In this document: positions 1-64,000 of the stretch, one piece after another
Numbering within the stretch: the stretch's first letter is position 1
How the letters are laid out: every line of letters starts with the position of its first letter
Source of the DNA: Eunapius fragilis
Lineage: Eukaryota > Porifera > Demospongiae > Spongillida > Spongillidae
Direction of reading: 5' to 3'
Assembly: GCA_963681505.1 (NCBI GenBank)
Contig: OY811978.1
Coordinates: 4,434,230 to 4,498,229, forward strand
Length of the DNA stretch: 64,000 bases
Notes under the pieces: model-generated
The model's input: the letters and a program-made list of their open reading frames with translations, nothing else
Databases searched by the model: none
What the model was told of the DNA's origin: nothing
Made by a program: the position numbers and the translations under genes

Positions 1-899
1 CAATGGTCAGATGACAGTAAGGAGGTGGGTGGGTCTAGATTGCACGTGTATGATACAAACAATACGGTCCGATGCTCTCACAGCCACACCTTCACAACGC
101 CAAACGGGTTCCTTGCAAGGCAGTAGCCGCTGTAGCAGAGAAACGTCAGTATCCATACGAGAGCTTTGTGCCTATACATCGATCGCAGTACGCAGCAGCA
201 GCAGCAGTACATATGGCGGTGGGGGGGGGGGGGGGGCGAACAACACGATAGCCGATCGATGATGGATTAGCTTGAGGTCCCAGTGAACACACATGCAAGC
301 ACTACTGCTCTCACCCACGCGCGTGACATCTCAGCGGAGCCCCGGCTTTTCCCAACAGCCAAACCCCTATGGGTAGGTCCTTATAGGAAGATAGAACGTT
401 CACGCGTCGGTCGACGTCTCTAATAGTACTTTCAGACATCGCCAACAACTGTAAACAAAAAAAATTTATACAAGCGAATGCGCGCGAAAAGGCTGGGGGC
501 ACCACCCACTAACCACAGAGCAGTGTCCTTGGCCCCAGACCCCTCTTCTGTGGTCCTATAGCTCCCGTGACCTCAGTTTCTCCTTCACGATCCAGGGAAC
601 CATCTTCACATTCTTGTGCATGGCAGTTCAACAGCAGCTATAGCTGTGTACTGATGGGCCTTTAACCTACAGAGAAGTTACAGCTGGACACCATTGTGAC
701 CATGCACACACCCTCTGTGACTACATGTGTGACCACACCACCTTTTGTGACCACACCCCTTGTGTAACCATACCACCCCATGTGACCAAACCCCTTGTGC
801 TTACCACTTGTTTCTTATGATTTCCCACCATTTCATCACGTCCTTGATGGCCAGTCGAGACAAGGACGAAAGGGAAGAGGGACATGTGCACACAAGGAT
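1..899. other. No gene recognised; short repeats
   Basis: No convincing exon was seen here. The stretch holds a short CAG/AGC run near 193-208 and a 16-G run at 221-236. At 720-800 the phrase 'tgtgaccacacc' recurs in diverged form. Confidence 0.5.
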
Positions 900-1158
900 G
901 GACATGGGGAGAAGATATGTGGAGATGTGTGGGGAGAAAGTATGGGAGGAGGTATGGGAGATGTGTGGGGTAGGAAGTATGGGAGGAGGTGTGGGGAGGA
1001 GGTATGGGGAGATGTGTGGGGAGGAAGTATGGGAGGAGGTATGGGGAGATGTGTGGGGAGGGAGTATGGGAGGATGTATGGGGAGGAAGTATGGGGAGAT
1101 GTGTGGGAGATGTGTGGGAGAGGTGTGAGAAGATGTGTGGGGAGGAAGTATGGGAGGA
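900..1158. repeat. Purine-rich minisatellite
   Basis: Degenerate tandem units built from 'gaggaagtatgggagga' and 'gatgtgtgggg' run without a fixed period. The + strand is almost all G/A/T. Open frames on both strands here are low-complexity products of the repeat (Gly/Met/Trp-rich on +, Pro/His/Ser-rich on -) and are not taken as genes. Confidence 0.85.
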
Positions 1159-1435
1159 GCCTTGCCATTCTAGTGTAAGGACCCTTTCTATATGTGAATT
1201 ATTCCCGCATGTATTCATTATACAATGGAGAAGCTAGAAGAAGCAGCTTGGTGAGACTAGTGATGGTGCACATGGTGAGACTAGCATGCAGCGGTGGTGC
1301 ACATGGTGAGGCTAGATCAGTCCTTCACAATCACCTCATACATGGCATACATTCCTTAATTGGAATTTAATACTAATTTCTTGATGCAAATACAAAATAT
1401 TAATGGGGATAGCGTGAACACCTAACACCACCATC

Positions 1436-1581
1436 TAAGATGTGATCACATCCAGGCTGGACTGAACCAAGAGCATAACGACGTGAGCACTGCAGAAGAG
1501 AGGACTCCGTACCATTACAGTTTAGACCTCCCAGTAGAATTAACCATTTTCCGCCACCGGCATGATAAGGAAATGAGAGTC
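1436..1581 (-). pseudogene. SRCR-2 second-half exon
   Basis: Translated on the minus strand, this gives the C-terminal half of an SRCR domain: 'LILLGGLNCNGTESSLLQC' followed by 'GCDHI', with the expected cysteines. The acceptor is 'ctctcacag' just before base 1581, and it completes the split Gly codon left by the exon at 1635-1802. The donor is one of several GT sites near 1430-1436, so the end is approximate. Confidence 0.7.
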
Positions 1582-1632
1582 CTGTGAGAGACCCGTGCAG
1601 GCATTATTACTGAATACATTAATGGATGACTA

Positions 1633-1881
<249 letters not shown>

Positions 1882-1990
1882 TTATACAACTTGTAAGCAC
1901 ACTTTACTTTTACCAATCATGTTTTTAAACATGTTATACCTAAGACAAAACCAAATTTGTCAAACTGATTGAGGAAAAGAATGAACTAAC

Positions 1991-2158
1991 TTTCGGTATA
2001 GCAGAAGATGCTTGCATGAGGACAGCTGGTTGAGTCAATATCAGTATTATTCTGCATGCAAGACAGAATGGATGGCTCTAAACCAGTACAGCCTAGACCA
2101 CTGAGAAGAACAGAGCCAGCCCCACGCCCAAAATCACCATACGAGGCAGCTGGTATAC
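1991..2158 (-). pseudogene. SRCR-1 second-half exon
   Basis: The minus strand encodes the second half of an SRCR domain: 'GIPAASYGDFGRGAGSVLL', then 'LGCTGLEPSILSC' and a closing 'CPHASIFCY'. Acceptor 'ttaccgtgcag', donor 'gaaa|gttagt', phase 1 in and out, open throughout. Confidence 0.85.
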
Positions 2159-2214
2159 CTGCACGGTAAAAGGGGGCAGTATGATGTCATACTAAACACT
2201 AGAACACAACTAAC

Positions 2215-2406
2215 CATAGAAGCCAAGCTGCCGGCATACTACTGTCGCATCAGGAACATCCCATGATGAACCTCCACATACTGTTCCCCAATGGTTGTTG
2301 TAGCACACCTCAATCCTTCCATACGTAGATGATGATGTAAGTGGCGCAAATGTTGATGAACCTGAACCTCGTCCAACCAGTCAGACAGCACCCAAAGTGC
2401 AGTTGT
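2215..2406 (-). pseudogene. SRCR-1 first-half exon with in-frame stop
   Basis: The minus strand reads 'NCTLGAV', a TGA stop (2381-2383), then '[14 protein letters not shown]' and '[17 protein letters not shown]', ending 'CRQLGFY'. The stop sits where SRCR domains usually have the Arg of 'VRLV', so a single CGA-to-TGA (CpG) change explains it. Splice sites are intact: ccag at the 5' side and ATG|GTTAGT at the 3' side. Confidence 0.8.
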
Positions 2407-3775
2407 CTGGTGAATAAAATTGCATGTACCGATAACAATGCTAATTTATAGCCTATTTAAAACTTTCACATGGGGCATGTGAAGTATTAGACAGGACCAC
2501 TGATGAGTGAAAGGGTGTGAAATATTCAAACATACATGGGTGTGCATTTTTTTCCTGACAACTAAGTGTACTAGGAAATATACAGATCATATGAATAGTG
2601 ATACCTGTAATGTTAACAGTGCACTGTGTTGGTGTCTGATTTTTAAATCATGCACAATCAAACTGACCACTACGTGGAATATTTTGTAAGCCAAAACATG
2701 ACTGGTCCCATTCTGGATGCTTTTATCTTTACTATGCAATTATCTGTAAATTAGCAATATCCAAATATTATTTATCCTGAAATATGGTACAATGCATATA
2801 TGTACAAAAGATTCTCATTTAATAATCACATTCAAAATTTTAAAAATGCAATTGATATGCACACTGCAACAATACTATTTACACAATGCACATACACAAC
2901 ATATGTAAGCTAGATGCACAAATCACAATACATAACAATTCTCAGAGAAGTAATAAAGTATGGTTGCATGACAAGACTGAGGCAAGGTACTTAATTTACA
3001 AATGGTACTGAAGGAGTGCACCACACACTATAGGTTAGGTGCTCTAAACTACCTCCAATCTGTTTTACTTATGTGTAGTAAGTACTCTATCTGAGGGACT
3101 TATGCCGTTTACATCTGACATTGTGAATTTAATGTACATTTGTATAGTCCATAGATACATTCCTGGCTGAGCCATGCTGGTGGAGTGGATGGTTCTTGTG
3201 AGTACAGAACATCCAAGATGGTAGACATAATGCGGGGCTGGATATGAGGCTAACCCGCAAACAGGTTACCAGTTCTTGTAGTGGATACGGCTCTGTGATT
3301 TGTTCCCAGTTCATGACACATAGAGATGTTTTTGTATCAGAGGGTTTCAATGTACAGTGTGGAAAGGACTGATGCATGGAAAGATAACAAACTCTTGACC
3401 TATTTGTCATTGTCACCTTTTGGGTCACCTATCATTTCCAATGGCCATTATTAAACCTTTAGATGTACAGCTAGATGAACTGGTTTTCCGGTTCCAGTTT
3501 TTCTAATGGAATTAAACGATTTACAAGATTAGCTATTGGACCGAAACAACTATTCCACAGGTTAGCAATGGGCTTGGCAGAGGAGTAATGCAGCCTTGGT
3601 GTTAGAGTGCATACCAGGCAACTACCAGACATTTTGCCCGTGATCTTGTTCTGTTGTATTAATTTTACTACTCTATTTAGGTGCGAGTATCTTGTGAACT
3701 CTCTTTTTTATCAACACAAGTAAAAAGCATAGAGTTGAACTATCAATTCTATACAGCAATATATTGAAAACTCAC
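2407..3775 (-). other. Intron or intergenic stretch of the LDLa/SRCR gene
   Basis: AT-rich sequence between the SRCR and LDLa exons. A 99-codon minus-strand frame at 3129-3428 contains several cysteines but matches no domain I recognise. Confidence 0.4.
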
Positions 3776-3898
3776 ATGAGCATGACTTCTCATCGCTATT
3801 GTCACTGCAATCATGGGTGATGTTATTGCAAGCATAGGTTGAATCAACACAGTGAATAGTTCCATTAAAACATTGAAACTGTTAGGATTCGCATTGTC
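3776..3898 (-). pseudogene. LDL-receptor class A exon with in-frame stop
   Basis: The minus strand encodes a complete LDLa module in one 123-nt phase 1-1 exon: 'QFQCFNGTIHCVDSTYAC', then the calcium-binding signature 'DCSDNSDEKSC'. The acceptor is 'ataccattag' and the donor is 'ctcat|gtgagt'. A TAA (3882-3884) lies just before 'QFQC'. LDLa exons of this size and phase are typical shuffling modules. Confidence 0.8.
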
Positions 3899-4322
3899 CT
3901 AATGGTATGGTAGATACAACAAGTACATTAATGTCTATCTGCGCAAGCATCACGTTCCTCAGAGGTAACGTACGCAACCATGGTCCCAATAATCAGGTTT
4001 TGAAAAATGTTTGGAATACACATTGTAATGATTAAAACTGAAGGTATCTTTTCAGTGTGTGAAATTTCATGTTCCTGATATCAGACCATATATTGGGATC
4101 CTCCTTGTGGCTGCATGCCTGGATCCTCTTTCTGACCGCAAACTACAGTGACAACAAAGCCATCTGCTGGCCGACTGCATGTCACACAGTAGCAGTGTCC
4201 ATTATTCTTTTCCTTGAAAATACGGACATGCACATACTTCCTCCTTCACATCGCTGCATACTTTGAATCGTACTGGTAAATCATTGCACCATCGATTTCA
4301 ACAGAGAATAGCTTGAATAACG
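3899..4322. other. No gene recognised
   Basis: No clear exon. Further 5' exons of the minus-strand LDLa/SRCR gene could lie here, but none was recognised. Confidence 0.3.
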
Positions 4323-4484
4323 GCACAGCAAAAAAACGCGTCGAATCAATTCTTGATTTGCCACTTACATTCTGGTACAAAATGTTTACATACCTGGTAC
4401 AAACTGTTAACAATATGTACCAGAATGTAAGTGGCAAATCAATCGAAAATCAAGAATTGATTCTACGCATTTTTTTTGCTGTGC
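4323..4484. mobile_element. Hairpin MITE-like element
   Basis: Two inverted arms: 'gcacagcaaaaaaacgcgtc' on the left is mirrored by the sequence ending '...tttttttgctgtgc' on the right. The core 'cacttacattctggtaca' is mirrored at about 4413-4436. The spacer is about 30 bp. No coding capacity and no clear target-site duplication. Confidence 0.7.
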
Positions 4485-4627
4485 GGTGACGAGCGGCGAC
4501 GAACTCAACGTCGAATTGAGAAAATCAAGAAAGAGCACAGGCGGAGAAAGTGAAGAGTTGTGTTCATCACGTGCTAGTTAATCGATCTTCTACTTACAGT
4601 ACAATGAAAAATACAAGCCATCAATGT

Positions 4628-4667
4628 GCGTTACCCTTGGGGAACGTTCGTTCCCAAAGGGTAACGC
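4628..4667. repeat. 40-bp hairpin
   Basis: A near-perfect palindrome: 'gcgttacccttggggaacg' pairs with 'cgttcccaaagggtaacgc', with one base unpaired. The sequence alone gives no function. Confidence 0.7.
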
Positions 4668-4764
4668 GTGATCATTTAAACATTAAACCCACGTTGTTAC
4701 GTGGGATTAGATTATCCGTGATAATTTGCGTGAGATACACAAAACAGTGCTATTTAAGAATAAC

Positions 4765-4802
4765 ATACACACACACGCACACACGCACACACACACACAC
4801 GT

Positions 4803-4838
<36 letters not shown>

Positions 4839-4862
4839 CTTACACACGCACGCTCGCACGCA
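4765..4862. repeat. (CA)n microsatellite, interrupted
   Basis: CA/GT dinucleotide repeat with ACGC interruptions. The Thr/His-rich reading frames across it come from the repeat. Confidence 0.95.
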
Positions 4863-5152
4863 CTCGGCGTGCATACACTCTCACAGACAATTGAAGAGTT
4901 GCACCGTTTATGATTGTTGATTACGTAACTATTTCATTTAAAAAAATCTTTCTCGTGATGCCGGGTGGATGCCAAATTGTTGACGTATCTGCAGTATAGA
5001 AGCAGGTTCCGATATCAACTCATGGTGTTTTGTAGAAGTGCTCTGAGGCGCTGCGCAATATGAGCGTAAACACAATGCAAGAGCTGCCACAAGCTGCAAA
5101 TCTACGGATGCTGCACTCAAGGTCAGCCCCTATAAGAGGAATGTTGCCATAC

Positions 5153-5570
5153 CATTCCTGGACCATAGCTCCATCTGTAATGTTCTCCAAGCCTTCAAAG
5201 CTGAGTGAAATTATTGCTCAGTATCATCATGATCTTCCCACCCCAGAGCTATTGGAGAAGGAAATGTGCAGATGGAAGTCTAAATACAGTACTGTGCCTG
5301 CTGATACGCTTCCCAATTCACCATCAGAAGCCATCAAGGAGTATGCATGCACAGCTATATCCTAACACCAGAATTCTTGCATGCACACTATCAGTAACAT
5401 CTTGCGAATGTGAAAGGAGTGCACATGTCCTGAGGCGCCTGAAGACCTATATGAGAGCCACAATGAACGGTTGGCAAATTTGGCATTAAATGAAGCCAAC
5501 ACATGCATGTTGATTGGTCCCTTTAATCAAATAATTGCACCCCCCACTTGAAAACCTGCGTACGGGCCTG
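5153..5570 (+). pseudogene. hAT transposase C-terminal relic
   Basis: Reading across at least two frame changes, this encodes the C-terminal part of a hAT-superfamily transposase. First comes 'LLEKEMCRWKSKYSTVP', then the dimerisation-region signature 'VTSCECERSAHVLRRLKTYM', then 'LANLALNEANTCM'. Frameshifts lie near 5340-5360 and near 5480. The stretch ends at 'cctgcgtacgggcctg' (5555-5570), which looks like a hAT terminal inverted repeat. The N-terminal part, including the catalytic core, is missing. It directly abuts the 7TM relic, so the element probably inserted next to or into that gene. Confidence 0.75.
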
Positions 5571-6122
5571 AATGTCGAAGCAATTACCTTCACCTTACTC
5601 AACGCCGTATCTGTACTAGTGTGCCTAGTTGCAGCCATTGTGGTGCTATACCTCAGACTGCACAAAAAGCTCGTCTATCAGTTGGCCCTGTACCAAGTAC
5701 TGGCTGGATTGTCCTTTGCAGCAGTGAAAAACTCTTCAAATTGTGTTCATCAATTATGCCGAATCGCCCCAGAGCTATGGGAAGCTATGTATACTGCTAT
5801 CGGATGGTTAGTCGTGTAAACACAATGGATGAAGCTAGTCCTTGCGGTCTGGTTAACTCTTCATCTTTTCTGCTTCAGGTTACTGCACAAGAACATGAAG
5901 AATCTTGAAGTATTTTACGTGGTGACCTCGCTGCTCGTACCATCGATGGTAGTCACTGTGCCGCTGGTAACTCACTCTTATGGAAAAAGTCCACTGTCAT
6001 GCTACATTTATTCCGATAACGACTCCAAACATAATGCTGGCATCGAGAGGATTTCTATTTGAAACGTACCGGCTCTGGTTATTTTGTCAGCAGTATCGAT
6101 GACCGTCATGGTAATTCAGTAG
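5571..6122 (+). pseudogene. 7TM receptor-like relic with in-frame stops
   Basis: One frame stays coding-like for about 180 codons and gives hydrophobic helices. TM1 is 'LLNAVSVLVCLVAAIVVLYL', followed by a basic loop 'RLHKKLVYQ' and TM2 around 'LALYQVLAGLSFAAV'. Next comes a helix around 'KLVLAVWLTLHLFCF', the loop 'RLLHKNMKNLE', a helix around 'LVPSMVVTVPLV', and a last one around 'VPALVILSAVSMTVMVIQ'. Stops interrupt it in the same frame at 5817 (TAA), 6060 (TGA, plausibly from Trp TGG) and 6120 (TAG). The pattern suggests a G-protein-coupled-receptor-like protein. I cannot assign a family. No intact start or C-terminus is visible. Confidence 0.6.
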
Positions 6123-6206
6123 TACACCTCGCAACAGAACCCTGCTAATTACTACTTCAGTGTTCATCTCCCTCTGTAGTATGACCTCAGGTGTTTCCCT
6201 GATGGT

Positions 6207-7340
6207 GACGTAAACATCAGATGGTTCATTTTATTGGCTAACACTGAGTCTGAATTTTTAAAAATATCGCATGAGCCAACAGGCACTAGTATATTTGATG
6301 GTCCTAAAATCCCTGCTGATCAATGGTGCTTCCCCATATGGTTAGCACGATGGCTAGCTCTGATGATGATGGCTAGCTCTGATGATGATGGAAATAAAGG
6401 AACAGATGTCTCTCAAGATTTCCAGGTAGCACAATGGAAAGTTCTAATGGTACCCAGAGATTCCAGATTTTTATGACACAATTGGGTCACCTAGTGGAGT
6501 ACAGGAGGAAGCTACTTTTAACCACATGCATGCATAAGGACATGCAGCCCGACAGCATAGAAGACATCAGAGACTAGGGTCACTGGGATTAATGACACAA
6601 CAGGGCCTGCCTTTTTCCCAGGAGAGAGGGGGGGGGGGGGAGGAGGAGGATGGCGTTAGATTTTGTGTACACATGCACCGGTATTGGCTGAGATCCACAT
6701 TTCATAGCAGTGTAGCTCAATACAAAACATTCAGCCAGTAAAATGCTGCAACTGATCATCCGGTCTTTCATTATCATTGGAACTCTTAACAAAACATTGT
6801 ATTACATAGCATTACAAGGCAGCATCACTACCAAGGCTATCATTTGGTGCAGAGTAGTACATGTGTGTAGTGCTGTTCACATACTCTGTATCAGCTCTAA
6901 CTGTAAGGTCACAGGAACAGTACTTCTTTGTAGTATTCTTGTTATCTACAGCATACTGCACCTTACTGCTGCATAGGCGAGCTGCAGATATATGGACCTG
7001 TTGTGTCATAAATCCCAGTGTCCCTAGTTTTCTATGCTGTCGGGCTGCAAGTCCTTATGCCTGCATGTGGTTAAAAGTAGCTTCCTCCTGCAGTACTCCA
7101 CTAGGCGACCCAATTGTGTCAGAAAAATCTGGAATCTCTGGGTAGCATTAGAACTTTCCATTGAGCTACCTGGAAATCTTGAGAGACATCTGTTCCTTTA
7201 TTTCCAACTTCATTAGAGCTAGCCATCATCTGGAGAACCATCATTGATCATCAGGGATTTTAGGACCATCAATATACTAGCACCTGTTGGCTCATGCGAT
7301 TTTTAGTGTTAGCCAATAAAATGAACCATCTGTTTACGCC
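6207..7340. mobile_element. Large fold-back (inverted-repeat) element
   Basis: The left arm 6207-6605 is mirrored by the right arm 6994-7340. The ends match: 'acatcagatggttcatttta' on the left against 'aatgaaccatctgttta' inverted on the right. Inner ends: 'cactgggattaatgacacaa' against 'ttgtgtcataaatcccagtg'. The arms differ by small indels, including a duplicated 'gatggctagctctgatgat' in the left arm. The 390-bp spacer contains a G-run but no coding sequence that I recognise. No transposase is present, so this is a non-autonomous element or an old inverted duplication. Confidence 0.8.
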
Positions 7341-8238
7341 AGAGGACAATCCCATATGGAAATATATTGTAGCAAACCTGTTTCTCTTAACATTTTTTAC
7401 ATACTGTAGGCTAAAATATGGCAACCTGGAGTATGCTCAGCAAAAGGGAATAATTTCTCTGCTATGGTGTATGGCACATCACTCTGCTTTAATGATATTC
7501 AGTAGCCACTAAGAATTGTGGTAAAAAAATAAAACCCTACATACTTTCCTGGCATTATTTTCACTATTGATGGTTATTTTTTATACATTCATACAAACCT
7601 ACCAACAGACAGTGTGGTTAGGCATGTCTCCTTGCTCTAGACTCAACCTGGTACCTACACTCCATCCCTGGGTTGAGCCCAATCGTGGAAGCATGGGAGT
7701 GGGTTAAACCAAGGCAGACTCAGTTGTGATAAAGTGAAGCAAGGTGACCTTGGAGTTATAAAATGCAACTACCATGATGTCCGATTGGCCTAGGCTTGGC
7801 AAAATTGGGGCTATGAAGATCCCCATAAATGGCATAAAAGGCCGCAGCATCTAAATCTCATTCCAAGCTGAGTATATTTTATAAATAGTAAAAGTGTAAT
7901 AAGTATCGTTTGTGAAAATACTTAGCAGTTACAATTATGTTGTTAATGGAGGCCTGGCTTCTTTTTTTCTTCTTTATCATTTCTACTGAGGATTAATAAA
8001 GTAGCTATATTAAATTTGCATTGCATTATGTTGGATCATGTATATATATAGGTTGAAGTTTTAATGTACCAAGAGTTGAATTATTTCTTAGTCTTTTAAT
8101 TTTTTTCTTAATAATGTTAATTAAGAAAACGTATATTGCTCCAACCATAGATGAGTCTATATTTCATTGAATCAACATCCACTAACATACTATAGGGCTA
8201 CCATCTCTACTTTCTTGAATCGTATGTGGCCAATAAGA
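7341..8238. other. No gene recognised
   Basis: AT-rich, no convincing exon, short frames only. Confidence 0.4.

Positions 8239-10606
<2,368 letters not shown>

Positions 10607-10658
<52 letters not shown>
10607..10658. repeat. (CA)n microsatellite
   Basis: Nearly pure CA dinucleotide repeat just upstream of segmental-duplication unit 1. Confidence 0.95.
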
Positions 10659-10659
<1 letters not shown>

Positions 10660-11131
10660 GCTGCAATGCTATACATGTAGTACTAGATCTATCTTCTATC
10701 GATCACCATGGGTGTCAGTTTCTAGAGTAGGCCCCAGACGCAGCTGCAGATGGATTACATCAGAGCTACACATTGGTGTAACACTTACACGACAAATCAC
10801 AGAATGAATCAACACATGCCACCCATGCCTTATAATCGGAGTCCGAATGTTCTGGACATGAAATCCTAGAAATGTTCGACCTTTAACCTTGCACCACAAC
10901 AGCACTGTATCACAATGTCCATCAACAGTTCATGTATTATGGGTCAACGTTGCTGGCATGGCCCAGAGGCTGTCCATGATGTTAGCATGGAAACTTCACC
11001 CAGCTGCAGATACTTTGCACTAGGCCTACTAGGACACCATACACTCTGTGCAGACTGATGCCCGACAATATTATATACATGTATATGTTCTTTTATTTTG
11101 AGAGCATTTTTGGGGCAGGACTAATGCAAGG

Positions 11132-11277
11132 GTTGCTGCATCAATCATAGGTGGGGTATTCTGGGCTGGACTGCTCCAGGGGATGTTTTACCATGCGGTC
11201 GTGATCAACTGCTGTGTGTGGCATTCATCAAAAGGGAAGGTGTCTATCCACTACTGGTTTTCACCCAAAACAAAAAG
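11132..11277 (+). pseudogene. Frameshifted copy of a TM-type exon
   Basis: Paralogue of 25922-26072. It encodes 'VAASIIGGVFWAGLLQGMF' and continues in frame, but four bases ('atgc' in the other copy) are missing after 'gtgtctatcc', which shifts the frame before the conserved donor 'aaaaag|gtgag'. The gene it belongs to is unknown. Confidence 0.5.
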
Positions 11278-11727
11278 GTGAGCCTTTATGGTTCCCATAA
11301 CATCTTGAGAAGTACAGAGAGTGTTTAAATATGCTTCTGAAATCTCTTTGCCAGGAAGCAGCCACACACTCTGCATAGCTCAATCAACTTCGGTGCTTGT
11401 GCGTCTATTCAAACCTACGGAAAATACTCTTGCTAGGTACTTCAATAAATTTTTGAAAATTTATATCACTTATACTTTTATACATAACCTAACAGAGCAA
11501 ATTAAATGCTTTTTTAAATATGCTTTTGCCACGGAAATCAGATTGCTACTTCAGAAACATTGCGTCACTGGTGACTAACAATGTATGCAATGTCAATGAA
11601 CCGCGATATAAAAAACTGTGACCGCTTGACTTCTCCATGCAGTTCCGGTGAAAGTATTCTAGATATTGATGTCATAATTGCATAAAATACAAGATATATA
11701 CTCCTTTCAAGGTTAATAAGGTTAAGT
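11278..11727. other. No gene recognised
   Basis: The first part matches about 26073-26225. The rest is specific to unit 1 and shows no exon. Confidence 0.35.
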
Positions 11728-13102
11728 TCACATTACATCTAAATTTAGGTCTCTCATCATATAATCAGCCAATAACCCGTATAGTGTTAATGTAACATTA
11801 TCTCCTTCTTCGCATTCATCATTCTTCCAGTATGTAATAACTACTTTAGGAACTTGAGACTTCTGGGATTGCTTTACACATATGATGTGTCCATTGTAAA
11901 GCACATTCTGGTTATCAACGTACCACAGCTGTTCAAAATACAAACCATTTAAAACAGACACATTTGATTAAATGCTTAATATTACATTCTTTTTACATTC
12001 TGAAATATCTTGAAACTCATTTGATAAATCTAATTTCTTTTCTGCAACACATTGCAACTTCTTTTCTCCTTCTTTTGAATCTTAACTTTAATTCTCTGAT
12101 CCTGTAAATACCTTCTAGGTAGTCATGCAACTGTTTCTTCATTGCACACATTACACATTCAAGTAACTGTACTAGAATATCGTTTAATACAAACTTATCT
12201 TGCTCAGATGTGGCAGAATTTTGAAGTTCATTTAACACTGCATCAGAACATACATCCAAGGACACACCAAACGTATCACTGCACCATCATTAACTTTAAT
12301 GCATTCAGGTTCTCTAAACACACTTTTATAGTTTATGCTATTAAGATTTGAAATACCTGAATTAGTATATAGTTCATGCATCCATGGTCCTGTGACCATT
12401 TTCCCTATGATTCCAAGTGCACGCAATTGTAATAAAATGTTAATGTTTCTCAAATCTTTCACCAGTGATGTTCGTAAAGTTAGATACTGGACATGAAGTG
12501 TGTCCACTTTCACTGCTAGTATAGTGTGGCAATGACAATACATGAAGTACTTGATGAGTTCAAAGGCACTGTGAATTTCTGATTCAAAAATGATACTAAG
12601 TTATCCCAAGTTCTACTAAGACATTTCTTCATATCCTTCACTGATGCTAATAAACGTGTAATGGACTGGGATAATGCCTTTTAGTTTGCATCATTGTTTG
12701 GTACCAGCTTTGAAACCAACCTCACTGTTTCCTGCTTGTTAAGATTTGCCAGATCAATATTAATGTATAGCACCAATCCATTCCTTATTTCAGAAACAAG
12801 TAGTTTGTAATTCTCATCAATATCATTTTTGAACATTAAAAGATGGTTCCTCTGATCATTAGCAGTTCTCATTCTAAACAACAGTACAAATAGAATGCAT
12901 TTCTCAATGTTAATGCAGAGCTAGGATACACTAACATGAATATACTGTCTTGAAAAATACACTGTGTGTGCACCATCATATATTGATGATACGCTGTCTT
13001 TAATGACATGAGGGTCCATGCTGTATAATATTTTCTATTTATAACGCGTGCCTTGTAGGATTCGGTGTGTATTAAATAGAAAATCACAAACTTCTTTGCC
13101 AA
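11728..13102 (-). pseudogene. Decayed unidentified gene, probably transposon-derived
   Basis: Several minus-strand frames join into one coding-like path broken by frameshifts and stops. In order: 'LMSLKTAYHQYMM' (about 13010), 'NLNKQETVRLVSKLVPNN' (12700s), 'KDMKKCLSRTWDNLVSFLNQ', then 'LLQLRALGIIGKMVTGPWMH' (about 12430-12370), then after a frameshift near 12260 'FGVSLDVCSDAVLNELQN', ending near 12017 in basic residues. A further open stretch lies at 11728-11961. The 'GPWMHELYT' pattern reminds me of repeat-associated hypothetical proteins of early animals, but I cannot name the superfamily. The stretch is absent from unit 2, so it is an insertion in unit 1 or a deletion in unit 2. Confidence 0.4.
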
Positions 13103-14525
13103 ATAGATTGTCTATGCATTGAAAATACAAAAGACAAGTTTAATTCTCAGGGCAATAACATAGAAATACCAGTTTAAGCAGTAAAGCTATAGCAATCCAA
13201 CAGTACACGCCTGCGGCGATAAATCAATCCTTGTGCACCATCCAAAGCTCATGAAATTGTATCCTGATATAGACTAGGACCTAGTAAACATGGGAAACGC
13301 TTCCTAAAGTTAGTGCCTTAACAAACTAGGGAATAACTAATCGCGATAGATTACTATAGAAATCAACGAGGCACACAAAAATAACGCCGTATGCTAGCTA
13401 ACATTTAGACACCATTCGTGTATTGTGCAACCCCTTTTCTTCTGAAATTTAGTAATAAAGCGTTAAATACATTCCAAACAACGTTTCAAAGCGCGCGTCT
13501 TCTTAAGCCACTCGTCGAGTAATCGAAATTACGGTCACAATTTTTGACGTAATAGATCACCTGCTTCCGCCCACGCAAACGCCCCCCCCCCGCCCCCCCT
13601 CCCCCCCCCCCCAGATTTGCATAGTATAGAACCGAAAAATGGCTGCGCAGTGCCACAAGTACCGGTAATAACTCACACTTAGTGCATTGATGGTTTCGAA
13701 TATAGCTATGGTTGAGTGTTTCAAAAGTCTCACAATGTCGTGAGTCAAGTAAAATGTGTGTCTTGCAAAACAGCTGTCGTTTAATTTTGGCATTCGTGCG
13801 TGAATTACGGCAGAGATATTATCTCTGATTACGGTATCGTGTCTATTGTCTAGCCGCGCAAACACCCCGGCCGCAGTGAGATCGAGGTAGCTAGGTCGAG
13901 GAAGTGAGTTAACAATACATGCGCTTCCCCCAGCGCGGGTACATGTCGGGCGAAGGCGGGTAGAGGGGGGGGGGGGGGGGTGTGTGTGGTGTTGACAATT
14001 TGCGGTTTCAAAAGCATTCTTACCATGCCAACGAACTTTCCACATTCTACTAAGTTTACAATGGTGTACAAAGGAACAACGAGCGAGCGTGCGATCAGGC
14101 GGTGGTGTGGTATGTTGCTAGCGCCGTATCTGTATGCTATGCAGTCCATGAAAAAATATGATACACGAAAATGAGAATGTATAGCAAAAAAGCGCCGCGC
14201 GTGGTTAGAAATGGACATATTCTTACAGGCTTAGCACATTCACTGGCTGGATTTACTACTGCCTTGCTATTTCAAAAGATCAGCGCACCCTGATAGTAGT
14301 TGCTGACGTAGGCCTATTTTCTTCTAGAATTTTAGCAGTTGTTACGCAAACTGTAAACTTGGACATAGGGTACCATTAGCACCGACAAGCCTCACGCAGC
14401 CAACAACTGGATATAACTAGCCGTGTTGAAGGCACTTGGTTCAGATTTAACCAAAGAGAGGGGCTAATTATGAATTCATGTCTCGCTACGAAAGTACAAT
14501 GCGTGTGGATAGTTGTAACCTCCTA
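13103..14525. other. Non-coding, partly shared with unit 2
   Basis: C-rich homopolymers lie at about 13582-13612 and a G-run at about 13966-13980. From about 13612 on, the sequence matches 26383-27200 ('gatttgcatagtatagac', 'tagctaggtcgaggaagtga'). No exon recognised. An open minus-strand frame at 13557-14045 spans the homopolymers and is not supported. Confidence 0.4.
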
Positions 14526-17500
14526 AGGACGTTATGGGAGGTGTAGGAATCTAACTGGACACTCCACGTCTCCTTCCCTGCCGTCCACCACAGCGCCAAC
14601 TGCATTACCTCCGTTTTCACCGCCATCCTCTCCTGAATTGTCCCTCCCTACGTCACCACAGCGTCGCTCGCCCCAGCCGCAATACTCGCAACCCTCACCG
14701 GTCCTGTCCAGTCCTTCGTCTTTACCTAATTCACAGCAGCTGCCCGCACCACCTCTGTCGTCACTGACCACGCGACCGCTTTTGTCTCCCGCATCGTCCG
14801 AGTCACAACAGACCCCACCGATCTCGTCATCCACAACATCACAACACCCTTCCCTACCCCAGCCAGATACATCGCCCATCCGATCATCTGCAATTGAATC
14901 CTCTCAGCAGCAGCTGTCCGGCCCCTCACATAGGCCTACTGCATATTCACCACTGCAATCACCAGCCAACCGAAATAATAATTTTCACCTCCACGCTCGT
15001 CTTCCTTGGCTGTCCCCGTCAGAAAGCAATGCACTGTTGATGGCTGCCAAGTATGGTTGCCCCCATCCATGTGGCGCAACCACATGTCCCTCCATGCCAA
15101 CGGAGCTCTTCCTGGAGCTGCATCTTCCTTCAGAATGGTTGTTGGCACAAAACCTGTTTGTATGCCCACACTGCTACCAGTTAGTAGCCAACTCCACACA
15201 TTCTACCCACTTGCAACAGTGCACACAGAGTCAGATCTTCAACATTTCACACTCACTCCCTTTGATGCAAGATTCTCAGACCAATCAGCCTCTGGACCAA
15301 TCAGGAGCTTCCGACTTTTGCAGAGGTGTGTCAGCTGAACCACCCAACACTGCGCTTTGTACCAGCTAAAGTCAGACCTGCCTTTGCACGTGCATTGTCT
15401 TCAACTCCGAAAGACATCCTCCTTCATAACACAGAAGAAGCATGGTTGAAGCTCTTCATGCTCCCAAAGTGTGTCCTCCCTTCTCTTAAACATAAAGGAG
15501 TCACTAACCCCCTCACACCTATTGAGTCTCTCTGCAAGCTTTGGCTTGACAATGACCTGATCACCCTCTGGGCAATGGCAAAAAACAGGGCCAATGACCT
15601 CAGCTCTACAAAGGGTCACCTCACATCTAACAACACCAAACGAACTGTCTCCTCTGCTGTTTCCCTGGGCCAAGAAGGGTTACTGGGCATAGCCTGCCGA
15701 ATTTTTTTGTCCAACGGCACTGCTCCAATCACTGACACCACGTTACACTTGTTACAAGACAAGCATCCTTCCTGCCCAGTTCCTCTGTCTCCAGTGTCTT
15801 CTTCGGAACCTGATACACTCAGTCCTTCCTTTGACATCCTCCATATCCTGAGATCTTTCCCAAAAGGCACCTCTGCAGGCCCCTCAGGACTATCTGTGCA
15901 ACACTTGCTGGATGCAGCTTCAGTTCCCCTCCACTCACCAATCTGTGCCACCCTATGAGGAGTTGTTAATGTTTTGGCATCTGGTAAGGCCCCTAAATCT
16001 GTTTCACCCTTCTTAGCCGGTGCTAGACTGATTGCCCTAAATAAAAACAATTCCGGGGAAAGTAGTGCGCCCACTGATGTTAGACCCATTGCTGTTGGTG
16101 AAACTCTACGCAGACTGACAGGTAAGTGCATCTGTGCAATTATGAGGGATGGGTTTTTGCCCTTTTTCCAACCATCTCAGTTTGGTGTAGCATGCAAGGC
16201 AGGTGCAGAGAAAGTTGTCCACAGTTTGAGAAAGTGCATAGAAAATAACTGGGAGAGTGGAGACTTTGCAGTTTTCAAGGTGGATATGTCAAATGCGTTC
16301 AATAGGGCATCCAGGCAGGCTGTCCTTGATGAGTACAGTCTCTTCTTTCCTGAATTGCTGCCCTGGGTGTCATGGTGCTATGATTCACACTCCATTCTGT
16401 GGCACTCCAAGGGTACAATCAGCTCACAGTCAGGTGTGCAGCAAGGGGACCCGCTGGGCCCAATGTTGTTTGCTCTTGTTCTTCGAAAGCTTGTTTCCAG
16501 CATAGAAGCAGATGACGGGTGCTTTGACCTAAGTCTTAATTTGTGGTATCTGGATGATGGCGTGCTCGCAGGTGAGAGGTCGGCAGTAGTGTGTGCCCTG
16601 CATTTGATTGAAGAGCTGGGGCACATTTAGAGCTTCACATCAATCTTTCCAAATGTGAAAGGGTCAGCACGAATGGCAACTCCCATTTTCCAGATACAGT
16701 AAAGTCCTCCATCCTTCCTAATTTGGAGATCCTGGGGTCACCAATTGTGGACTTCATATACTGTTCCCGATTCTTTGCTGAGAAACGCAGCCGTTTTAGG
16801 GCTTTGCTGAGAGCTTTAACTGATGTCTCTGCTGTTGACCTCCACGTTGCCATTTCACTTCTCCGCATGTGTGGTGGTTATAGCAAGTTTGTTCATCTAG
16901 CTAGAACCACACCTACAAGCCTCTGCTCTGACTCCCTAAAGCTGTTCGATGAAGAGGTGAGACATTGTTTTGCTTCTTGCCTAGCAGTAGATGTGCCTGA
17001 CACTCAGTGGCACTTTGCCCTAAGCTAGGTGGGCTAGGCCTTCGCTCCCTCTCTCTTCACTCATGTGCTGCCTTTATCTCTTCACTAGCAGCCTCAGACT
17101 TAGGGAGCCCAGACAACATTCACCTACAGCAAGCTGTTTCCCATTTTAACACCCAGGTTTCTCCACAGGATTCTTTTACTGTGGAGGCAGTGCTTAACAC
17201 TCGCCCTCAACAGAAAGCGCTATCTTTAAAACTTGACACCCACATGTTCCAAGCTCTAGTTTGTTCTGCTTCACCAGCCAGCAAAGCTCGCATGTTGTCA
17301 GTATCTGCCCCCCAAGCAAGTTCTTGGGTCTCTGCCATTCCCTCTGTAGGCTTGAACATGCACCTAGGTTCAGAAGAGTGCCAAGTGGCTATCAGATGGT
17401 GGCTAGGCCTCGACACATCAACTGCTTCTTCTTGCCCCTTCTGCCCTGGGGCCGAACTTGACCCTCTTGGCCACAATGCAACCTTGTGCCGGCATGGTGG

Positions 17501-18540
17501 AGATGTGGTCACCCGTCACAACCACCTTAGGGATACCTTTGCCGAACTCTGCCACCAAGCTCACCTGCCTGTAAGGGTTCCAGCTGATGTGTTGGTTCAG
17601 GGTTGCGATAGAGGCAAGCCTGCTGCCTTTGATATAACGGTCACTTCACCCCCTCACTCCTGCCACCTTAAGAGATGCCAGTACCTCCTCAGGGGCAGCA
17701 GCCCATGCTGCAGAATGTAGAAAACATTCCACCAATGATGCCAGGTGTCAGGAGCTGGGGTGGGTGTGCATCCCACTGGCCGTAGAGACCTTTGGACATT
17801 GGGGGAAGGAGGCCCAAAATGTGTTCTCACGCCTGGCATCTTTACTGTCCATCCACCAAGGTCGCTCCAAATCCATTGCCCTGTTTGATATCTACAGCAG
17901 AATGAACATGGTTCTAGTTAGATCAATATCCAGGGCCATCATGGGCAGGGTAGTAGTTCTTTAGGATATTTGTGTGTAGTGTAGTGTAGTGTAGTGTAGT
18001 GTAGTGTAATGTGGTGTAGTGTAGTGTAGTGTAGTGTAGTGTAGTGTAGTGTAATGTGGTGTAGTGTAGTGTAGTGTAGTGTAGTGTAATGTGGTGTAGT
18101 GTAGTGTAGTGTAGTGTAGTGTAATGTGGTGTAGTGTAGTGTATTGTAGTGTAGTGTAGTGTAATGTGGTGTAGTGTAGTGTAATGTGGTGTAGTGTAGT
18201 GTAGTGTAATGTGGTGTAGTGTAGTGTAATGTAGTGTAGTGTAATGTGGTGTAGTGTAGTGTAATGTAGTGTAGTGTAATGTGGTGTAGTGTAGTGTAGT
18301 GTAGTGTAGTGTAATGTGGTGTAGTGTAATGTAGTGTAGTGTAATGTGGTGTAGTGTAGTGTAATGTAGTGTAGTGTAATGTGGTGTAGTGTAGTGTAGT
18401 GTAATGTGGTGTAGTGTAGTGTAATGTGGTGTAGTGTAGTGTAGTGTAGTGTAGTGTAGTGTAGTGTAGTTAGTTCTTTGTTCTTGTGAGTGGTGTACTA
18501 TTTATTCATGTAAATAATCAGAAGCATCAATAATAATTAA
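14526..18540 (+). mobile_element. RLE-type non-LTR retrotransposon, family A copy 1 (dead)
   Basis: A nearly full-length LINE without an AP-endonuclease. In order: the end of an N-terminal Cys cluster (the first part is missing compared with copy 2); a Ser/Pro/Gln-rich linker (14640-14960); C2H2-like fingers including 'CPHCYQLVANSTHSTHLQQC' (about 15160-15220); a reverse transcriptase with 'FKVDMSNAFNR', 'SGVQQGDPLGPMLF' and 'YLDDGVLAGE'; then a CCHC motif ('CPFCPGAELDPLGHNATLC') and an RLE-like core ('PADVLVQG', 'KPAAFDITVTSP'). The stop is TAG at 17962. Breaks: TGA at 15956 (CGA in copy 2), one C lost near 16620, 10 bp lost near 17013, one C gained near 17650. A 42-nt in-frame deletion at 17577, shared with copy 2, removes residues just before the RLE 'RPAD' motif. 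The 3' part holds the (TGTAG)n tract. Confidence 0.85.
17973..18470 (+). repeat. (TGTAG)n tract in LINE 3' UTR, copy 1
   Basis: About 498 bp of pentanucleotide repeat, with TGTAA-TGTGG variant pairs spaced through it in a loose higher-order pattern. It lies between the LINE stop codon and the conserved 3' end 'ttagttctttgttcttgtga'. The other two family-A copies have the same tract at the same place, with different lengths. Confidence 0.95.
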
Positions 18541-18542
18541 AA

Positions 18543-18831
18543 ACAAGTAAAGAAAAACATTCTCTGACGAGAAAGTTGGTGGGATATAGGAATTGGAGGC
18601 AATGGTGGTGTTAAAAGGAAGGGAACAAGGTTTTGAGAAAAGGGTAATGAGACAAAAATCCTATATTTAGCACTTCTTTTGGTTCGTTACTTTACACGTG
18701 CTAAATATAGGATTTTGTCTCATTACCCTTTTCTCAAAACCTTGTTCCCCTCCTTAATTTTTACACCACCTTTGCCTCCAATTCCTATATCCCACCAACT
18801 TTCTCGTCAGAGAATGTTTTTCTTTACTTGT
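18543..18831. mobile_element. Fold-back MITE, family F (copy 1)
   Basis: Two arms of about 140 bp in inverted orientation meet near 18690. The ends read 'acaagtaaagaaaaacattc' and its mirror. Inside are the family hallmarks 'gagaaagttggtgggatata' and 'cctatatttagc'. The flank beyond is homologous to that of the copy at 32114. Confidence 0.9.
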
Positions 18832-18833
18832 TT

Positions 18834-19029
18834 CCTCTATTTTTTTCCTATCATTTTTTATCGATTATTAATACTAGCAAGTGCCACCCCCCCCCCCCCC
18901 CCCCCCACGCTTCAATTACCGTCGAGAATTCTAACTCGTCATCTCGACTTTGGAGGTATTCCTCTTGTTGTTTAGCACTCCATATTACGTAATCACTAAT
19001 GATTACGTATATCAGTTTTATGCTTTATT
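18834..19029. other. Non-coding spacer with C-run
   Basis: Holds a C homopolymer of about 20 (18887-18906). It is followed by 'gtcgagaattctaactcgtc', shared with unit 2. Confidence 0.5.
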
Positions 19030-19386
19030 CATATATCTGATACCTGAAGATGTCCTTCCAGGAGATTCTAAAGCGATTGGTATAACTTGCGCTCTTTAAA
19101 ACCATTCCTATCCCGAGTTGTACTCGCGCGAGAAGAATTAGACGACGACGACGACGGAGAAGAACTGGCCTGGGGACGAGGGAAAACACGACCTTTTTTG
19201 TTCTCTTGAAGCAAACAGTTTGAAGACTGGAAAAAAACACTTAAATGACCGTCTTTGCCTTCTGGTTCGACAGGAACAAAGAGCTAAACTATCCGTTTCT
19301 TGGTACGCGAGTAATACGCTGGTCGCGTTTTTAAAATGATTTCACGACCCGGGTCAATTTCTATATAGGAACTACTATCGTAGTTC
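19030..19386 (-). mobile_element. Non-autonomous repeat, family H (copy 1)
   Basis: Shared with 32587-33083 in the same orientation and, more diverged, with 38734-39085 in the opposite orientation. Hallmarks are a terminal hairpin ('ggaactactatcgtagttcc' here), 'acgacccgggtcaatt', 'cgcgtttttaaaatga' and 'gattctaaagcgattggt'. No coding capacity. It ends in a short (AAT)n tract (19387-19403), the position where the LINE array begins in unit 2. Confidence 0.65.
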
Positions 19387-19568
19387 CTGATAATAATAAT
19401 AATAAAAACGACACATTAATTTAGATCTGGAAGTCATTTTTCCTGAAAACAAAATCGATTTTCCCGAATAGGTTTTGTCAGTCAAATACCTAGGTTATTC
19501 ATGTTTTCTTACAGTGGGTTTCACAAAGTTGTAGTAGCCTTATAAGTTTGGACTAGAGACCTTGCTCA

Positions 19569-20384
19569 TCATGTACATGTGACAATAACAGAACCAAATG
19601 AAATAGGTATCATGCATGCAGTAACTTCTTCAGGCTGGGGTTTACGGATCGGTGAGCGAGAGCGTTGTCGTGAAACCCTACTGCTGCGACAGACCTTGGC
19701 GATGTGCCCTGGCTTACCGCACGAATAGCATTCGGCATCCCTGAGTCGGCATTTGGTGGATTGGTGCTTTCCACCACAGTGAGAACAGACTGCCGATTGG
19801 CTTCGTTTGCGTTTAGCCAGTTCCAGTTTGAATGCTTGCGCAGAATCATTTTGTGCTTGACCTTGCAAGTCTTTGACGCTCTTCTCTGCTAGCTCAGCTG
19901 CTTGAGCTAACTCAAATGCTTTGCCAAAGGTGAGCTGCGACTCTGCTAACAATCGACGCTGGGTCTTCGGGTCACGCAGCCCACAAACAAGTCGATCTCG
20001 CAACATATTTTCTAGCGATGCATCAAACTCGCAGGTTTCGGCCAACTTCCTGAGCTCAGCAACATATTGGGACACGGATTCGTTCTCGTTCTGGACGCGC
20101 GCGTTGAAATGGAACCTTTGGACGATGCTCGAAGGTCTGGGAGTTAGGTGATCTTTCACAAGTTTAGTTAGCTCCTCTAGCGTTTTGTCGGTAGGCTTGT
20201 TTGGAGCAACGAGACTGCGGATCAGTTCATAGGTGGGGGCTCCGCATACACTGAGAAACACTGCTCGAAGTTTTTCAGCGGCGGTGATGTCATTTGCCGT
20301 TGCGTAGAGCCGAAAACGCTCGCAGTATGAATCCCATTCGTCCACGTCTCGGTCGAATTGCCCGATCGCTCCGTGAAAAGCCAT
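19569..20384 (-). CDS. gag: Gag-like ORF of a truncated Ty3/gypsy-type retrotransposon
   Basis: A 271-codon open frame starts 46 bp inside the LTR (LTR, primer site, spacer, ATG at 20384). The first 180 residues are a capsid-like region with 'QFDRDVDEWDSYCERFRLYA', typical of gypsy/Mag-type gag. A basic tail carries two zinc knuckles, 'CSHCGGKHQSTKC' and the canonical CX2CX4HX4C 'CYSCGKPGHIAKVC', then an Arg/Ser-rich stretch. Protease, reverse transcriptase, integrase and the second LTR are absent, and the sequence past the frame's end (19569) is unrelated. The element is therefore a 5' fragment that cannot move on its own. The frame itself has no break. Confidence 0.85.
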   Translation of the reverse strand: MAFHGAIGQFDRDVDEWDSYCERFRLYATANDITAAEKLRAVFLSVCGAPTYELIRSLVAPNKPTDKTLEELTKLVKDHLTPRPSSIVQRFHFNARVQNENESVSQYVAELRKLAETCEFDASLENMLRDRLVCGLRDPKTQRRLLAESQLTFGKAFELAQAAELAEKSVKDLQGQAQNDSAQAFKLELAKRKRSQSAVCSHCGGKHQSTKCRLRDAECYSCGKPGHIAKVCRSSRVSRQRSRSPIRKPQPEEVTACMIPISFGSVIVTCT

Positions 20385-20418
20385 GTCTGCAGCAAAAAAA
20401 AAAAAAAGTTAGTGTTTA

Positions 20419-20429
20419 CCTCGTCGCCA
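20419..20429 (-). promoter_or_regulatory. Putative primer-binding site of the gypsy-type element
   Basis: One base inside the LTR end, the minus strand reads 'TGGCGACGAGG'. The TGG start is what is expected for pairing with a tRNA 3' CCA end. The tRNA was not identified. Confidence 0.5.
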
Positions 20430-20430
20430 A

Positions 20431-20655
20431 TGTGTAGTAATGTGGTTAATTCTGCACGCGATGTACGACGTAGCTGCCGGCGCAACAACAATGAGATAGC
20501 GCAAACTACATGAAGCATCAAAGAATACACTGAACTGAGGGCAAGACCCCGACATACAAATGTAAATGATTCTGCGGCTGTTCGGCCCGCGCTGCGCCCG
20601 CAATAGGCACAATGGGCCCGCTTTATTGTGTCATTGTTTAGGTCAGATTACCACA
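20431..20655 (-). mobile_element. LTR of the truncated gypsy-type element
   Basis: The boundaries are inferred from position and from the short inverted ends. On the minus strand the LTR starts 'TGTGGTAAT' and ends 'ATTACTACACA'. It is 225 bp and contains AATAAA (complement of 20632-20637). It is followed by a primer site and gag. No second LTR is in the window, so the boundaries are not confirmed by comparison. Confidence 0.6.
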
Positions 20656-21552
20656 ATGCACCAATATTGTGTGCACCATTATCACAATAAATGTTGTTTT
20701 ACCGGCTATCAGTTATATTTAATCATTAAGTAACTCTTCACCCAAACATACTCCTACTACAACCTCCATTAAACCTAATAGACTGACCATCCTCACGTTC
20801 ACAATAAATGTTGAGAAATGTATATATACATACAGGGTGGTGATTATACAGCTTATATTTGAGGTCATGGAGAAACTTGTCATTTAGTTGCAAGTGCGAC
20901 ACATGGATATGTTGGCTTTGGTAGCACAGCACAGTCAACTGTATTTCCTTTAATAGTAGTGGGTCTTGAATTTTGACGAAGGGGAGCGTTATACATGTAT
21001 AGGAAAATGCTCAGCTAGGTATATTGTAAGAGTGTTCATTGGACTTCCACCAGAGGACACCCTGCTAGCTTTATCAAGTCCCCTTCATGTTGGGTCATCC
21101 CCGCCACTACAAGCTAAGGCCCCTCAGGGTGCCCCCTTTTCTATGGGTGTGCTGCATTCCACGCCGGGACACCACCCGTTTGGACCATTCCATCTAGTAG
21201 ACACCCCCTCCTCCTCCACATAATATACCCCTCCTGCTCCACTAGTAGATGCACCCCCACTTCCACCTCCCCATGGAGATGGGGACCCTTATAGATACAC
21301 CACCTTCATATCTGAGAAGAGGGGTCAGCTGCTATTGTTGCACAGTACAATTGGAACTGCATCACCATCGCCCACAGGCTATGAATACAGATGTTCATGT
21401 TTGCTTATATTTTCTAAATTGTCAACTGTGTGGCTGGTTATATTGCAGGAGCATGGAGGGTGTGAGACTGATGATAACATCACTAAATTAAATGGGCTTA
21501 TTTCAAAATTGTGTAATTACTATCTCTCATCTCATGAAGAAATTTAAAAAGA
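20656..21552. other. No gene recognised
   Basis: Unit-1-specific up to about 21465. A Pro/Ser-rich plus-strand frame at 20966-21330 ('GLPPEDTLLALSSPLH') has no recognisable domain and could be chance. From about 21466 the sequence matches 43445 onward. Confidence 0.4.
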
Positions 21553-21810
21553 TAAGTAAACATCTATGAGAAAGTTGGTGACTAATAATATTGGAAAGCA
21601 ATAGTGGTATGAAACGGAAGGAAACAAGGGTCAAGTAATAAGGGAAAATGTAATAATCCTATATTTTGCCCATTTTTAGGCATTATGTTTGTGTCAGTAC
21701 AGGACTATTACATTTCCCCTTATACCCTTGTTCCTTCCTTTTTACACCACCATTGCCTACCAATCCTATATGCCACCTACTTTCTAGTAGAGAATGTTTT
21801 TGTTACTTGT
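21553..21810. mobile_element. Fold-back MITE, family F (copy 2)
   Basis: Arms 'agtaaacatctatgagaaag' and 'ctttctagtagagaatgttt' enclose diverged inner palindromes including 'cctatattttgccc'. Orthologous in position to 43536-43800. Confidence 0.8.
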
Positions 21811-21872
21811 CAATATCAGGTACTGGTACATATATATGTGTAAAGCCAATTGTTTAATATTAATTTCTATAG

Positions 21873-21945
21873 GCCAAACAGACACAGATGGTCAAAACAC
21901 ATTTCCACAAATGTGTACATATTATTGGGCTACTCATCATGCAAG
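21873..21945 (+). CDS. Receptor A: short extracellular exon
   Basis: Encodes 'QTDTDGQNTFPQMCTYYW' and ends with a split codon before 'gtaagt'. The acceptor is 'aatttctatag'. Phase 1 in, phase 2 out. Confidence 0.6.
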
Positions 21946-23636
21946 GTAAGTTATTGTGTGCGACGAAGGTCAACAGATGAATGCATCTACAGTGATCAGC
22001 AATTTACATTGCATTGTAGTGCAATCTTCTGTAAGCACACATGGTTATGTGTAGCAATGGTTGGGATCTATTTTATATATTTTAGTGATACAAGCTTGAA
22101 AATGTTCTATATTTGTCATATCACATCATGATTTGTTTGCCTCAATGTTTTCTTTCCGCTCTTATTTGTGGTAATCCACCAGTTGTCATTATCAGTGCTA
22201 TTATGAAACCAGCTATGGTAAAACATATTGACAATACCCTAACCCTTTTCATCACATCATTAACTTATTGCACAAGAATGCAGTAGCGGATCTGGGAGGG
22301 GGGGGGGGGGGGGGGGGGGGCGGGGGGTTGCGGGTTTAAACCTTTCCCCCCCCCCCCCCCCCTCCCCTCCCAGCCCTTCCAAAATATTATTCATAGCAGG
22401 AAATTAGGCAATCTGCATTGATAGTTGTTGAATAAATCATTAACCCCCTCCTCCCCCCCCCCCCCCTCTTTATCTACCACGCCCCTTCATACTTCCGCCC
22501 CTAAAATGGACACATCATATGCAAGCTAGTTCAATTGTATCACATGTTTTCATATACGGTACAGATATATATAGCCTTGCTTTGTTAGTGCTTCCTCATT
22601 ACTGCTTTGCCTCACCATTGGTAGTGTACTACTAGAGTGGGGAGTACTGTTCTACTTCAAGAACATGGCTGAATACCAATTGTCCAAATCGTATAATTAA
22701 GACTTCCCTCTCCATCCTCTATGTTAATCATATGCTGACACATCTTCCCTTCATCTCAGGTACATGCCAACAGTTCACCCTCAATTACACACCTAAGGGT
22801 ACCTACTCATGTCCTGGAAGCAACATTACATACACCTGTGTTCTTTGCTCAAGCTTTGCTGGTGTGACCACAGTGTGGAAAGGATCAGCCTTTGACTGTT
22901 CCTCCACTGGAAGCCAAGTAGCTAACAGACTAGCACTCTACCAGAAGTCAGATGGAGTAGTTAACCCACATGCTAGTGGATCATGTGGCAATCTCTCTGC
23001 TGTGACAACAAATGTCTCCACTGATGGATATTGCTACACATCTGTCCTCACCATTCCTGCTGTTCAGGGTCTGAATGGGACCACAGTTATATGTGTAGAT
23101 GGTGTTACTACAGCTGTTGTGGGGAATGATACTGTGATTGTGAACATGACAGGTGGGTGATATGGTGTCTTGACATCTTATAAACAATATGAGCAGGGTT
23201 TTCTAACTTCCTCTCAGCCCATGACTGTTTAACATACACAGCTATATGAGCTGCACATTGTCACTACGTAATGCTATTATAGTTACCACATACTTGTCCC
23301 TCCCCACCTCCCTCTCCCAGTATCTCCTGGTCCTGTTGGGAACATGAGAGTAAGCAGTACATATGTGAACCAGCTAACAGTGACTTGGACCCCTCCCACT
23401 ACTGGTGGTGTTCCTACCAGCTACAATGTCAGTATCAATGACAGCAGTAGTCCTGTGGTCATACCTGATAATGGATCATCACTGTACACCCACACCTTCA
23501 CTGGACTGATCAGTGATACACTCTACACTGTATCAGTGGTGGCCATCAACTGTGCTGGGACCAGCAGTGTGACATCCGAAACAGAAGTGACATGTAATCA
23601 AATAAATATTTAGTGTTACTTCCATGGTGTGTGCAA

Positions 23637-23704
<68 letters not shown>

Positions 23705-25135
23705 ATCGCTACATATTCTAACATGTTGCATTGGGCCACCTTTCTTGGCTTGTGATGCTTGGCTTGATACTTCACCACAGCCACCATGATCTCAATTGTA
23801 TCTGGATGAGCCTGCATATGGAGGGAAGGGGAAGGGGAGGAGGGGTAATGGTATCCTCACAAGCCATCCACATGCACACTCCCCATGTGTGTGTGTGACA
23901 GCTATTTCATGCAGTGTGTGCTTTGATCATTGCCTCCATCAAACCATTGCTTCCATTCACAGTGGTACAGCCTCCAAACAGTAACAGTATCAGTGTAATT
24001 CTGGATAGTACCAAGACCCTCCCCCTTCTGTACATCATGTGGACATCTGTGGTAGGCAATAATGTATCACATGATCCAGTGATGAACCTTTGGTCACCTC
24101 CAGGGAGGCAGTGTGACCATGTACACAGTGAGGGTTGCTGGTGATGGTACCTCTGTTGGTGAAGGCACCACTAACTGTACCACTTCAACATGTCTCTATG
24201 TCCTAGAAATCCCTACCTTTGCCACCAGTTATGCCATCTTTGTTGCTTCCATAAATGGAGATGGAGATGTGGGTCCTGATAATAATTCAACTATTAATGG
24301 TTAGTCTATTATATGACAGATGTACTTAATTAATTTTTACGGCCAGATCTAAAGTATTATCTCATGGCAAGATCTTGCCAAAGTAATAAATGTAACATTG
24401 GTCTCATATGTATACTCGCTTATTTGATTTCATATGAGGACTACTATACCATTATCTAACATAACAGAAATGTATGATAATGTATAATGAAAATGTATGA
24501 TCAAACAAAAAAAAAAAAACACTGTATGTTTAAATGTTTACTTCCAGTCATCAACAACATCACAGTGGTGAACTATGGTGTTTCCAATGCATCCATTCAA
24601 TGCTCATTTCGGGACAACCAGTCTCTCTACTGCTTAGTGTGCTGCAGTACTGATCCAACAGCTCCTCCTAACTCAAGTGTGTACAAGATCTCCTCTATCA
24701 GAGACACAGAGGTGACTGTTGACCTTGATGGCCTCACCAGTGGTCAAACTTACTACTGCAAGGCAGCAGCTACCAACAACAATTCCAGTCCTTACAACTG
24801 CACCTTCCCTGGGTTTGGTGGTGTTAATGTGTTCCTTACCTTCACTACAATGCTAACATCAAAGGACACACCAGACACAGGTGATGATGATCTTAAGACA
24901 TCAATACTTGCATCATAAATCATTCACACACATTACCTCTCTGTCCACAGTAGGAGTTGAGATGCCTCTTCCAGGTATATTGCAGTGCCATTATTCCCTA
25001 TGTGATGAAAGCCTCATCTGTTGGCAGACCAGGTGGTGATAATCCTACTTGCCACTCTCCTCCCTGCTGTTGTGGTGGTGACCATGGTAACCATCGTGGT
25101 GCTTTTATTTATTTGTGTCCAGAAGACGAGACAAG
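21873..25135 (+). CDS. Ig/FN3 receptor gene, copy A (3'-truncated)
   Basis: Paralogue of the receptor at 43873-50075. Exons: 21873-21945, 22638-22690, 22760-23152 (Ig-like), 23321-23593 (FN3), 23963-24051 plus 24104-24299 (second FN3, split by a 52-nt intron), 24548-24880 (Cys-containing domain), 24951-24974 (linker), 25028-25135 (TM). Exon phases fit throughout. Homology to copy B ends at 25157, in the intron after the TM exon, exactly where unit 1 of the duplication ends. The microexon and all tyrosine-motif tail exons are therefore missing. A product would be a membrane-anchored protein with almost no cytoplasmic tail, if expressed at all. No start codon or signal peptide exon was found. 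Confidence 0.75.
22298..22366. repeat. Adjacent G and C homopolymers
   Basis: A run of about 25-30 G is followed within 20 bp by about 18 C. Together they can form a hairpin or quadruplex, and the base count is probably unreliable. Confidence 0.85.
22638..22690 (+). CDS. Receptor A: short Cys exon (tentative)
   Basis: Encodes 'GEYCSTSRTWLNTNCPN'. Using acceptor 'ctactagag' and donor 'aatc|gtataa', both phases match the exons on either side (phase 2 in, phase 1 out). The acceptor has no strong pyrimidine tract. Confidence 0.45.
22760..23152 (+). CDS. Receptor A: Ig-like domain exon
   Basis: A 131-codon phase 1-1 exon with Ig-type cysteines: 'GTYSCPGSNITYTCVLC', 'TTVWKGSAFDC', 'SVLTIPAVQGLNGTTVICV'. 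Acceptor 'cttcatctcag', donor 'gacag|gtgggt'. Confidence 0.8.
23321..23593 (+). CDS. Receptor A: fibronectin III exon 1
   Basis: A complete FN3 module: 'NQLTVTWTPPTTGGVPTSYN', 'YTHTFTGLISDTLYTVSVVA', 'INCAGTS'. Acceptor 'cctctcccag', donor 'acat|gtaatc', phase 1-1. Confidence 0.85.
23639..23703. repeat. (GT)n microsatellite in intron
   Basis: Nearly pure GT, 65 bp, between the two FN3 exons. Copy B has a shorter, interrupted version at 46022-46050. Confidence 0.95.
23963..24299 (+). CDS. Receptor A: fibronectin III exon 2, split by a 52-nt intron
   Basis: Exon halves 23963-24051 ('LPLLYIMWTSV') and 24104-24299 ('GGSVTMYTVRVAGDGTSVGE', 'NNSTING'). Read without a splice, the frame breaks. A GT-AG intron at 24052-24103 ('gtaggcaa'...'cctccag') restores a normal FN3 fold and keeps phase. 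Donor 'aatg|gttagt'. Confidence 0.75.
24548..24880 (+). CDS. Receptor A: Cys-containing extracellular exon
   Basis: Encodes 'SIQCSFRDNQSLYCLVCC' and 'LTSGQTYYCKAAATNNNSSP', an FN3/Ig-like beta pattern with extra cysteines. The acceptor follows a poly-A/T stretch ('tttacttccag'), donor 'acacag|gtgatg'. Confidence 0.75.
24951..24974 (+). CDS. Receptor A: 24-nt linker exon
   Basis: Encodes 'GVEMPLP' between acceptor 'ctgtccacag' and donor 'ccag|gtatat'. Phase 1 at both ends. Confidence 0.6.
25028..25135 (+). CDS. Receptor A: transmembrane exon
   Basis: Encodes a strong TM helix, 'VVIILLATLLPAVVVVTMVT', then 'IVVLLFICVQKTRQ' with basic residues after it as a stop-transfer signal. Acceptor 'ttggcag', donor 'caag|gtttat'. 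Confidence 0.8.
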
Positions 25136-25157
25136 GTTTATTTCAAACACATGGGTC

Positions 25158-25566
25158 ATAGTCACGGTTGTAAGCATTTAAACGTCGCATGGATGGTTCT
25201 CCCAGAAGGCCAAATCCTACGTATATTCATTTTGCCCATGGCACTGTATGTTCTACCAGCAGGTGAATTTTGATGGGTACTGAAGAGTCTGTGAAGAAAC
25301 TCCTGAACTGCTCCATGTACAGGCTGTAATAGCACGCATCACCCCAGTGGTGGTATGAGCAAGCATGAATGTACGTAGCTAAGAAATAAATATGGTGCAT
25401 AAATTTGTAACTGTTGTGCACGGAAACCAGTTTACTGAGCAGATGGCCAGGATTCTGTCTCCACATCAGTATTGGAAGGTGTACTTGCCCCCTTATGCAC
25501 TTGTCGTGTTCTTACACCCAGAGTTCACAGAGATTGACAGAGATGCAGAGAAACACACGCCAACAC
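25158..25566. other. Junction spacer between duplication units
   Basis: 409 bp that match neither the sequence after receptor B's TM exon nor the sequence before 10783, as far as I can see. It lies exactly between the two units. No exon recognised. Confidence 0.5.
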
Positions 25567-25921
25567 GTAACACTTACACAACAAATCACAGAATGAATCA
25601 ACACATGCCACCCATGCCTTATAATTGGAGTCAGAATGTTCTAGACATGAAATCCTAGAAATGTTCGACCTTTAGCCTTACACCACAACAGACAACAGCA
25701 CTGCATCACAATGTCCATCAACAGTTCATGTATTATGGGTGTTGCTGGCATGGCCCAGAGGCTGTCCATGATGTTGGCATGGACACTTCACCCAGCTGCA
25801 GATACTTTGCACCAGGTCTAGGACACCATACATTCTGTGCAGACTGATGCCTGACAATATTATATACATGTATATGTTTTTTTATTTTGAGAGCGCCTTG
25901 GAGGCGGGACTATATTGCAAG

Positions 25922-26072
25922 GGTTGCTGCAGCAATCATAGGTGGGGTATTCTGGGCTGGACTGCTCCAGGGGATGTTTTACCATGCGGTCGTGATCAAC
26001 TGCTGTGTGTGGCGTTCATCAAAAGGGAAGGTGTCTATCCATGCACTACTGGTTTTCACCCATAACAAAAAG
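25922..26072 (+). CDS. Isolated exon with hydrophobic helix
   Basis: An open exon-like stretch encodes 'VAAAIIGGVFWAGLLQGMFY', 'HAVVINCCVWRSSKGKVSIH' and 'ALLVFTHNKK', followed by a strong donor 'aaaaag|gtgagc'. The acceptor is probably 'tattgcaag'. The hydrophobic run could be a TM segment. Its paralogue at 11132 has a 4-nt deletion. The parent gene was not identified. Confidence 0.4.
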
Positions 26073-28084
26073 GTGAGCTTCATGGTTCCTATTCTTGGGA
26101 GGCACAGAGAGTGTTCAATGCTTCTGAAAACTCTTTACCAAGAAGCAGCCACACACTCTGCATAGCTCATTCATCTTCGGTGCTTGTACGTGCGTCTATT
26201 GAAACCAACGGAAATTAATTTACAAAATACTCGTTGCCCTGATCTGCGGTGAAACAAAAAATGTGGGTGCTGATGACTATATTAATTGCTTACCGATTTC
26301 CTAGGGCTGTTCCTGCACTAGCTACAAGCGCTGAAGTACACCCATCAGTTCAGCCCCCCCCCCCCCCCCCCCCCCCCCCCCCGATTTGCATAGTATAGAC
26401 TGAAAACTGGCTGCGCAGCGCCACAAGTAATAACTCAGACCTAGCGCATTGATGATTTCGTATATATCTATGGTCGAGTGTTTTGAAATAAAAAGTCTTT
26501 TCGTTTCTCACAATGTCGCGAGACAAGTAAAATGTGCGTCTTGCAACACAGCTGTCGTTTAATGAGAATAAAATTTTGGCGTGAATAACGGTATCGTGTC
26601 ACCGGCCGCAGTGAGATCGAGGTAGCTAGGTCGAGGAAGTGAGTTAACAGTACATGCACTTCCCCCAGCGCGGGTACATGTCGGGCGAAGGCGGGGTGGG
26701 GGGGGTTTGACAATTTGCGGTTTTCACCCACATTCTACTAAGTATACAATGGCGTACAAAGGAGAACAATGAGCGAGCGTGCGATCAGGCGGTGGTGTGC
26801 TATGTTGCTAGCGCCGTATCTGTATGCTATGCAGTCCATGAAAGAAATATGATACACGAAAGTGAGAATATATAGCAAAGCGTCGCGCGTGGTAATTAGA
26901 AATGGACATATTCTTACAGGCCTAGCACCTTCACTGGCTGGTTTTACTATTGCCTTGCTATTTCAAAAGATCAGCGCACCCTGTATAGTAGTTGCTGATG
27001 TATTACTCCTAGAATTTTAGCAGTTGTTACGCAAACTGTAAACGGGTACCAATTTAGCACCGACAAGCCTCACGCAGCCAACAACTGGATGTAACTAGCG
27101 TGTTGAATGCACTTGGTTCAGATTTAACAACTTTTCCAAAGAGAGGGGGGGCTAATTATGAATTCATGTCTCGCTACGAAAGTAAAATGCGTCTCAGGTA
27201 TTTTAAGACTGGCGACACTATATTTGGAATTTGAATTTTCAGCAAATTCAAACATTACAACATGCCGCTTTTCTGTTTGGGTACTTCTTGTAGCTATTCT
27301 CTTTATAACAAATCTTTGTTCAATGATCCCGCTAATTAATTTAATTGATAGTTGTCATAGCAACCTTAGTAGTTTATTGCATCACGCTCCGAAATATGGG
27401 GGGGTTACTTTACGTTTTCGCAAAACCCGGGTATTTATTATCGTTGTTTGTGGACAAAAACAGTTATATATTGTTTATTTGATACAGGTCTAACTATTGT
27501 GGGTGGGCACAACGAAATATAACATCGTTTGCATAAGTTGCGCAACGAAAATGATGAATTTTGTGCTTAATTTTTCGCATTTGTAATGTTTGTCTTCAAG
27601 CGCTCGAAGCGTTTCGAAATAGTGATCAAAAAGCCTAGTATAATTCTGTTTTCTAACGCTCGATCGAAAACCACGCCCACGGAGCCAATCCTACATAGGA
27701 CCAACTATGATGATTAAATGTGGGTATCCCAGAAGTATAAGAACTGCAGAAACACTATTCCTTAATCACCCGGGTTTTCAATTCTAGCATTAAGTCAATT
27801 ATTTCACCGTGCGTAACCGTTGTCATAGAAACAATATTGTATATTAATTACGCGTTATCAATCCAATGTGTATTGGACAGTAATAATCTGTGATAACGTC
27901 TGTATATGAATATTTATGATTAAACGCTTCATTTGGCATCCATTTAATAATTTTAAGTGTAGTCAGTCTTAACACACCTGAGGTGTGGATAGTTCGTAAA
28001 GATTTTTAAAAACACGTAGGGTTGTAACCTCCCATATATCCATATATAGTAAAAATAAAATAAAGTCATAATCAGTCCAGGTTA
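26073..28084. other. Non-coding, partly shared with unit 1
   Basis: A C homopolymer of about 35 lies at 26348-26382. 26383-27200 matches 13612-14500. 27200-28080 is unit-2-specific, AT-rich and has no recognised exon; a 111-codon frame at 27158-27493 shows no domain. Confidence 0.4.
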
Positions 28085-28316
28085 ACTCCTCCACTTCCAC
28101 CACTCTGGACAGCATTTATTCCAGACTAAACCTTTCCCTTGTGCGCTCGAATGCCAGAGCATTTCTTGCAAGGGCAGGTCCCCGTGCTAAAGTCTCAGAC
28201 CTCTACTTAGTTGGTTGACTCATACATAGTTACATAGTTTACTAGTTAAATACTTGTTTATCCTGTAGTACCTGTACGTGCATTTGTCTTTTTAACCATT
28301 AAAGTAATAATAATAA
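28085..28316 (+). mobile_element. 5'-truncated LINE, C-terminal end only
   Basis: Encodes the last residues of an RLE-LINE protein, 'IYSRLNLSLVRSNARAFLAR', then a stop near 28218, a short 3' UTR and an (AAT)n tail. Copy 2 of family A starts directly after that tail. Confidence 0.75.
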
Positions 28317-28320
28317 TAAT

Positions 28321-31300
28321 GCCATGTTGCCGATGCAATGGTCGCTACGCTCGCTGTAAGGGTGTTCGTGTGCAAAGGGAAACACCCCGTGTTTAGATTG
28401 TTACGCCGGACGTTATGGGAGGTGTAGGAATCTAACTGGACACTCCACGTCTCTATCCCTCCCGTCCACCACAGCGCCAACTGCACTACCTCCGTTTTCA
28501 CGGCCATCCTCTCCTGAATTGTTCCTCCCTACGTCACCATAGAGTCGCTCGTCCCAGCCCCAATACTCGCAACCCTCACCGGCCCTGTCCAGTCCTTCGT
28601 CTTTACCTAATTCACAGCAGCTGCCCGCACCACCTCTGTCGTCACTGACCACTCGACCGCTTTTGTCTCCCGCATCGTCCGAGTCACAACAGACCCCACC
28701 GATCTCGTCATCCACAACATCACAACATCCTTCCCTACCCCAGCCAGATACATCGCCCATCCGATCATCTACAATTGAATCCTCTCAGCAGCAGCTGCCC
28801 GGTCCCTCACATAGGCCTACTGCATTTCACCACTGCAATCGCCAGCCAACCGAAATAATAATTTTCACCTCCAGTCCGCGACACGCTCGTCTTCCCTTGG
28901 CCGCCCCAATCAGAAAGCAATGCACTGTTGATGGCTGCCAAGCTATGATTGCCCCATCCATGTGGCGCAACCACATGTCCCTCCATGCCAACGGAGCTCT
29001 CCCTGGAGCTGTTCCTTCAGAATGGTTGTTGGCACAAAACCTGTTTGTATGCCCACACTGCTACCAGTTAGTAGCCAACTCCACACATTCTACCCACTTG
29101 CAACGGTGCACACAGAGCACAGAGCCAGATTGTCAACATTTCACACTCACTCCCTTTGATACAAGATTCTCAGACCAATCAGGAGCTTCTGACTTTTGCA
29201 GAGGTGTGTCAGCTGAACCACCCAACACTGCGCTTTGTACCAGCTAAAGTCAGACCTGCCTTTGCACGGGCATTGTCTTCAACTCTGAAAGACATCCTCC
29301 TTCATAACACAGAAGAAGCATGGTTGAAGCTCTTCATGCTCCCGAAGTGTGCCCTCTCTTCTCTTAAACACAAAGGAGTCACCAACCCCCACACAACTAT
29401 TGAGTCAGCTTTGGCTTGACAATGACCTGATCACCCTCTGGGCAATGGCAAAAAACAGGGCCAATGACCTCAGCTCTACAAAGGGTCACCTCACATCTAA
29501 CAGCACCAAACGAACTGTCTCCTCTGTTGTTTCCCTGGGCCAAGCAGGGTTACTGGGCAAAGCCTGCCGAATTTTTTTGTCCAATAGCACTGCTCCAATC
29601 ACCGACACCACGTTACACTTGTTACAAGACAAGCATCCTTCCTGCCCAGTTCGTCTGTCTCCAGTATCGTCCTGAACCTGTTACACGCAGTCCTTCCTTG
29701 ACATCCTCCTCATCCTGAAATCTTTCCCAATTGGCCAAAAGGCACCTCTGCAGGCCCCTCAGGACTATCTGTGCAACACTTGCTGGATGCAACTTCAGTT
29801 CCCCTCCACTCACCAATCTGTGTCACCCTACGAGGAGTTGTTAATGTCTTGGCATCTGGTAAGGCCCCTAAATCTGAATCACCCTTCTTAGCTGGTGCTA
29901 GACTGATTGCCCTAAATAAAAACAATTCCAGGGAAAGTAGTGTGCTCACTGACATTAGACCCATTGTTGTTGGTGAAACTCTACGCAGACTGACAGGTAA
30001 GTGCATCTGTGCAATAATGAGGGATAGGTTTTTGCCCTTTTTCCAACCATCTCAGTCTGGTATAGCATGCAAGGCAGGTGCAGAGAATGTTGTCCACAGT
30101 TTGAGAAAGTGCATAGAAAATAACTGGGAGAGTATGTCAAATGCGTTCAATAGGGTATCCAGACAGGCTGTCCTTGATGAGTGCAGTCTCTTCTTTCCTG
30201 AATTGCTGCCCTGGGTGTCATGGTGCTATGATTCACATTCCAATCTGTGGCACCCCAAAGGTACAATCAGCTCACAGTCAGGTGTGCAGCAAGGGGACCC
30301 ACTGGGCCCAATGCTGTTTGCTCTTGTTCTTCAGAAACTTGTTTCGTGCATAGAACCAGATGACGGTTGCTTTCTTAATTTGTGGTATCTAGATGATAGC
30401 ATGCTCGCAGGTGAGAGGTCGGCAGTAGTGCGTGCCCTGCATTTGATTGAAGAGCTGGGGCCACGTTTAGTGCTTCACATCAATCTTTCCAAATGTGAAA
30501 CGGTCAGCAAGAATGGCAACTCCCATTTTCCAGATACAGTAAAGTCCTCCATCCTTCCTAATTTGGAGATCCTGGGGTCACCAATTGGGGACTTCATATA
30601 CTGTTCCCAATTCTTTGCTGAGAAACGCAGCCGTTTTAGGGCTTTGCTGAGAGCTTTAACTGATGTCTCTGCTGTTGACCTCCACGTTGCCATTTCACTT
30701 CTCCGCATGTGTGGTGGTTATTGCAAGTTTGTTCATCTAACTAGAACCACACCTGCAAGCCTCTGCTCAGACTCCCTAAAGCTGTTCGATGAAGAGGTGA
30801 GACATTGCTTTGCTTCTTGCCTAGCAGTAGATGTGCCTGACACTCAGTGGCATCAAGCTCAACTTTGCCCTAAGCTAGGTGGGCTAGGCCTTCGCTCCCT
30901 CTCTCTTCACTCATGTGCTGCCTTTATCTCTTCACTAGCAGCCTCAGACTTAGGGAGCCCAGACAACATTCACCTACAGCAAGCTGTTTCCCATTTTAAT
31001 GCCCAGGTTTCTCCACAGGATTCTCTTACTGTGGAAGCAGTGCTTAACACTCCCCCTCAACAGAAAGCCCTATCTTTAAACTTGACACCCACATGTTCCA
31101 AGCTCTAGTTTCTTCTGCTTCACCAGCCAACAAAGCTTGCATGTTGTCAGTATCTGCCCCCCATGCAAGTTCTTGGGTCTCTGTCATCCCCTCTGTAGGC
31201 TTGAACATGCACCTAGATTCAGAAGAGTGCCAAGTGGCTATCAGATGGTGGCTAGGCCTCGACACATCAACTGCTTCTTCTTGCCCCGTCTGCCCTGGGG

Positions 31301-32110
31301 CCGTACTGGACCCTCTTGGCCACCATGCAACCTCGTGTTGGCATGGTGGAGATGTGGTCACCCATCACAACCACCTTAGGGACACCTTTGCCGAACTCTG
31401 CCACCAAGCTCACCTGCCTGTAAGGGTTCCAGCTGATGTGTTGGTTCAGGGTTGGGATAGAGGCAAGCCTGCTGCCTTTGATATAACGGTCACTTCACCC
31501 CTCACTCCTGCCACCTTAAGAGATGCCAGTACTTCCTCAGGGGCAGCAGCCCATGCTGCAGAATGTAGAAAACATTCCACCAATGATGCCAGGTGTCAGG
31601 AGCTGGGGTGGGTGTGCATCCCACTGGCCGTAGAGACCTTTGGGCATTGGGTGAAGGAGGCCCAAAACGTGTTCTCATACCTGGCATCTTTACTGTCCAT
31701 CCACCAAGGTTGCTCCAAATCCGTTGCCCTGTTTGATATCTACAGCAGAATGAACATGGTTCTAGTTAGACCAACATCCAGGGCCATCATGGGCAGGGTA
31801 GTAGTTCTTTAGAACATTTGTGTGTAGTGTAGTGTAGTGTAGTGTAGTGTAGTGTAGTGTAGTGTAGTGTAGTGTAGTGTAGTGTAGTGTAGTGTAGTGT
31901 AGTGTAGTGTAGTGTAGTGTAGTGTAGTGTAGTGTAGTGTAGTGTAGTGTAGTGTAGTGTAGTGTAGTGTAGTGTAGTGTAGTGTAGTGTAGTGTAGTGT
32001 AGTGTAGTGTAGTGTAGTGTAGTGTAGTGTAGTGTAGTGTAGTGTAGTTAGTTCTTTGTTCTTGTGAGTGGTGTACTATTCATTCATGTAAATAATCAGA
32101 AGCATCAATA
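28321..32110 (+). mobile_element. RLE-type non-LTR retrotransposon, family A copy 2 (dead)
   Basis: The most complete copy. It starts right after an (AAT)n tract with an N-terminal Cys cluster: 'CRCNGRYARCKG', then after a 1-nt frame change 'CAKGNTPCLDCYAGRYGRC'. This is followed by a Ser/Pro-rich linker, finger-like motifs ('CTVDGCQAMIAPSMWRNHMS', 'CPHCYQLV'), RT, CCHC and RLE-like regions. The stop is TAG at 31810. Breaks: several frameshifts (near 29160-29350, 29670-29740, 31080) and an in-frame stop near 28543. A 27-nt in-frame deletion at 30133 removes 'GDFAVFKVD', including the first catalytic Asp of the RT. It shares with copy 1 the 42-nt deletion before the RLE motif. It arose with copy 1 by segmental duplication, since the flanks match. 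Confidence 0.85.
31822..32048 (+). repeat. (TGTAG)n tract in LINE 3' UTR, copy 2
   Basis: About 227 bp of essentially pure TGTAG repeat at the same place as in copy 1, but without its TGTAA/TGTGG variants. Confidence 0.95.
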
Positions 32111-32113
32111 ATA

Positions 32114-32391
32114 AAGTAAAGAAAAACATTCTCTGACGAGAAAGTTGGTGGGATATAGGAATTGGAGGCAAAGGTGGTGTAAAAAGGAAGGGAACAAGGT
32201 TTTGGGAAAAGGGTAATGAGACAAAAATCCTATATTTAGCACTTCTTTTGGTTCGTTACATTTACACGTATAGGAATTTGTCTCATTTACCCTTTTCTCA
32301 AAACCTTGTTCCCCTCCTTTTTACACCACCTTTGCCTCCAATTCCTATATCCCACCAACTTTCTCGTCAGAGAATGTTTTTCTTTACTTGT
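32114..32391. mobile_element. Fold-back MITE, family F (copy 3)
   Basis: Counterpart of 18543-18831, with ends 'aagtaaagaaaaacattctc' and its mirror. The centre is slightly shortened. Confidence 0.9.
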
Positions 32392-32586
32392 TTCCTCTAT
32401 TTTTTTATTATCATTTTTTTTATCGATTATTAATACTAGCACATGCCACCCCCCCCCCCCCCCCTCCCTCCCCCCCCGCTTTAATTACCGTCGAGAATTC
32501 TAACTCGTCGTCTCGACTTTGGAGGTATTCCTCTCGTTGTTTACCACTCCATATTACGTACTAATGATTACGTATATCAGTTTTAT

Positions 32587-33083
32587 GCTTTATTCATATA
32601 TCTGATACCTGAAGATGTCCTTCCAGGAGATTCTAAAGCGATTGGTATAACTTGCGCTCTTTAAATATCCCGAGTTGTACTCGCGCGAGAAGAATTAGAC
32701 GACGACGACGACGACGACGACGACAGAGAAGAACTGGCCTGGGGACGAGGAAAAACACGACCTTTTTTGTTCTCTTGAAGCAAACAGTTTGAAGACTGGA
32801 ACAAAACACTTAAATGACTGTCTTTGCCTTCTGGTTCGCTAGGAACAAAGAGCTAAACTATCCGTTATTCATGGATACTATGTTTTGAGGAGCTTTACAC
32901 TTTCAATGGTATTGTCTGGTCGTCGTTTGGTAGTAACTTCAAGCATAGGCGGATAACCCTCGACCAATACTTCCTGATGCTGGCTAGACTTGTATTGGAT
33001 GCAAGTTATACGCTGGTCGCGTTTTTAAAATGATATTCACGACCCGGGTCAATTCTCCTATATAGGACTACTATCGTAGTTCC
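32587..33083 (-). mobile_element. Non-autonomous repeat, family H (copy 2)
   Basis: Counterpart of 19030-19386, with an extra stretch of about 120 bp at 32875-33000 absent from copy 1. A (GAC)n expansion lies at 32698-32724. It is interrupted by a LINE insertion after 33083. Confidence 0.65.
33070..33083. repeat. Target-site duplication, left copy
   Basis: 'actatcgtagttcc' is repeated exactly at 34319-34332. It is present once at the empty site in unit 1 (about 19373-19386). Confidence 0.9.
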
Positions 33084-34318
33084 GTGGAAATTAAATACTT
33101 TATTTATTATAAAAAAGCACAATCATACTCACATAGACTAAAAACTAATAGTAAATACAATAAATGTAATATACAGAATACATAATACATTTAGACATAT
33201 GGTGCAAAAACAATAATAATATTACACATTAATAATTGCTTTCTTATTATTAACAGGAATACAAGATGCAGCAGAATACACTAATCAGAATAAATGCACT
33301 AAATAACGAATGCTATTATTAATACATACATACATATCCAGACACACTGAGACACACTGGCTATGAAAGTGACAATGGGGAACTATCCCCCTCCTGAAGG
33401 GAACAGCCACACCGTAAGAGGAGGGCTCGGGCATTGGCTCGCACAAGAGTCAAATTAAGGTGGCCATACAAGCTGCAGACAACCTTGGACTTGGGGGAGT
33501 TGGTCCTTGTGGCAAGGTATGATGCAAGCCGTGAAAAAGCTTGCATCACTTCGTTGCCCCAGGCTCCATGTGACTCGGCCACAAGGGGAATACATGTCCA
33601 CCCTAGCTCGGAACACTTGGCATCATTGGCAGAGTGCTTCCTTAGCTCAGCAGCAACCGCTGCTGACCCTGCTGTGCGACCCACTTCAGAGATAAGAGTA
33701 GGGTTAAGCGGCGACACCACAGTAAGGTCAAAGGCAGCAGGCTTGCCACAGAGCCAATTGGAAGCTAGGATGTCAGCAGGGCGTGTGTTCTGAAGCTCAT
33801 GTCTTAGTCCACTACCGGCCTCTGCCTTGGCGCTGATGCAGGCATGATGGCAGGTTTTAAGCACTACATCCCTGAGCTTGTTGTGCCTGGATACAGCATC
33901 ACCACCTCTCTTACATGTTATTGCATGGTGACCTAGGGGATCCAAGGGATGTTCTGGACACAATGCACAGGGAGGTGAGCCAGGTGAGGTGTTTAGCCCC
34001 AGTCACCACTTGATGGCCATTTGGTGCTCGTTGGGGTCTAAGCTTAGACCCAGGCCTGGAGATGGTACTACAGAGGGCATGGGGAGAGGAGATAGACAGG
34101 AGACGAGCCTTGTCACATTAAATAAAAATGATAATGACAAGAACTTTTTAAGCATAACGTTCAGGCAGAGATACTAGGTAACCCTGCTCCATCATCCATT
34201 CCAAATGCACTCCTCCATTTGGTGCGGGAGCCCCTCAGACAAAGGTTTGTTGCTCTGAGGATTGCAAAAGACAGTCGTGCTCTCATCCATCCCAATACCT
34301 CACTATTTGACTTTTCCC
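33084..34318 (-). mobile_element. 5'-truncated RLE-LINE insertion (minus strand) with TSD
   Basis: A 1,235-bp insert bounded by a 14-bp target-site duplication. The minus strand holds the end of a LINE protein: 'VPSPGLGLSLDPNEHQMAIK', a TGA in place of Trp, 'LGLNTS', the CCHC motif 'CALCPEHPLDPLGHHAITC', then 'RPADILASN' and 'KPAAFDLTVVSP', and a C-terminal 'LTLVRANARALLLR' (33361-33963 is open). The 3' UTR runs to 33084. The first 130 bp of the insert (34187-34318) encode a different conserved-looking peptide, 'GWMRARLSFAILRATNLCLR', so the insert is chimeric. Confidence 0.8.
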
Positions 34319-34332
34319 ACTATCGTAGTTCC
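34319..34332. repeat. Target-site duplication, right copy
   Basis: Exact repeat of 33070-33083. It is followed by the original (AAT)n tract of the family-H element. Confidence 0.9.
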
Positions 34333-34334
34333 TG

Positions 34335-34379
<45 letters not shown>
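34333..34379. repeat. (AAT)n tract, 5' junction of the LINE array
   Basis: About 45 bp of TAA/AAT repeat. The orthologous tract in unit 1 (19387-19403) is shorter and has no insertion. Confidence 0.9.
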
Positions 34380-34381
<2 letters not shown>

Positions 34382-34870
34382 ACCTGGTGCCCAATTGGTC
34401 CACAGGCAAACCAGCTGCTTTCGACATCACAGTGACCTCTCCGCTTAACCCTATTTCTTTGCCCGAAGCGAAGGTCACTGGTGGTTCTGCAGCTCGGATG
34501 GCCGAGATGCGCAAACACATCTCCAACGACCCCAAGTGCAGGGCCTTGGGGTGGGTTTGCATTCCACTGGCCGTCGAGACCTATGGGTGCTGGGGAACAG
34601 AAGCCAGGGGCTCCTTCTCTCGTGTAGCAGCTCGGCTGGCCTTACAGCTACATTGCAGTAAGTCCAAAGCCTTGGTCAGCATTTACCAATGGCTGAACCT
34701 CACTTTGGTTCGCTGTGCAGCCAGGGCCTTACTTTCCCGTGTCGGCACCCAGACCCCAGAGGGTTAAAATCTTTAGTTTAGGACTCCCAAGTGATGTCAT
34801 TTTGTTCATGTTATTGATACGTGCTACTGTTTAATGTTGTAATGTTATTTTGAATAATTATTATTAATAA
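34380..34870 (+). mobile_element. 5'-truncated RLE-LINE, family C
   Basis: Starts at the (AAT)n tract inside the RLE region: 'GKPAAFDITVTSPLNP', then 'ALGWVCIPLAVETYGCWGTE', and stops at 34765. The 3' UTR 'gtcattttgttcatgttatt' ends in AAT repeats. The same 3' UTR appears alone at 39619. Confidence 0.85.
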
Positions 34871-34880
34871 TAATAATAAT

Positions 34881-37560
34881 ATAGAAAATAACTGGGAGAG
34901 TGGAGACTTTGCAGTTTTCAAGGTGGATATGTCAAATGCGTTCAATAGGGTATCCAGACAGGCTGTCCTTGATGAGTGCAGTCTCTTCTTTCCTGAATTG
35001 CTGCCCTGGGTGTCATGGTGCTATGATTCACACTCCATTCTGTGGCACCCCAAAGGTACAATCAGCTCACAGTCAGGTGTGCAGCAAGGGGACCCGCTGG
35101 GCCCAATGTTGTTTGCTCTTGTTCTTCGTAAGCTTATGTCCAGCATAGAAGCAGATGACGGGTGCTTTGACCTAAGTCTTAATTTGTGGTATCTGGATGA
35201 TGGCGTGCTCGCAGGTGAGAGGTCGGCAGTAGTGCGTGCCCTGCATTTGATTGAAGAGCTGGGGCCACATTTAGGGCTTCACATCAATCTCTCCAAATGT
35301 GAAATGTTCAGCAAGAATGGCAACTCCCATTTTCCAGATACAGTAAAGTCCTCCATCCTTCCTAATTTGGAGATCCTGGGGTCACCAATTGGGGACTTCA
35401 TATACTGTTCCCAATTCTTTGCTGAGAAACGCAGCCATTTTAGGGCTTTGCTGAGAGCTTTAACTGATGTCTCTGCTGTTGACCTCCACGTTGCTATTTC
35501 ACTTCTCCGCATGTGTGGTGGTTATTGCAAGTTTGTTCATCTAGCTAGAACCACACCTACCAGCCTCTGCTCTGACTCTCTAAAGCTGTTTGATGAAGAG
35601 GTGAGACATTGCTTTGCTTCTTGCCTAGACGTAGATGTGCCTGACACTCAGTGGCATCAAGCTCAACTTTGCCCTAAGCTAGGTGGGCTAGACCTTCGCT
35701 TCCTCTCTCTTCACTCATGTGCTGCCTTTATCTCTTCACTAGCAGCCTCAGACTTAGGGAGCCCAGACAACATTCACCTACAGCAAGCTGTTTCCCATTT
35801 TAACACCCAGGTTTCTCCACAGAATTCTTTTACTGTGGAGGCAGTGCTTAACACTCGCCCTCAACAGAAAGCCCTATCCTTTAAACTTGACACCCACATG
35901 TTCCAAGCTCTAGTTTCTTCTGCTTCACCAGCCAACAAAGCTCGCATGATGTCAGTATCTGCCCCCCCATGCAAGTTCTTGGGTCTCTGCCATCCCCTCT
36001 GTAGGCTTGAACATGCACCTAGATTCAGAAGAGTGCCAAGTGGCTATCAGATGGTGGCTAGACCTCAACACATCAACTGCTTCTTCTTGCCACTTCTGCC
36101 CTGGGGCCGTACTTGACCCTCTTGGCCACAATGCAACCTCGTGTTGGCATGGTGGAGATGTGGTCACCCATCACAACCACCTTAGGGACACCTTTGCCGA
36201 ACTCTGCCACCGAGCTCACCTGCCTGTATGGGTTGAAGTGGGATATGGCCTATCTGGAGATCATATCAACACACGTCCAGCTGATGTGTTGGTTCAGGGC
36301 TGGGATAGAGGCAAGCCTGCTGCCTTTGATATAACGGTCACTTCACCCCTCACTCCTACCATCTTAAGAGATGCCAGTACTTCCTCAGGGGCAGCAGCCC
36401 ATGCTGCAGAATGTAGAAAACATTCCACCAATGATGCCAGGTGTCAGGAGCTGGGGTGGGTGTGCATCCCACTGGCCGTAGAGACCTTTGAGCATTGGAG
36501 GAAGGAGACCCAAAACGTGTTCTCACGCCTGGCATCTTTACTGTCCATCCACCAAGGTCGCTCCAAATCCGTTGCCCTGTTTGATATCTACAGCAGAATG
36601 AACATGGTTCTAGTTAGATCAACATCCAGGGCCATCATGGGCAGGGTAGTAGTTCTTTAGGACATTTGTGTGTAGTGTAGTGTAGTGTAGTGTAGTGTAG
36701 TGTAGTGTAGTGTAGTGTAGTGTAGTGTAGTGTAGTGTAGTGTAGTGTAGTGTAGTGTAGTGTAGTGTAGTGTAGTGTAGTGTAGTGTAGTGTAGTGTAG
36801 TGTAGTGTAGTGTAGTGTAGTGTAGTGTAGTGTAGTGTAGTGTAGTGTAGTGTAGTGTAGTGTAGTGTAGTGTAGTGTAGTGTAGTGTAGTGTAGTGTAG
36901 TGTAGTGTAGTGTAGTGTAGTGTAGTGTAGTGTAGTGTAGTGTAGTGTAGTGTAGTGTAGTGTAGTGTAGTGTAGTGTAGTGTAGTGTAGTGTAGTGTAG
37001 TGTAGTGTAGTGTAGTGTAGTGTAGTGTAGTGTAGTGTAGTGTAGTGTAGTGTAGTGTAGTGTAGTGTAGTGTAGTGTAGTGTAGTGTAGTGTAGTGTAG
37101 TGTAGTGTAGTGTAGTGTAGTGTAGTGTAGTGTAGTGTAGTGTAGTGTAGTGTAGTGTAGTGTAGTGTAGTGTAGTGTAGTGTAGTGTAGTGTAGTGTAG
37201 TGTAGTGTAGTGTAGTGTAGTGTAGTGTAGTGTAGTGTAGTGTAGTGTAGTGTAGTGTAGTGTAGTGTAGTGTAGTGTAGTGTAGTGTAGTGTAGTGTAG
37301 TGTAGTGTAGTGTAGTGTAGTGTAGTGTAGTGTAGTGTAGTGTAGTGTAGTGTAGTGTAGTGTAGTGTAGTGTAGTGTAGTGTAGTGTAGTGTAGTGTAG
37401 TGTAGTGTAGTGTAGTGTAGTGTAGTGTAGTGTAGTGTAGTGTAGTGTAGTGTAGTGTAGTGTAGTGTGGTGTAGTGTAGTGTAGTGTAGTGTAGTGTAG
37501 TGTAGTTAGTTCTTTGTTCTTGTGAGTGGTGTACTATTGTTTCTTGCTCTACAGTAAATA
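34881..37560 (+). mobile_element. 5'-truncated RLE-LINE, family A copy 3
   Basis: Begins after (AAT)n within the RT domain ('FAVFKVDMSNAFNR'). It keeps 'SGVQQGDPLGPMLF' and 'YLDDGVLAGE', and it retains the 14 residues ('EVGYGLSGDHINTR') that copies 1 and 2 have lost before 'PADVLVQG'. One extra C in a C-run near 35965 shifts the frame. Stop at 36658. It then has the (TGTAG)n tract and an AAT-rich end. Confidence 0.87.
36670..37506 (+). repeat. (TGTAG)n tract in LINE 3' UTR, copy 3
   Basis: About 837 bp, almost pure, with one TGTGG unit near 37467. It is the longest of the three tracts. Confidence 0.95.
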
Positions 37561-37578
37561 ATTAATAATAATAATATT

Positions 37579-37672
37579 AGCGGCATCTATTGTAAGTTAG
37601 TTATACTTATAATAATGTTATTGTGTTTGTCCTTTTATCCTGCTGTAACTGTATTCTGTTGTCAATAATAAT
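37579..37672 (+). mobile_element. LINE 3' UTR-only insertion, family B
   Basis: Only the family-B 3' UTR is present ('agcggcatctattgtaagtt' to 'ctgtattctgttgtcaataa'), between AAT-rich tracts. This is an extreme 5' truncation. Confidence 0.75.
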
Positions 37673-37704
37673 TATCCAAATAAAATAATAATAATAATAA
37701 TAAT

Positions 37705-38733
37705 CAGGATTTGGTAGTGCCGATAACATACACATGCTTCAGGCTGTGACCCGCTTCAATACTCTGGCTTCCCCTGATGAGTCAATCACAGCTGAGGAGG
37801 TTCTGGTCAACCTGCCTCCACAAAGAGCTCTGTCTAAGAAGCTGGATATGCATGTTTTCCAATCGCTGTTATCTTCCTCCTCTCCAGTGAATAAGGCTCG
37901 GATCCTTTCTGTTTCTGCCCCTCATGCGGGATCTTGGATCTCAGTCATCCCTTCTACTGGTCTGGATCTGCACCTTAACTCTGCTGAATGTCAGATAGCA
38001 CTCAGATGGTGGTTGGGTCTTGACACCTCTGGAGGTTCTCTGTGTCCACATTGTCCTGATATTGCCCTTGACCCTCTAGGTCATCATGCAGCCTCCTGCA
38101 GACATGGTGGTGATGTGGTTGCAAGGCACAATCACTTGCGGGATATCTTTGCTAACTTTTGCCGCCAGGCCCAAATTTCTGTGAGGGTTGAAGTTGGGTA
38201 TGGCTTAGCTAGGGACCATGTTAACTCTCGCCCTGCGGATGTCCTTGTTCAGGGATGGGACAGAGGAAAGCCTGCGGCCTTTGACGGTACTGTTGCTTCA
38301 CCCCTTACACCAGTAACCCTCAACAATGCCAGTACATCTGTGGGAGCAGCAGCCTATGCTGCTGAACTTAGAAAGCATGTGGCCAATGACACCAGATGCC
38401 AGGAGTTGGGGTGGACATGTATCCCCCTAGCTGTAGAAACATATGGTAACTGGGGGAAGGAGGCCCAGAGTGTTTTTCCCCGTCTTGCCTCTCTACTTGC
38501 CATCGGCCAGGCCATTCCCAAACCCAAAATGCTGGGTGACATCTATGGCCACTTCAACATGTCACTGGTGAGGTCAGTGGCTAGGGCCATCATGGGGAGA
38601 GAAAATGTCCGGATTGGTTAGAAGAACTGTAGGTTTGTTAGCGGCATCTATTGTAAGTTAGTTATTCTTAAAATAATGTAATTGTGTTTGTCCTTTTATC
38701 CTGCTGTAACTGTATTCTGTTGTCAATAATAAT
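37705..38733 (+). mobile_element. 5'-truncated RLE-LINE, family B copy 1
   Basis: Starts after (AAT)n. One open frame runs to the stop at 38619 and covers 'FQSLLSSSSPVNKARILSVS', the CCHC 'CPHCPDIALDPLGHHAASC' and 'SRPADVLVQGWDRGKPAAFD'. It reads 'FDGTVASP' where relatives have 'FDITV', changing a residue next to the presumed catalytic Asp. It is nearly identical to 42459-43437. Confidence 0.87.
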
Positions 38734-39085
38734 CGGAAGTTTCGTTAGAAACTTCCATATAGGATTTGACCCCGACTATGAATGTCATTAAAAAACGCGA
38801 CCCGTCTGTAACAACACTCCCGACGATCGGATCTTGTAGCTTGTTTTAGCAATCGATCTAGAAGTCAAAAATGAGTAGTTTCGTTTTTGTTTCATGTCGC
38901 TGAACCGCGTGGTTGTTGAGAACAAGAGTGTACTGCCCGTCCTCGTACCCAGTCTCGGAACAAGGGGCGGGTCGTCTTCTTCTTCTTCTCCTTCTTCTTG
39001 CCCACGCATAACTCAGGACAGGAACATTTCTAAGCGATGAAAATTTCACCAATAGCTTCAGAATCGGCTGGAGGACTCGCTTTTA
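38734..39085 (+). mobile_element. Non-autonomous repeat, family H (copy 3, opposite orientation)
   Basis: The terminal hairpin 'ggaagtttcgttagaaacttcc' (22 bp) is split here as 'ggaagtttcgt' and 'tagaaacttcc'. It continues 'atataggatttgaccccga' and 'aaaaaacgcgaccc', mirroring the copies at 19030 and 32587. Confidence 0.55.
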
Positions 39086-39127
39086 TATAATATAATACTT
39101 TGATAAACAATCGACTATCAGCCTCCT

Positions 39128-39278
39128 ATGTCTTGTTAGTCTCGTACCCAGACCGTCTATGACGTAAGCGATTATCGCTGTAAACACTACGTCCATACGT
39201 ATGGACGTAGTGATTATACTATTTACAGCGATAATCGCTTACGTCATAGACGGTCTGGGTACGAGACTAATGTCTTGT
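39128..39278. mobile_element. Palindromic MITE with 9-bp target-site duplication (Mutator-like)
   Basis: The element body is 39137-39269. Its 48-bp arms start 'tagtctcgtacccagaccg' and end with the exact mirror, and a second perfect palindrome ('actacgtccatac' and mirror) lies in the middle. It is flanked by the exact direct repeat 'atgtcttgt' (39128-39136 and 39270-39278). A 9-bp duplication is typical of Mutator-like elements. Confidence 0.85.
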
Positions 39279-39312
39279 ATAATTAAATGGTATGAAAAAA
39301 AAAATAAAGAAA

Positions 39313-39598
39313 ACAAGTAAATAAAAACATTCTCTACGAGAAAGTTGGTGGGATATAGGATTTGATTATGACATTGGTGGTGTAAAAAGCAAGGAAACAA
39401 GGTCTTATCAGAAGGGAAAATGTCATAGTCCTATATTTAGCACACAAACAACACATGCCCTATAAATGTGCTAAATATAGGACTATGACATTTTCCCTTC
39501 TGATAAGACCTTGTTTCCTTGCTTTTTACACCACCAATGTCATAATCAAATCCTATATCCCACCAACTTTCTCGTAGAGAATGTTTTTATTTACTTGT
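39313..39598. mobile_element. Fold-back MITE, family F (copy 4, near-perfect palindrome)
   Basis: Arms of about 138 bp look identical in inverted orientation ('acaagtaaataaaaacattc' and mirror), around a loop near 39450. The lack of differences suggests that this is the youngest copy. Confidence 0.9.
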
Positions 39599-39618
39599 AA
39601 TAATAATAATAATAATAA

Positions 39619-39690
39619 GTCATTTTGTTCATGTTATTGATACGTGCTACTGTTTAATGTTGTAATGTTATTTGGAATAATTATTAATAA
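39619..39690 (+). mobile_element. LINE 3' UTR-only insertion, family C
   Basis: Only 'gtcattttgttcatgttatt' through 'taatgttgtaatgttatt' is present, the same as the 3' UTR at 34790-34860. It lies between (AAT)n tracts. Confidence 0.75.
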
Positions 39691-39747
39691 TTAAAATTAA
39701 AAATATATATATAATAATAATAATAATAAAAATAATAATAATAATAA

Positions 39748-40870
39748 GCAGAGGAGGGTTGGGCATGAGGTCTCTGTCCCTACACTCACCTGCAGCATTC
39801 ATTGCATCTTTATGCTCTTCTGGCTATGGCTCCCCTTCCAACCACCATCTCTCTGATGCAATACAGAAATTCAATGAGTCTGTATCTCCTTCTGATGCAA
39901 TTCAGTCTGATGGTTTAGTTTCAACTTCAGTCCATCAAAATCAACTTTCGAGCAAGATTGACATCCATCAGTTCAATAACATCCTGATCGTTTCTTCTGT
40001 TGCTGAAAAGGCTCGTTTGTTGTCTGTCTCATCCCCACATGCTGCTTCATGGCTAACTGTAGTCCCTTCTGAAGGTCTCGGCCTTCATCTTGAGCCCTCA
40101 GTATTCCAGGTAGCAGTCAAGTGGTGGCTTGGTTTGGACACCTCCAATGGTTCTCTGTGTGCCTTATGCCCAAACAGTGCATTAGATCCCCTTGGTCATC
40201 ATGCTACAACGTGCAAATAAGGAGGAGACGTAGTCACCCGACACAACTAGCTGCGCAATGTGTTGGCGGAGACTTGCCGTAGAGCCCACTTGAGCGTAAA
40301 GGTGGAGATGGGTAGCAATCTTACATCTGAGCATGACCATTCACGCCCTGCAGACATTTTGCTACCCAACTGGGCCCTTGGCAAACCAGCTGCCTTTGAT
40401 ATTTCAGTGACATCACCACTAAACCCCAAAATTGTTTCAGTAGCGGGATTGTCAGCTGGGGCAGCCGCCTTGTCCACTGAAGAGCGAAAGCATACTGTGA
40501 ATGACCCCAAATGCAATGCTTTGGGCTGGTATTGTGTACTTCTGGTCACGGAGTCCTATGGTGCTTGGGGAAAGGAAGCCATGGACTCGTTTAAGATGCT
40601 TGCCTCCCGTCTTGCCATCATATCGAGCAAACCAAAGTCAGTTGTGCTGTCTGACCTGTATAGCAGGCTCAACTTGCATCTGGTGAGGGCAAATGCGACA
40701 GCAATCCTTTCCAGGTGGCTCCCATCTTAAAGTTTATTGAACTGTAGCATGATTTATTAATAATTCATGCATGTTGTTTCTCCTCCTAAATATTGTATTC
40801 CTATATTATTATTAATGTATCTTGATAGCATTCCTATAATTATTATTATTAAAGTTATACTTAAAAATAA
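39748..40870 (+). mobile_element. 5'-truncated RLE-LINE, family D
   Basis: Begins after (AAT)n at 'GMRSLSLHSPAAFIASL'. The CCHC is 'CALCPNSALDPLGHHATTC', followed by a TAA at 40218 and a TAG about 30 nt later in the same frame. It then stays open through 'SRPADILLPNWALGKPAAFD' to the stop at 40728. The 3' UTR ends in AAT repeats. Confidence 0.85.
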
Positions 40871-40888
40871 TAATAATAATAATAATAA

Positions 40889-41880
40889 CTTCTACTGATG
40901 AATTGCTGACTTCACCCAAAAATCAGAAGGAGCTTTCTAGTAGGATTGAACATAGTCAGTTTCATGCACTCTTTGAGTCCTCTTCACTGCCAAATAGGGC
41001 ACGGCTATTATCAGTCGCATCCCCTCATGCTGCTTCGTGGCTTTCAGTTGTGCCATCTCCTGGACTCAACCTACATCTGGAATCTGCAGAGTTCCAAACT
41101 GCAATAAAATGGTGGCTTGGGATTGACCTATTCAGTGGGGAGAAATGCCCTTGTTGTCTTACCTTGTCATTAGATCCCTTGGGTCACCATGCATTAACTT
41201 GCCGATATAATGGTGACGTGGTCTCTCGCCACAATAGGTTCGGAATAGTTTTTTTGAGTCTTGTAGGCAGGCGGGTATTGGTGGCCAAATGGAAGTTGGA
41301 AGTAGTTTGGGACATGATGCCCGACGTACAAGGCCAGCTGACGTGCTTGTTCCTAATTGGGTTCTGGGAAAACCTGCAGCTTTTGACATAACTGTCACAT
41401 CACCGCTTACTCCAATTACTCTACATGAAGCTAGTGTGACAAGTGGGTCAACTGCTCAGGTGGCTGAAAACAGAAAACATGCCAGCAATGACACAAAGTG
41501 CTCAGAGCTTGGGTGTGTGTGTGTACCTTTGGCAGTTGAGGTTTATGGATGTTGGGGTCCTGAAGCACAGACAAACCTTTCTCGACTTGCAGCGCGCCTG
41601 GCAATTAGATTAAATTGTTGCAAGTCCCAGGCCACTTCGGCTCTCTATGGCAGGTTAAACCTGGTCCTAGTTAGAGCGAATGCCAGAGCTCTGCTGTCCC
41701 GTTCAATGGCAACTGGATGTTAGTCTCCTCACCTTCTTCGTTTCAGTGAATTGTTTTTTGTTTAGTAACATTGTGTAGCTTAAAACTGTAAATGTTGTAC
41801 ATGGAGTATCAACTTAGTGAAATAACTTATAATTGTGTTTGTGTGTTGTACATCATCCTCATGTTTCGTAAAAAAAAAAA
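40889..41880 (+). mobile_element. 5'-truncated RLE-LINE, family E
   Basis: Begins after (AAT)n. Encodes 'NRARLLSVASPHAASWLSVV', the CCHC 'CPCCLTLSLDPLGHHALTC', then after a frameshift near 41250-41290 'TRPADVLVPNWVLGKPAAFD' to the stop at 41721. The tail ends in poly-A then (AAT)n. Confidence 0.85.
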
Positions 41881-41882
41881 AA

Positions 41883-41912
<30 letters not shown>

Positions 41913-41913
<1 letters not shown>

Positions 41914-43437
41914 GGTTCTAGCAGGGGAGAGGTCTGCAGTAATACGTGCTCTGCACCTCAAAGAAGAGCTTGGTCCTCACTTGGGGCTTTACATCAATTT
42001 TTCCAAGTGTGAACTTTTCAGTAGGAGTGGTAATTCGCTATTTCCACCAGTGGTGAAGTCATCTCTCCTTCCCAACCTGGACATCCTAGGGGCCCCAATT
42101 GGAAATTTTGTCCACTGTTCTCGCTTCATTGCTGAGAAATGTGCAATGCCCAAGATCTTGCTTAAGGCTCTTGTGGATGTCTCTACAGTTGACCTTCACG
42201 TGGCCTTTTCGCTTCTTTGTATGTGTGGAGTTACTGTAAGTTAGTGCATCTAGCCTTAGCCACTCCTCCAAGCCATTGTGCTGACTATCTTAAGCTCTTT
42301 GATGAGGAGGTAAGGCTATGCTTCACCTCCTGCATTGCAGTGGACGTCCCTGACCCAAATTGGCAGCAAGCACAACTCAGTCAAAGTTTTGGTGGGCTTG
42401 GCTTTCGGTCCCTTGCTTTGCACTGTTCTGCTGCGTTTATAGCTTCCCTTGCTTCATCAGGATTTGGTAGTGCCGATAACATACACATGCTTCAGGCTGT
42501 GACCCGCTTCAATACTCAGGTTCCCCCTGATGAGTCAATCACAGCTGAGGAGGTTCTGGTCAACCTGCCTCCACAAAGAGCTCTGTCTAAGAAGCTGGAT
42601 ATGCATGTTTTCCAATCGCTGTTATCTTCCTCCTCTCCAGTGAATAAGGCTCGGATCCTTTCTGTTTCTGCCCCTCATGCGGGTTCTTGGATCTCAGTCA
42701 TCCCTTCTACTGGTCTGGATCTGCACCTTAACTCTGCTGAATGTCAGATAGCACTCAGATGGTGGTTGGGTCTTGACACCTCTGGAGGTTCTCTGTGTCC
42801 ACATTGTCCTGATATTGCCCTTGACCCTCTAGGTCATCATGCAGCCTCCTGCAGACATGGTGGTGATGTGGTTGCAAGGCACAATCACTTGCGGGATATC
42901 TTTGCTAACTTTTGCCGCCAGGCCCAAATTTCTGTGAGGGTTGAAGTTGGGTATGGCTTAGCTAGGGACCATGTTAACTCTCGCCCTGCGGATGTCCTTG
43001 TTCAGGGATGGGACAGAGGAAAGCCTGCGGCCTTTGACATTACTGTTGCTTTACCCCTTACACCAGTAACCCTCAACAATGCCAGTGCATCTGTGGGAGC
43101 AGCAGCCTATGCTGCTGAACTTAGAAAGCATGTGGCCAATGACACCAGATGCCAGGAGTTGGGGTGGACATGTATCCCCCTAGCTGTAGAAACATATGGT
43201 AACTGGGGGAAGGAGGCCCAGAGTGTTTTTCCCCGTCTTGCCTCTCTACTTGCCATCGGCCAGGCCATTCCCAAACCCAAAATGCTGGGTGACATCTATG
43301 GCCACCTCAACATGTCACTGGTGAGGTCAGTGGCTAGGGCCATCATGGGGAGAGAAAATGTCCGGATAGGTTAGAAGAACTGTAGGTTTGTTAGCGGCAT
43401 CTATTGTAAGTTAGTTATACTTATAATAATGTAATTA
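41913..43437 (+). mobile_element. 5'-truncated RLE-LINE, family B copy 2
   Basis: Begins after (AAT)n just beyond the RT active site ('AGERSAVIRALHLKEELG'). One base is lost near 42236 ('MCG' then 'KLVHLALATPP' in a new frame), after which it is open to the stop at 43372. It keeps 'FDITVALP' at the RLE core. The 3' UTR is cut at 43437, where unit-2 sequence homologous to about 21463 resumes. Confidence 0.87.
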
Positions 43438-43535
43438 TTGATGACTGATGATAATACCACTAAATTAAATGGTCTTATTTCAAAATTGTGTAGTTACTAT
43501 CTCTCATCTCATGAAGAAATTAAAAACAGATGAAA

Positions 43536-43800
43536 TAAGTAAACATTATCTATGAGAAAGTGGTGGCATAGGATTGGAGAACAATAGTGGTGTAAAAAAG
43601 GAAGTCAAATAATAAGGGAAAATGTAATAGTCCTATATATTTTGCCCATTTGTAGGACATTATGTTTGTGTGCGTAATATAGGATTATTACATGCATTTC
43701 CGTTATTAATTGACCCTTGTTTCCTTCCTTTTTACACTACCATTGCCTTCAAATCCTATATCCCACCAACTTTCTCATAGAGAATGTTTTTTTCACTTGT
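43536..43800. mobile_element. Fold-back MITE, family F (copy 5)
   Basis: Counterpart of 21553-21810, with arms 'tatgagaaagtggtggcata' and 'ctttctcatagagaatg'. More diverged at the centre. Confidence 0.8.
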
Positions 43801-43872
43801 CAATATGATTATCAGGTATTGCATGGTACATATATATGTGTAAAGCCAATTGTTTAATATTAATTTTTATAG

Positions 43873-43960
43873 GCCAAACAGATACAGATGGTCAAAACAA
43901 GCTTCCAAAACAGTGTACATACTTTGATGTATACCATTATTGGACATCTAATCTTGCAAG
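43873..43960 (+). CDS. Receptor B: short extracellular exon
   Basis: Encodes 'QTDTDGQNKLPKQCTYFDVY' and 'HYWTSNLA'. Acceptor 'atttttatag', donor 'caag|gtaagt', phase 1 in and 2 out. It is 15 nt (five codons) longer than its counterpart in copy A. Confidence 0.6.
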
Positions 43961-46900
43961 GTAAGTTTTAGTGTGCGGCAAAGTTCAACAGATAAATGTC
44001 TACAGTGATCAGTAATTTACATTGCACTGTGGTGCAATCTTCTGTAAGGACGCAAGGTTATATGTAACAATGGTTTGGATCTATTTTATGTATGTTAGTG
44101 ATACAAACTTGAGAATGTTCTTTACAAAGTTGTTCTATACTAGTCATAACACATACTGATTTGCTTGTTATCAATATTTTCACTTTCCGCTCTTATTTGT
44201 GGTAATCCACTAGTTGTCATTATCAATGCTATTATGAAACCAGCTATGGTAAAACATATTGACAATACCGATCGAACACTTATTTTCATCACATTACTAA
44301 ATTATAGCATAAGAATGGCAGTAGCGGGTTTAAACACCCTCCCCCCCCCCTCCCAGCCCTTCCATAATATTATTCATAGCAGAGAATTAGGCAACCTGCA
44401 TTGATAGTTGTGAATAACTCATTAACCCCCTTTATCTGCCACGCCCCCTTTGTACTTCCGCCTCTGAAATGGTCACATCTTACACAAGCTAGTTCAGTTG
44501 TATCACATGTTTTCATATACGGTACAGATTAAGTCAGTATATAGCCTTGCTTACTAGGCCTTGTTAGTGCTTCCACATTACTGCTTTGCCTCACCATTGG
44601 TAGTGTACTACTAGAGTGGGGAGTACTGTTCTACATCAAGAACATGGCTGAATACCAATTGTCCAAATCATATAATTAAGACATCCCTCTCCATCCTCTA
44701 TGTTAATTATATTCTGACACATCTTCCCTTCATCTCAGGTGCCTGCCAACAGTTCACCCTCAGTTACCCACCTACGGGTACCTACTCATGTCCTGGAAGC
44801 AACATTACATACACCTGTGTTCTTTGCTCAAGCTCTGCTGCTGTGACCACAGTGTGGAGAGGATCAGCCTTTAACTGTCCCTCCACTGGAAGCCAAGTAG
44901 CTAACAGACTAGCACTCTACCAGAAGTCAGATGAAGTAGTTAACCCTCATGCTAGTGGATCATGTGGTAATCTCTCTGCTGTGACAACAAGTATCTCCGA
45001 AAATTGCTACACATCTGTCCTCACCATTCCTGCTGTTCAGGGTCTGAATGGAACCACAGTTATGTGTGTGGATGGTGTTACAAGAGCTGTTGTGGGAAAT
45101 GATACTGTGAATGTGAAAGTGACAGGTGAAATGGACTGAGTAAATTTAATGTTATGGATTTACTTGAAAGATAATAAGGACATACAGTCTACCCTCGATA
45201 TTGTCCGCTTTGATACAGTCCATCCACGATAATATCCACTATTTTTCTCTTGCCAACCAACCCTTTGTAAGCTAAACTTCGCATCGCTACTATCCGTTTG
45301 TCCTACAGTCCGCTATTTTGGGGGCTCCCATAGACCGGACTATATCGAGGGTAGGCTGTAATACAAGTATGCCTAAAGGCTTATGGCTATACTTAGTGCT
45401 AAAGAAAACTAACTTTGGCAACTATTCCTTACTGGTGTGCTTAGCATGGCCTACTTGGTATATTCGCTCACCTAATGTATGGAATGCATTCTGCATGATG
45501 ATATGGTGACCAATCACATTGATGTCCCTACCCACCTCCCTCTCCCAGTATCTCCTGGTCCTGTTGGGAACATGAGAGTAAGCAGTACATCTGTGAACCA
45601 GCTAACAGTGACCTGGACCCCTCCCACTACTGGTGGTGTTCCTACCAGCTACAATGTCAGTATCAATGACAGCAGTAGTCCTGTGGTCATACCTGATAAT
45701 GGATCATCACTGTACACCCACACCTTCACTGGACTGATCAGTGACACACTCTACACTGTATCAGTGGTGGCCATCAACTGTGCTGGGACCAGCAATGTGA
45801 CATCAGAAATAGAATCAACAGGTGATTATTTCTATAAAAATAATTTTTACTTCCATATGTTTTTCCATATGCGTATTTTTAGATTATGTGCATGTGTTTG
45901 AGCATGTGTTTGTGTGTGTATTTCACAAAATGAGCGCTCTAATCATGCAGTGTGACATCAGAAACAGAAGTGACATGTGATTAAATAAATATTTAGTGTT
46001 ACTTCCATGGTTTGTGTGAGTATGTGTGTGTGTGAGTGTGTGTGTGTGTTGGTGTGCATCACTACATATCGTTACATGTTGCATTGGGCCACCTTTCTTG
46101 GCTTGTGATGCTTGGCTTGATACTTCACCACAGCCACCATGATCTCAATAGTATCCGTATGAGCCTGCATATGGAGGGAAGGGGAAGGGGAGGAGGGGTA
46201 ATGGTATCCTCACAAGCCATCCACATGCACATTCCCCATGTGGGTATGAAAGCTATTTCATGCCATGTGTGCTCCAAACCATTTCTTCCATTCACAGTGG
46301 CACAGCCTCCAAATAGTAACAGTATCAGTGTTATTGTGGATAGTACCAAGACCCTCCCCCTTCTGTACATCATGTGGACATCTGTGGTAGGCAATAATGT
46401 GTCACATGACCCAGTGATGAACCTTTGGTCACCTCCAGGGAGGCAGTGTGACCATGTACACAGTGAGGGTTGTTGGTGATGGTACCTCTGTTGGTAAAGG
46501 CACCACTAACTGTACCACTTCAACATGTCTCTATGTCCAAGAAATCTCTACCTTTGCCACCAGTTATGTCATCTTTATTGCTTCCATAAATGGAGATGGA
46601 GATGTGGGTCCTGCAAATAATTCAACTATTAATGGTTAGTCTATTATTCTTAAATAATCTTTACGGCCAGATCTAAAGTATTATCTCATGGCAAGATCTT
46701 GCCAAAGTAATAAATGTAACATTGGTCTCATATGTATACTCGCTTATTTGATTTCATATGAGGACTATTATACCATTATCTAACATAACAGAAATGTATG
46801 ATAATGTATAATAAAAATGTATGATCAAACAAGAAAAAAAAAACACTGTATGTTTAAATGTTTACTTCCAGTCATCAACAACATCAAAGTGGTGGACTAT

Positions 46901-49900
46901 GGTGTTTCCAATGCATCCATTCAATGCTCATTTCAGGACAACCAGTCTCTCTACTGCTTAGTGTGCTGCAGTACTGAGCCAACAGCTCCCCCTAACTCAA
47001 GTGTGTACAACATCTCCTCTACCAGAGGCTCAAAGGTGACTGTTGACCTTGATGGCCTCACCAGTGGTCAGACTTACTACTGCAAGGCAGCAGCTACCAA
47101 CAACAATTCCAGTCCTTACAACTGCACCTTCCCTGGGTTTGGTGGTGTTAATGTGTTCCTCACCTTCACTACAATGCTAACATCAAAGGACACACCAGAC
47201 ACAGGTGATGATGATCTTAAGACATCAATACTTGTATCATGAATCATTCACACACATTACCTCTCTGTCCACAGTAGGAGTTGAGATGCCTCTTCCAGGT
47301 ATATTGCAGTGCCATTATTCCCTATGTAATGAAAGCCTCATCTGTTGGCAGACCAGGTAGTGATAATCCTACTTGCCACTCTCCTCCCTGCTGTTGTGGT
47401 GGTGACCATGGTAACCATCGTGGTGCTTTTATTCATTTGTGTCCAGAAGACGAGACAAGGTTTATTTCAAACACATGGAAGTATTCATGCGCTGTTGATT
47501 GTACAATTGATGCACACATCCAACCATGTCATACACACATCATTACCTACAGGGGGCACATCTGAAAGGTGAATATATTGTTGCACTGTAGTCATGGTTT
47601 AAAGGTGTCCATGTATGCACATGATGGAAGCAGAGGATATTATTGTGGTAGCAGCTGTGGTGCTATTAACCTTAATATAGCCATTGCTGTATTTATATAA
47701 TGTTCTTTAGTACCATTAATGATTTCATACGTTCAGGCATCACATGCCCACCTCATATGGTGTTAATGCAATGTATGAAGAAGTAACCTTACCACGGACC
47801 CCAGCTGATCATATGGATGGGGGGATCCAGGCATCTACAACCAAGGTGGCTATGGATGGATATTCCACACCTGGTGATAAGGTAAAAATTTAGGCAACTG
47901 TGTGATCAAATGCACAGAACAAATACCTCTGTATGGATTTGTCCCGCTGTTCAAGTGCAATATTTTGGAATGTGAAAGATTGGTATAAACATTGAAAAGT
48001 AATATAGTTGATTCTTTAAATGTAATGGCAAACTCACTTTTATTCTCTTTCAGATGAAACCGCACCCTGCATCCTATATACACCCAGACACAGGGTGCAC
48101 ATATGGCCTCCTGGAGGAGCTGAGTGGACCATTGAAGGGGAAAGAGGCTGCCATAAAAGTGCACAGTCCAAACATCACGGACCTAGTGAGCATAGTTATA
48201 ACCATATGGCATGTAGGGTCTATGTGAGGATGAACCTGCATGTTTGCAGTTTATTATTTTAAAGATAAACAGCCCGAGGGGCTCAGCTGTATATCCAAGA
48301 GGCTCCACAATGCTGCCTATATATTTCACATTAAGACATGGTACCATACAAACAAAGATTATTATGTCAATACTTGTATACACTTCCTTGTTTTCACACT
48401 TTTATTTATTGCACATCCTTCATCCTCATAGTAAATATAAATGTCTTTTGTTTTTCATAAATAGGAATCACATATATCACTATGCAAACTGTACCAATAA
48501 CATGGCTATGTAGAGATAGGCTCTATATAGAGTTAGTAACTGGTACCACCACATACTTAACCATGCACCTCCACACTGACTGTCACTATACATCACCTCC
48601 TATACACACCTTCTATGGGAGAGGCTAGGATTGGAGATATTAGGTGGACTGGTGACTACTAGGTGAGGCATTTGTTTATCCTGTTGGGGTGGAGCTCCTG
48701 TGTGTCTGCCAGTGGGTGTCCCTAACATGGAGGGTCTGTCATGCTGTCAGGGAGGGGATAATAAAGACATGTGTAACACAAGACCTTTCAATGAGCTGAC
48801 ATGAGAGACAATAGAACCTTTCAGTACCAGGCACACCCACTGTATTGTAATCAATAGGGCATGTCACAAGCTTGTGCAGATATATTACATTACCATGTAC
48901 ATTTACATACACAATGGTTAGGAACAGAATACCAACAAAAGGGCTGCAAGCCTATACCACCACACCTATAATTACTATCACATCCCTTTACATTTTAGCT
49001 TCCCTCCCACACCTACCCCTCCCACACCCTCCCCTCCCACACCTTTCCCTCCCACACCTTCCCCTCCCACACCTTCCTCTATGTGTTAGAGGATGTTGTC
49101 TTAATATTTTGAACAACACAAGGGACACAAACACTCACCTTTACATGCACACTGATGTGCAAGAACATGTAATCATTTCTGCCATTGCACAGCCAAGGTT
49201 ACACAGCGCATTTCCTGTCACTGATGATGGCTATACTCTGTCTGCAAAGGCAGTCTCCCGACATGAGGCATCAGGTGGCAATGAAGGTGTGCATACATGG
49301 TTACTAAGAGATTCACTTACTGTACACCCAATGCACATACAGTATGCATGTATCATTCATAAGCTGAGCTAAATATCCGGCTTATTGCATATAAAGATCA
49401 TTAGACCACCAATGAAGGGCCATAATTTAGCATTGGTTATTAACTTAAATGCATTACGTAACAGAGCAATGTATCAGATGGGCATATGACCTTTTCGCTT
49501 GCATACATCTTAACCTGTACTCTTACTGATTATGGTCAAGCTCTCATGATGGTGTCCCATCAAGTCCTGGTCCTGGTCCCTGAAGGTGACTATGCTCTGC
49601 CTGTGGATAAAGGAGTATGTAAGAAGACTGAAGCACCAGGAGAGTATGCATGTAAGTTGTATGGTACATAGGTACTGGAGGTTAGTCATGTAAGCTGTAT
49701 GGTACATAGGTACTGGAGGTTAGTCATGTAAGCTGTATGGTACATAGGTACTGGAGGTTAGTCATGTAAGCTGTATGGTACATAGGTACTGGAGGTTAGT
49801 CATGTAAGCTGTATGGTACATAGGTACTGGAGGTTAGTCATGTAAGTTGTATGGTACATAGGTACTGGAGGTTAGTCATGTAAACTGTATGGTACATAGG

Positions 49901-50075
49901 TACTGGAGGTTAGTCATGTAAGCTGTATGGTACATAGGTACTGGAGGTTGGTCATGTAAGCTGTATGGTACATAGGTACTGGAGGTTAGTCATGTAAGCT
50001 GTATGGTACATAGGTACTGGAGGTTATGGTTATTTACTGTAATGACATATATCAACGTTTCCAGCTGTTGTCTGA
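43873..50075 (+). CDS. Ig/FN3 transmembrane receptor gene, copy B
   Basis: The most complete host gene here. Exons: 43873-43960, 44617-44669 (tentative), 44739-45125 (Ig-like), 45549-45821 (FN3), 46298-46386 and 46439-46634 (FN3), 46872-47204 (Cys-containing), 47275-47298 (linker), 47352-47459 (TM), 47553-47568 (microexon), 47737-47881, 48054-48185, 49193-49286, about 49565-49651 and 50065-50075 (tail, stop TGA at 50073). All phases agree except at the tentative exon, whose donor reads AT. It predicts a type I receptor with a tail rich in Tyr motifs ('NAMYEEV', 'TYGLLEEL', 'DDGYTLS', 'GDYALP', 'GEYASVV' at the C-terminus) that could dock SH2 proteins after phosphorylation. Ligand unknown; no signal-peptide exon seen. 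Confidence 0.75.
44617..44669 (+). CDS. Receptor B: short Cys exon, donor altered (tentative)
   Basis: Same peptide as in copy A ('GEYCSTSRTWLNTNCPN'). The donor dinucleotide, GT in copy A (22691), is AT here (44670), so splicing at this site may be lost or may shift. Confidence 0.35.
44739..45125 (+). CDS. Receptor B: Ig-like domain exon
   Basis: Phase 1-1 exon with 'GTYSCPGSNITYTCVLC', 'VWRGSAFNC' and 'SVLTIPAVQGLNGTTVMCV'. It is two codons shorter than copy A near 'ISENCYTS'. Acceptor 'cttcatctcag', donor 'gacag|gtgaaa'. Confidence 0.8.
45185..45358. mobile_element. Tc1/mariner-pogo-type MITE in intron
   Basis: Inverted ends 'cagtctaccctcgatattgt' and '...actatatcgagggtaggctg' are flanked by TA on both sides (45183-45184 and 45359-45360). 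It is 174 bp with no coding capacity. It is absent from the same intron of copy A, so it inserted after the duplication or was lost there. Confidence 0.85.
45549..45821 (+). CDS. Receptor B: fibronectin III exon 1
   Basis: FN3 module almost identical to copy A ('VTWTPPTTGGVPTSYNVSIN'). Acceptor 'cctctcccag', donor 'aacag|gtgatt', phase 1-1. Confidence 0.87.
46022..46050. repeat. Short (GT)n in intron
   Basis: Interrupted GT repeat, counterpart of 23639-23703. Confidence 0.8.
46298..46634 (+). CDS. Receptor B: fibronectin III exon 2, split by a 52-nt intron
   Basis: Halves 46298-46386 ('LPLLYIMWTSV') and 46439-46634 ('GGSVTMYTVRVVGDGTSVGK', 'ATSYVIFIASINGDGDVGPA'). The intron 46387-46438 has GT-AG ends and the same 52-nt length as in copy A. 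Without it the frame ends at a stop shortly after. Confidence 0.77.
46872..47204 (+). CDS. Receptor B: Cys-containing extracellular exon
   Basis: Encodes 'SIQCSFQDNQSLYCLVCC', 'VTVDLDGLTSGQTYYCKAAA' and 'NCTFPGFGGVNVFLTF'. Acceptor 'tttacttccag', donor 'acacag|gtgatg'. Confidence 0.77.
47275..47298 (+). CDS. Receptor B: 24-nt linker exon
   Basis: Encodes 'GVEMPLP'. Acceptor 'ctgtccacag', donor 'ccag|gtatat'. Identical to copy A. Confidence 0.6.
47352..47459 (+). CDS. Receptor B: transmembrane exon
   Basis: TM helix 'VVIILLATLLPAVVVVTMVT', then 'IVVLLFICVQKTRQ'. Acceptor 'ttggcag', donor 'caag|gtttat', phase 1-1. Homology with copy A ends 24 nt into the following intron. Confidence 0.82.
47553..47568 (+). 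CDS. Receptor B: 16-nt microexon
   Basis: Between 'ttacctacag' and 'gaaag|gtgaat', these 16 nt encode 'GGTSE' plus split codons. It is the only way I see to join the TM exon (phase 1 out) with the next tail exon (needs phase 2); skipping it puts a stop in the tail within about 17 codons. Confidence 0.6.
47737..47881 (+). CDS. Receptor B: cytoplasmic exon with YEEV motif
   Basis: Encodes 'HHMPTSYGVNAMYEEVTLPR' and 'KVAMDGYSTPGDK'. Acceptor 'acgttcag', donor 'gataag|gtaaaa'. Phase 2 in, 0 out. The Tyr contexts (YGVN, YEEV, YSTP) resemble SH2-docking sites. Confidence 0.7.
48054..48185 (+). CDS. Receptor B: cytoplasmic exon
   Basis: 44 codons: 'MKPHPASYIHPDTGCTYGLL', then 'EELSGPLKGKEAAIKV'. 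Acceptor 'attctctttcag', donor 'ccta|gtgagc', phase 0-0. Confidence 0.7.
48186..49192 (+). other. Receptor B intron with CCTCCCACA repeats
   Basis: A 1.0-kb intron. 49010-49078 holds tandem 'cctcccacaccttcc' units. No other exon recognised. Confidence 0.5.
49193..49286 (+). CDS. Receptor B: cytoplasmic exon with DDGYTLS
   Basis: Encodes 'PRLHSAFPVTDDGYTLSAKA' and 'VSRHEASGGNE'. Acceptor 'gccattgcacag', donor 'gaag|gtgtgc', phase 0 in (matches the previous exon), 1 out. Confidence 0.6.
49565..49651 (+). CDS. Receptor B: cytoplasmic exon with two Tyr motifs
   Basis: Encodes 'LVLVPEGDYALPVDKGVC' and 'KKTEAPGEYA', ending at a strong donor 'gcat|gtaagt'. The acceptor is uncertain: AG sites before 49541, 49565 and 49586 all keep the same frame. 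Confidence 0.5.
49652..50026 (+). repeat. 38-bp minisatellite that repeats the splice donor
   Basis: About ten tandem 38-bp units, each with 'cat|gtaag(c/t)tgtatgg' and 'acataggtactggaggtta'. The first unit is the authentic donor of the exon ending at 49651. Each later unit repeats a donor-like site with only small changes. Confidence 0.9.
50065..50075 (+). CDS. Receptor B: last coding exon
   Basis: After acceptor 'acgtttccag' the bases complete a Ser codon, then Val-Val-stop, giving a C-terminus 'GEYASVV'. The phase matches the previous exon. A hydrophobic C-terminal Val could suit a PDZ ligand, but this is speculative. Confidence 0.5.
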
Positions 50076-51639
50076 CTGAAGAATGCATGGATGCCTGGAG
50101 CTACAAGCATTGACATCCCAAATGTTGGTAGCGTGTGATTCATTTTATTTCACTGTTTCAGTCTGTTGATTTTCAATTCTGTAGTGTTGTGCTGGCCGTA
50201 TCATCTGTTGACATAAGCTAATATCCATGTTTGTGATTCAAAGCTTTTATATTTGTGATTATTATCATAAAAGACAAGCCTTTTCCTAGCATTATTTGGG
50301 TTGGAGGTTAAAATTTCAGTCATTGTTTTGCCCATGCATTTGCAGATAGTATGATTTGAAGCCACAGGGAAAGAAAGCACCTTCCAATGATCACCCATTT
50401 ATAGAAACATAATATAATAATAACTCCGCCCCTGCCCCTCCCACCTTCCAATGCTTATCCTGTTAGAAATTTATTATAACAGCAGCATCACTCACCTAAT
50501 TTCATAGATCTCTGCACTCACTTTGATTGGTTTGTGCCAGCATTTTAGAGCTCCACTAGCTGGATTCCATAACCTCCAGTATGATCCTGATATGTTACCA
50601 TGTGGTACCCTGCAGCCATGAAGGGTGATCATATTGAACATGCTTGTTCAGCTGATGTGCTCACTGCTGAGATAATGACAGGCAATGTGATGACAGGCTG
50701 GGTGGGATGGTTCAAAGTTATAAATACATGTGCAATGATTGTGGCAGGACATTGCTGCCACATCAGCTAAACCAAATATAGCAGCTTCCTCGATTTCAAC
50801 TGGAGCATGCGCAGAGCTGGTAATCTCCAATTGGTGTCGAGGTTTTTCAGCTATTTGGGGTATTGATGCTGAGGGGTTAAACATTTGGCCGGGTTAATTT
50901 GAAGGCCTGGGCCACCACCAAATTTCTATATCATTCCAAGTTTTTAAAAGTGCTGTCATCTGCATCAATGCTGGTTTTTGTGACAAACAAGTAAGATGAA
51001 CAAAGGTTCTGAAGTGATGTTACTTATAAAACATCACAGCTACTCCTGTATAATGCAGACTAATGCTGATCAATGGAAAGCATTAACAATGGATTTTGGC
51101 CCATATCATCAGCAATATCCATGGTAAAGGCTCTGGGGAATAAAGGACAGACTAAACTCACCTCATATATTTGACTAATTACAGGGTGGGGTAACATTAT
51201 GGAAGGCTGACATATAATGCTTGAGAATGCTGAAGGTGACGGCTGCTGGATCCTTCTGTTCCTAACCTCACTGCATGGTTTGGGGAAATAGAATGATGTC
51301 CTGGTCTGAAAACACTTAGATGTTCCTCCATACAAGTGCTTCTTAGGTAAGCTTTAAGCTTGTTCCTCTAAGGAATGCCCAGTGATTGAGAAACCTCCCT
51401 GGAATCATTAAAGTGCTTATAGATAAGGTCAAGCTGGTGTTGTATACCAGCCACATTGAGCCAAAGTTATATTCAATATTATGAATTCGAAACAAGTGGT
51501 CAATAAATCATGGTTTAAATTAAAGGCAGGATATGAATTTTAATTAGTTTGCATGGATAAGGATGGATTCATCTTAATCATAGTTCAATAAAGGGTTAAT
51601 GTAAAAATCAATAGTGGAACACACAGTAGCGGTCACAAA
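50076..51639. other. Receptor B 3' flank; no further gene recognised
   Basis: Probable 3' UTR first, then AT-rich sequence. Minus-strand frames at 50648-50884 and 51060-51335 have no recognisable domain. Confidence 0.4.
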
Positions 51640-51750
51640 AAAGTACACGTAACGTTTGCGTAGCGTTAGCGTCGCACGCAATTAACGTTGACGCACAGAT
51701 TGCGTGGGACTAGCGTAGCGTTTTGGGAACGTAGCGTTTGAGGGACGTAG
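51640..51750. repeat. CpG-rich CGTAGCGTT cluster, left part
   Basis: Repeated 'gcgtagcgtt' and 'acgtagcgttt' words in an otherwise AT-rich region. The cluster continues at 53527-53570, so a hAT element split it. Confidence 0.7.
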
Positions 51751-53327
51751 CAGGGGCGGATGCAGGAATTGTCGAAGGGGGGGGGGGGGGTAACCACAGG
51801 GGGTGGGTGCGGGAGGGGGATGTGCACCCTAGCGCGGAAGCTTTGAAATCACAGATTAGATCGGCTGGTATTGCATGCAAAATTAACTACTTTTCATACA
51901 CACGAACATGTGTACAGGTTTTTTTTTAATCCAAAAATTGATATGACTCGATTATCATGTAAGTATGCTGGCAAAGGTGCCATGAATGCTAGGTATGTGC
52001 CGGACCTTAATTGTGTTGGAGCGGATAAATTTAATGTGCATGCATGCATGCGCATCAGGATCATTTACAGTGTTGCATTATGATTATACATATATACATG
52101 TCAGTATAGTTATAAAATTGCAACAAAATGATTTTAAAAATCCCTTTGAGTTACTTATCTTTGTGATAAAGAGTAGAGAAGAGACGTCGCGTGATTGCTT
52201 CCGAATGAACTCTTCTACTACAGCACGACTATCGATCTGCACATCATAATGGATATGCATCAGACACAATGATGACAACCTCTCTTCACCCATATATATA
52301 CATGAACGCAATACAGTTTTCACCCTTCGAAATGCAGAGAATGAATTAACGCTCTGCCTCACAGCTTGTAACAGGAAGACACATCCTATCTGTAGCAAAT
52401 GATGAACATTGGGAAACAACTGCTGGTCACACAAAGTTAAAGCCCCATGAAGAGTATCGGGTATCTTGGTGCTGCACCTCAACCACCTATCCCTCCAAAT
52501 TTGAAAGGCTTTCATATATCTTGGCAGTTCGATTTAAATCATTGACTACAGATTTCAAGACACTGTCATCACATTTCACTAACAGAGGAGGGGCAAGTCT
52601 TAAGAGACCTCTAATACTTATAACTTAGAATCTTCAGAGGAATGACTACTTAACTGCATTAAGACTTCATCGCAGAATGGAACCATAATTGCAATTTTGT
52701 AGTATTCCTTAGGACTATTTGCTTGGTGATTGGATCTGTTCTGCTGCCGTCCAACTACTCGAGGTTGTTTTTCTTCGCCTCCAGTGCATCTCGTAATATG
52801 AAGAATTTCTTCGTACCAACTTTCATATCTCATCAATGCCTCTACGTATGGTCTCAACATCTTTGACCACGCTTTCAACATCACAGAATGCTTCATATAT
52901 GTCCAGATCTCGCTTTTGAAACTAGGATGTTATACCACGTAAAGGCATCAAAATGTTCTTCAGTGCAACAATACAAACAGAAAACTCGAAATTCCTAAAT
53001 GAGGCTAAAATACCTTGAGCTCTAGTTTTAGTGTCAGAGTCCCAACTCCAGCCATCTGTGCAGCCTTCATAATCTTCATTATTAGTGTAAAAGTGAGGTG
53101 GGATAATCTGTTCACATACTGTGACTACTGATTCCGCTTAAAAAAAAAGCAATGCTTTGAAATTTCCTTTGTTAGCACTTTCATTGGCAGTACTATCATC
53201 CCGGTGGCCTCTAAGTGCAATTCCTTGCTTTATACCACAGTACACTAAACGATCAGCAATGCTCTCTAAAGCTGCTTTGTTAAAAGAGAATTCACTTTCT
53301 TGCTGTTGAAGCATCTGTACATCAATC

Positions 53328-53359
<32 letters not shown>

Positions 53360-53526
53360 ATGTATCCGCCACTGCTTCCGCGCGATGCGCGGACGCTTTT
53401 TTTTGTTGCTGTATCTTCAAATTGCAATTAAAAACGCAACTATGAATATATAATTAGACGAACGAAAGGGGGGGGAGGGGGGCGCGTGCCCCCGGTGACC
53501 CCCCCCCCCCCCTGGATCCGCCACTG
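51751..53526 (-). mobile_element. hAT-type transposon (degenerate)
   Basis: Ends 'caggggcggatgcaggaatt' (51751) and '...ctggatccgccactg' (53526, mirror 'cagtggcggatccag') are inverted-repeat-like. 5-bp direct repeats 'cgtag' flank it. A second similar end ('tgtatccgccactg') at 53376 suggests nested elements. It holds the transposase relic below and long G/C runs at both ends. Confidence 0.7.
52084..53329 (-). pseudogene. hAT transposase relic (ZMYM/DUF4371-like)
   Basis: Minus-strand fragments in order: 'LVYCGIKQGIALRGHRDDS' with 'NKGNFKALLFF' (53138-53329, the N-terminal part of such transposases), 'PRVVGRQQNRSNHQANSPKE' (52618-52896), and the C-terminal dimerisation part 'LTLCDQQLFPNVHHLLQIGC' with 'FSAFRRVKTVLRS' and 'EERLSSLCLMHIHYD' (52084-52515). 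Around 52340-52370 two offsetting frame changes disrupt the conserved 'VTSCEAER' motif. Further breaks separate the pieces, so it is inactive. Confidence 0.8.
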
Positions 53527-53570
53527 CGTAGCGTTTTTATGGAACGTAGCGTTTTATAGAGACTACGCCC
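53527..53570. repeat. CpG-rich CGTAGCGTT cluster, right part
   Basis: 'cgtagcgtttttatggaacg' and 'tagcgttttatag' continue the cluster at 51640-51750. Confidence 0.6.
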
Positions 53571-53830
53571 TAAAGTAAAATTTAAAATCCATGGATTCGA
53601 TCCGCGTAATAAAATTATTGTACATGGTGTCTATGGGCAATCGCGCACAATTTAGTGCCAAAGACTGGGAGTAGAGCACTTAAACCTAAATAGGATACAG
53701 GAAAAAATAGAATGTAAATTTTAAAATGTGCACCGATCCCTTTCAAAACGGAGTTTTGTCTCATTGCATACATGTACATTGAATAGTACGTCATAACGTT
53801 GACCAAGTAAACTTTGTTACCCGGTACGTG

Positions 53831-54085
53831 CACTGGCGGACGGAGGGGGGGGGGGGTTGGGGGGGTTGCAACCCCCCCTTTCCTCCTATTACATAATACG
53901 CAAAATGCGGCATAAGTAAAAAAAACTCGTAATTTTTTCATGCATTTTAGCACACCGAATTAACGTTTTCAAAAGCTTCCGCGCTTCGCGCTGGAGGGGG
54001 CACATCCCCCTCCCGCACCCTCCCCCTTTTGGTGATCCCCCTCTACTACAACCCCCCCTTTCTTTAAATCCTGCGTCCGCCACTG
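53831..54085. mobile_element. Short hAT-like non-autonomous element
   Basis: Ends 'cactggcggacggagg' and '...cctgcgtccgccactg' are inverted. 5-bp direct repeats 'acgtg' flank it. The interior has G/C runs and 'gcttccgcgcttcgcgc'. The inverted copy to the right of the gap begins inside this element. Confidence 0.75.
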
Positions 54086-55026
54086 ACGTGGTGGTGTATG
54101 TACAGGTATTAATACCTGTGCATACGCTACAACTGTCCGGCCAGGCTTATAGGACAGCATATATGTACGCGGCTGCGCATGCACGCCAGAGTATGTTCGA
54201 ACGTGCATGTTTCCTTGGTACATGTACGTTGTGTCAGAGATGTTATCCCTGGTTGTGTTACGATCAGCTATATGAGTAACACACAGCAACTGTCATCACC
54301 TGCATGGCTAGCTATTATATATAGAGCTAGGTAACGAATGGTATTATACGCAAGGAAAATATGCGTTCTTTGCCGCCATCTCTGTGAAGATCACGCGTGT
54401 TGTAGTTCGAAAGCACGAAGTGTGGAAACAACTTCCCACCGCATGTGCGCTCCATATGAGTGCGCTCACCTGTTTTTTATTGCCCCCCCCCCCCCCCCCC
54501 CCCCCCAATTAACCCCCCTCCCCCCCCCAACCGTCTCACTCTTAATATACGTAGCTAAAGGAGCGGTGACGTAGCACGATAATGATACGAAAAATGAGCG
54601 AACGCAACGAATATGTGCCGAAGTAACAGTAAATAGTGGCTGCATGGAGCATCGTCCTCCACTTAAAAAATGTGTTTAATTAGTTAGCCACGCCCAAAGC
54701 ATGAGCCTCTCCCCTTCCGCCCCCCATCACAAAATAATTTCTGGAGTGTTGTAAAGTGAAAGGTGTGGCATGGAAGTTAATTCCACTCCCCAGCTATCTC
54801 CTGAATGATGAATTATTAACTATTATTAACTAAGATCAAAACTGAGCTTACTATGCTTAGCCTCGAGACCCTGCCCCTTTAGCCCCACCCCCTCTGCACT
54901 CAAGAGTGTGTGATGGCAGTGATGATGATGCAGTCAGGTGGTAGAAATATTAAAGTCGCATATACCCCAACTCATGCAATACATGTATGCTATATACCTA
55001 CTCATGTTCCCGAGTAGCTGTCCATT
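54086..55026. other. Only sequence unique to the centre of the palindrome
   Basis: No gene recognised. Holds a C-run at 54483-54506 and the palindrome 'caggtattaatacctg'. It ends at the gap. Confidence 0.45.
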
Positions 55027-55226
55027 NNNNNNNNNNNNNNNNNNNNNNNNNNNNNNNNNNNNNNNNNNNNNNNNNNNNNNNNNNNNNNNNNNNNNNNNNN
55101 NNNNNNNNNNNNNNNNNNNNNNNNNNNNNNNNNNNNNNNNNNNNNNNNNNNNNNNNNNNNNNNNNNNNNNNNNNNNNNNNNNNNNNNNNNNNNNNNNNNN
55201 NNNNNNNNNNNNNNNNNNNNNNNNNN
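55027..55226. other. Assembly gap of 200 N
   Basis: Exactly 200 N, probably a fixed-size placeholder. Reading frames across it mean nothing. Confidence 0.99.
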
Positions 55227-55626
55227 GAGTTTTTTTTACTTATGCCGCATTTTGCGTATTATGTAATAGGAGGAAAGGGGGGGTTGCAACCCCCCCAACC
55301 CCCCCCCCTCCGTCCGCCAGTGCACGTACCGGGTAACAAAGTTTACTTGGTCAACGTTATGACGTACTATTCAATGTACATGTATGCAATGAGACAAAAC
55401 TCCGTTTTGAAAGGGATCGGTGCACATTTTAAAATTTACATTCTATTTTTTCCTGTATCCTATTTAGGTTTAAGTGCTCTACTCCCAGTCTTTGGCACTA
55501 AATTGTGCGCGATTGCCCATAGACACCATGTACAATAATTTTATTACGCGGATCGAATCCATGGATTTTAAATTTTACTTTAGGGCGTAGTCTCTATAAA
55601 ACGCTACGTTCCATAAAAACGCTACG

Positions 55627-57397
55627 CAGTGGCGGATCCAGGGGGGGGGGGGTCACCGGGGGCACGCGCCCCCCTCCCCCCCCTTTCGTTCGTCTAATTA
55701 TATATTCATAGTTGCGTTTTTAATTGCAATTTGAAGATACAGCAACAAAAAAAAGCGTCCGCGCATCGCGCGGAAGCAGTGGCGGATACATGGGGGGGGG
55801 GGGGGGGGGGGGGGGGGGGTTGATTGATGTACAGATGCTTCAACAGCAAGAAAGTGAATTCTCTTTTAACAAAGCAGCTTTAGAGAGCATTGCTGATCGT
55901 TTAGTGTACTGTGGTATAAAGCAAGGAATTGCACTTAGAGGCCACCGGGATGATAGTACTGCCAATGAAAGTGCTAACAAAGGAAATTTCAAAGCATTGC
56001 TTTTTTTTTAAGCGGAATCAGTAGTCACAGTATGTGAACAGATTATCCCACCTCACTTTTACACTAATAATGAAGATTATGAAGGCTGCACAGATGGCTG
56101 GAGTTGGGACTCTGACACTAAAACTAGAGCTCAAGGTATTTTAGCCTCATTTAGGAATTTCGAGTTTTCTGTTTGTATTGTTGCACTGAAGAACATTTTG
56201 ATGCCTTTACGTGGTATAACATCCTAGTTTCAAAAGCGAGATCTGGACATATATGAAGCATTCTGTGATGTTGAAAGCGTGGTCAAAGATGTTGAGACCA
56301 TACGTAGAGGCATTGATGAGATATGAAAGTTGGTACGAAGAAATTCTTCATATTACGAGATGCACTGGAGGCGAAGAAAAACAACCTCGAGTAGTTGGAC
56401 GGCAGCAGAACAGATCCAATCACCAAGCAAATAGTCCTAAGGAATACTACAAAATTGCAATTATGGTTCCATTCTGCGATGAAGTCTTAATGCAGTTAAG
56501 TAGTCATTCCTCTGAAGATTCTAAGTTATAAGTATTAGAGGTCTCTTAAGACTTGCCCCTCCTCTGTTAGTGAAATGTGATGACAGTGTCTTGAAATCTG
56601 TAGTCAATGATTTAAATCGAACTGCCAAGATATATGAAAGCCTTTCAAATTTGGAGGGATAGGTGGTTGAGGTGCAGCACCAAGATACCCGATACTCTTC
56701 ATGGGGCTTTAACTTTGTGTGACCAGCAGTTGTTTCCCAATGTTCATCATTTGCTACAGATAGGATGTGTCTTCCTGTTACAAGCTGTGAGGCAGAGCGT
56801 TAATTCATTCTCTGCATTTCGAAGGGTGAAAACTGTATTGCGTTCATGTATATATATGGGTGAAGAGAGGTTGTCATCATTGTGTCTGATGCATATCCAT
56901 TATGATGTGCAGATCGATAGTCGTGCTGTAGTAGAAGAGTTCATTCGGAAGCAATCACGCGACGTCTCTTCTCTACTCTTTATCACAAAGATAAGTAACT
57001 CAAAGGGATTTTTAAAATCATTTTGTTGCAATTTTATAACTATACTGACATGTATATATGTATAATCATAATGCAACACTGTAAATGATCCTGATGCGCA
57101 TGCATGCATGCACATTAAATTTATCCGCTCCAACACAATTAAGGTCCGGCACATACCTAGCATTCATGGCACCTTTGCCAGCATACTTACATGATAATCG
57201 AGTCATATCAATTTTTGGATTAAAAAAAAACCTGTACACATGTTCGTGTGTATGAAAAGTAGTTAATTTTGCATGCAATACCAGCCGATCTAATCTGTGA
57301 TTTCAAAGCTTCCGCGCTAGGGTGCACATCCCCCTCCCGCACCCACCCCCTGTGGTTACCCCCCCCCCCCCTTCGACAATTCCTGCATCCGCCCCTG
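55627..57397 (+). mobile_element. hAT-type transposon, mirrored copy
   Basis: Mirror of 51751-53526, including the transposase relic (pieces at about 55822-56011, 56253-56531 and 56634-57065 on the plus strand). Confidence 0.7.
55822..57065 (+). pseudogene. hAT transposase relic, mirrored copy
   Basis: Same broken frames as 52084-53329, in the other orientation. It shares every frameshift, which supports a single underlying locus. Confidence 0.75.
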
Positions 57398-59072
57398 CTA
57401 CGTCCCTCAAACGCTACGTTCCCAAAACGCTACGCTAGTCCCACGCAATCTGTGCGTCAACGTTAATTGCGTGCGACGCTAACGCTACGCAAACGTTACG
57501 TGTACTTTTTTGTGACCGCTACTGTGTGTTCCACTATTGATTTTTACATTAACCCTTTATTGAACTATGATTAAGATGAATCCATCCTTATCCATGCAAA
57601 CTAATTAAAATTCATATCCTGCCTTTAATTTAAACCATGATTTATTGACCACTTGTTTCGAATTCATAATATTGAATATAACTTTGGCTCAATGTGGCTG
57701 GTATACAACACCAGCTTGACCTTATCTATAAGCACTTTAATGATTCCAGGGAGGTTTCTCAATCACTGGGCATTCCTTAGAGGAACAAGCTTAAAGCTTA
57801 CCTAAGAAGCACTTGTATGGAGGAACATCTAAGTGTTTTCAGACCAGGACATCATTCTATTTCCCCAAACCATGCAGTGAGGTTAGGAACAGAAGGATCC
57901 AGCAGCCGTCACCTTCAGCATTCTCAAGCATTATATGTCAGCCTTCCATAATGTTACCCCACCCTGTAATTAGTCAAATATATGAGGTGAGTTTAGTCTG
58001 TCCTTTATTCCCCAGAGCCTTTACCATGGATATTGCTGATGATATGGGCCAAAATCCATTGTTAATGCTTTCCATTGATCAGCATTAGTCTGCATTATAC
58101 AGGAGTAGCTGTGATGTTTTATAAGTAACATCACTTCAGAACCTTTGTTCATCTTACTTGTTTGTCACAAAAACCAGCATTGATGCAGATGACAGCACTT
58201 TTAAAAACTTGGAATGATATAGAAATTTGGTGGTGGCCCAGGCCTTCAAATTAACCCGGCCAAATGTTTAACCCCTCAGCATCAATACCCCAAATAGCTG
58301 AAAAACCTCGACACCAATTGGAGATTACCAGCTCTGCGCATGCTCCAGTTGAAATCGAGGAAGCTGCTATATTTGGTTTAGCTGATGTGGCAGCAATGTC
58401 CTGCCACAATCATTGCACATGTATTTATAACTTTGAACCATCCCACCCAGCCTGTCATCACATTGCCTGTCATTATCTCAGCAGTGAGCACATCAGCTGA
58501 ACAAGCATGTTCAATATGATCACCCTTCATGGCTGCAGGGTACCACATGGTAACATATCAGGATCATACTGGAGGTTATGGAATCCAGCTAGTGGAGCTC
58601 TAAAATGCTGGCACAAACCAATCAAAGTGAGTGCAGAGATCTATGAAATTAGGTGAGTGATGCTGCTGTTATAATAAATTTCTAACAGGATAAGCATTGG
58701 AAGGTGGGAGGGGCAGGGGCGGAGTTATTATTATATTATGTTTCTATAAATGGGTGATCATTGGAAGGTGCTTTCTTTCCCTGTGGCTTCAAATCATACT
58801 ATCTGCAAATGCATGGGCAAAACAATGACTGAAATTTTAACCTCCAACCCAAATAATGCTAGGAAAAGGCTTGTCTTTTATGATAATAATCACAAATATA
58901 AAAGCTTTGAATCACAAACATGGATATTAGCTTATGTCAACAGATGATACGGCCAGCACAACACTACAGAATTGAAAATCAACAGACTGAAACAGTGAAA
59001 TAAAATGAATCACACGCTACCAACATTTGGGATGTCAATGCTTGTAGCTCCAGGCATCCATGCATTCTTCAG
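57398..59072. other. Mirror of 50076-51750
   Basis: CGTAGCGTT cluster (57398-57509) and AT-rich flank. No gene recognised. Confidence 0.5.
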
Positions 59073-62000
59073 TCAGACAACAGCTGGAAACGTTGATATA
59101 TGTCATTACAGTAAATAACCATAACCTCCAGTACCTATGTACCATACAGCTTACATGACTAACCTCCAGTACCTATGTACCATACAGCTTACATGACCAA
59201 CCTCCAGTACCTATGTACCATACAGCTTACATGACTAACCTCCAGTACCTATGTACCATACAGTTTACATGACTAACCTCCAGTACCTATGTACCATACA
59301 ACTTACATGACTAACCTCCAGTACCTATGTACCATACAGCTTACATGACTAACCTCCAGTACCTATGTACCATACAGCTTACATGACTAACCTCCAGTAC
59401 CTATGTACCATACAGCTTACATGACTAACCTCCAGTACCTATGTACCATACAGCTTACATGACTAACCTCCAGTACCTATGTACCATACAACTTACATGC
59501 ATACTCTCCTGGTGCTTCAGTCTTCTTACATACTCCTTTATCCACAGGCAGAGCATAGTCACCTTCAGGGACCAGGACCAGGACTTGATGGGACACCATC
59601 ATGAGAGCTTGACCATAATCAGTAAGAGTACAGGTTAAGATGTATGCAAGCGAAAAGGTCATATGCCCATCTGATACATTGCTCTGTTACGTAATGCATT
59701 TAAGTTAATAACCAATGCTAAATTATGGCCCTTCATTGGTGGTCTAATGATCTTTATATGCAATAAGCCGGATATTTAGCTCAGCTTATGAATGATACAT
59801 GCATACTGTATGTGCATTGGGTGTACAGTAAGTGAATCTCTTAGTAACCATGTATGCACACCTTCATTGCCACCTGATGCCTCATGTCGGGAGACTGCCT
59901 TTGCAGACAGAGTATAGCCATCATCAGTGACAGGAAATGCGCTGTGTAACCTTGGCTGTGCAATGGCAGAAATGATTACATGTTCTTGCACATCAGTGTG
60001 CATGTAAAGGTGAGTGTTTGTGTCCCTTGTGTTGTTCAAAATATTAAGACAACATCCTCTAACACATAGAGGAAGGTGTGGGAGGGGAAGGTGTGGGAGG
60101 GAAAGGTGTGGGAGGGGAGGGTGTGGGAGGGGTAGGTGTGGGAGGGAAGCTAAAATGTAAAGGGATGTGATAGTAATTATAGGTGTGGTGGTATAGGCTT
60201 GCAGCCCTTTTGTTGGTATTCTGTTCCTAACCATTGTGTATGTAAATGTACATGGTAATGTAATATATCTGCACAAGCTTGTGACATGCCCTATTGATTA
60301 CAATACAGTGGGTGTGCCTGGTACTGAAAGGTTCTATTGTCTCTCATGTCAGCTCATTGAAAGGTCTTGTGTTACACATGTCTTTATTATCCCCTCCCTG
60401 ACAGCATGACAGACCCTCCATGTTAGGGACACCCACTGGCAGACACACAGGAGCTCCACCCCAACAGGATAAACAAATGCCTCACCTAGTAGTCACCAGT
60501 CCACCTAATATCTCCAATCCTAGCCTCTCCCATAGAAGGTGTGTATAGGAGGTGATGTATAGTGACAGTCAGTGTGGAGGTGCATGGTTAAGTATGTGGT
60601 GGTACCAGTTACTAACTCTATATAGAGCCTATCTCTACATAGCCATGTTATTGGTACAGTTTGCATAGTGATATATGTGATTCCTATTTATGAAAAACAA
60701 AAGACATTTATATTTACTATGAGGATGAAGGATGTGCAATAAATAAAAGTGTGAAAACAAGGAAGTGTATACAAGTATTGACATAATAATCTTTGTTTGT
60801 ATGGTACCATGTCTTAATGTGAAATATATAGGCAGCATTGTGGAGCCTCTTGGATATACAGCTGAGCCCCTCGGGCTGTTTATCTTTAAAATAATAAACT
60901 GCAAACATGCAGGTTCATCCTCACATAGACCCTACATGCCATATGGTTATAACTATGCTCACTAGGTCCGTGATGTTTGGACTGTGCACTTTTATGGCAG
61001 CCTCTTTCCCCTTCAATGGTCCACTCAGCTCCTCCAGGAGGCCATATGTGCACCCTGTGTCTGGGTGTATATAGGATGCAGGGTGCGGTTTCATCTGAAA
61101 GAGAATAAAAGTGAGTTTGCCATTACATTTAAAGAATCAACTATATTACTTTTCAATGTTTATACCAATCTTTCACATTCCAAAATATTGCACTTGAACA
61201 GCGGGACAAATCCATACAGAGGTATTTGTTCTGTGCATTTGATCACACAGTTGCCTAAATTTTTACCTTATCACCAGGTGTGGAATATCCATCCATAGCC
61301 ACCTTGGTTGTAGATGCCTGGATCCCCCCATCCATATGATCAGCTGGGGTCCGTGGTAAGGTTACTTCTTCATACATTGCATTAACACCATATGAGGTGG
61401 GCATGTGATGCCTGAACGTATGAAATCATTAATGGTACTAAAGAACATTATATAAATACAGCAATGGCTATATTAAGGTTAATAGCACCACAGCTGCTAC
61501 CACAATAATATCCTCTGCTTCCATCATGTGCATACATGGACACCTTTAAACCATGACTACAGTGCAACAATATATTCACCTTTCAGATGTGCCCCCTGTA
61601 GGTAATGATGTGTGTATGACATGGTTGGATGTGTGCATCAATTGTACAATCAACAGCGCATGAATACTTCCATGTGTTTGAAATAAACCTTGTCTCGTCT
61701 TCTGGACACAAATGAATAAAAGCACCACGATGGTTACCATGGTCACCACCACAACAGCAGGGAGGAGAGTGGCAAGTAGGATTATCACTACCTGGTCTGC
61801 CAACAGATGAGGCTTTCATTACATAGGGAATAATGGCACTGCAATATACCTGGAAGAGGCATCTCAACTCCTACTGTGGACAGAGAGGTAATGTGTGTGA
61901 ATGATTCATGATACAAGTATTGATGTCTTAAGATCATCATCACCTGTGTCTGGTGTGTCCTTTGATGTTAGCATTGTAGTGAAGGTGAGGAACACATTAA

Positions 62001-63600
62001 CACCACCAAACCCAGGGAAGGTGCAGTTGTAAGGACTGGAATTGTTGTTGGTAGCTGCTGCCTTGCAGTAGTAAGTCTGACCACTGGTGAGGCCATCAAG
62101 GTCAACAGTCACCTTTGAGCCTCTGGTAGAGGAGATGTTGTACACACTTGAGTTAGGGGGAGCTGTTGGCTCAGTACTGCAGCACACTAAGCAGTAGAGA
62201 GACTGGTTGTCCTGAAATGAGCATTGAATGGATGCATTGGAAACACCATAGTCCACCACTTTGATGTTGTTGATGACTGGAAGTAAACATTTAAACATAC
62301 AGTGTTTTTTTTTTTCTTGTTTGATCATACATTTTTATTATACATTATCATACATTTCTGTTATGTTAGATAATGGTATAATAGTCCTCATATGAAATCA
62401 AATAAGCGAGTATACATATGAGACCAATGTTACATTTATTACTTTGGCAAGATCTTGCCATGAGATAATACTTTAGATCTGGCCGTAAAGATTATTTAAG
62501 AATAATAGACTAACCATTAATAGTTGAATTATTTGCAGGACCCACATCTCCATCTCCATTTATGGAAGCAATAAAGATGACATAACTGGTGGCAAAGGTA
62601 GAGATTTCTTGGACATAGAGACATGTTGAAGTGGTACAGTTAGTGGTGCCTTTACCAACAGAGGTACCATCACCAACAACCCTCACTGTGTACATGGTCA
62701 CACTGCCTCCCTGGAGGTGACCAAAGGTTCATCACTGGGTCATGTGACACATTATTGCCTACCACAGATGTCCACATGATGTACAGAAGGGGGAGGGTCT
62801 TGGTACTATCCACAATAACACTGATACTGTTACTATTTGGAGGCTGTGCCACTGTGAATGGAAGAAATGGTTTGGAGCACACATGGCATGAAATAGCTTT
62901 CATACCCACATGGGGAATGTGCATGTGGATGGCTTGTGAGGATACCATTACCCCTCCTCCCCTTCCCCTTCCCTCCATATGCAGGCTCATACGGATACTA
63001 TTGAGATCATGGTGGCTGTGGTGAAGTATCAAGCCAAGCATCACAAGCCAAGAAAGGTGGCCCAATGCAACATGTAACGATATGTAGTGATGCACACCAA
63101 CACACACACACACTCACACACACACATACTCACACAAACCATGGAAGTAACACTAAATATTTATTTAATCACATGTCACTTCTGTTTCTGATGTCACACT
63201 GCATGATTAGAGCGCTCATTTTGTGAAATACACACACAAACACATGCTCAAACACATGCACATAATCTAAAAATACGCATATGGAAAAACATATGGAAGT
63301 AAAAATTATTTTTATAGAAATAATCACCTGTTGATTCTATTTCTGATGTCACATTGCTGGTCCCAGCACAGTTGATGGCCACCACTGATACAGTGTAGAG
63401 TGTGTCACTGATCAGTCCAGTGAAGGTGTGGGTGTACAGTGATGATCCATTATCAGGTATGACCACAGGACTACTGCTGTCATTGATACTGACATTGTAG
63501 CTGGTAGGAACACCACCAGTAGTGGGAGGGGTCCAGGTCACTGTTAGCTGGTTCACAGATGTACTGCTTACTCTCATGTTCCCAACAGGACCAGGAGATA
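59073..63600 (-). CDS. Receptor B, mirrored copy (partial in window)
   Basis: Same exons as copy B on the minus strand: FN3 63600-63328; split FN3 62851-62763 and 62710-62515; Cys-containing 62276-61944; linker 61873-61850; TM 61796-61689; microexon 61595-61580; tail 61411-61267, 61094-60963, 59955-59862, about 59583-59497, 59083-59073 (stop). The Ig-like exon would lie beyond the window. The only difference from copy B inside the gene is one extra A/T in an intronic homopolymer near 62320. It should not be counted as a second gene unless the inversion is confirmed. Confidence 0.65.
59122..59496 (-). repeat. 38-bp splice-donor minisatellite, mirrored copy
   Basis: Mirror of 49652-50026, with the same number of units. 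Confidence 0.9.
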
Positions 63601-63790
63601 CTGGGAGAGGGAGGTGGGTAGGGACATCAATGTGATTGGTCACCATATCATCATGCAGAATGCATTCCATACATTAGGTGAGCGAATATACCAAGTAGGC
63701 CATGCTAAGCACACCAGTAAGGAATAGTTGCCAAAGTTAGTTTTCTTTAGCACTAAGTATAGCCATAAGCCTTTAGGCATACTTGTATTA

Positions 63791-63964
63791 CAGCCTACCC
63801 TCGATATAGTCCGGTCTATGGGAGCCCCCAAAATAGCGGACTGTAGGACAAACGGATAGTAGCGATGCGAAGTTTAGCTTACAAAGGGTTGGTTGGCAAG
63901 AGAAAAATAGTGGATATTATCGTGGATGGACTGTATCAAAGCGGACAATATCGAGGGTAGACTG
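63791..63964. mobile_element. Pogo-type MITE, mirrored copy
   Basis: Mirror of 45185-45358, with the same TA flanks. Confidence 0.85.
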
Positions 63965-64000
63965 TATGTCCTTATTATCTTTCAAGTAAATCCATAACAT

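Follow-up and report, generated by a model that had tools for sequence, protein, structure and literature searches.

Introduction

The LINE R2 has a strict target in the rDNA (28S), and MoTeR is an element of the RLE type. The core idea examined here, that LINEs enter TAA or other repeats and that arrays form in which the copies are joined by such repeats, has precedents. For Dong, an RLE-type element of the R4 lineage in Bombyx mori, excerpts of one report give a 5' junction made of TAA repeats, together with a T7/TAA/Dong primer and a product with "7 TAA repeats" upstream (PMC3774820). HERO elements are described, in an extract of another study, as RLE LINEs of which some families are microsatellite-specific, and Togen families as specific for (TG)n (PMC4640811). 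In Pyricularia oryzae, MoTeR elements insert in telomere repeats and are arranged in tandem, each copy parted from the next by a few repeat units, and long arrays are attributed, in the part of the text available, to amplification at failing telomeres (PMC8381367).

Here, we describe an array of LINE copies joined by AAT tracts in the window (the whole 64-kb stretch of Eunapius fragilis DNA that was analysed, situated on contig C8), along with related copies in the genome searched, which comprised 219 Mb in 24 contigs. Like Dong, the present RLE-type copies have 5' junctions in TAA repeats (11/23 truncated and 3/4 untruncated ends). Unlike Dong, which self-cleaves at its 5' end, they gave no HDV-like ribozyme match in Rfam up to E 5 at the 5' ends examined (window positions 28000-29000 and loci L089, L090 and L092), with models that may miss R2-type ribozymes; they also differ from Dong in that several diverged subfamilies share the target and in the position of the start codon, which is at the junction or close to it. 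The repeat unit of Togen, (TG)n, differs from the AAT of the present elements, and the extract on these families makes no mention of arrays. As in MoTeR, tandem copies are parted by short target-repeat tracts, both in the window and at locus L027; unlike the telomeric MoTeR target, the present target is an interspersed AAT microsatellite, and neighbouring copies are of mixed subfamilies. What is new here is the measured clustering at tracts, the mixture of subfamilies and the start codons at the junction, and we found no account of the present lineage or of AAT-joined LINE arrays in the titles and abstract openings of the open-licence papers searched.

The explanation that we favour, with a probability of roughly 85%, is that these RLE-type LINEs, a diverse lineage, integrate by target-primed reverse transcription, that they favour (AAT)n/(ATT)n microsatellites strongly but not invariably, and that the target survives insertion, so that chains of copies build up. 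Microsatellite targeting by RLE LINEs becomes countable in this one chromosome-scale genome, and chained copies of different subfamilies form a natural record of insertion order. The system is a test bed for the way in which an RLE recognizes a simple repeat, and it is relevant to the question of why certain microsatellites turn into collecting points for transposons.

Classification of the elements

Judged by their sequence motifs, the copies are LINEs of the RLE type, as a preliminary description of this DNA had held. Their RT matches Pfam RVT_1 and carries the motif YLDD (FLDD in one piece). The closest solved RTs by sequence in the PDB are 9nl3 and 9dou, both named R2, and 8gh6 and 8ibw (E 0.0002-0.0013). 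The latter two, which are PDB entries titled reverse transcriptase-like protein, we take to be R2 as well, and R2 chains were the only LINE RTs matched in the PDB; 8gh6 reads YADD where the present RT has YLDD. Downstream of the RT, a knuckle of the form CX2CX9HX4C was found in 15 translated pieces (from subfamilies A/B, C, D, E and G and from two sample copies); it was not matched in L012, though the piece of that copy spans the region, and the F pieces do not cover this region. An excerpt of a published account gives the knuckle spacing of RLE LINEs as CX2-3CX7-8HX4C (PMC5678591), which makes the spacing of the present copies one residue longer, the layout being otherwise that published for RLE LINEs. 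The knuckle is followed by a PD...D core, recognized by motif as RPAD...GKPAAFD(I/L)(T/S)V and RKHxxND in most of the pieces that cover the region. Among seven pieces scanned with Pfam, of which a single one was N-terminal, none matched an AP endonuclease, and upstream of the RT one copy has C2H2-like and CCHC-like fingers. A profile of the C-terminal part gave no match against PDB sequences up to E 1. The AlphaFold model of the endonuclease, built from a window-only alignment (A1), had a mean pLDDT of 41.7 and was therefore set aside.

Organization of the array

Between 34335 and 43437, eight LINE pieces follow one another on the + strand in the subfamily order F, B, C, C, F, D, E, C, where the letters A-G are labels of this analysis and the boundaries of the array were set partly by eye. 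Every one of them starts directly after an AAT tract, and their truncation points differ. The first tract of the array, (AAT)15 at 34335-34379, is followed by a 3' fragment of an F copy (34380 to ~34860, placed by sequence reading and subfamily alignment) and by a B copy that starts inside the RT, reaches the 3' end and has (GTGTA)n in the 3' UTR (34882 to ~37562). Then come a scrap of a C 3' UTR, comprising its final ~100 nt (~37577 to 37683), the 3' part of another C copy, which ends in 9 nt of AAT (37705 to ~38733), and a scrap with the final ~70 nt of an F 3' UTR (39619 to ~39690). The right part of the array consists of the 3' parts of a D copy (39748 to between ~40805 and 40862), of an E copy with poly(A) at its end (40889 to ~41880) and of a C copy (41913-43437). 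The AAT tracts at the joints, likewise on the + strand, lie at 34865-34881, 37563-37576, 37684-37704 and 39598-39618 in the left part and at 39711-39729, 39731-39747, 40866-40888 and 41883-41912 in the right part. In the D copy, the UTR common to other D copies stops near 40805, and two further tracts on the other strand (40804-40814 and 40839-40851) are both near its 3' end.

The preliminary description had reported eight starts in a single orientation, two scraps of 3' UTR and a mixture of subfamilies, all of which our reading of the sequence reproduced: in an alignment of the C-terminal part, the subfamilies share 41-68% protein identity with the C copy. The 3' UTR of the last copy, at 41913, is indeed cut off at 43437. 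Of the seven 3' ends that had been described as leading into a tract, six enter a clear AAT tract; the seventh belongs to the copy at 37705, where AAT spans just 9 nt (38725-38733) before other DNA begins.

About 860 nt without array LINE sequence lie between this C copy (to ~38733) and the tract at 39598-39618. This gap holds a hairpin with perfect 132-nt arms (39313-39444 and 39467-39598) and a 22-nt loop, which looks like a foldback or MITE-type element. Related pieces, which are inverted-repeat copies, occur at 18535-18846, 21563-21815, 32114-32393 and 43518-43800, and by eye a sequence resembling the hairpin follows the D copies L035 and L037. The (GTGTA)n arrays, of 46 to 168 units, occupy the 3' UTRs of three A/B copies (17974-18474, 31822-32052 and 36670-37510), and related tails in L039 and L053 have, by eye, only a few units.

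On its + strand, the window contains 11 perfect AAT tracts of at least 11 nt. Ten of these border array copies or the pair of copies at 28305; the eleventh is the tract of unit 1 that is orthologous to the first tract of the array, and it has no LINE beside it. That this tract is empty had been noted before, with its position given as 19387-19403 in place of 19390-19405 (+ strand). When the flanks from unit 2 were joined in a script, they aligned to positions 19283-19420 of unit 1, tract included, and the tract therefore predates the insertions. In a part of unit 1 that unit 2 lacks, an open frame on the minus strand (19569-20408) carries a CX2CX4HX4C knuckle (CYSCGKPGHIAKVC) and appears gag-like by eye.

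Just before the array lies a minus-strand RLE copy of the G subfamily (33084-34318), which is flanked by a 14-nt target duplication, ACTATCGTAGTTCC, at 33070-33083 and 34319-34332. The right-hand duplication stops 2 nt short of the first array tract, and the first nick for this copy would have been made 2 nt from the tract edge. At locus L021, both flanks carry a less perfect repeat made up of TTAAGAGGT and AAT units.

The pattern recurs, as had been proposed, in the pair at 28085 and 28321. Here, an A-type 3' fragment (28085-28304, + strand) is separated from the copy beginning at 28321 by an AAT tract (28305-28320, + strand) that runs into the start codon of that copy. At locus L092, the left flank is the same but the fragment is absent: by eye, and in a gappy alignment, the flank is followed by a 9-nt AAT run that leads straight into the 5' end of the neighbouring copy, which looks as if the fragment had landed in the tract ahead of a copy that was already present.

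Where the 5' end is untruncated, (AAT)nG gives the ATG right after the AAT run, which is 16 nt long in the window copy and 9 nt in L089 and L092; in L090, the closest 9-nt AAT run ends ~26 nt ahead of the ATG. Thus 3 of the 4 untruncated 5' ends read stand directly behind an AAT run of 9-16 nt, and since two of them, L092 and the window copy, belong to units on C8 that are related to each other, there are at most three independent cases. The start codon of the LINE ORF at or within ~26 nt of an AAT run leaves almost no 5' UTR in these copies (28305-28325, L089, L092 and L090).

Target preference at element junctions

For the scoring of junctions, we drew 20 D loci and 20 F loci by similarity rank, not by the presence of AAT, and the counts below refer to these two subfamilies, with A, B, C, E and G outside them. 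The window copies, their mirror copies, two apparent duplicates (C21:5318506 and C18:5992259) and C3:8512706 were left out. A junction was scored as positive when an AAT or ATT tract lay within 15 nt of it, at cut-offs of 9 nt and 12 nt. Of the F loci, 11/20 were fetched on the 3' side only, and L056 consists of two F copies, with the 3' score taken from the downstream copy only. On the 5' side, 3/20 D copies extend past the fetched DNA, the majority 5' boundary was used in place of the lowest one in some D copies, and the boundary could be placed in 6 F copies.

Tracts are enriched at both ends. A tract of at least 12 nt was present at 24/40 3' junctions (D 10/20, F 14/20) and at 11/23 5' truncation junctions (D 6/17, F 5/6), the association being clearly weaker in D than in F; at the lower cut-off of at least 9 nt, the 3' junctions with a tract numbered 12/20 in D and 16/20 in F, with 21 of these 28 tracts reading AAT and 7 reading ATT. 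By comparison, tracts were found at 0.42% (at least 9 nt) and 0.10% (at least 12 nt) of 192,846 control positions in 20 evenly spaced 10-kb stretches, these controls being unmatched for A/T composition. None of 29 internal control positions had a tract, and neither did 19 of 20 flank positions ~270 nt further out (1/20 with a tract). The tracts at the two ends also co-occur. Among the 22 copies scored at both ends, 9 had both tracts, 8 had neither, 1 had only the 5' tract and 4 had only the 3' tract, so that 9/10 copies with a 5' tract also had a 3' tract, versus 4/12 without (Fisher P 0.011; L056 was omitted because its two ends came from different copies). From these counts, roughly half of the scored copies are located in a tract, and the others lie outside.

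The claim that this family targets (AAT)n therefore stands as a strong preference (24/40 and 11/23 versus 0.1%) and fails as a strict rule, with 12/23 5' junctions outside. Whether most junctions lie outside AAT, which had been named as the observation that would speak against targeting, receives a different answer at each end of the 40 D and F copies: 3' junctions without a tract of at least 12 nt are in the minority (16/40), and at the 5' end they number 12/23. Strict AAT targeting was rejected, as many junctions have no tract, including those of six loci from the systematic sample (L012, L013, L015, L016, which is a doubtful 84-nt match, L022 and L025) that show, by eye, no tract at their visible ends.

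Origin of the tracts at 3' ends

Four F copies on four contigs share the tail (TAA)5TGGCGAAAA, which is followed by different second tracts, as would be expected if the RNA had run through the tract of the source copy. This tail was apparently transcribed, and this is the only sense in which a copy brings its own target. Elsewhere, the tract past the 3' end is AAT or ATT after varied stops in the UTR and therefore appears to be mostly leftover target sequence. The earlier suggestion that the family rebuilds its target at each 3' end is thus correct in part: it fits the four F copies whose tail holds (TAA)5, and does not extend to most of the other tracts.

In the best-surviving alternative, which we nevertheless regard as unlikely, AAT would be the element's own 3' tail, produced during reverse transcription as in LINEs whose ends are short repeats, and new copies would join the A/T-rich tails of older ones without any genomic preference for AAT. 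The four F tails agree with this, as does the AAT reading, in the element sense, of 21/28 3' junction tracts; yet the tract of unit 1 is empty, with no LINE beside it, 5' truncation points are also located at tracts, and 7/28 of the 3' tracts read ATT. Moreover, D copies end at varied points of the UTR ahead of the tract, and the E copy of the window has poly(A) first and AAT after it.

Copies at AAT tracts across the genome

We return to the favoured reading, a preference for genomic (AAT)n tracts, with a search that started from the tracts. The pattern (AAT)8 has 834 occurrences, overlaps included, and the tract-centred set consisted of all 20 distinct (AAT)8+ tracts of the 25-Mb contig C1. 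LINE sequence of the present group was found within 185 nt of 14/20 of these tracts, and on both sides of 7. In 13 of the 14, the best matches lie in the AAT sense, and in one (L069) in the opposite sense. The same LINE search was positive in 35/481 control windows, and in 7/356 once the five loci from which the search library had been drawn were set aside. There was no LINE within 185 nt at 6/20 of the long C1 tracts; one of these, L085, lies ~180 nt past the end of a listed copy.

A second count used 384 distinct copies, which are the best-scoring matches among thousands of first-look candidates and from which mirror copies, matches lacking the C-terminal end and one match that was probably split had been removed before counting. 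At 9/20 AAT tracts on C1 and at 10/23 of those listed on C2, at least one of these copies lay within 5 kb; the corresponding figures were 0/10 for the (AGG)7 sites listed, which come from the first 7.8 Mb of C1, and 1.5% for positions drawn at random from that contig. (AAG)7 was dropped as a second microsatellite control because its listed sites all belong to one array.

A second alternative, a general preference for AT-rich or open DNA of which AAT tracts are just one part, is quite improbable. Some junctions fit it: where a tract is missing, the sequence often looks A/T-rich by eye (L030, L037, L045 and L046), and the head-to-tail joint of L091 is, by eye, poly(A) without AAT; against this stand the several hundred-fold excess of tracts of at least 12 nt over controls, though these are unmatched for composition, the drop to 1/20 positions ~270 nt further out, and the LINEs at 14/20 tracts in the tract-centred test.

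The copies are also clustered. The 384 copies form 55 neighbour pairs within 3 kb, versus 2.3 expected (at most 9 in 2000 random placements). Of these pairs, 40 are head-to-tail, 9 tail-to-tail and 6 head-to-head (40/55 versus one half, P 0.001), the joints of the 40 head-to-tail pairs having been read only at fetched loci. There are three five-copy clusters, the one in the window included, and clusters occur on many contigs. Locus L027, from the 200-kb systematic sample, is a further array, in which four fragments are linked by three AAT joints. In the tail-to-tail examples L036, L051 and L065, by eye, the 3' end leads into ATT and then into the reversed tail of another copy. The picture of sites that collect several copies, drawn from the window in the preliminary description, is thus supported by the 55 pairs (2.3 expected) and by the 14/20 C1 tracts with LINE sequence.

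A third alternative replaces repeated insertion by tandem or segmental duplication, with recombination between AAT tracts, as the source of the arrays. In its favour, units 1 and 2 and a large inverted repeat show that the region has been duplicated, microsatellites can recombine and the array does not end, on its right side, at the orthologous position. It is very improbable all the same, since the window neighbours belong to five subfamilies with different truncation points, clusters are found on many contigs, and tail-to-tail pairs joined through a tract also exist.

A model for insertion and chain growth

According to our preferred explanation, target-primed insertion into (AAT)n/(ATT)n, a putative endonuclease would nick the DNA inside the tract or a few nt outside it, and the free 3' end at the nick would serve as primer for copying the element RNA into cDNA. 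The majority of copies are 5'-truncated, and part of the tract would remain on each side, so that the site would stay usable for further copies of any subfamily. Later copies would most often take the same orientation, and repeated independent insertions would give chains that are mostly head-to-tail, with a minority of tail-to-tail or head-to-head arrangements. The orientation bias may come from pairing of an A- or AAU-ending RNA with the ATT primer. We infer this RNA-primer pairing as the cause of the bias, as well as the position of the nick and the recognition of the tract itself.

A more far-reaching joint reading seems possible to us, though we tend to doubt it: a radiation of RLE subfamilies would share an (AAT)n landing platform that survives insertions, is sometimes carried by the RNA and supplies the first letters of the start codon, in elements with little or no 5' UTR, and most long tracts (14/20 on C1) would be docking sites that grow with use.

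Surroundings of the array

Two further observations concern the DNA around the array. An inverted repeat with long, 100% identical arms around 200 N joins window positions 45149-64000 to C8:4500007-4514572, and outside the window the LINE array recurs in mirror copies, whose coordinate sums are constant save for one shift of ~485 bp; the inverted repeat could be a fold-back or haplotype misassembly, or else a very recent inverted duplication. Beside the arrays, duplicated pieces of a receptor-like gene, Ig/FN3-like by eye, are present at 22636-24918 and 44615-47242.
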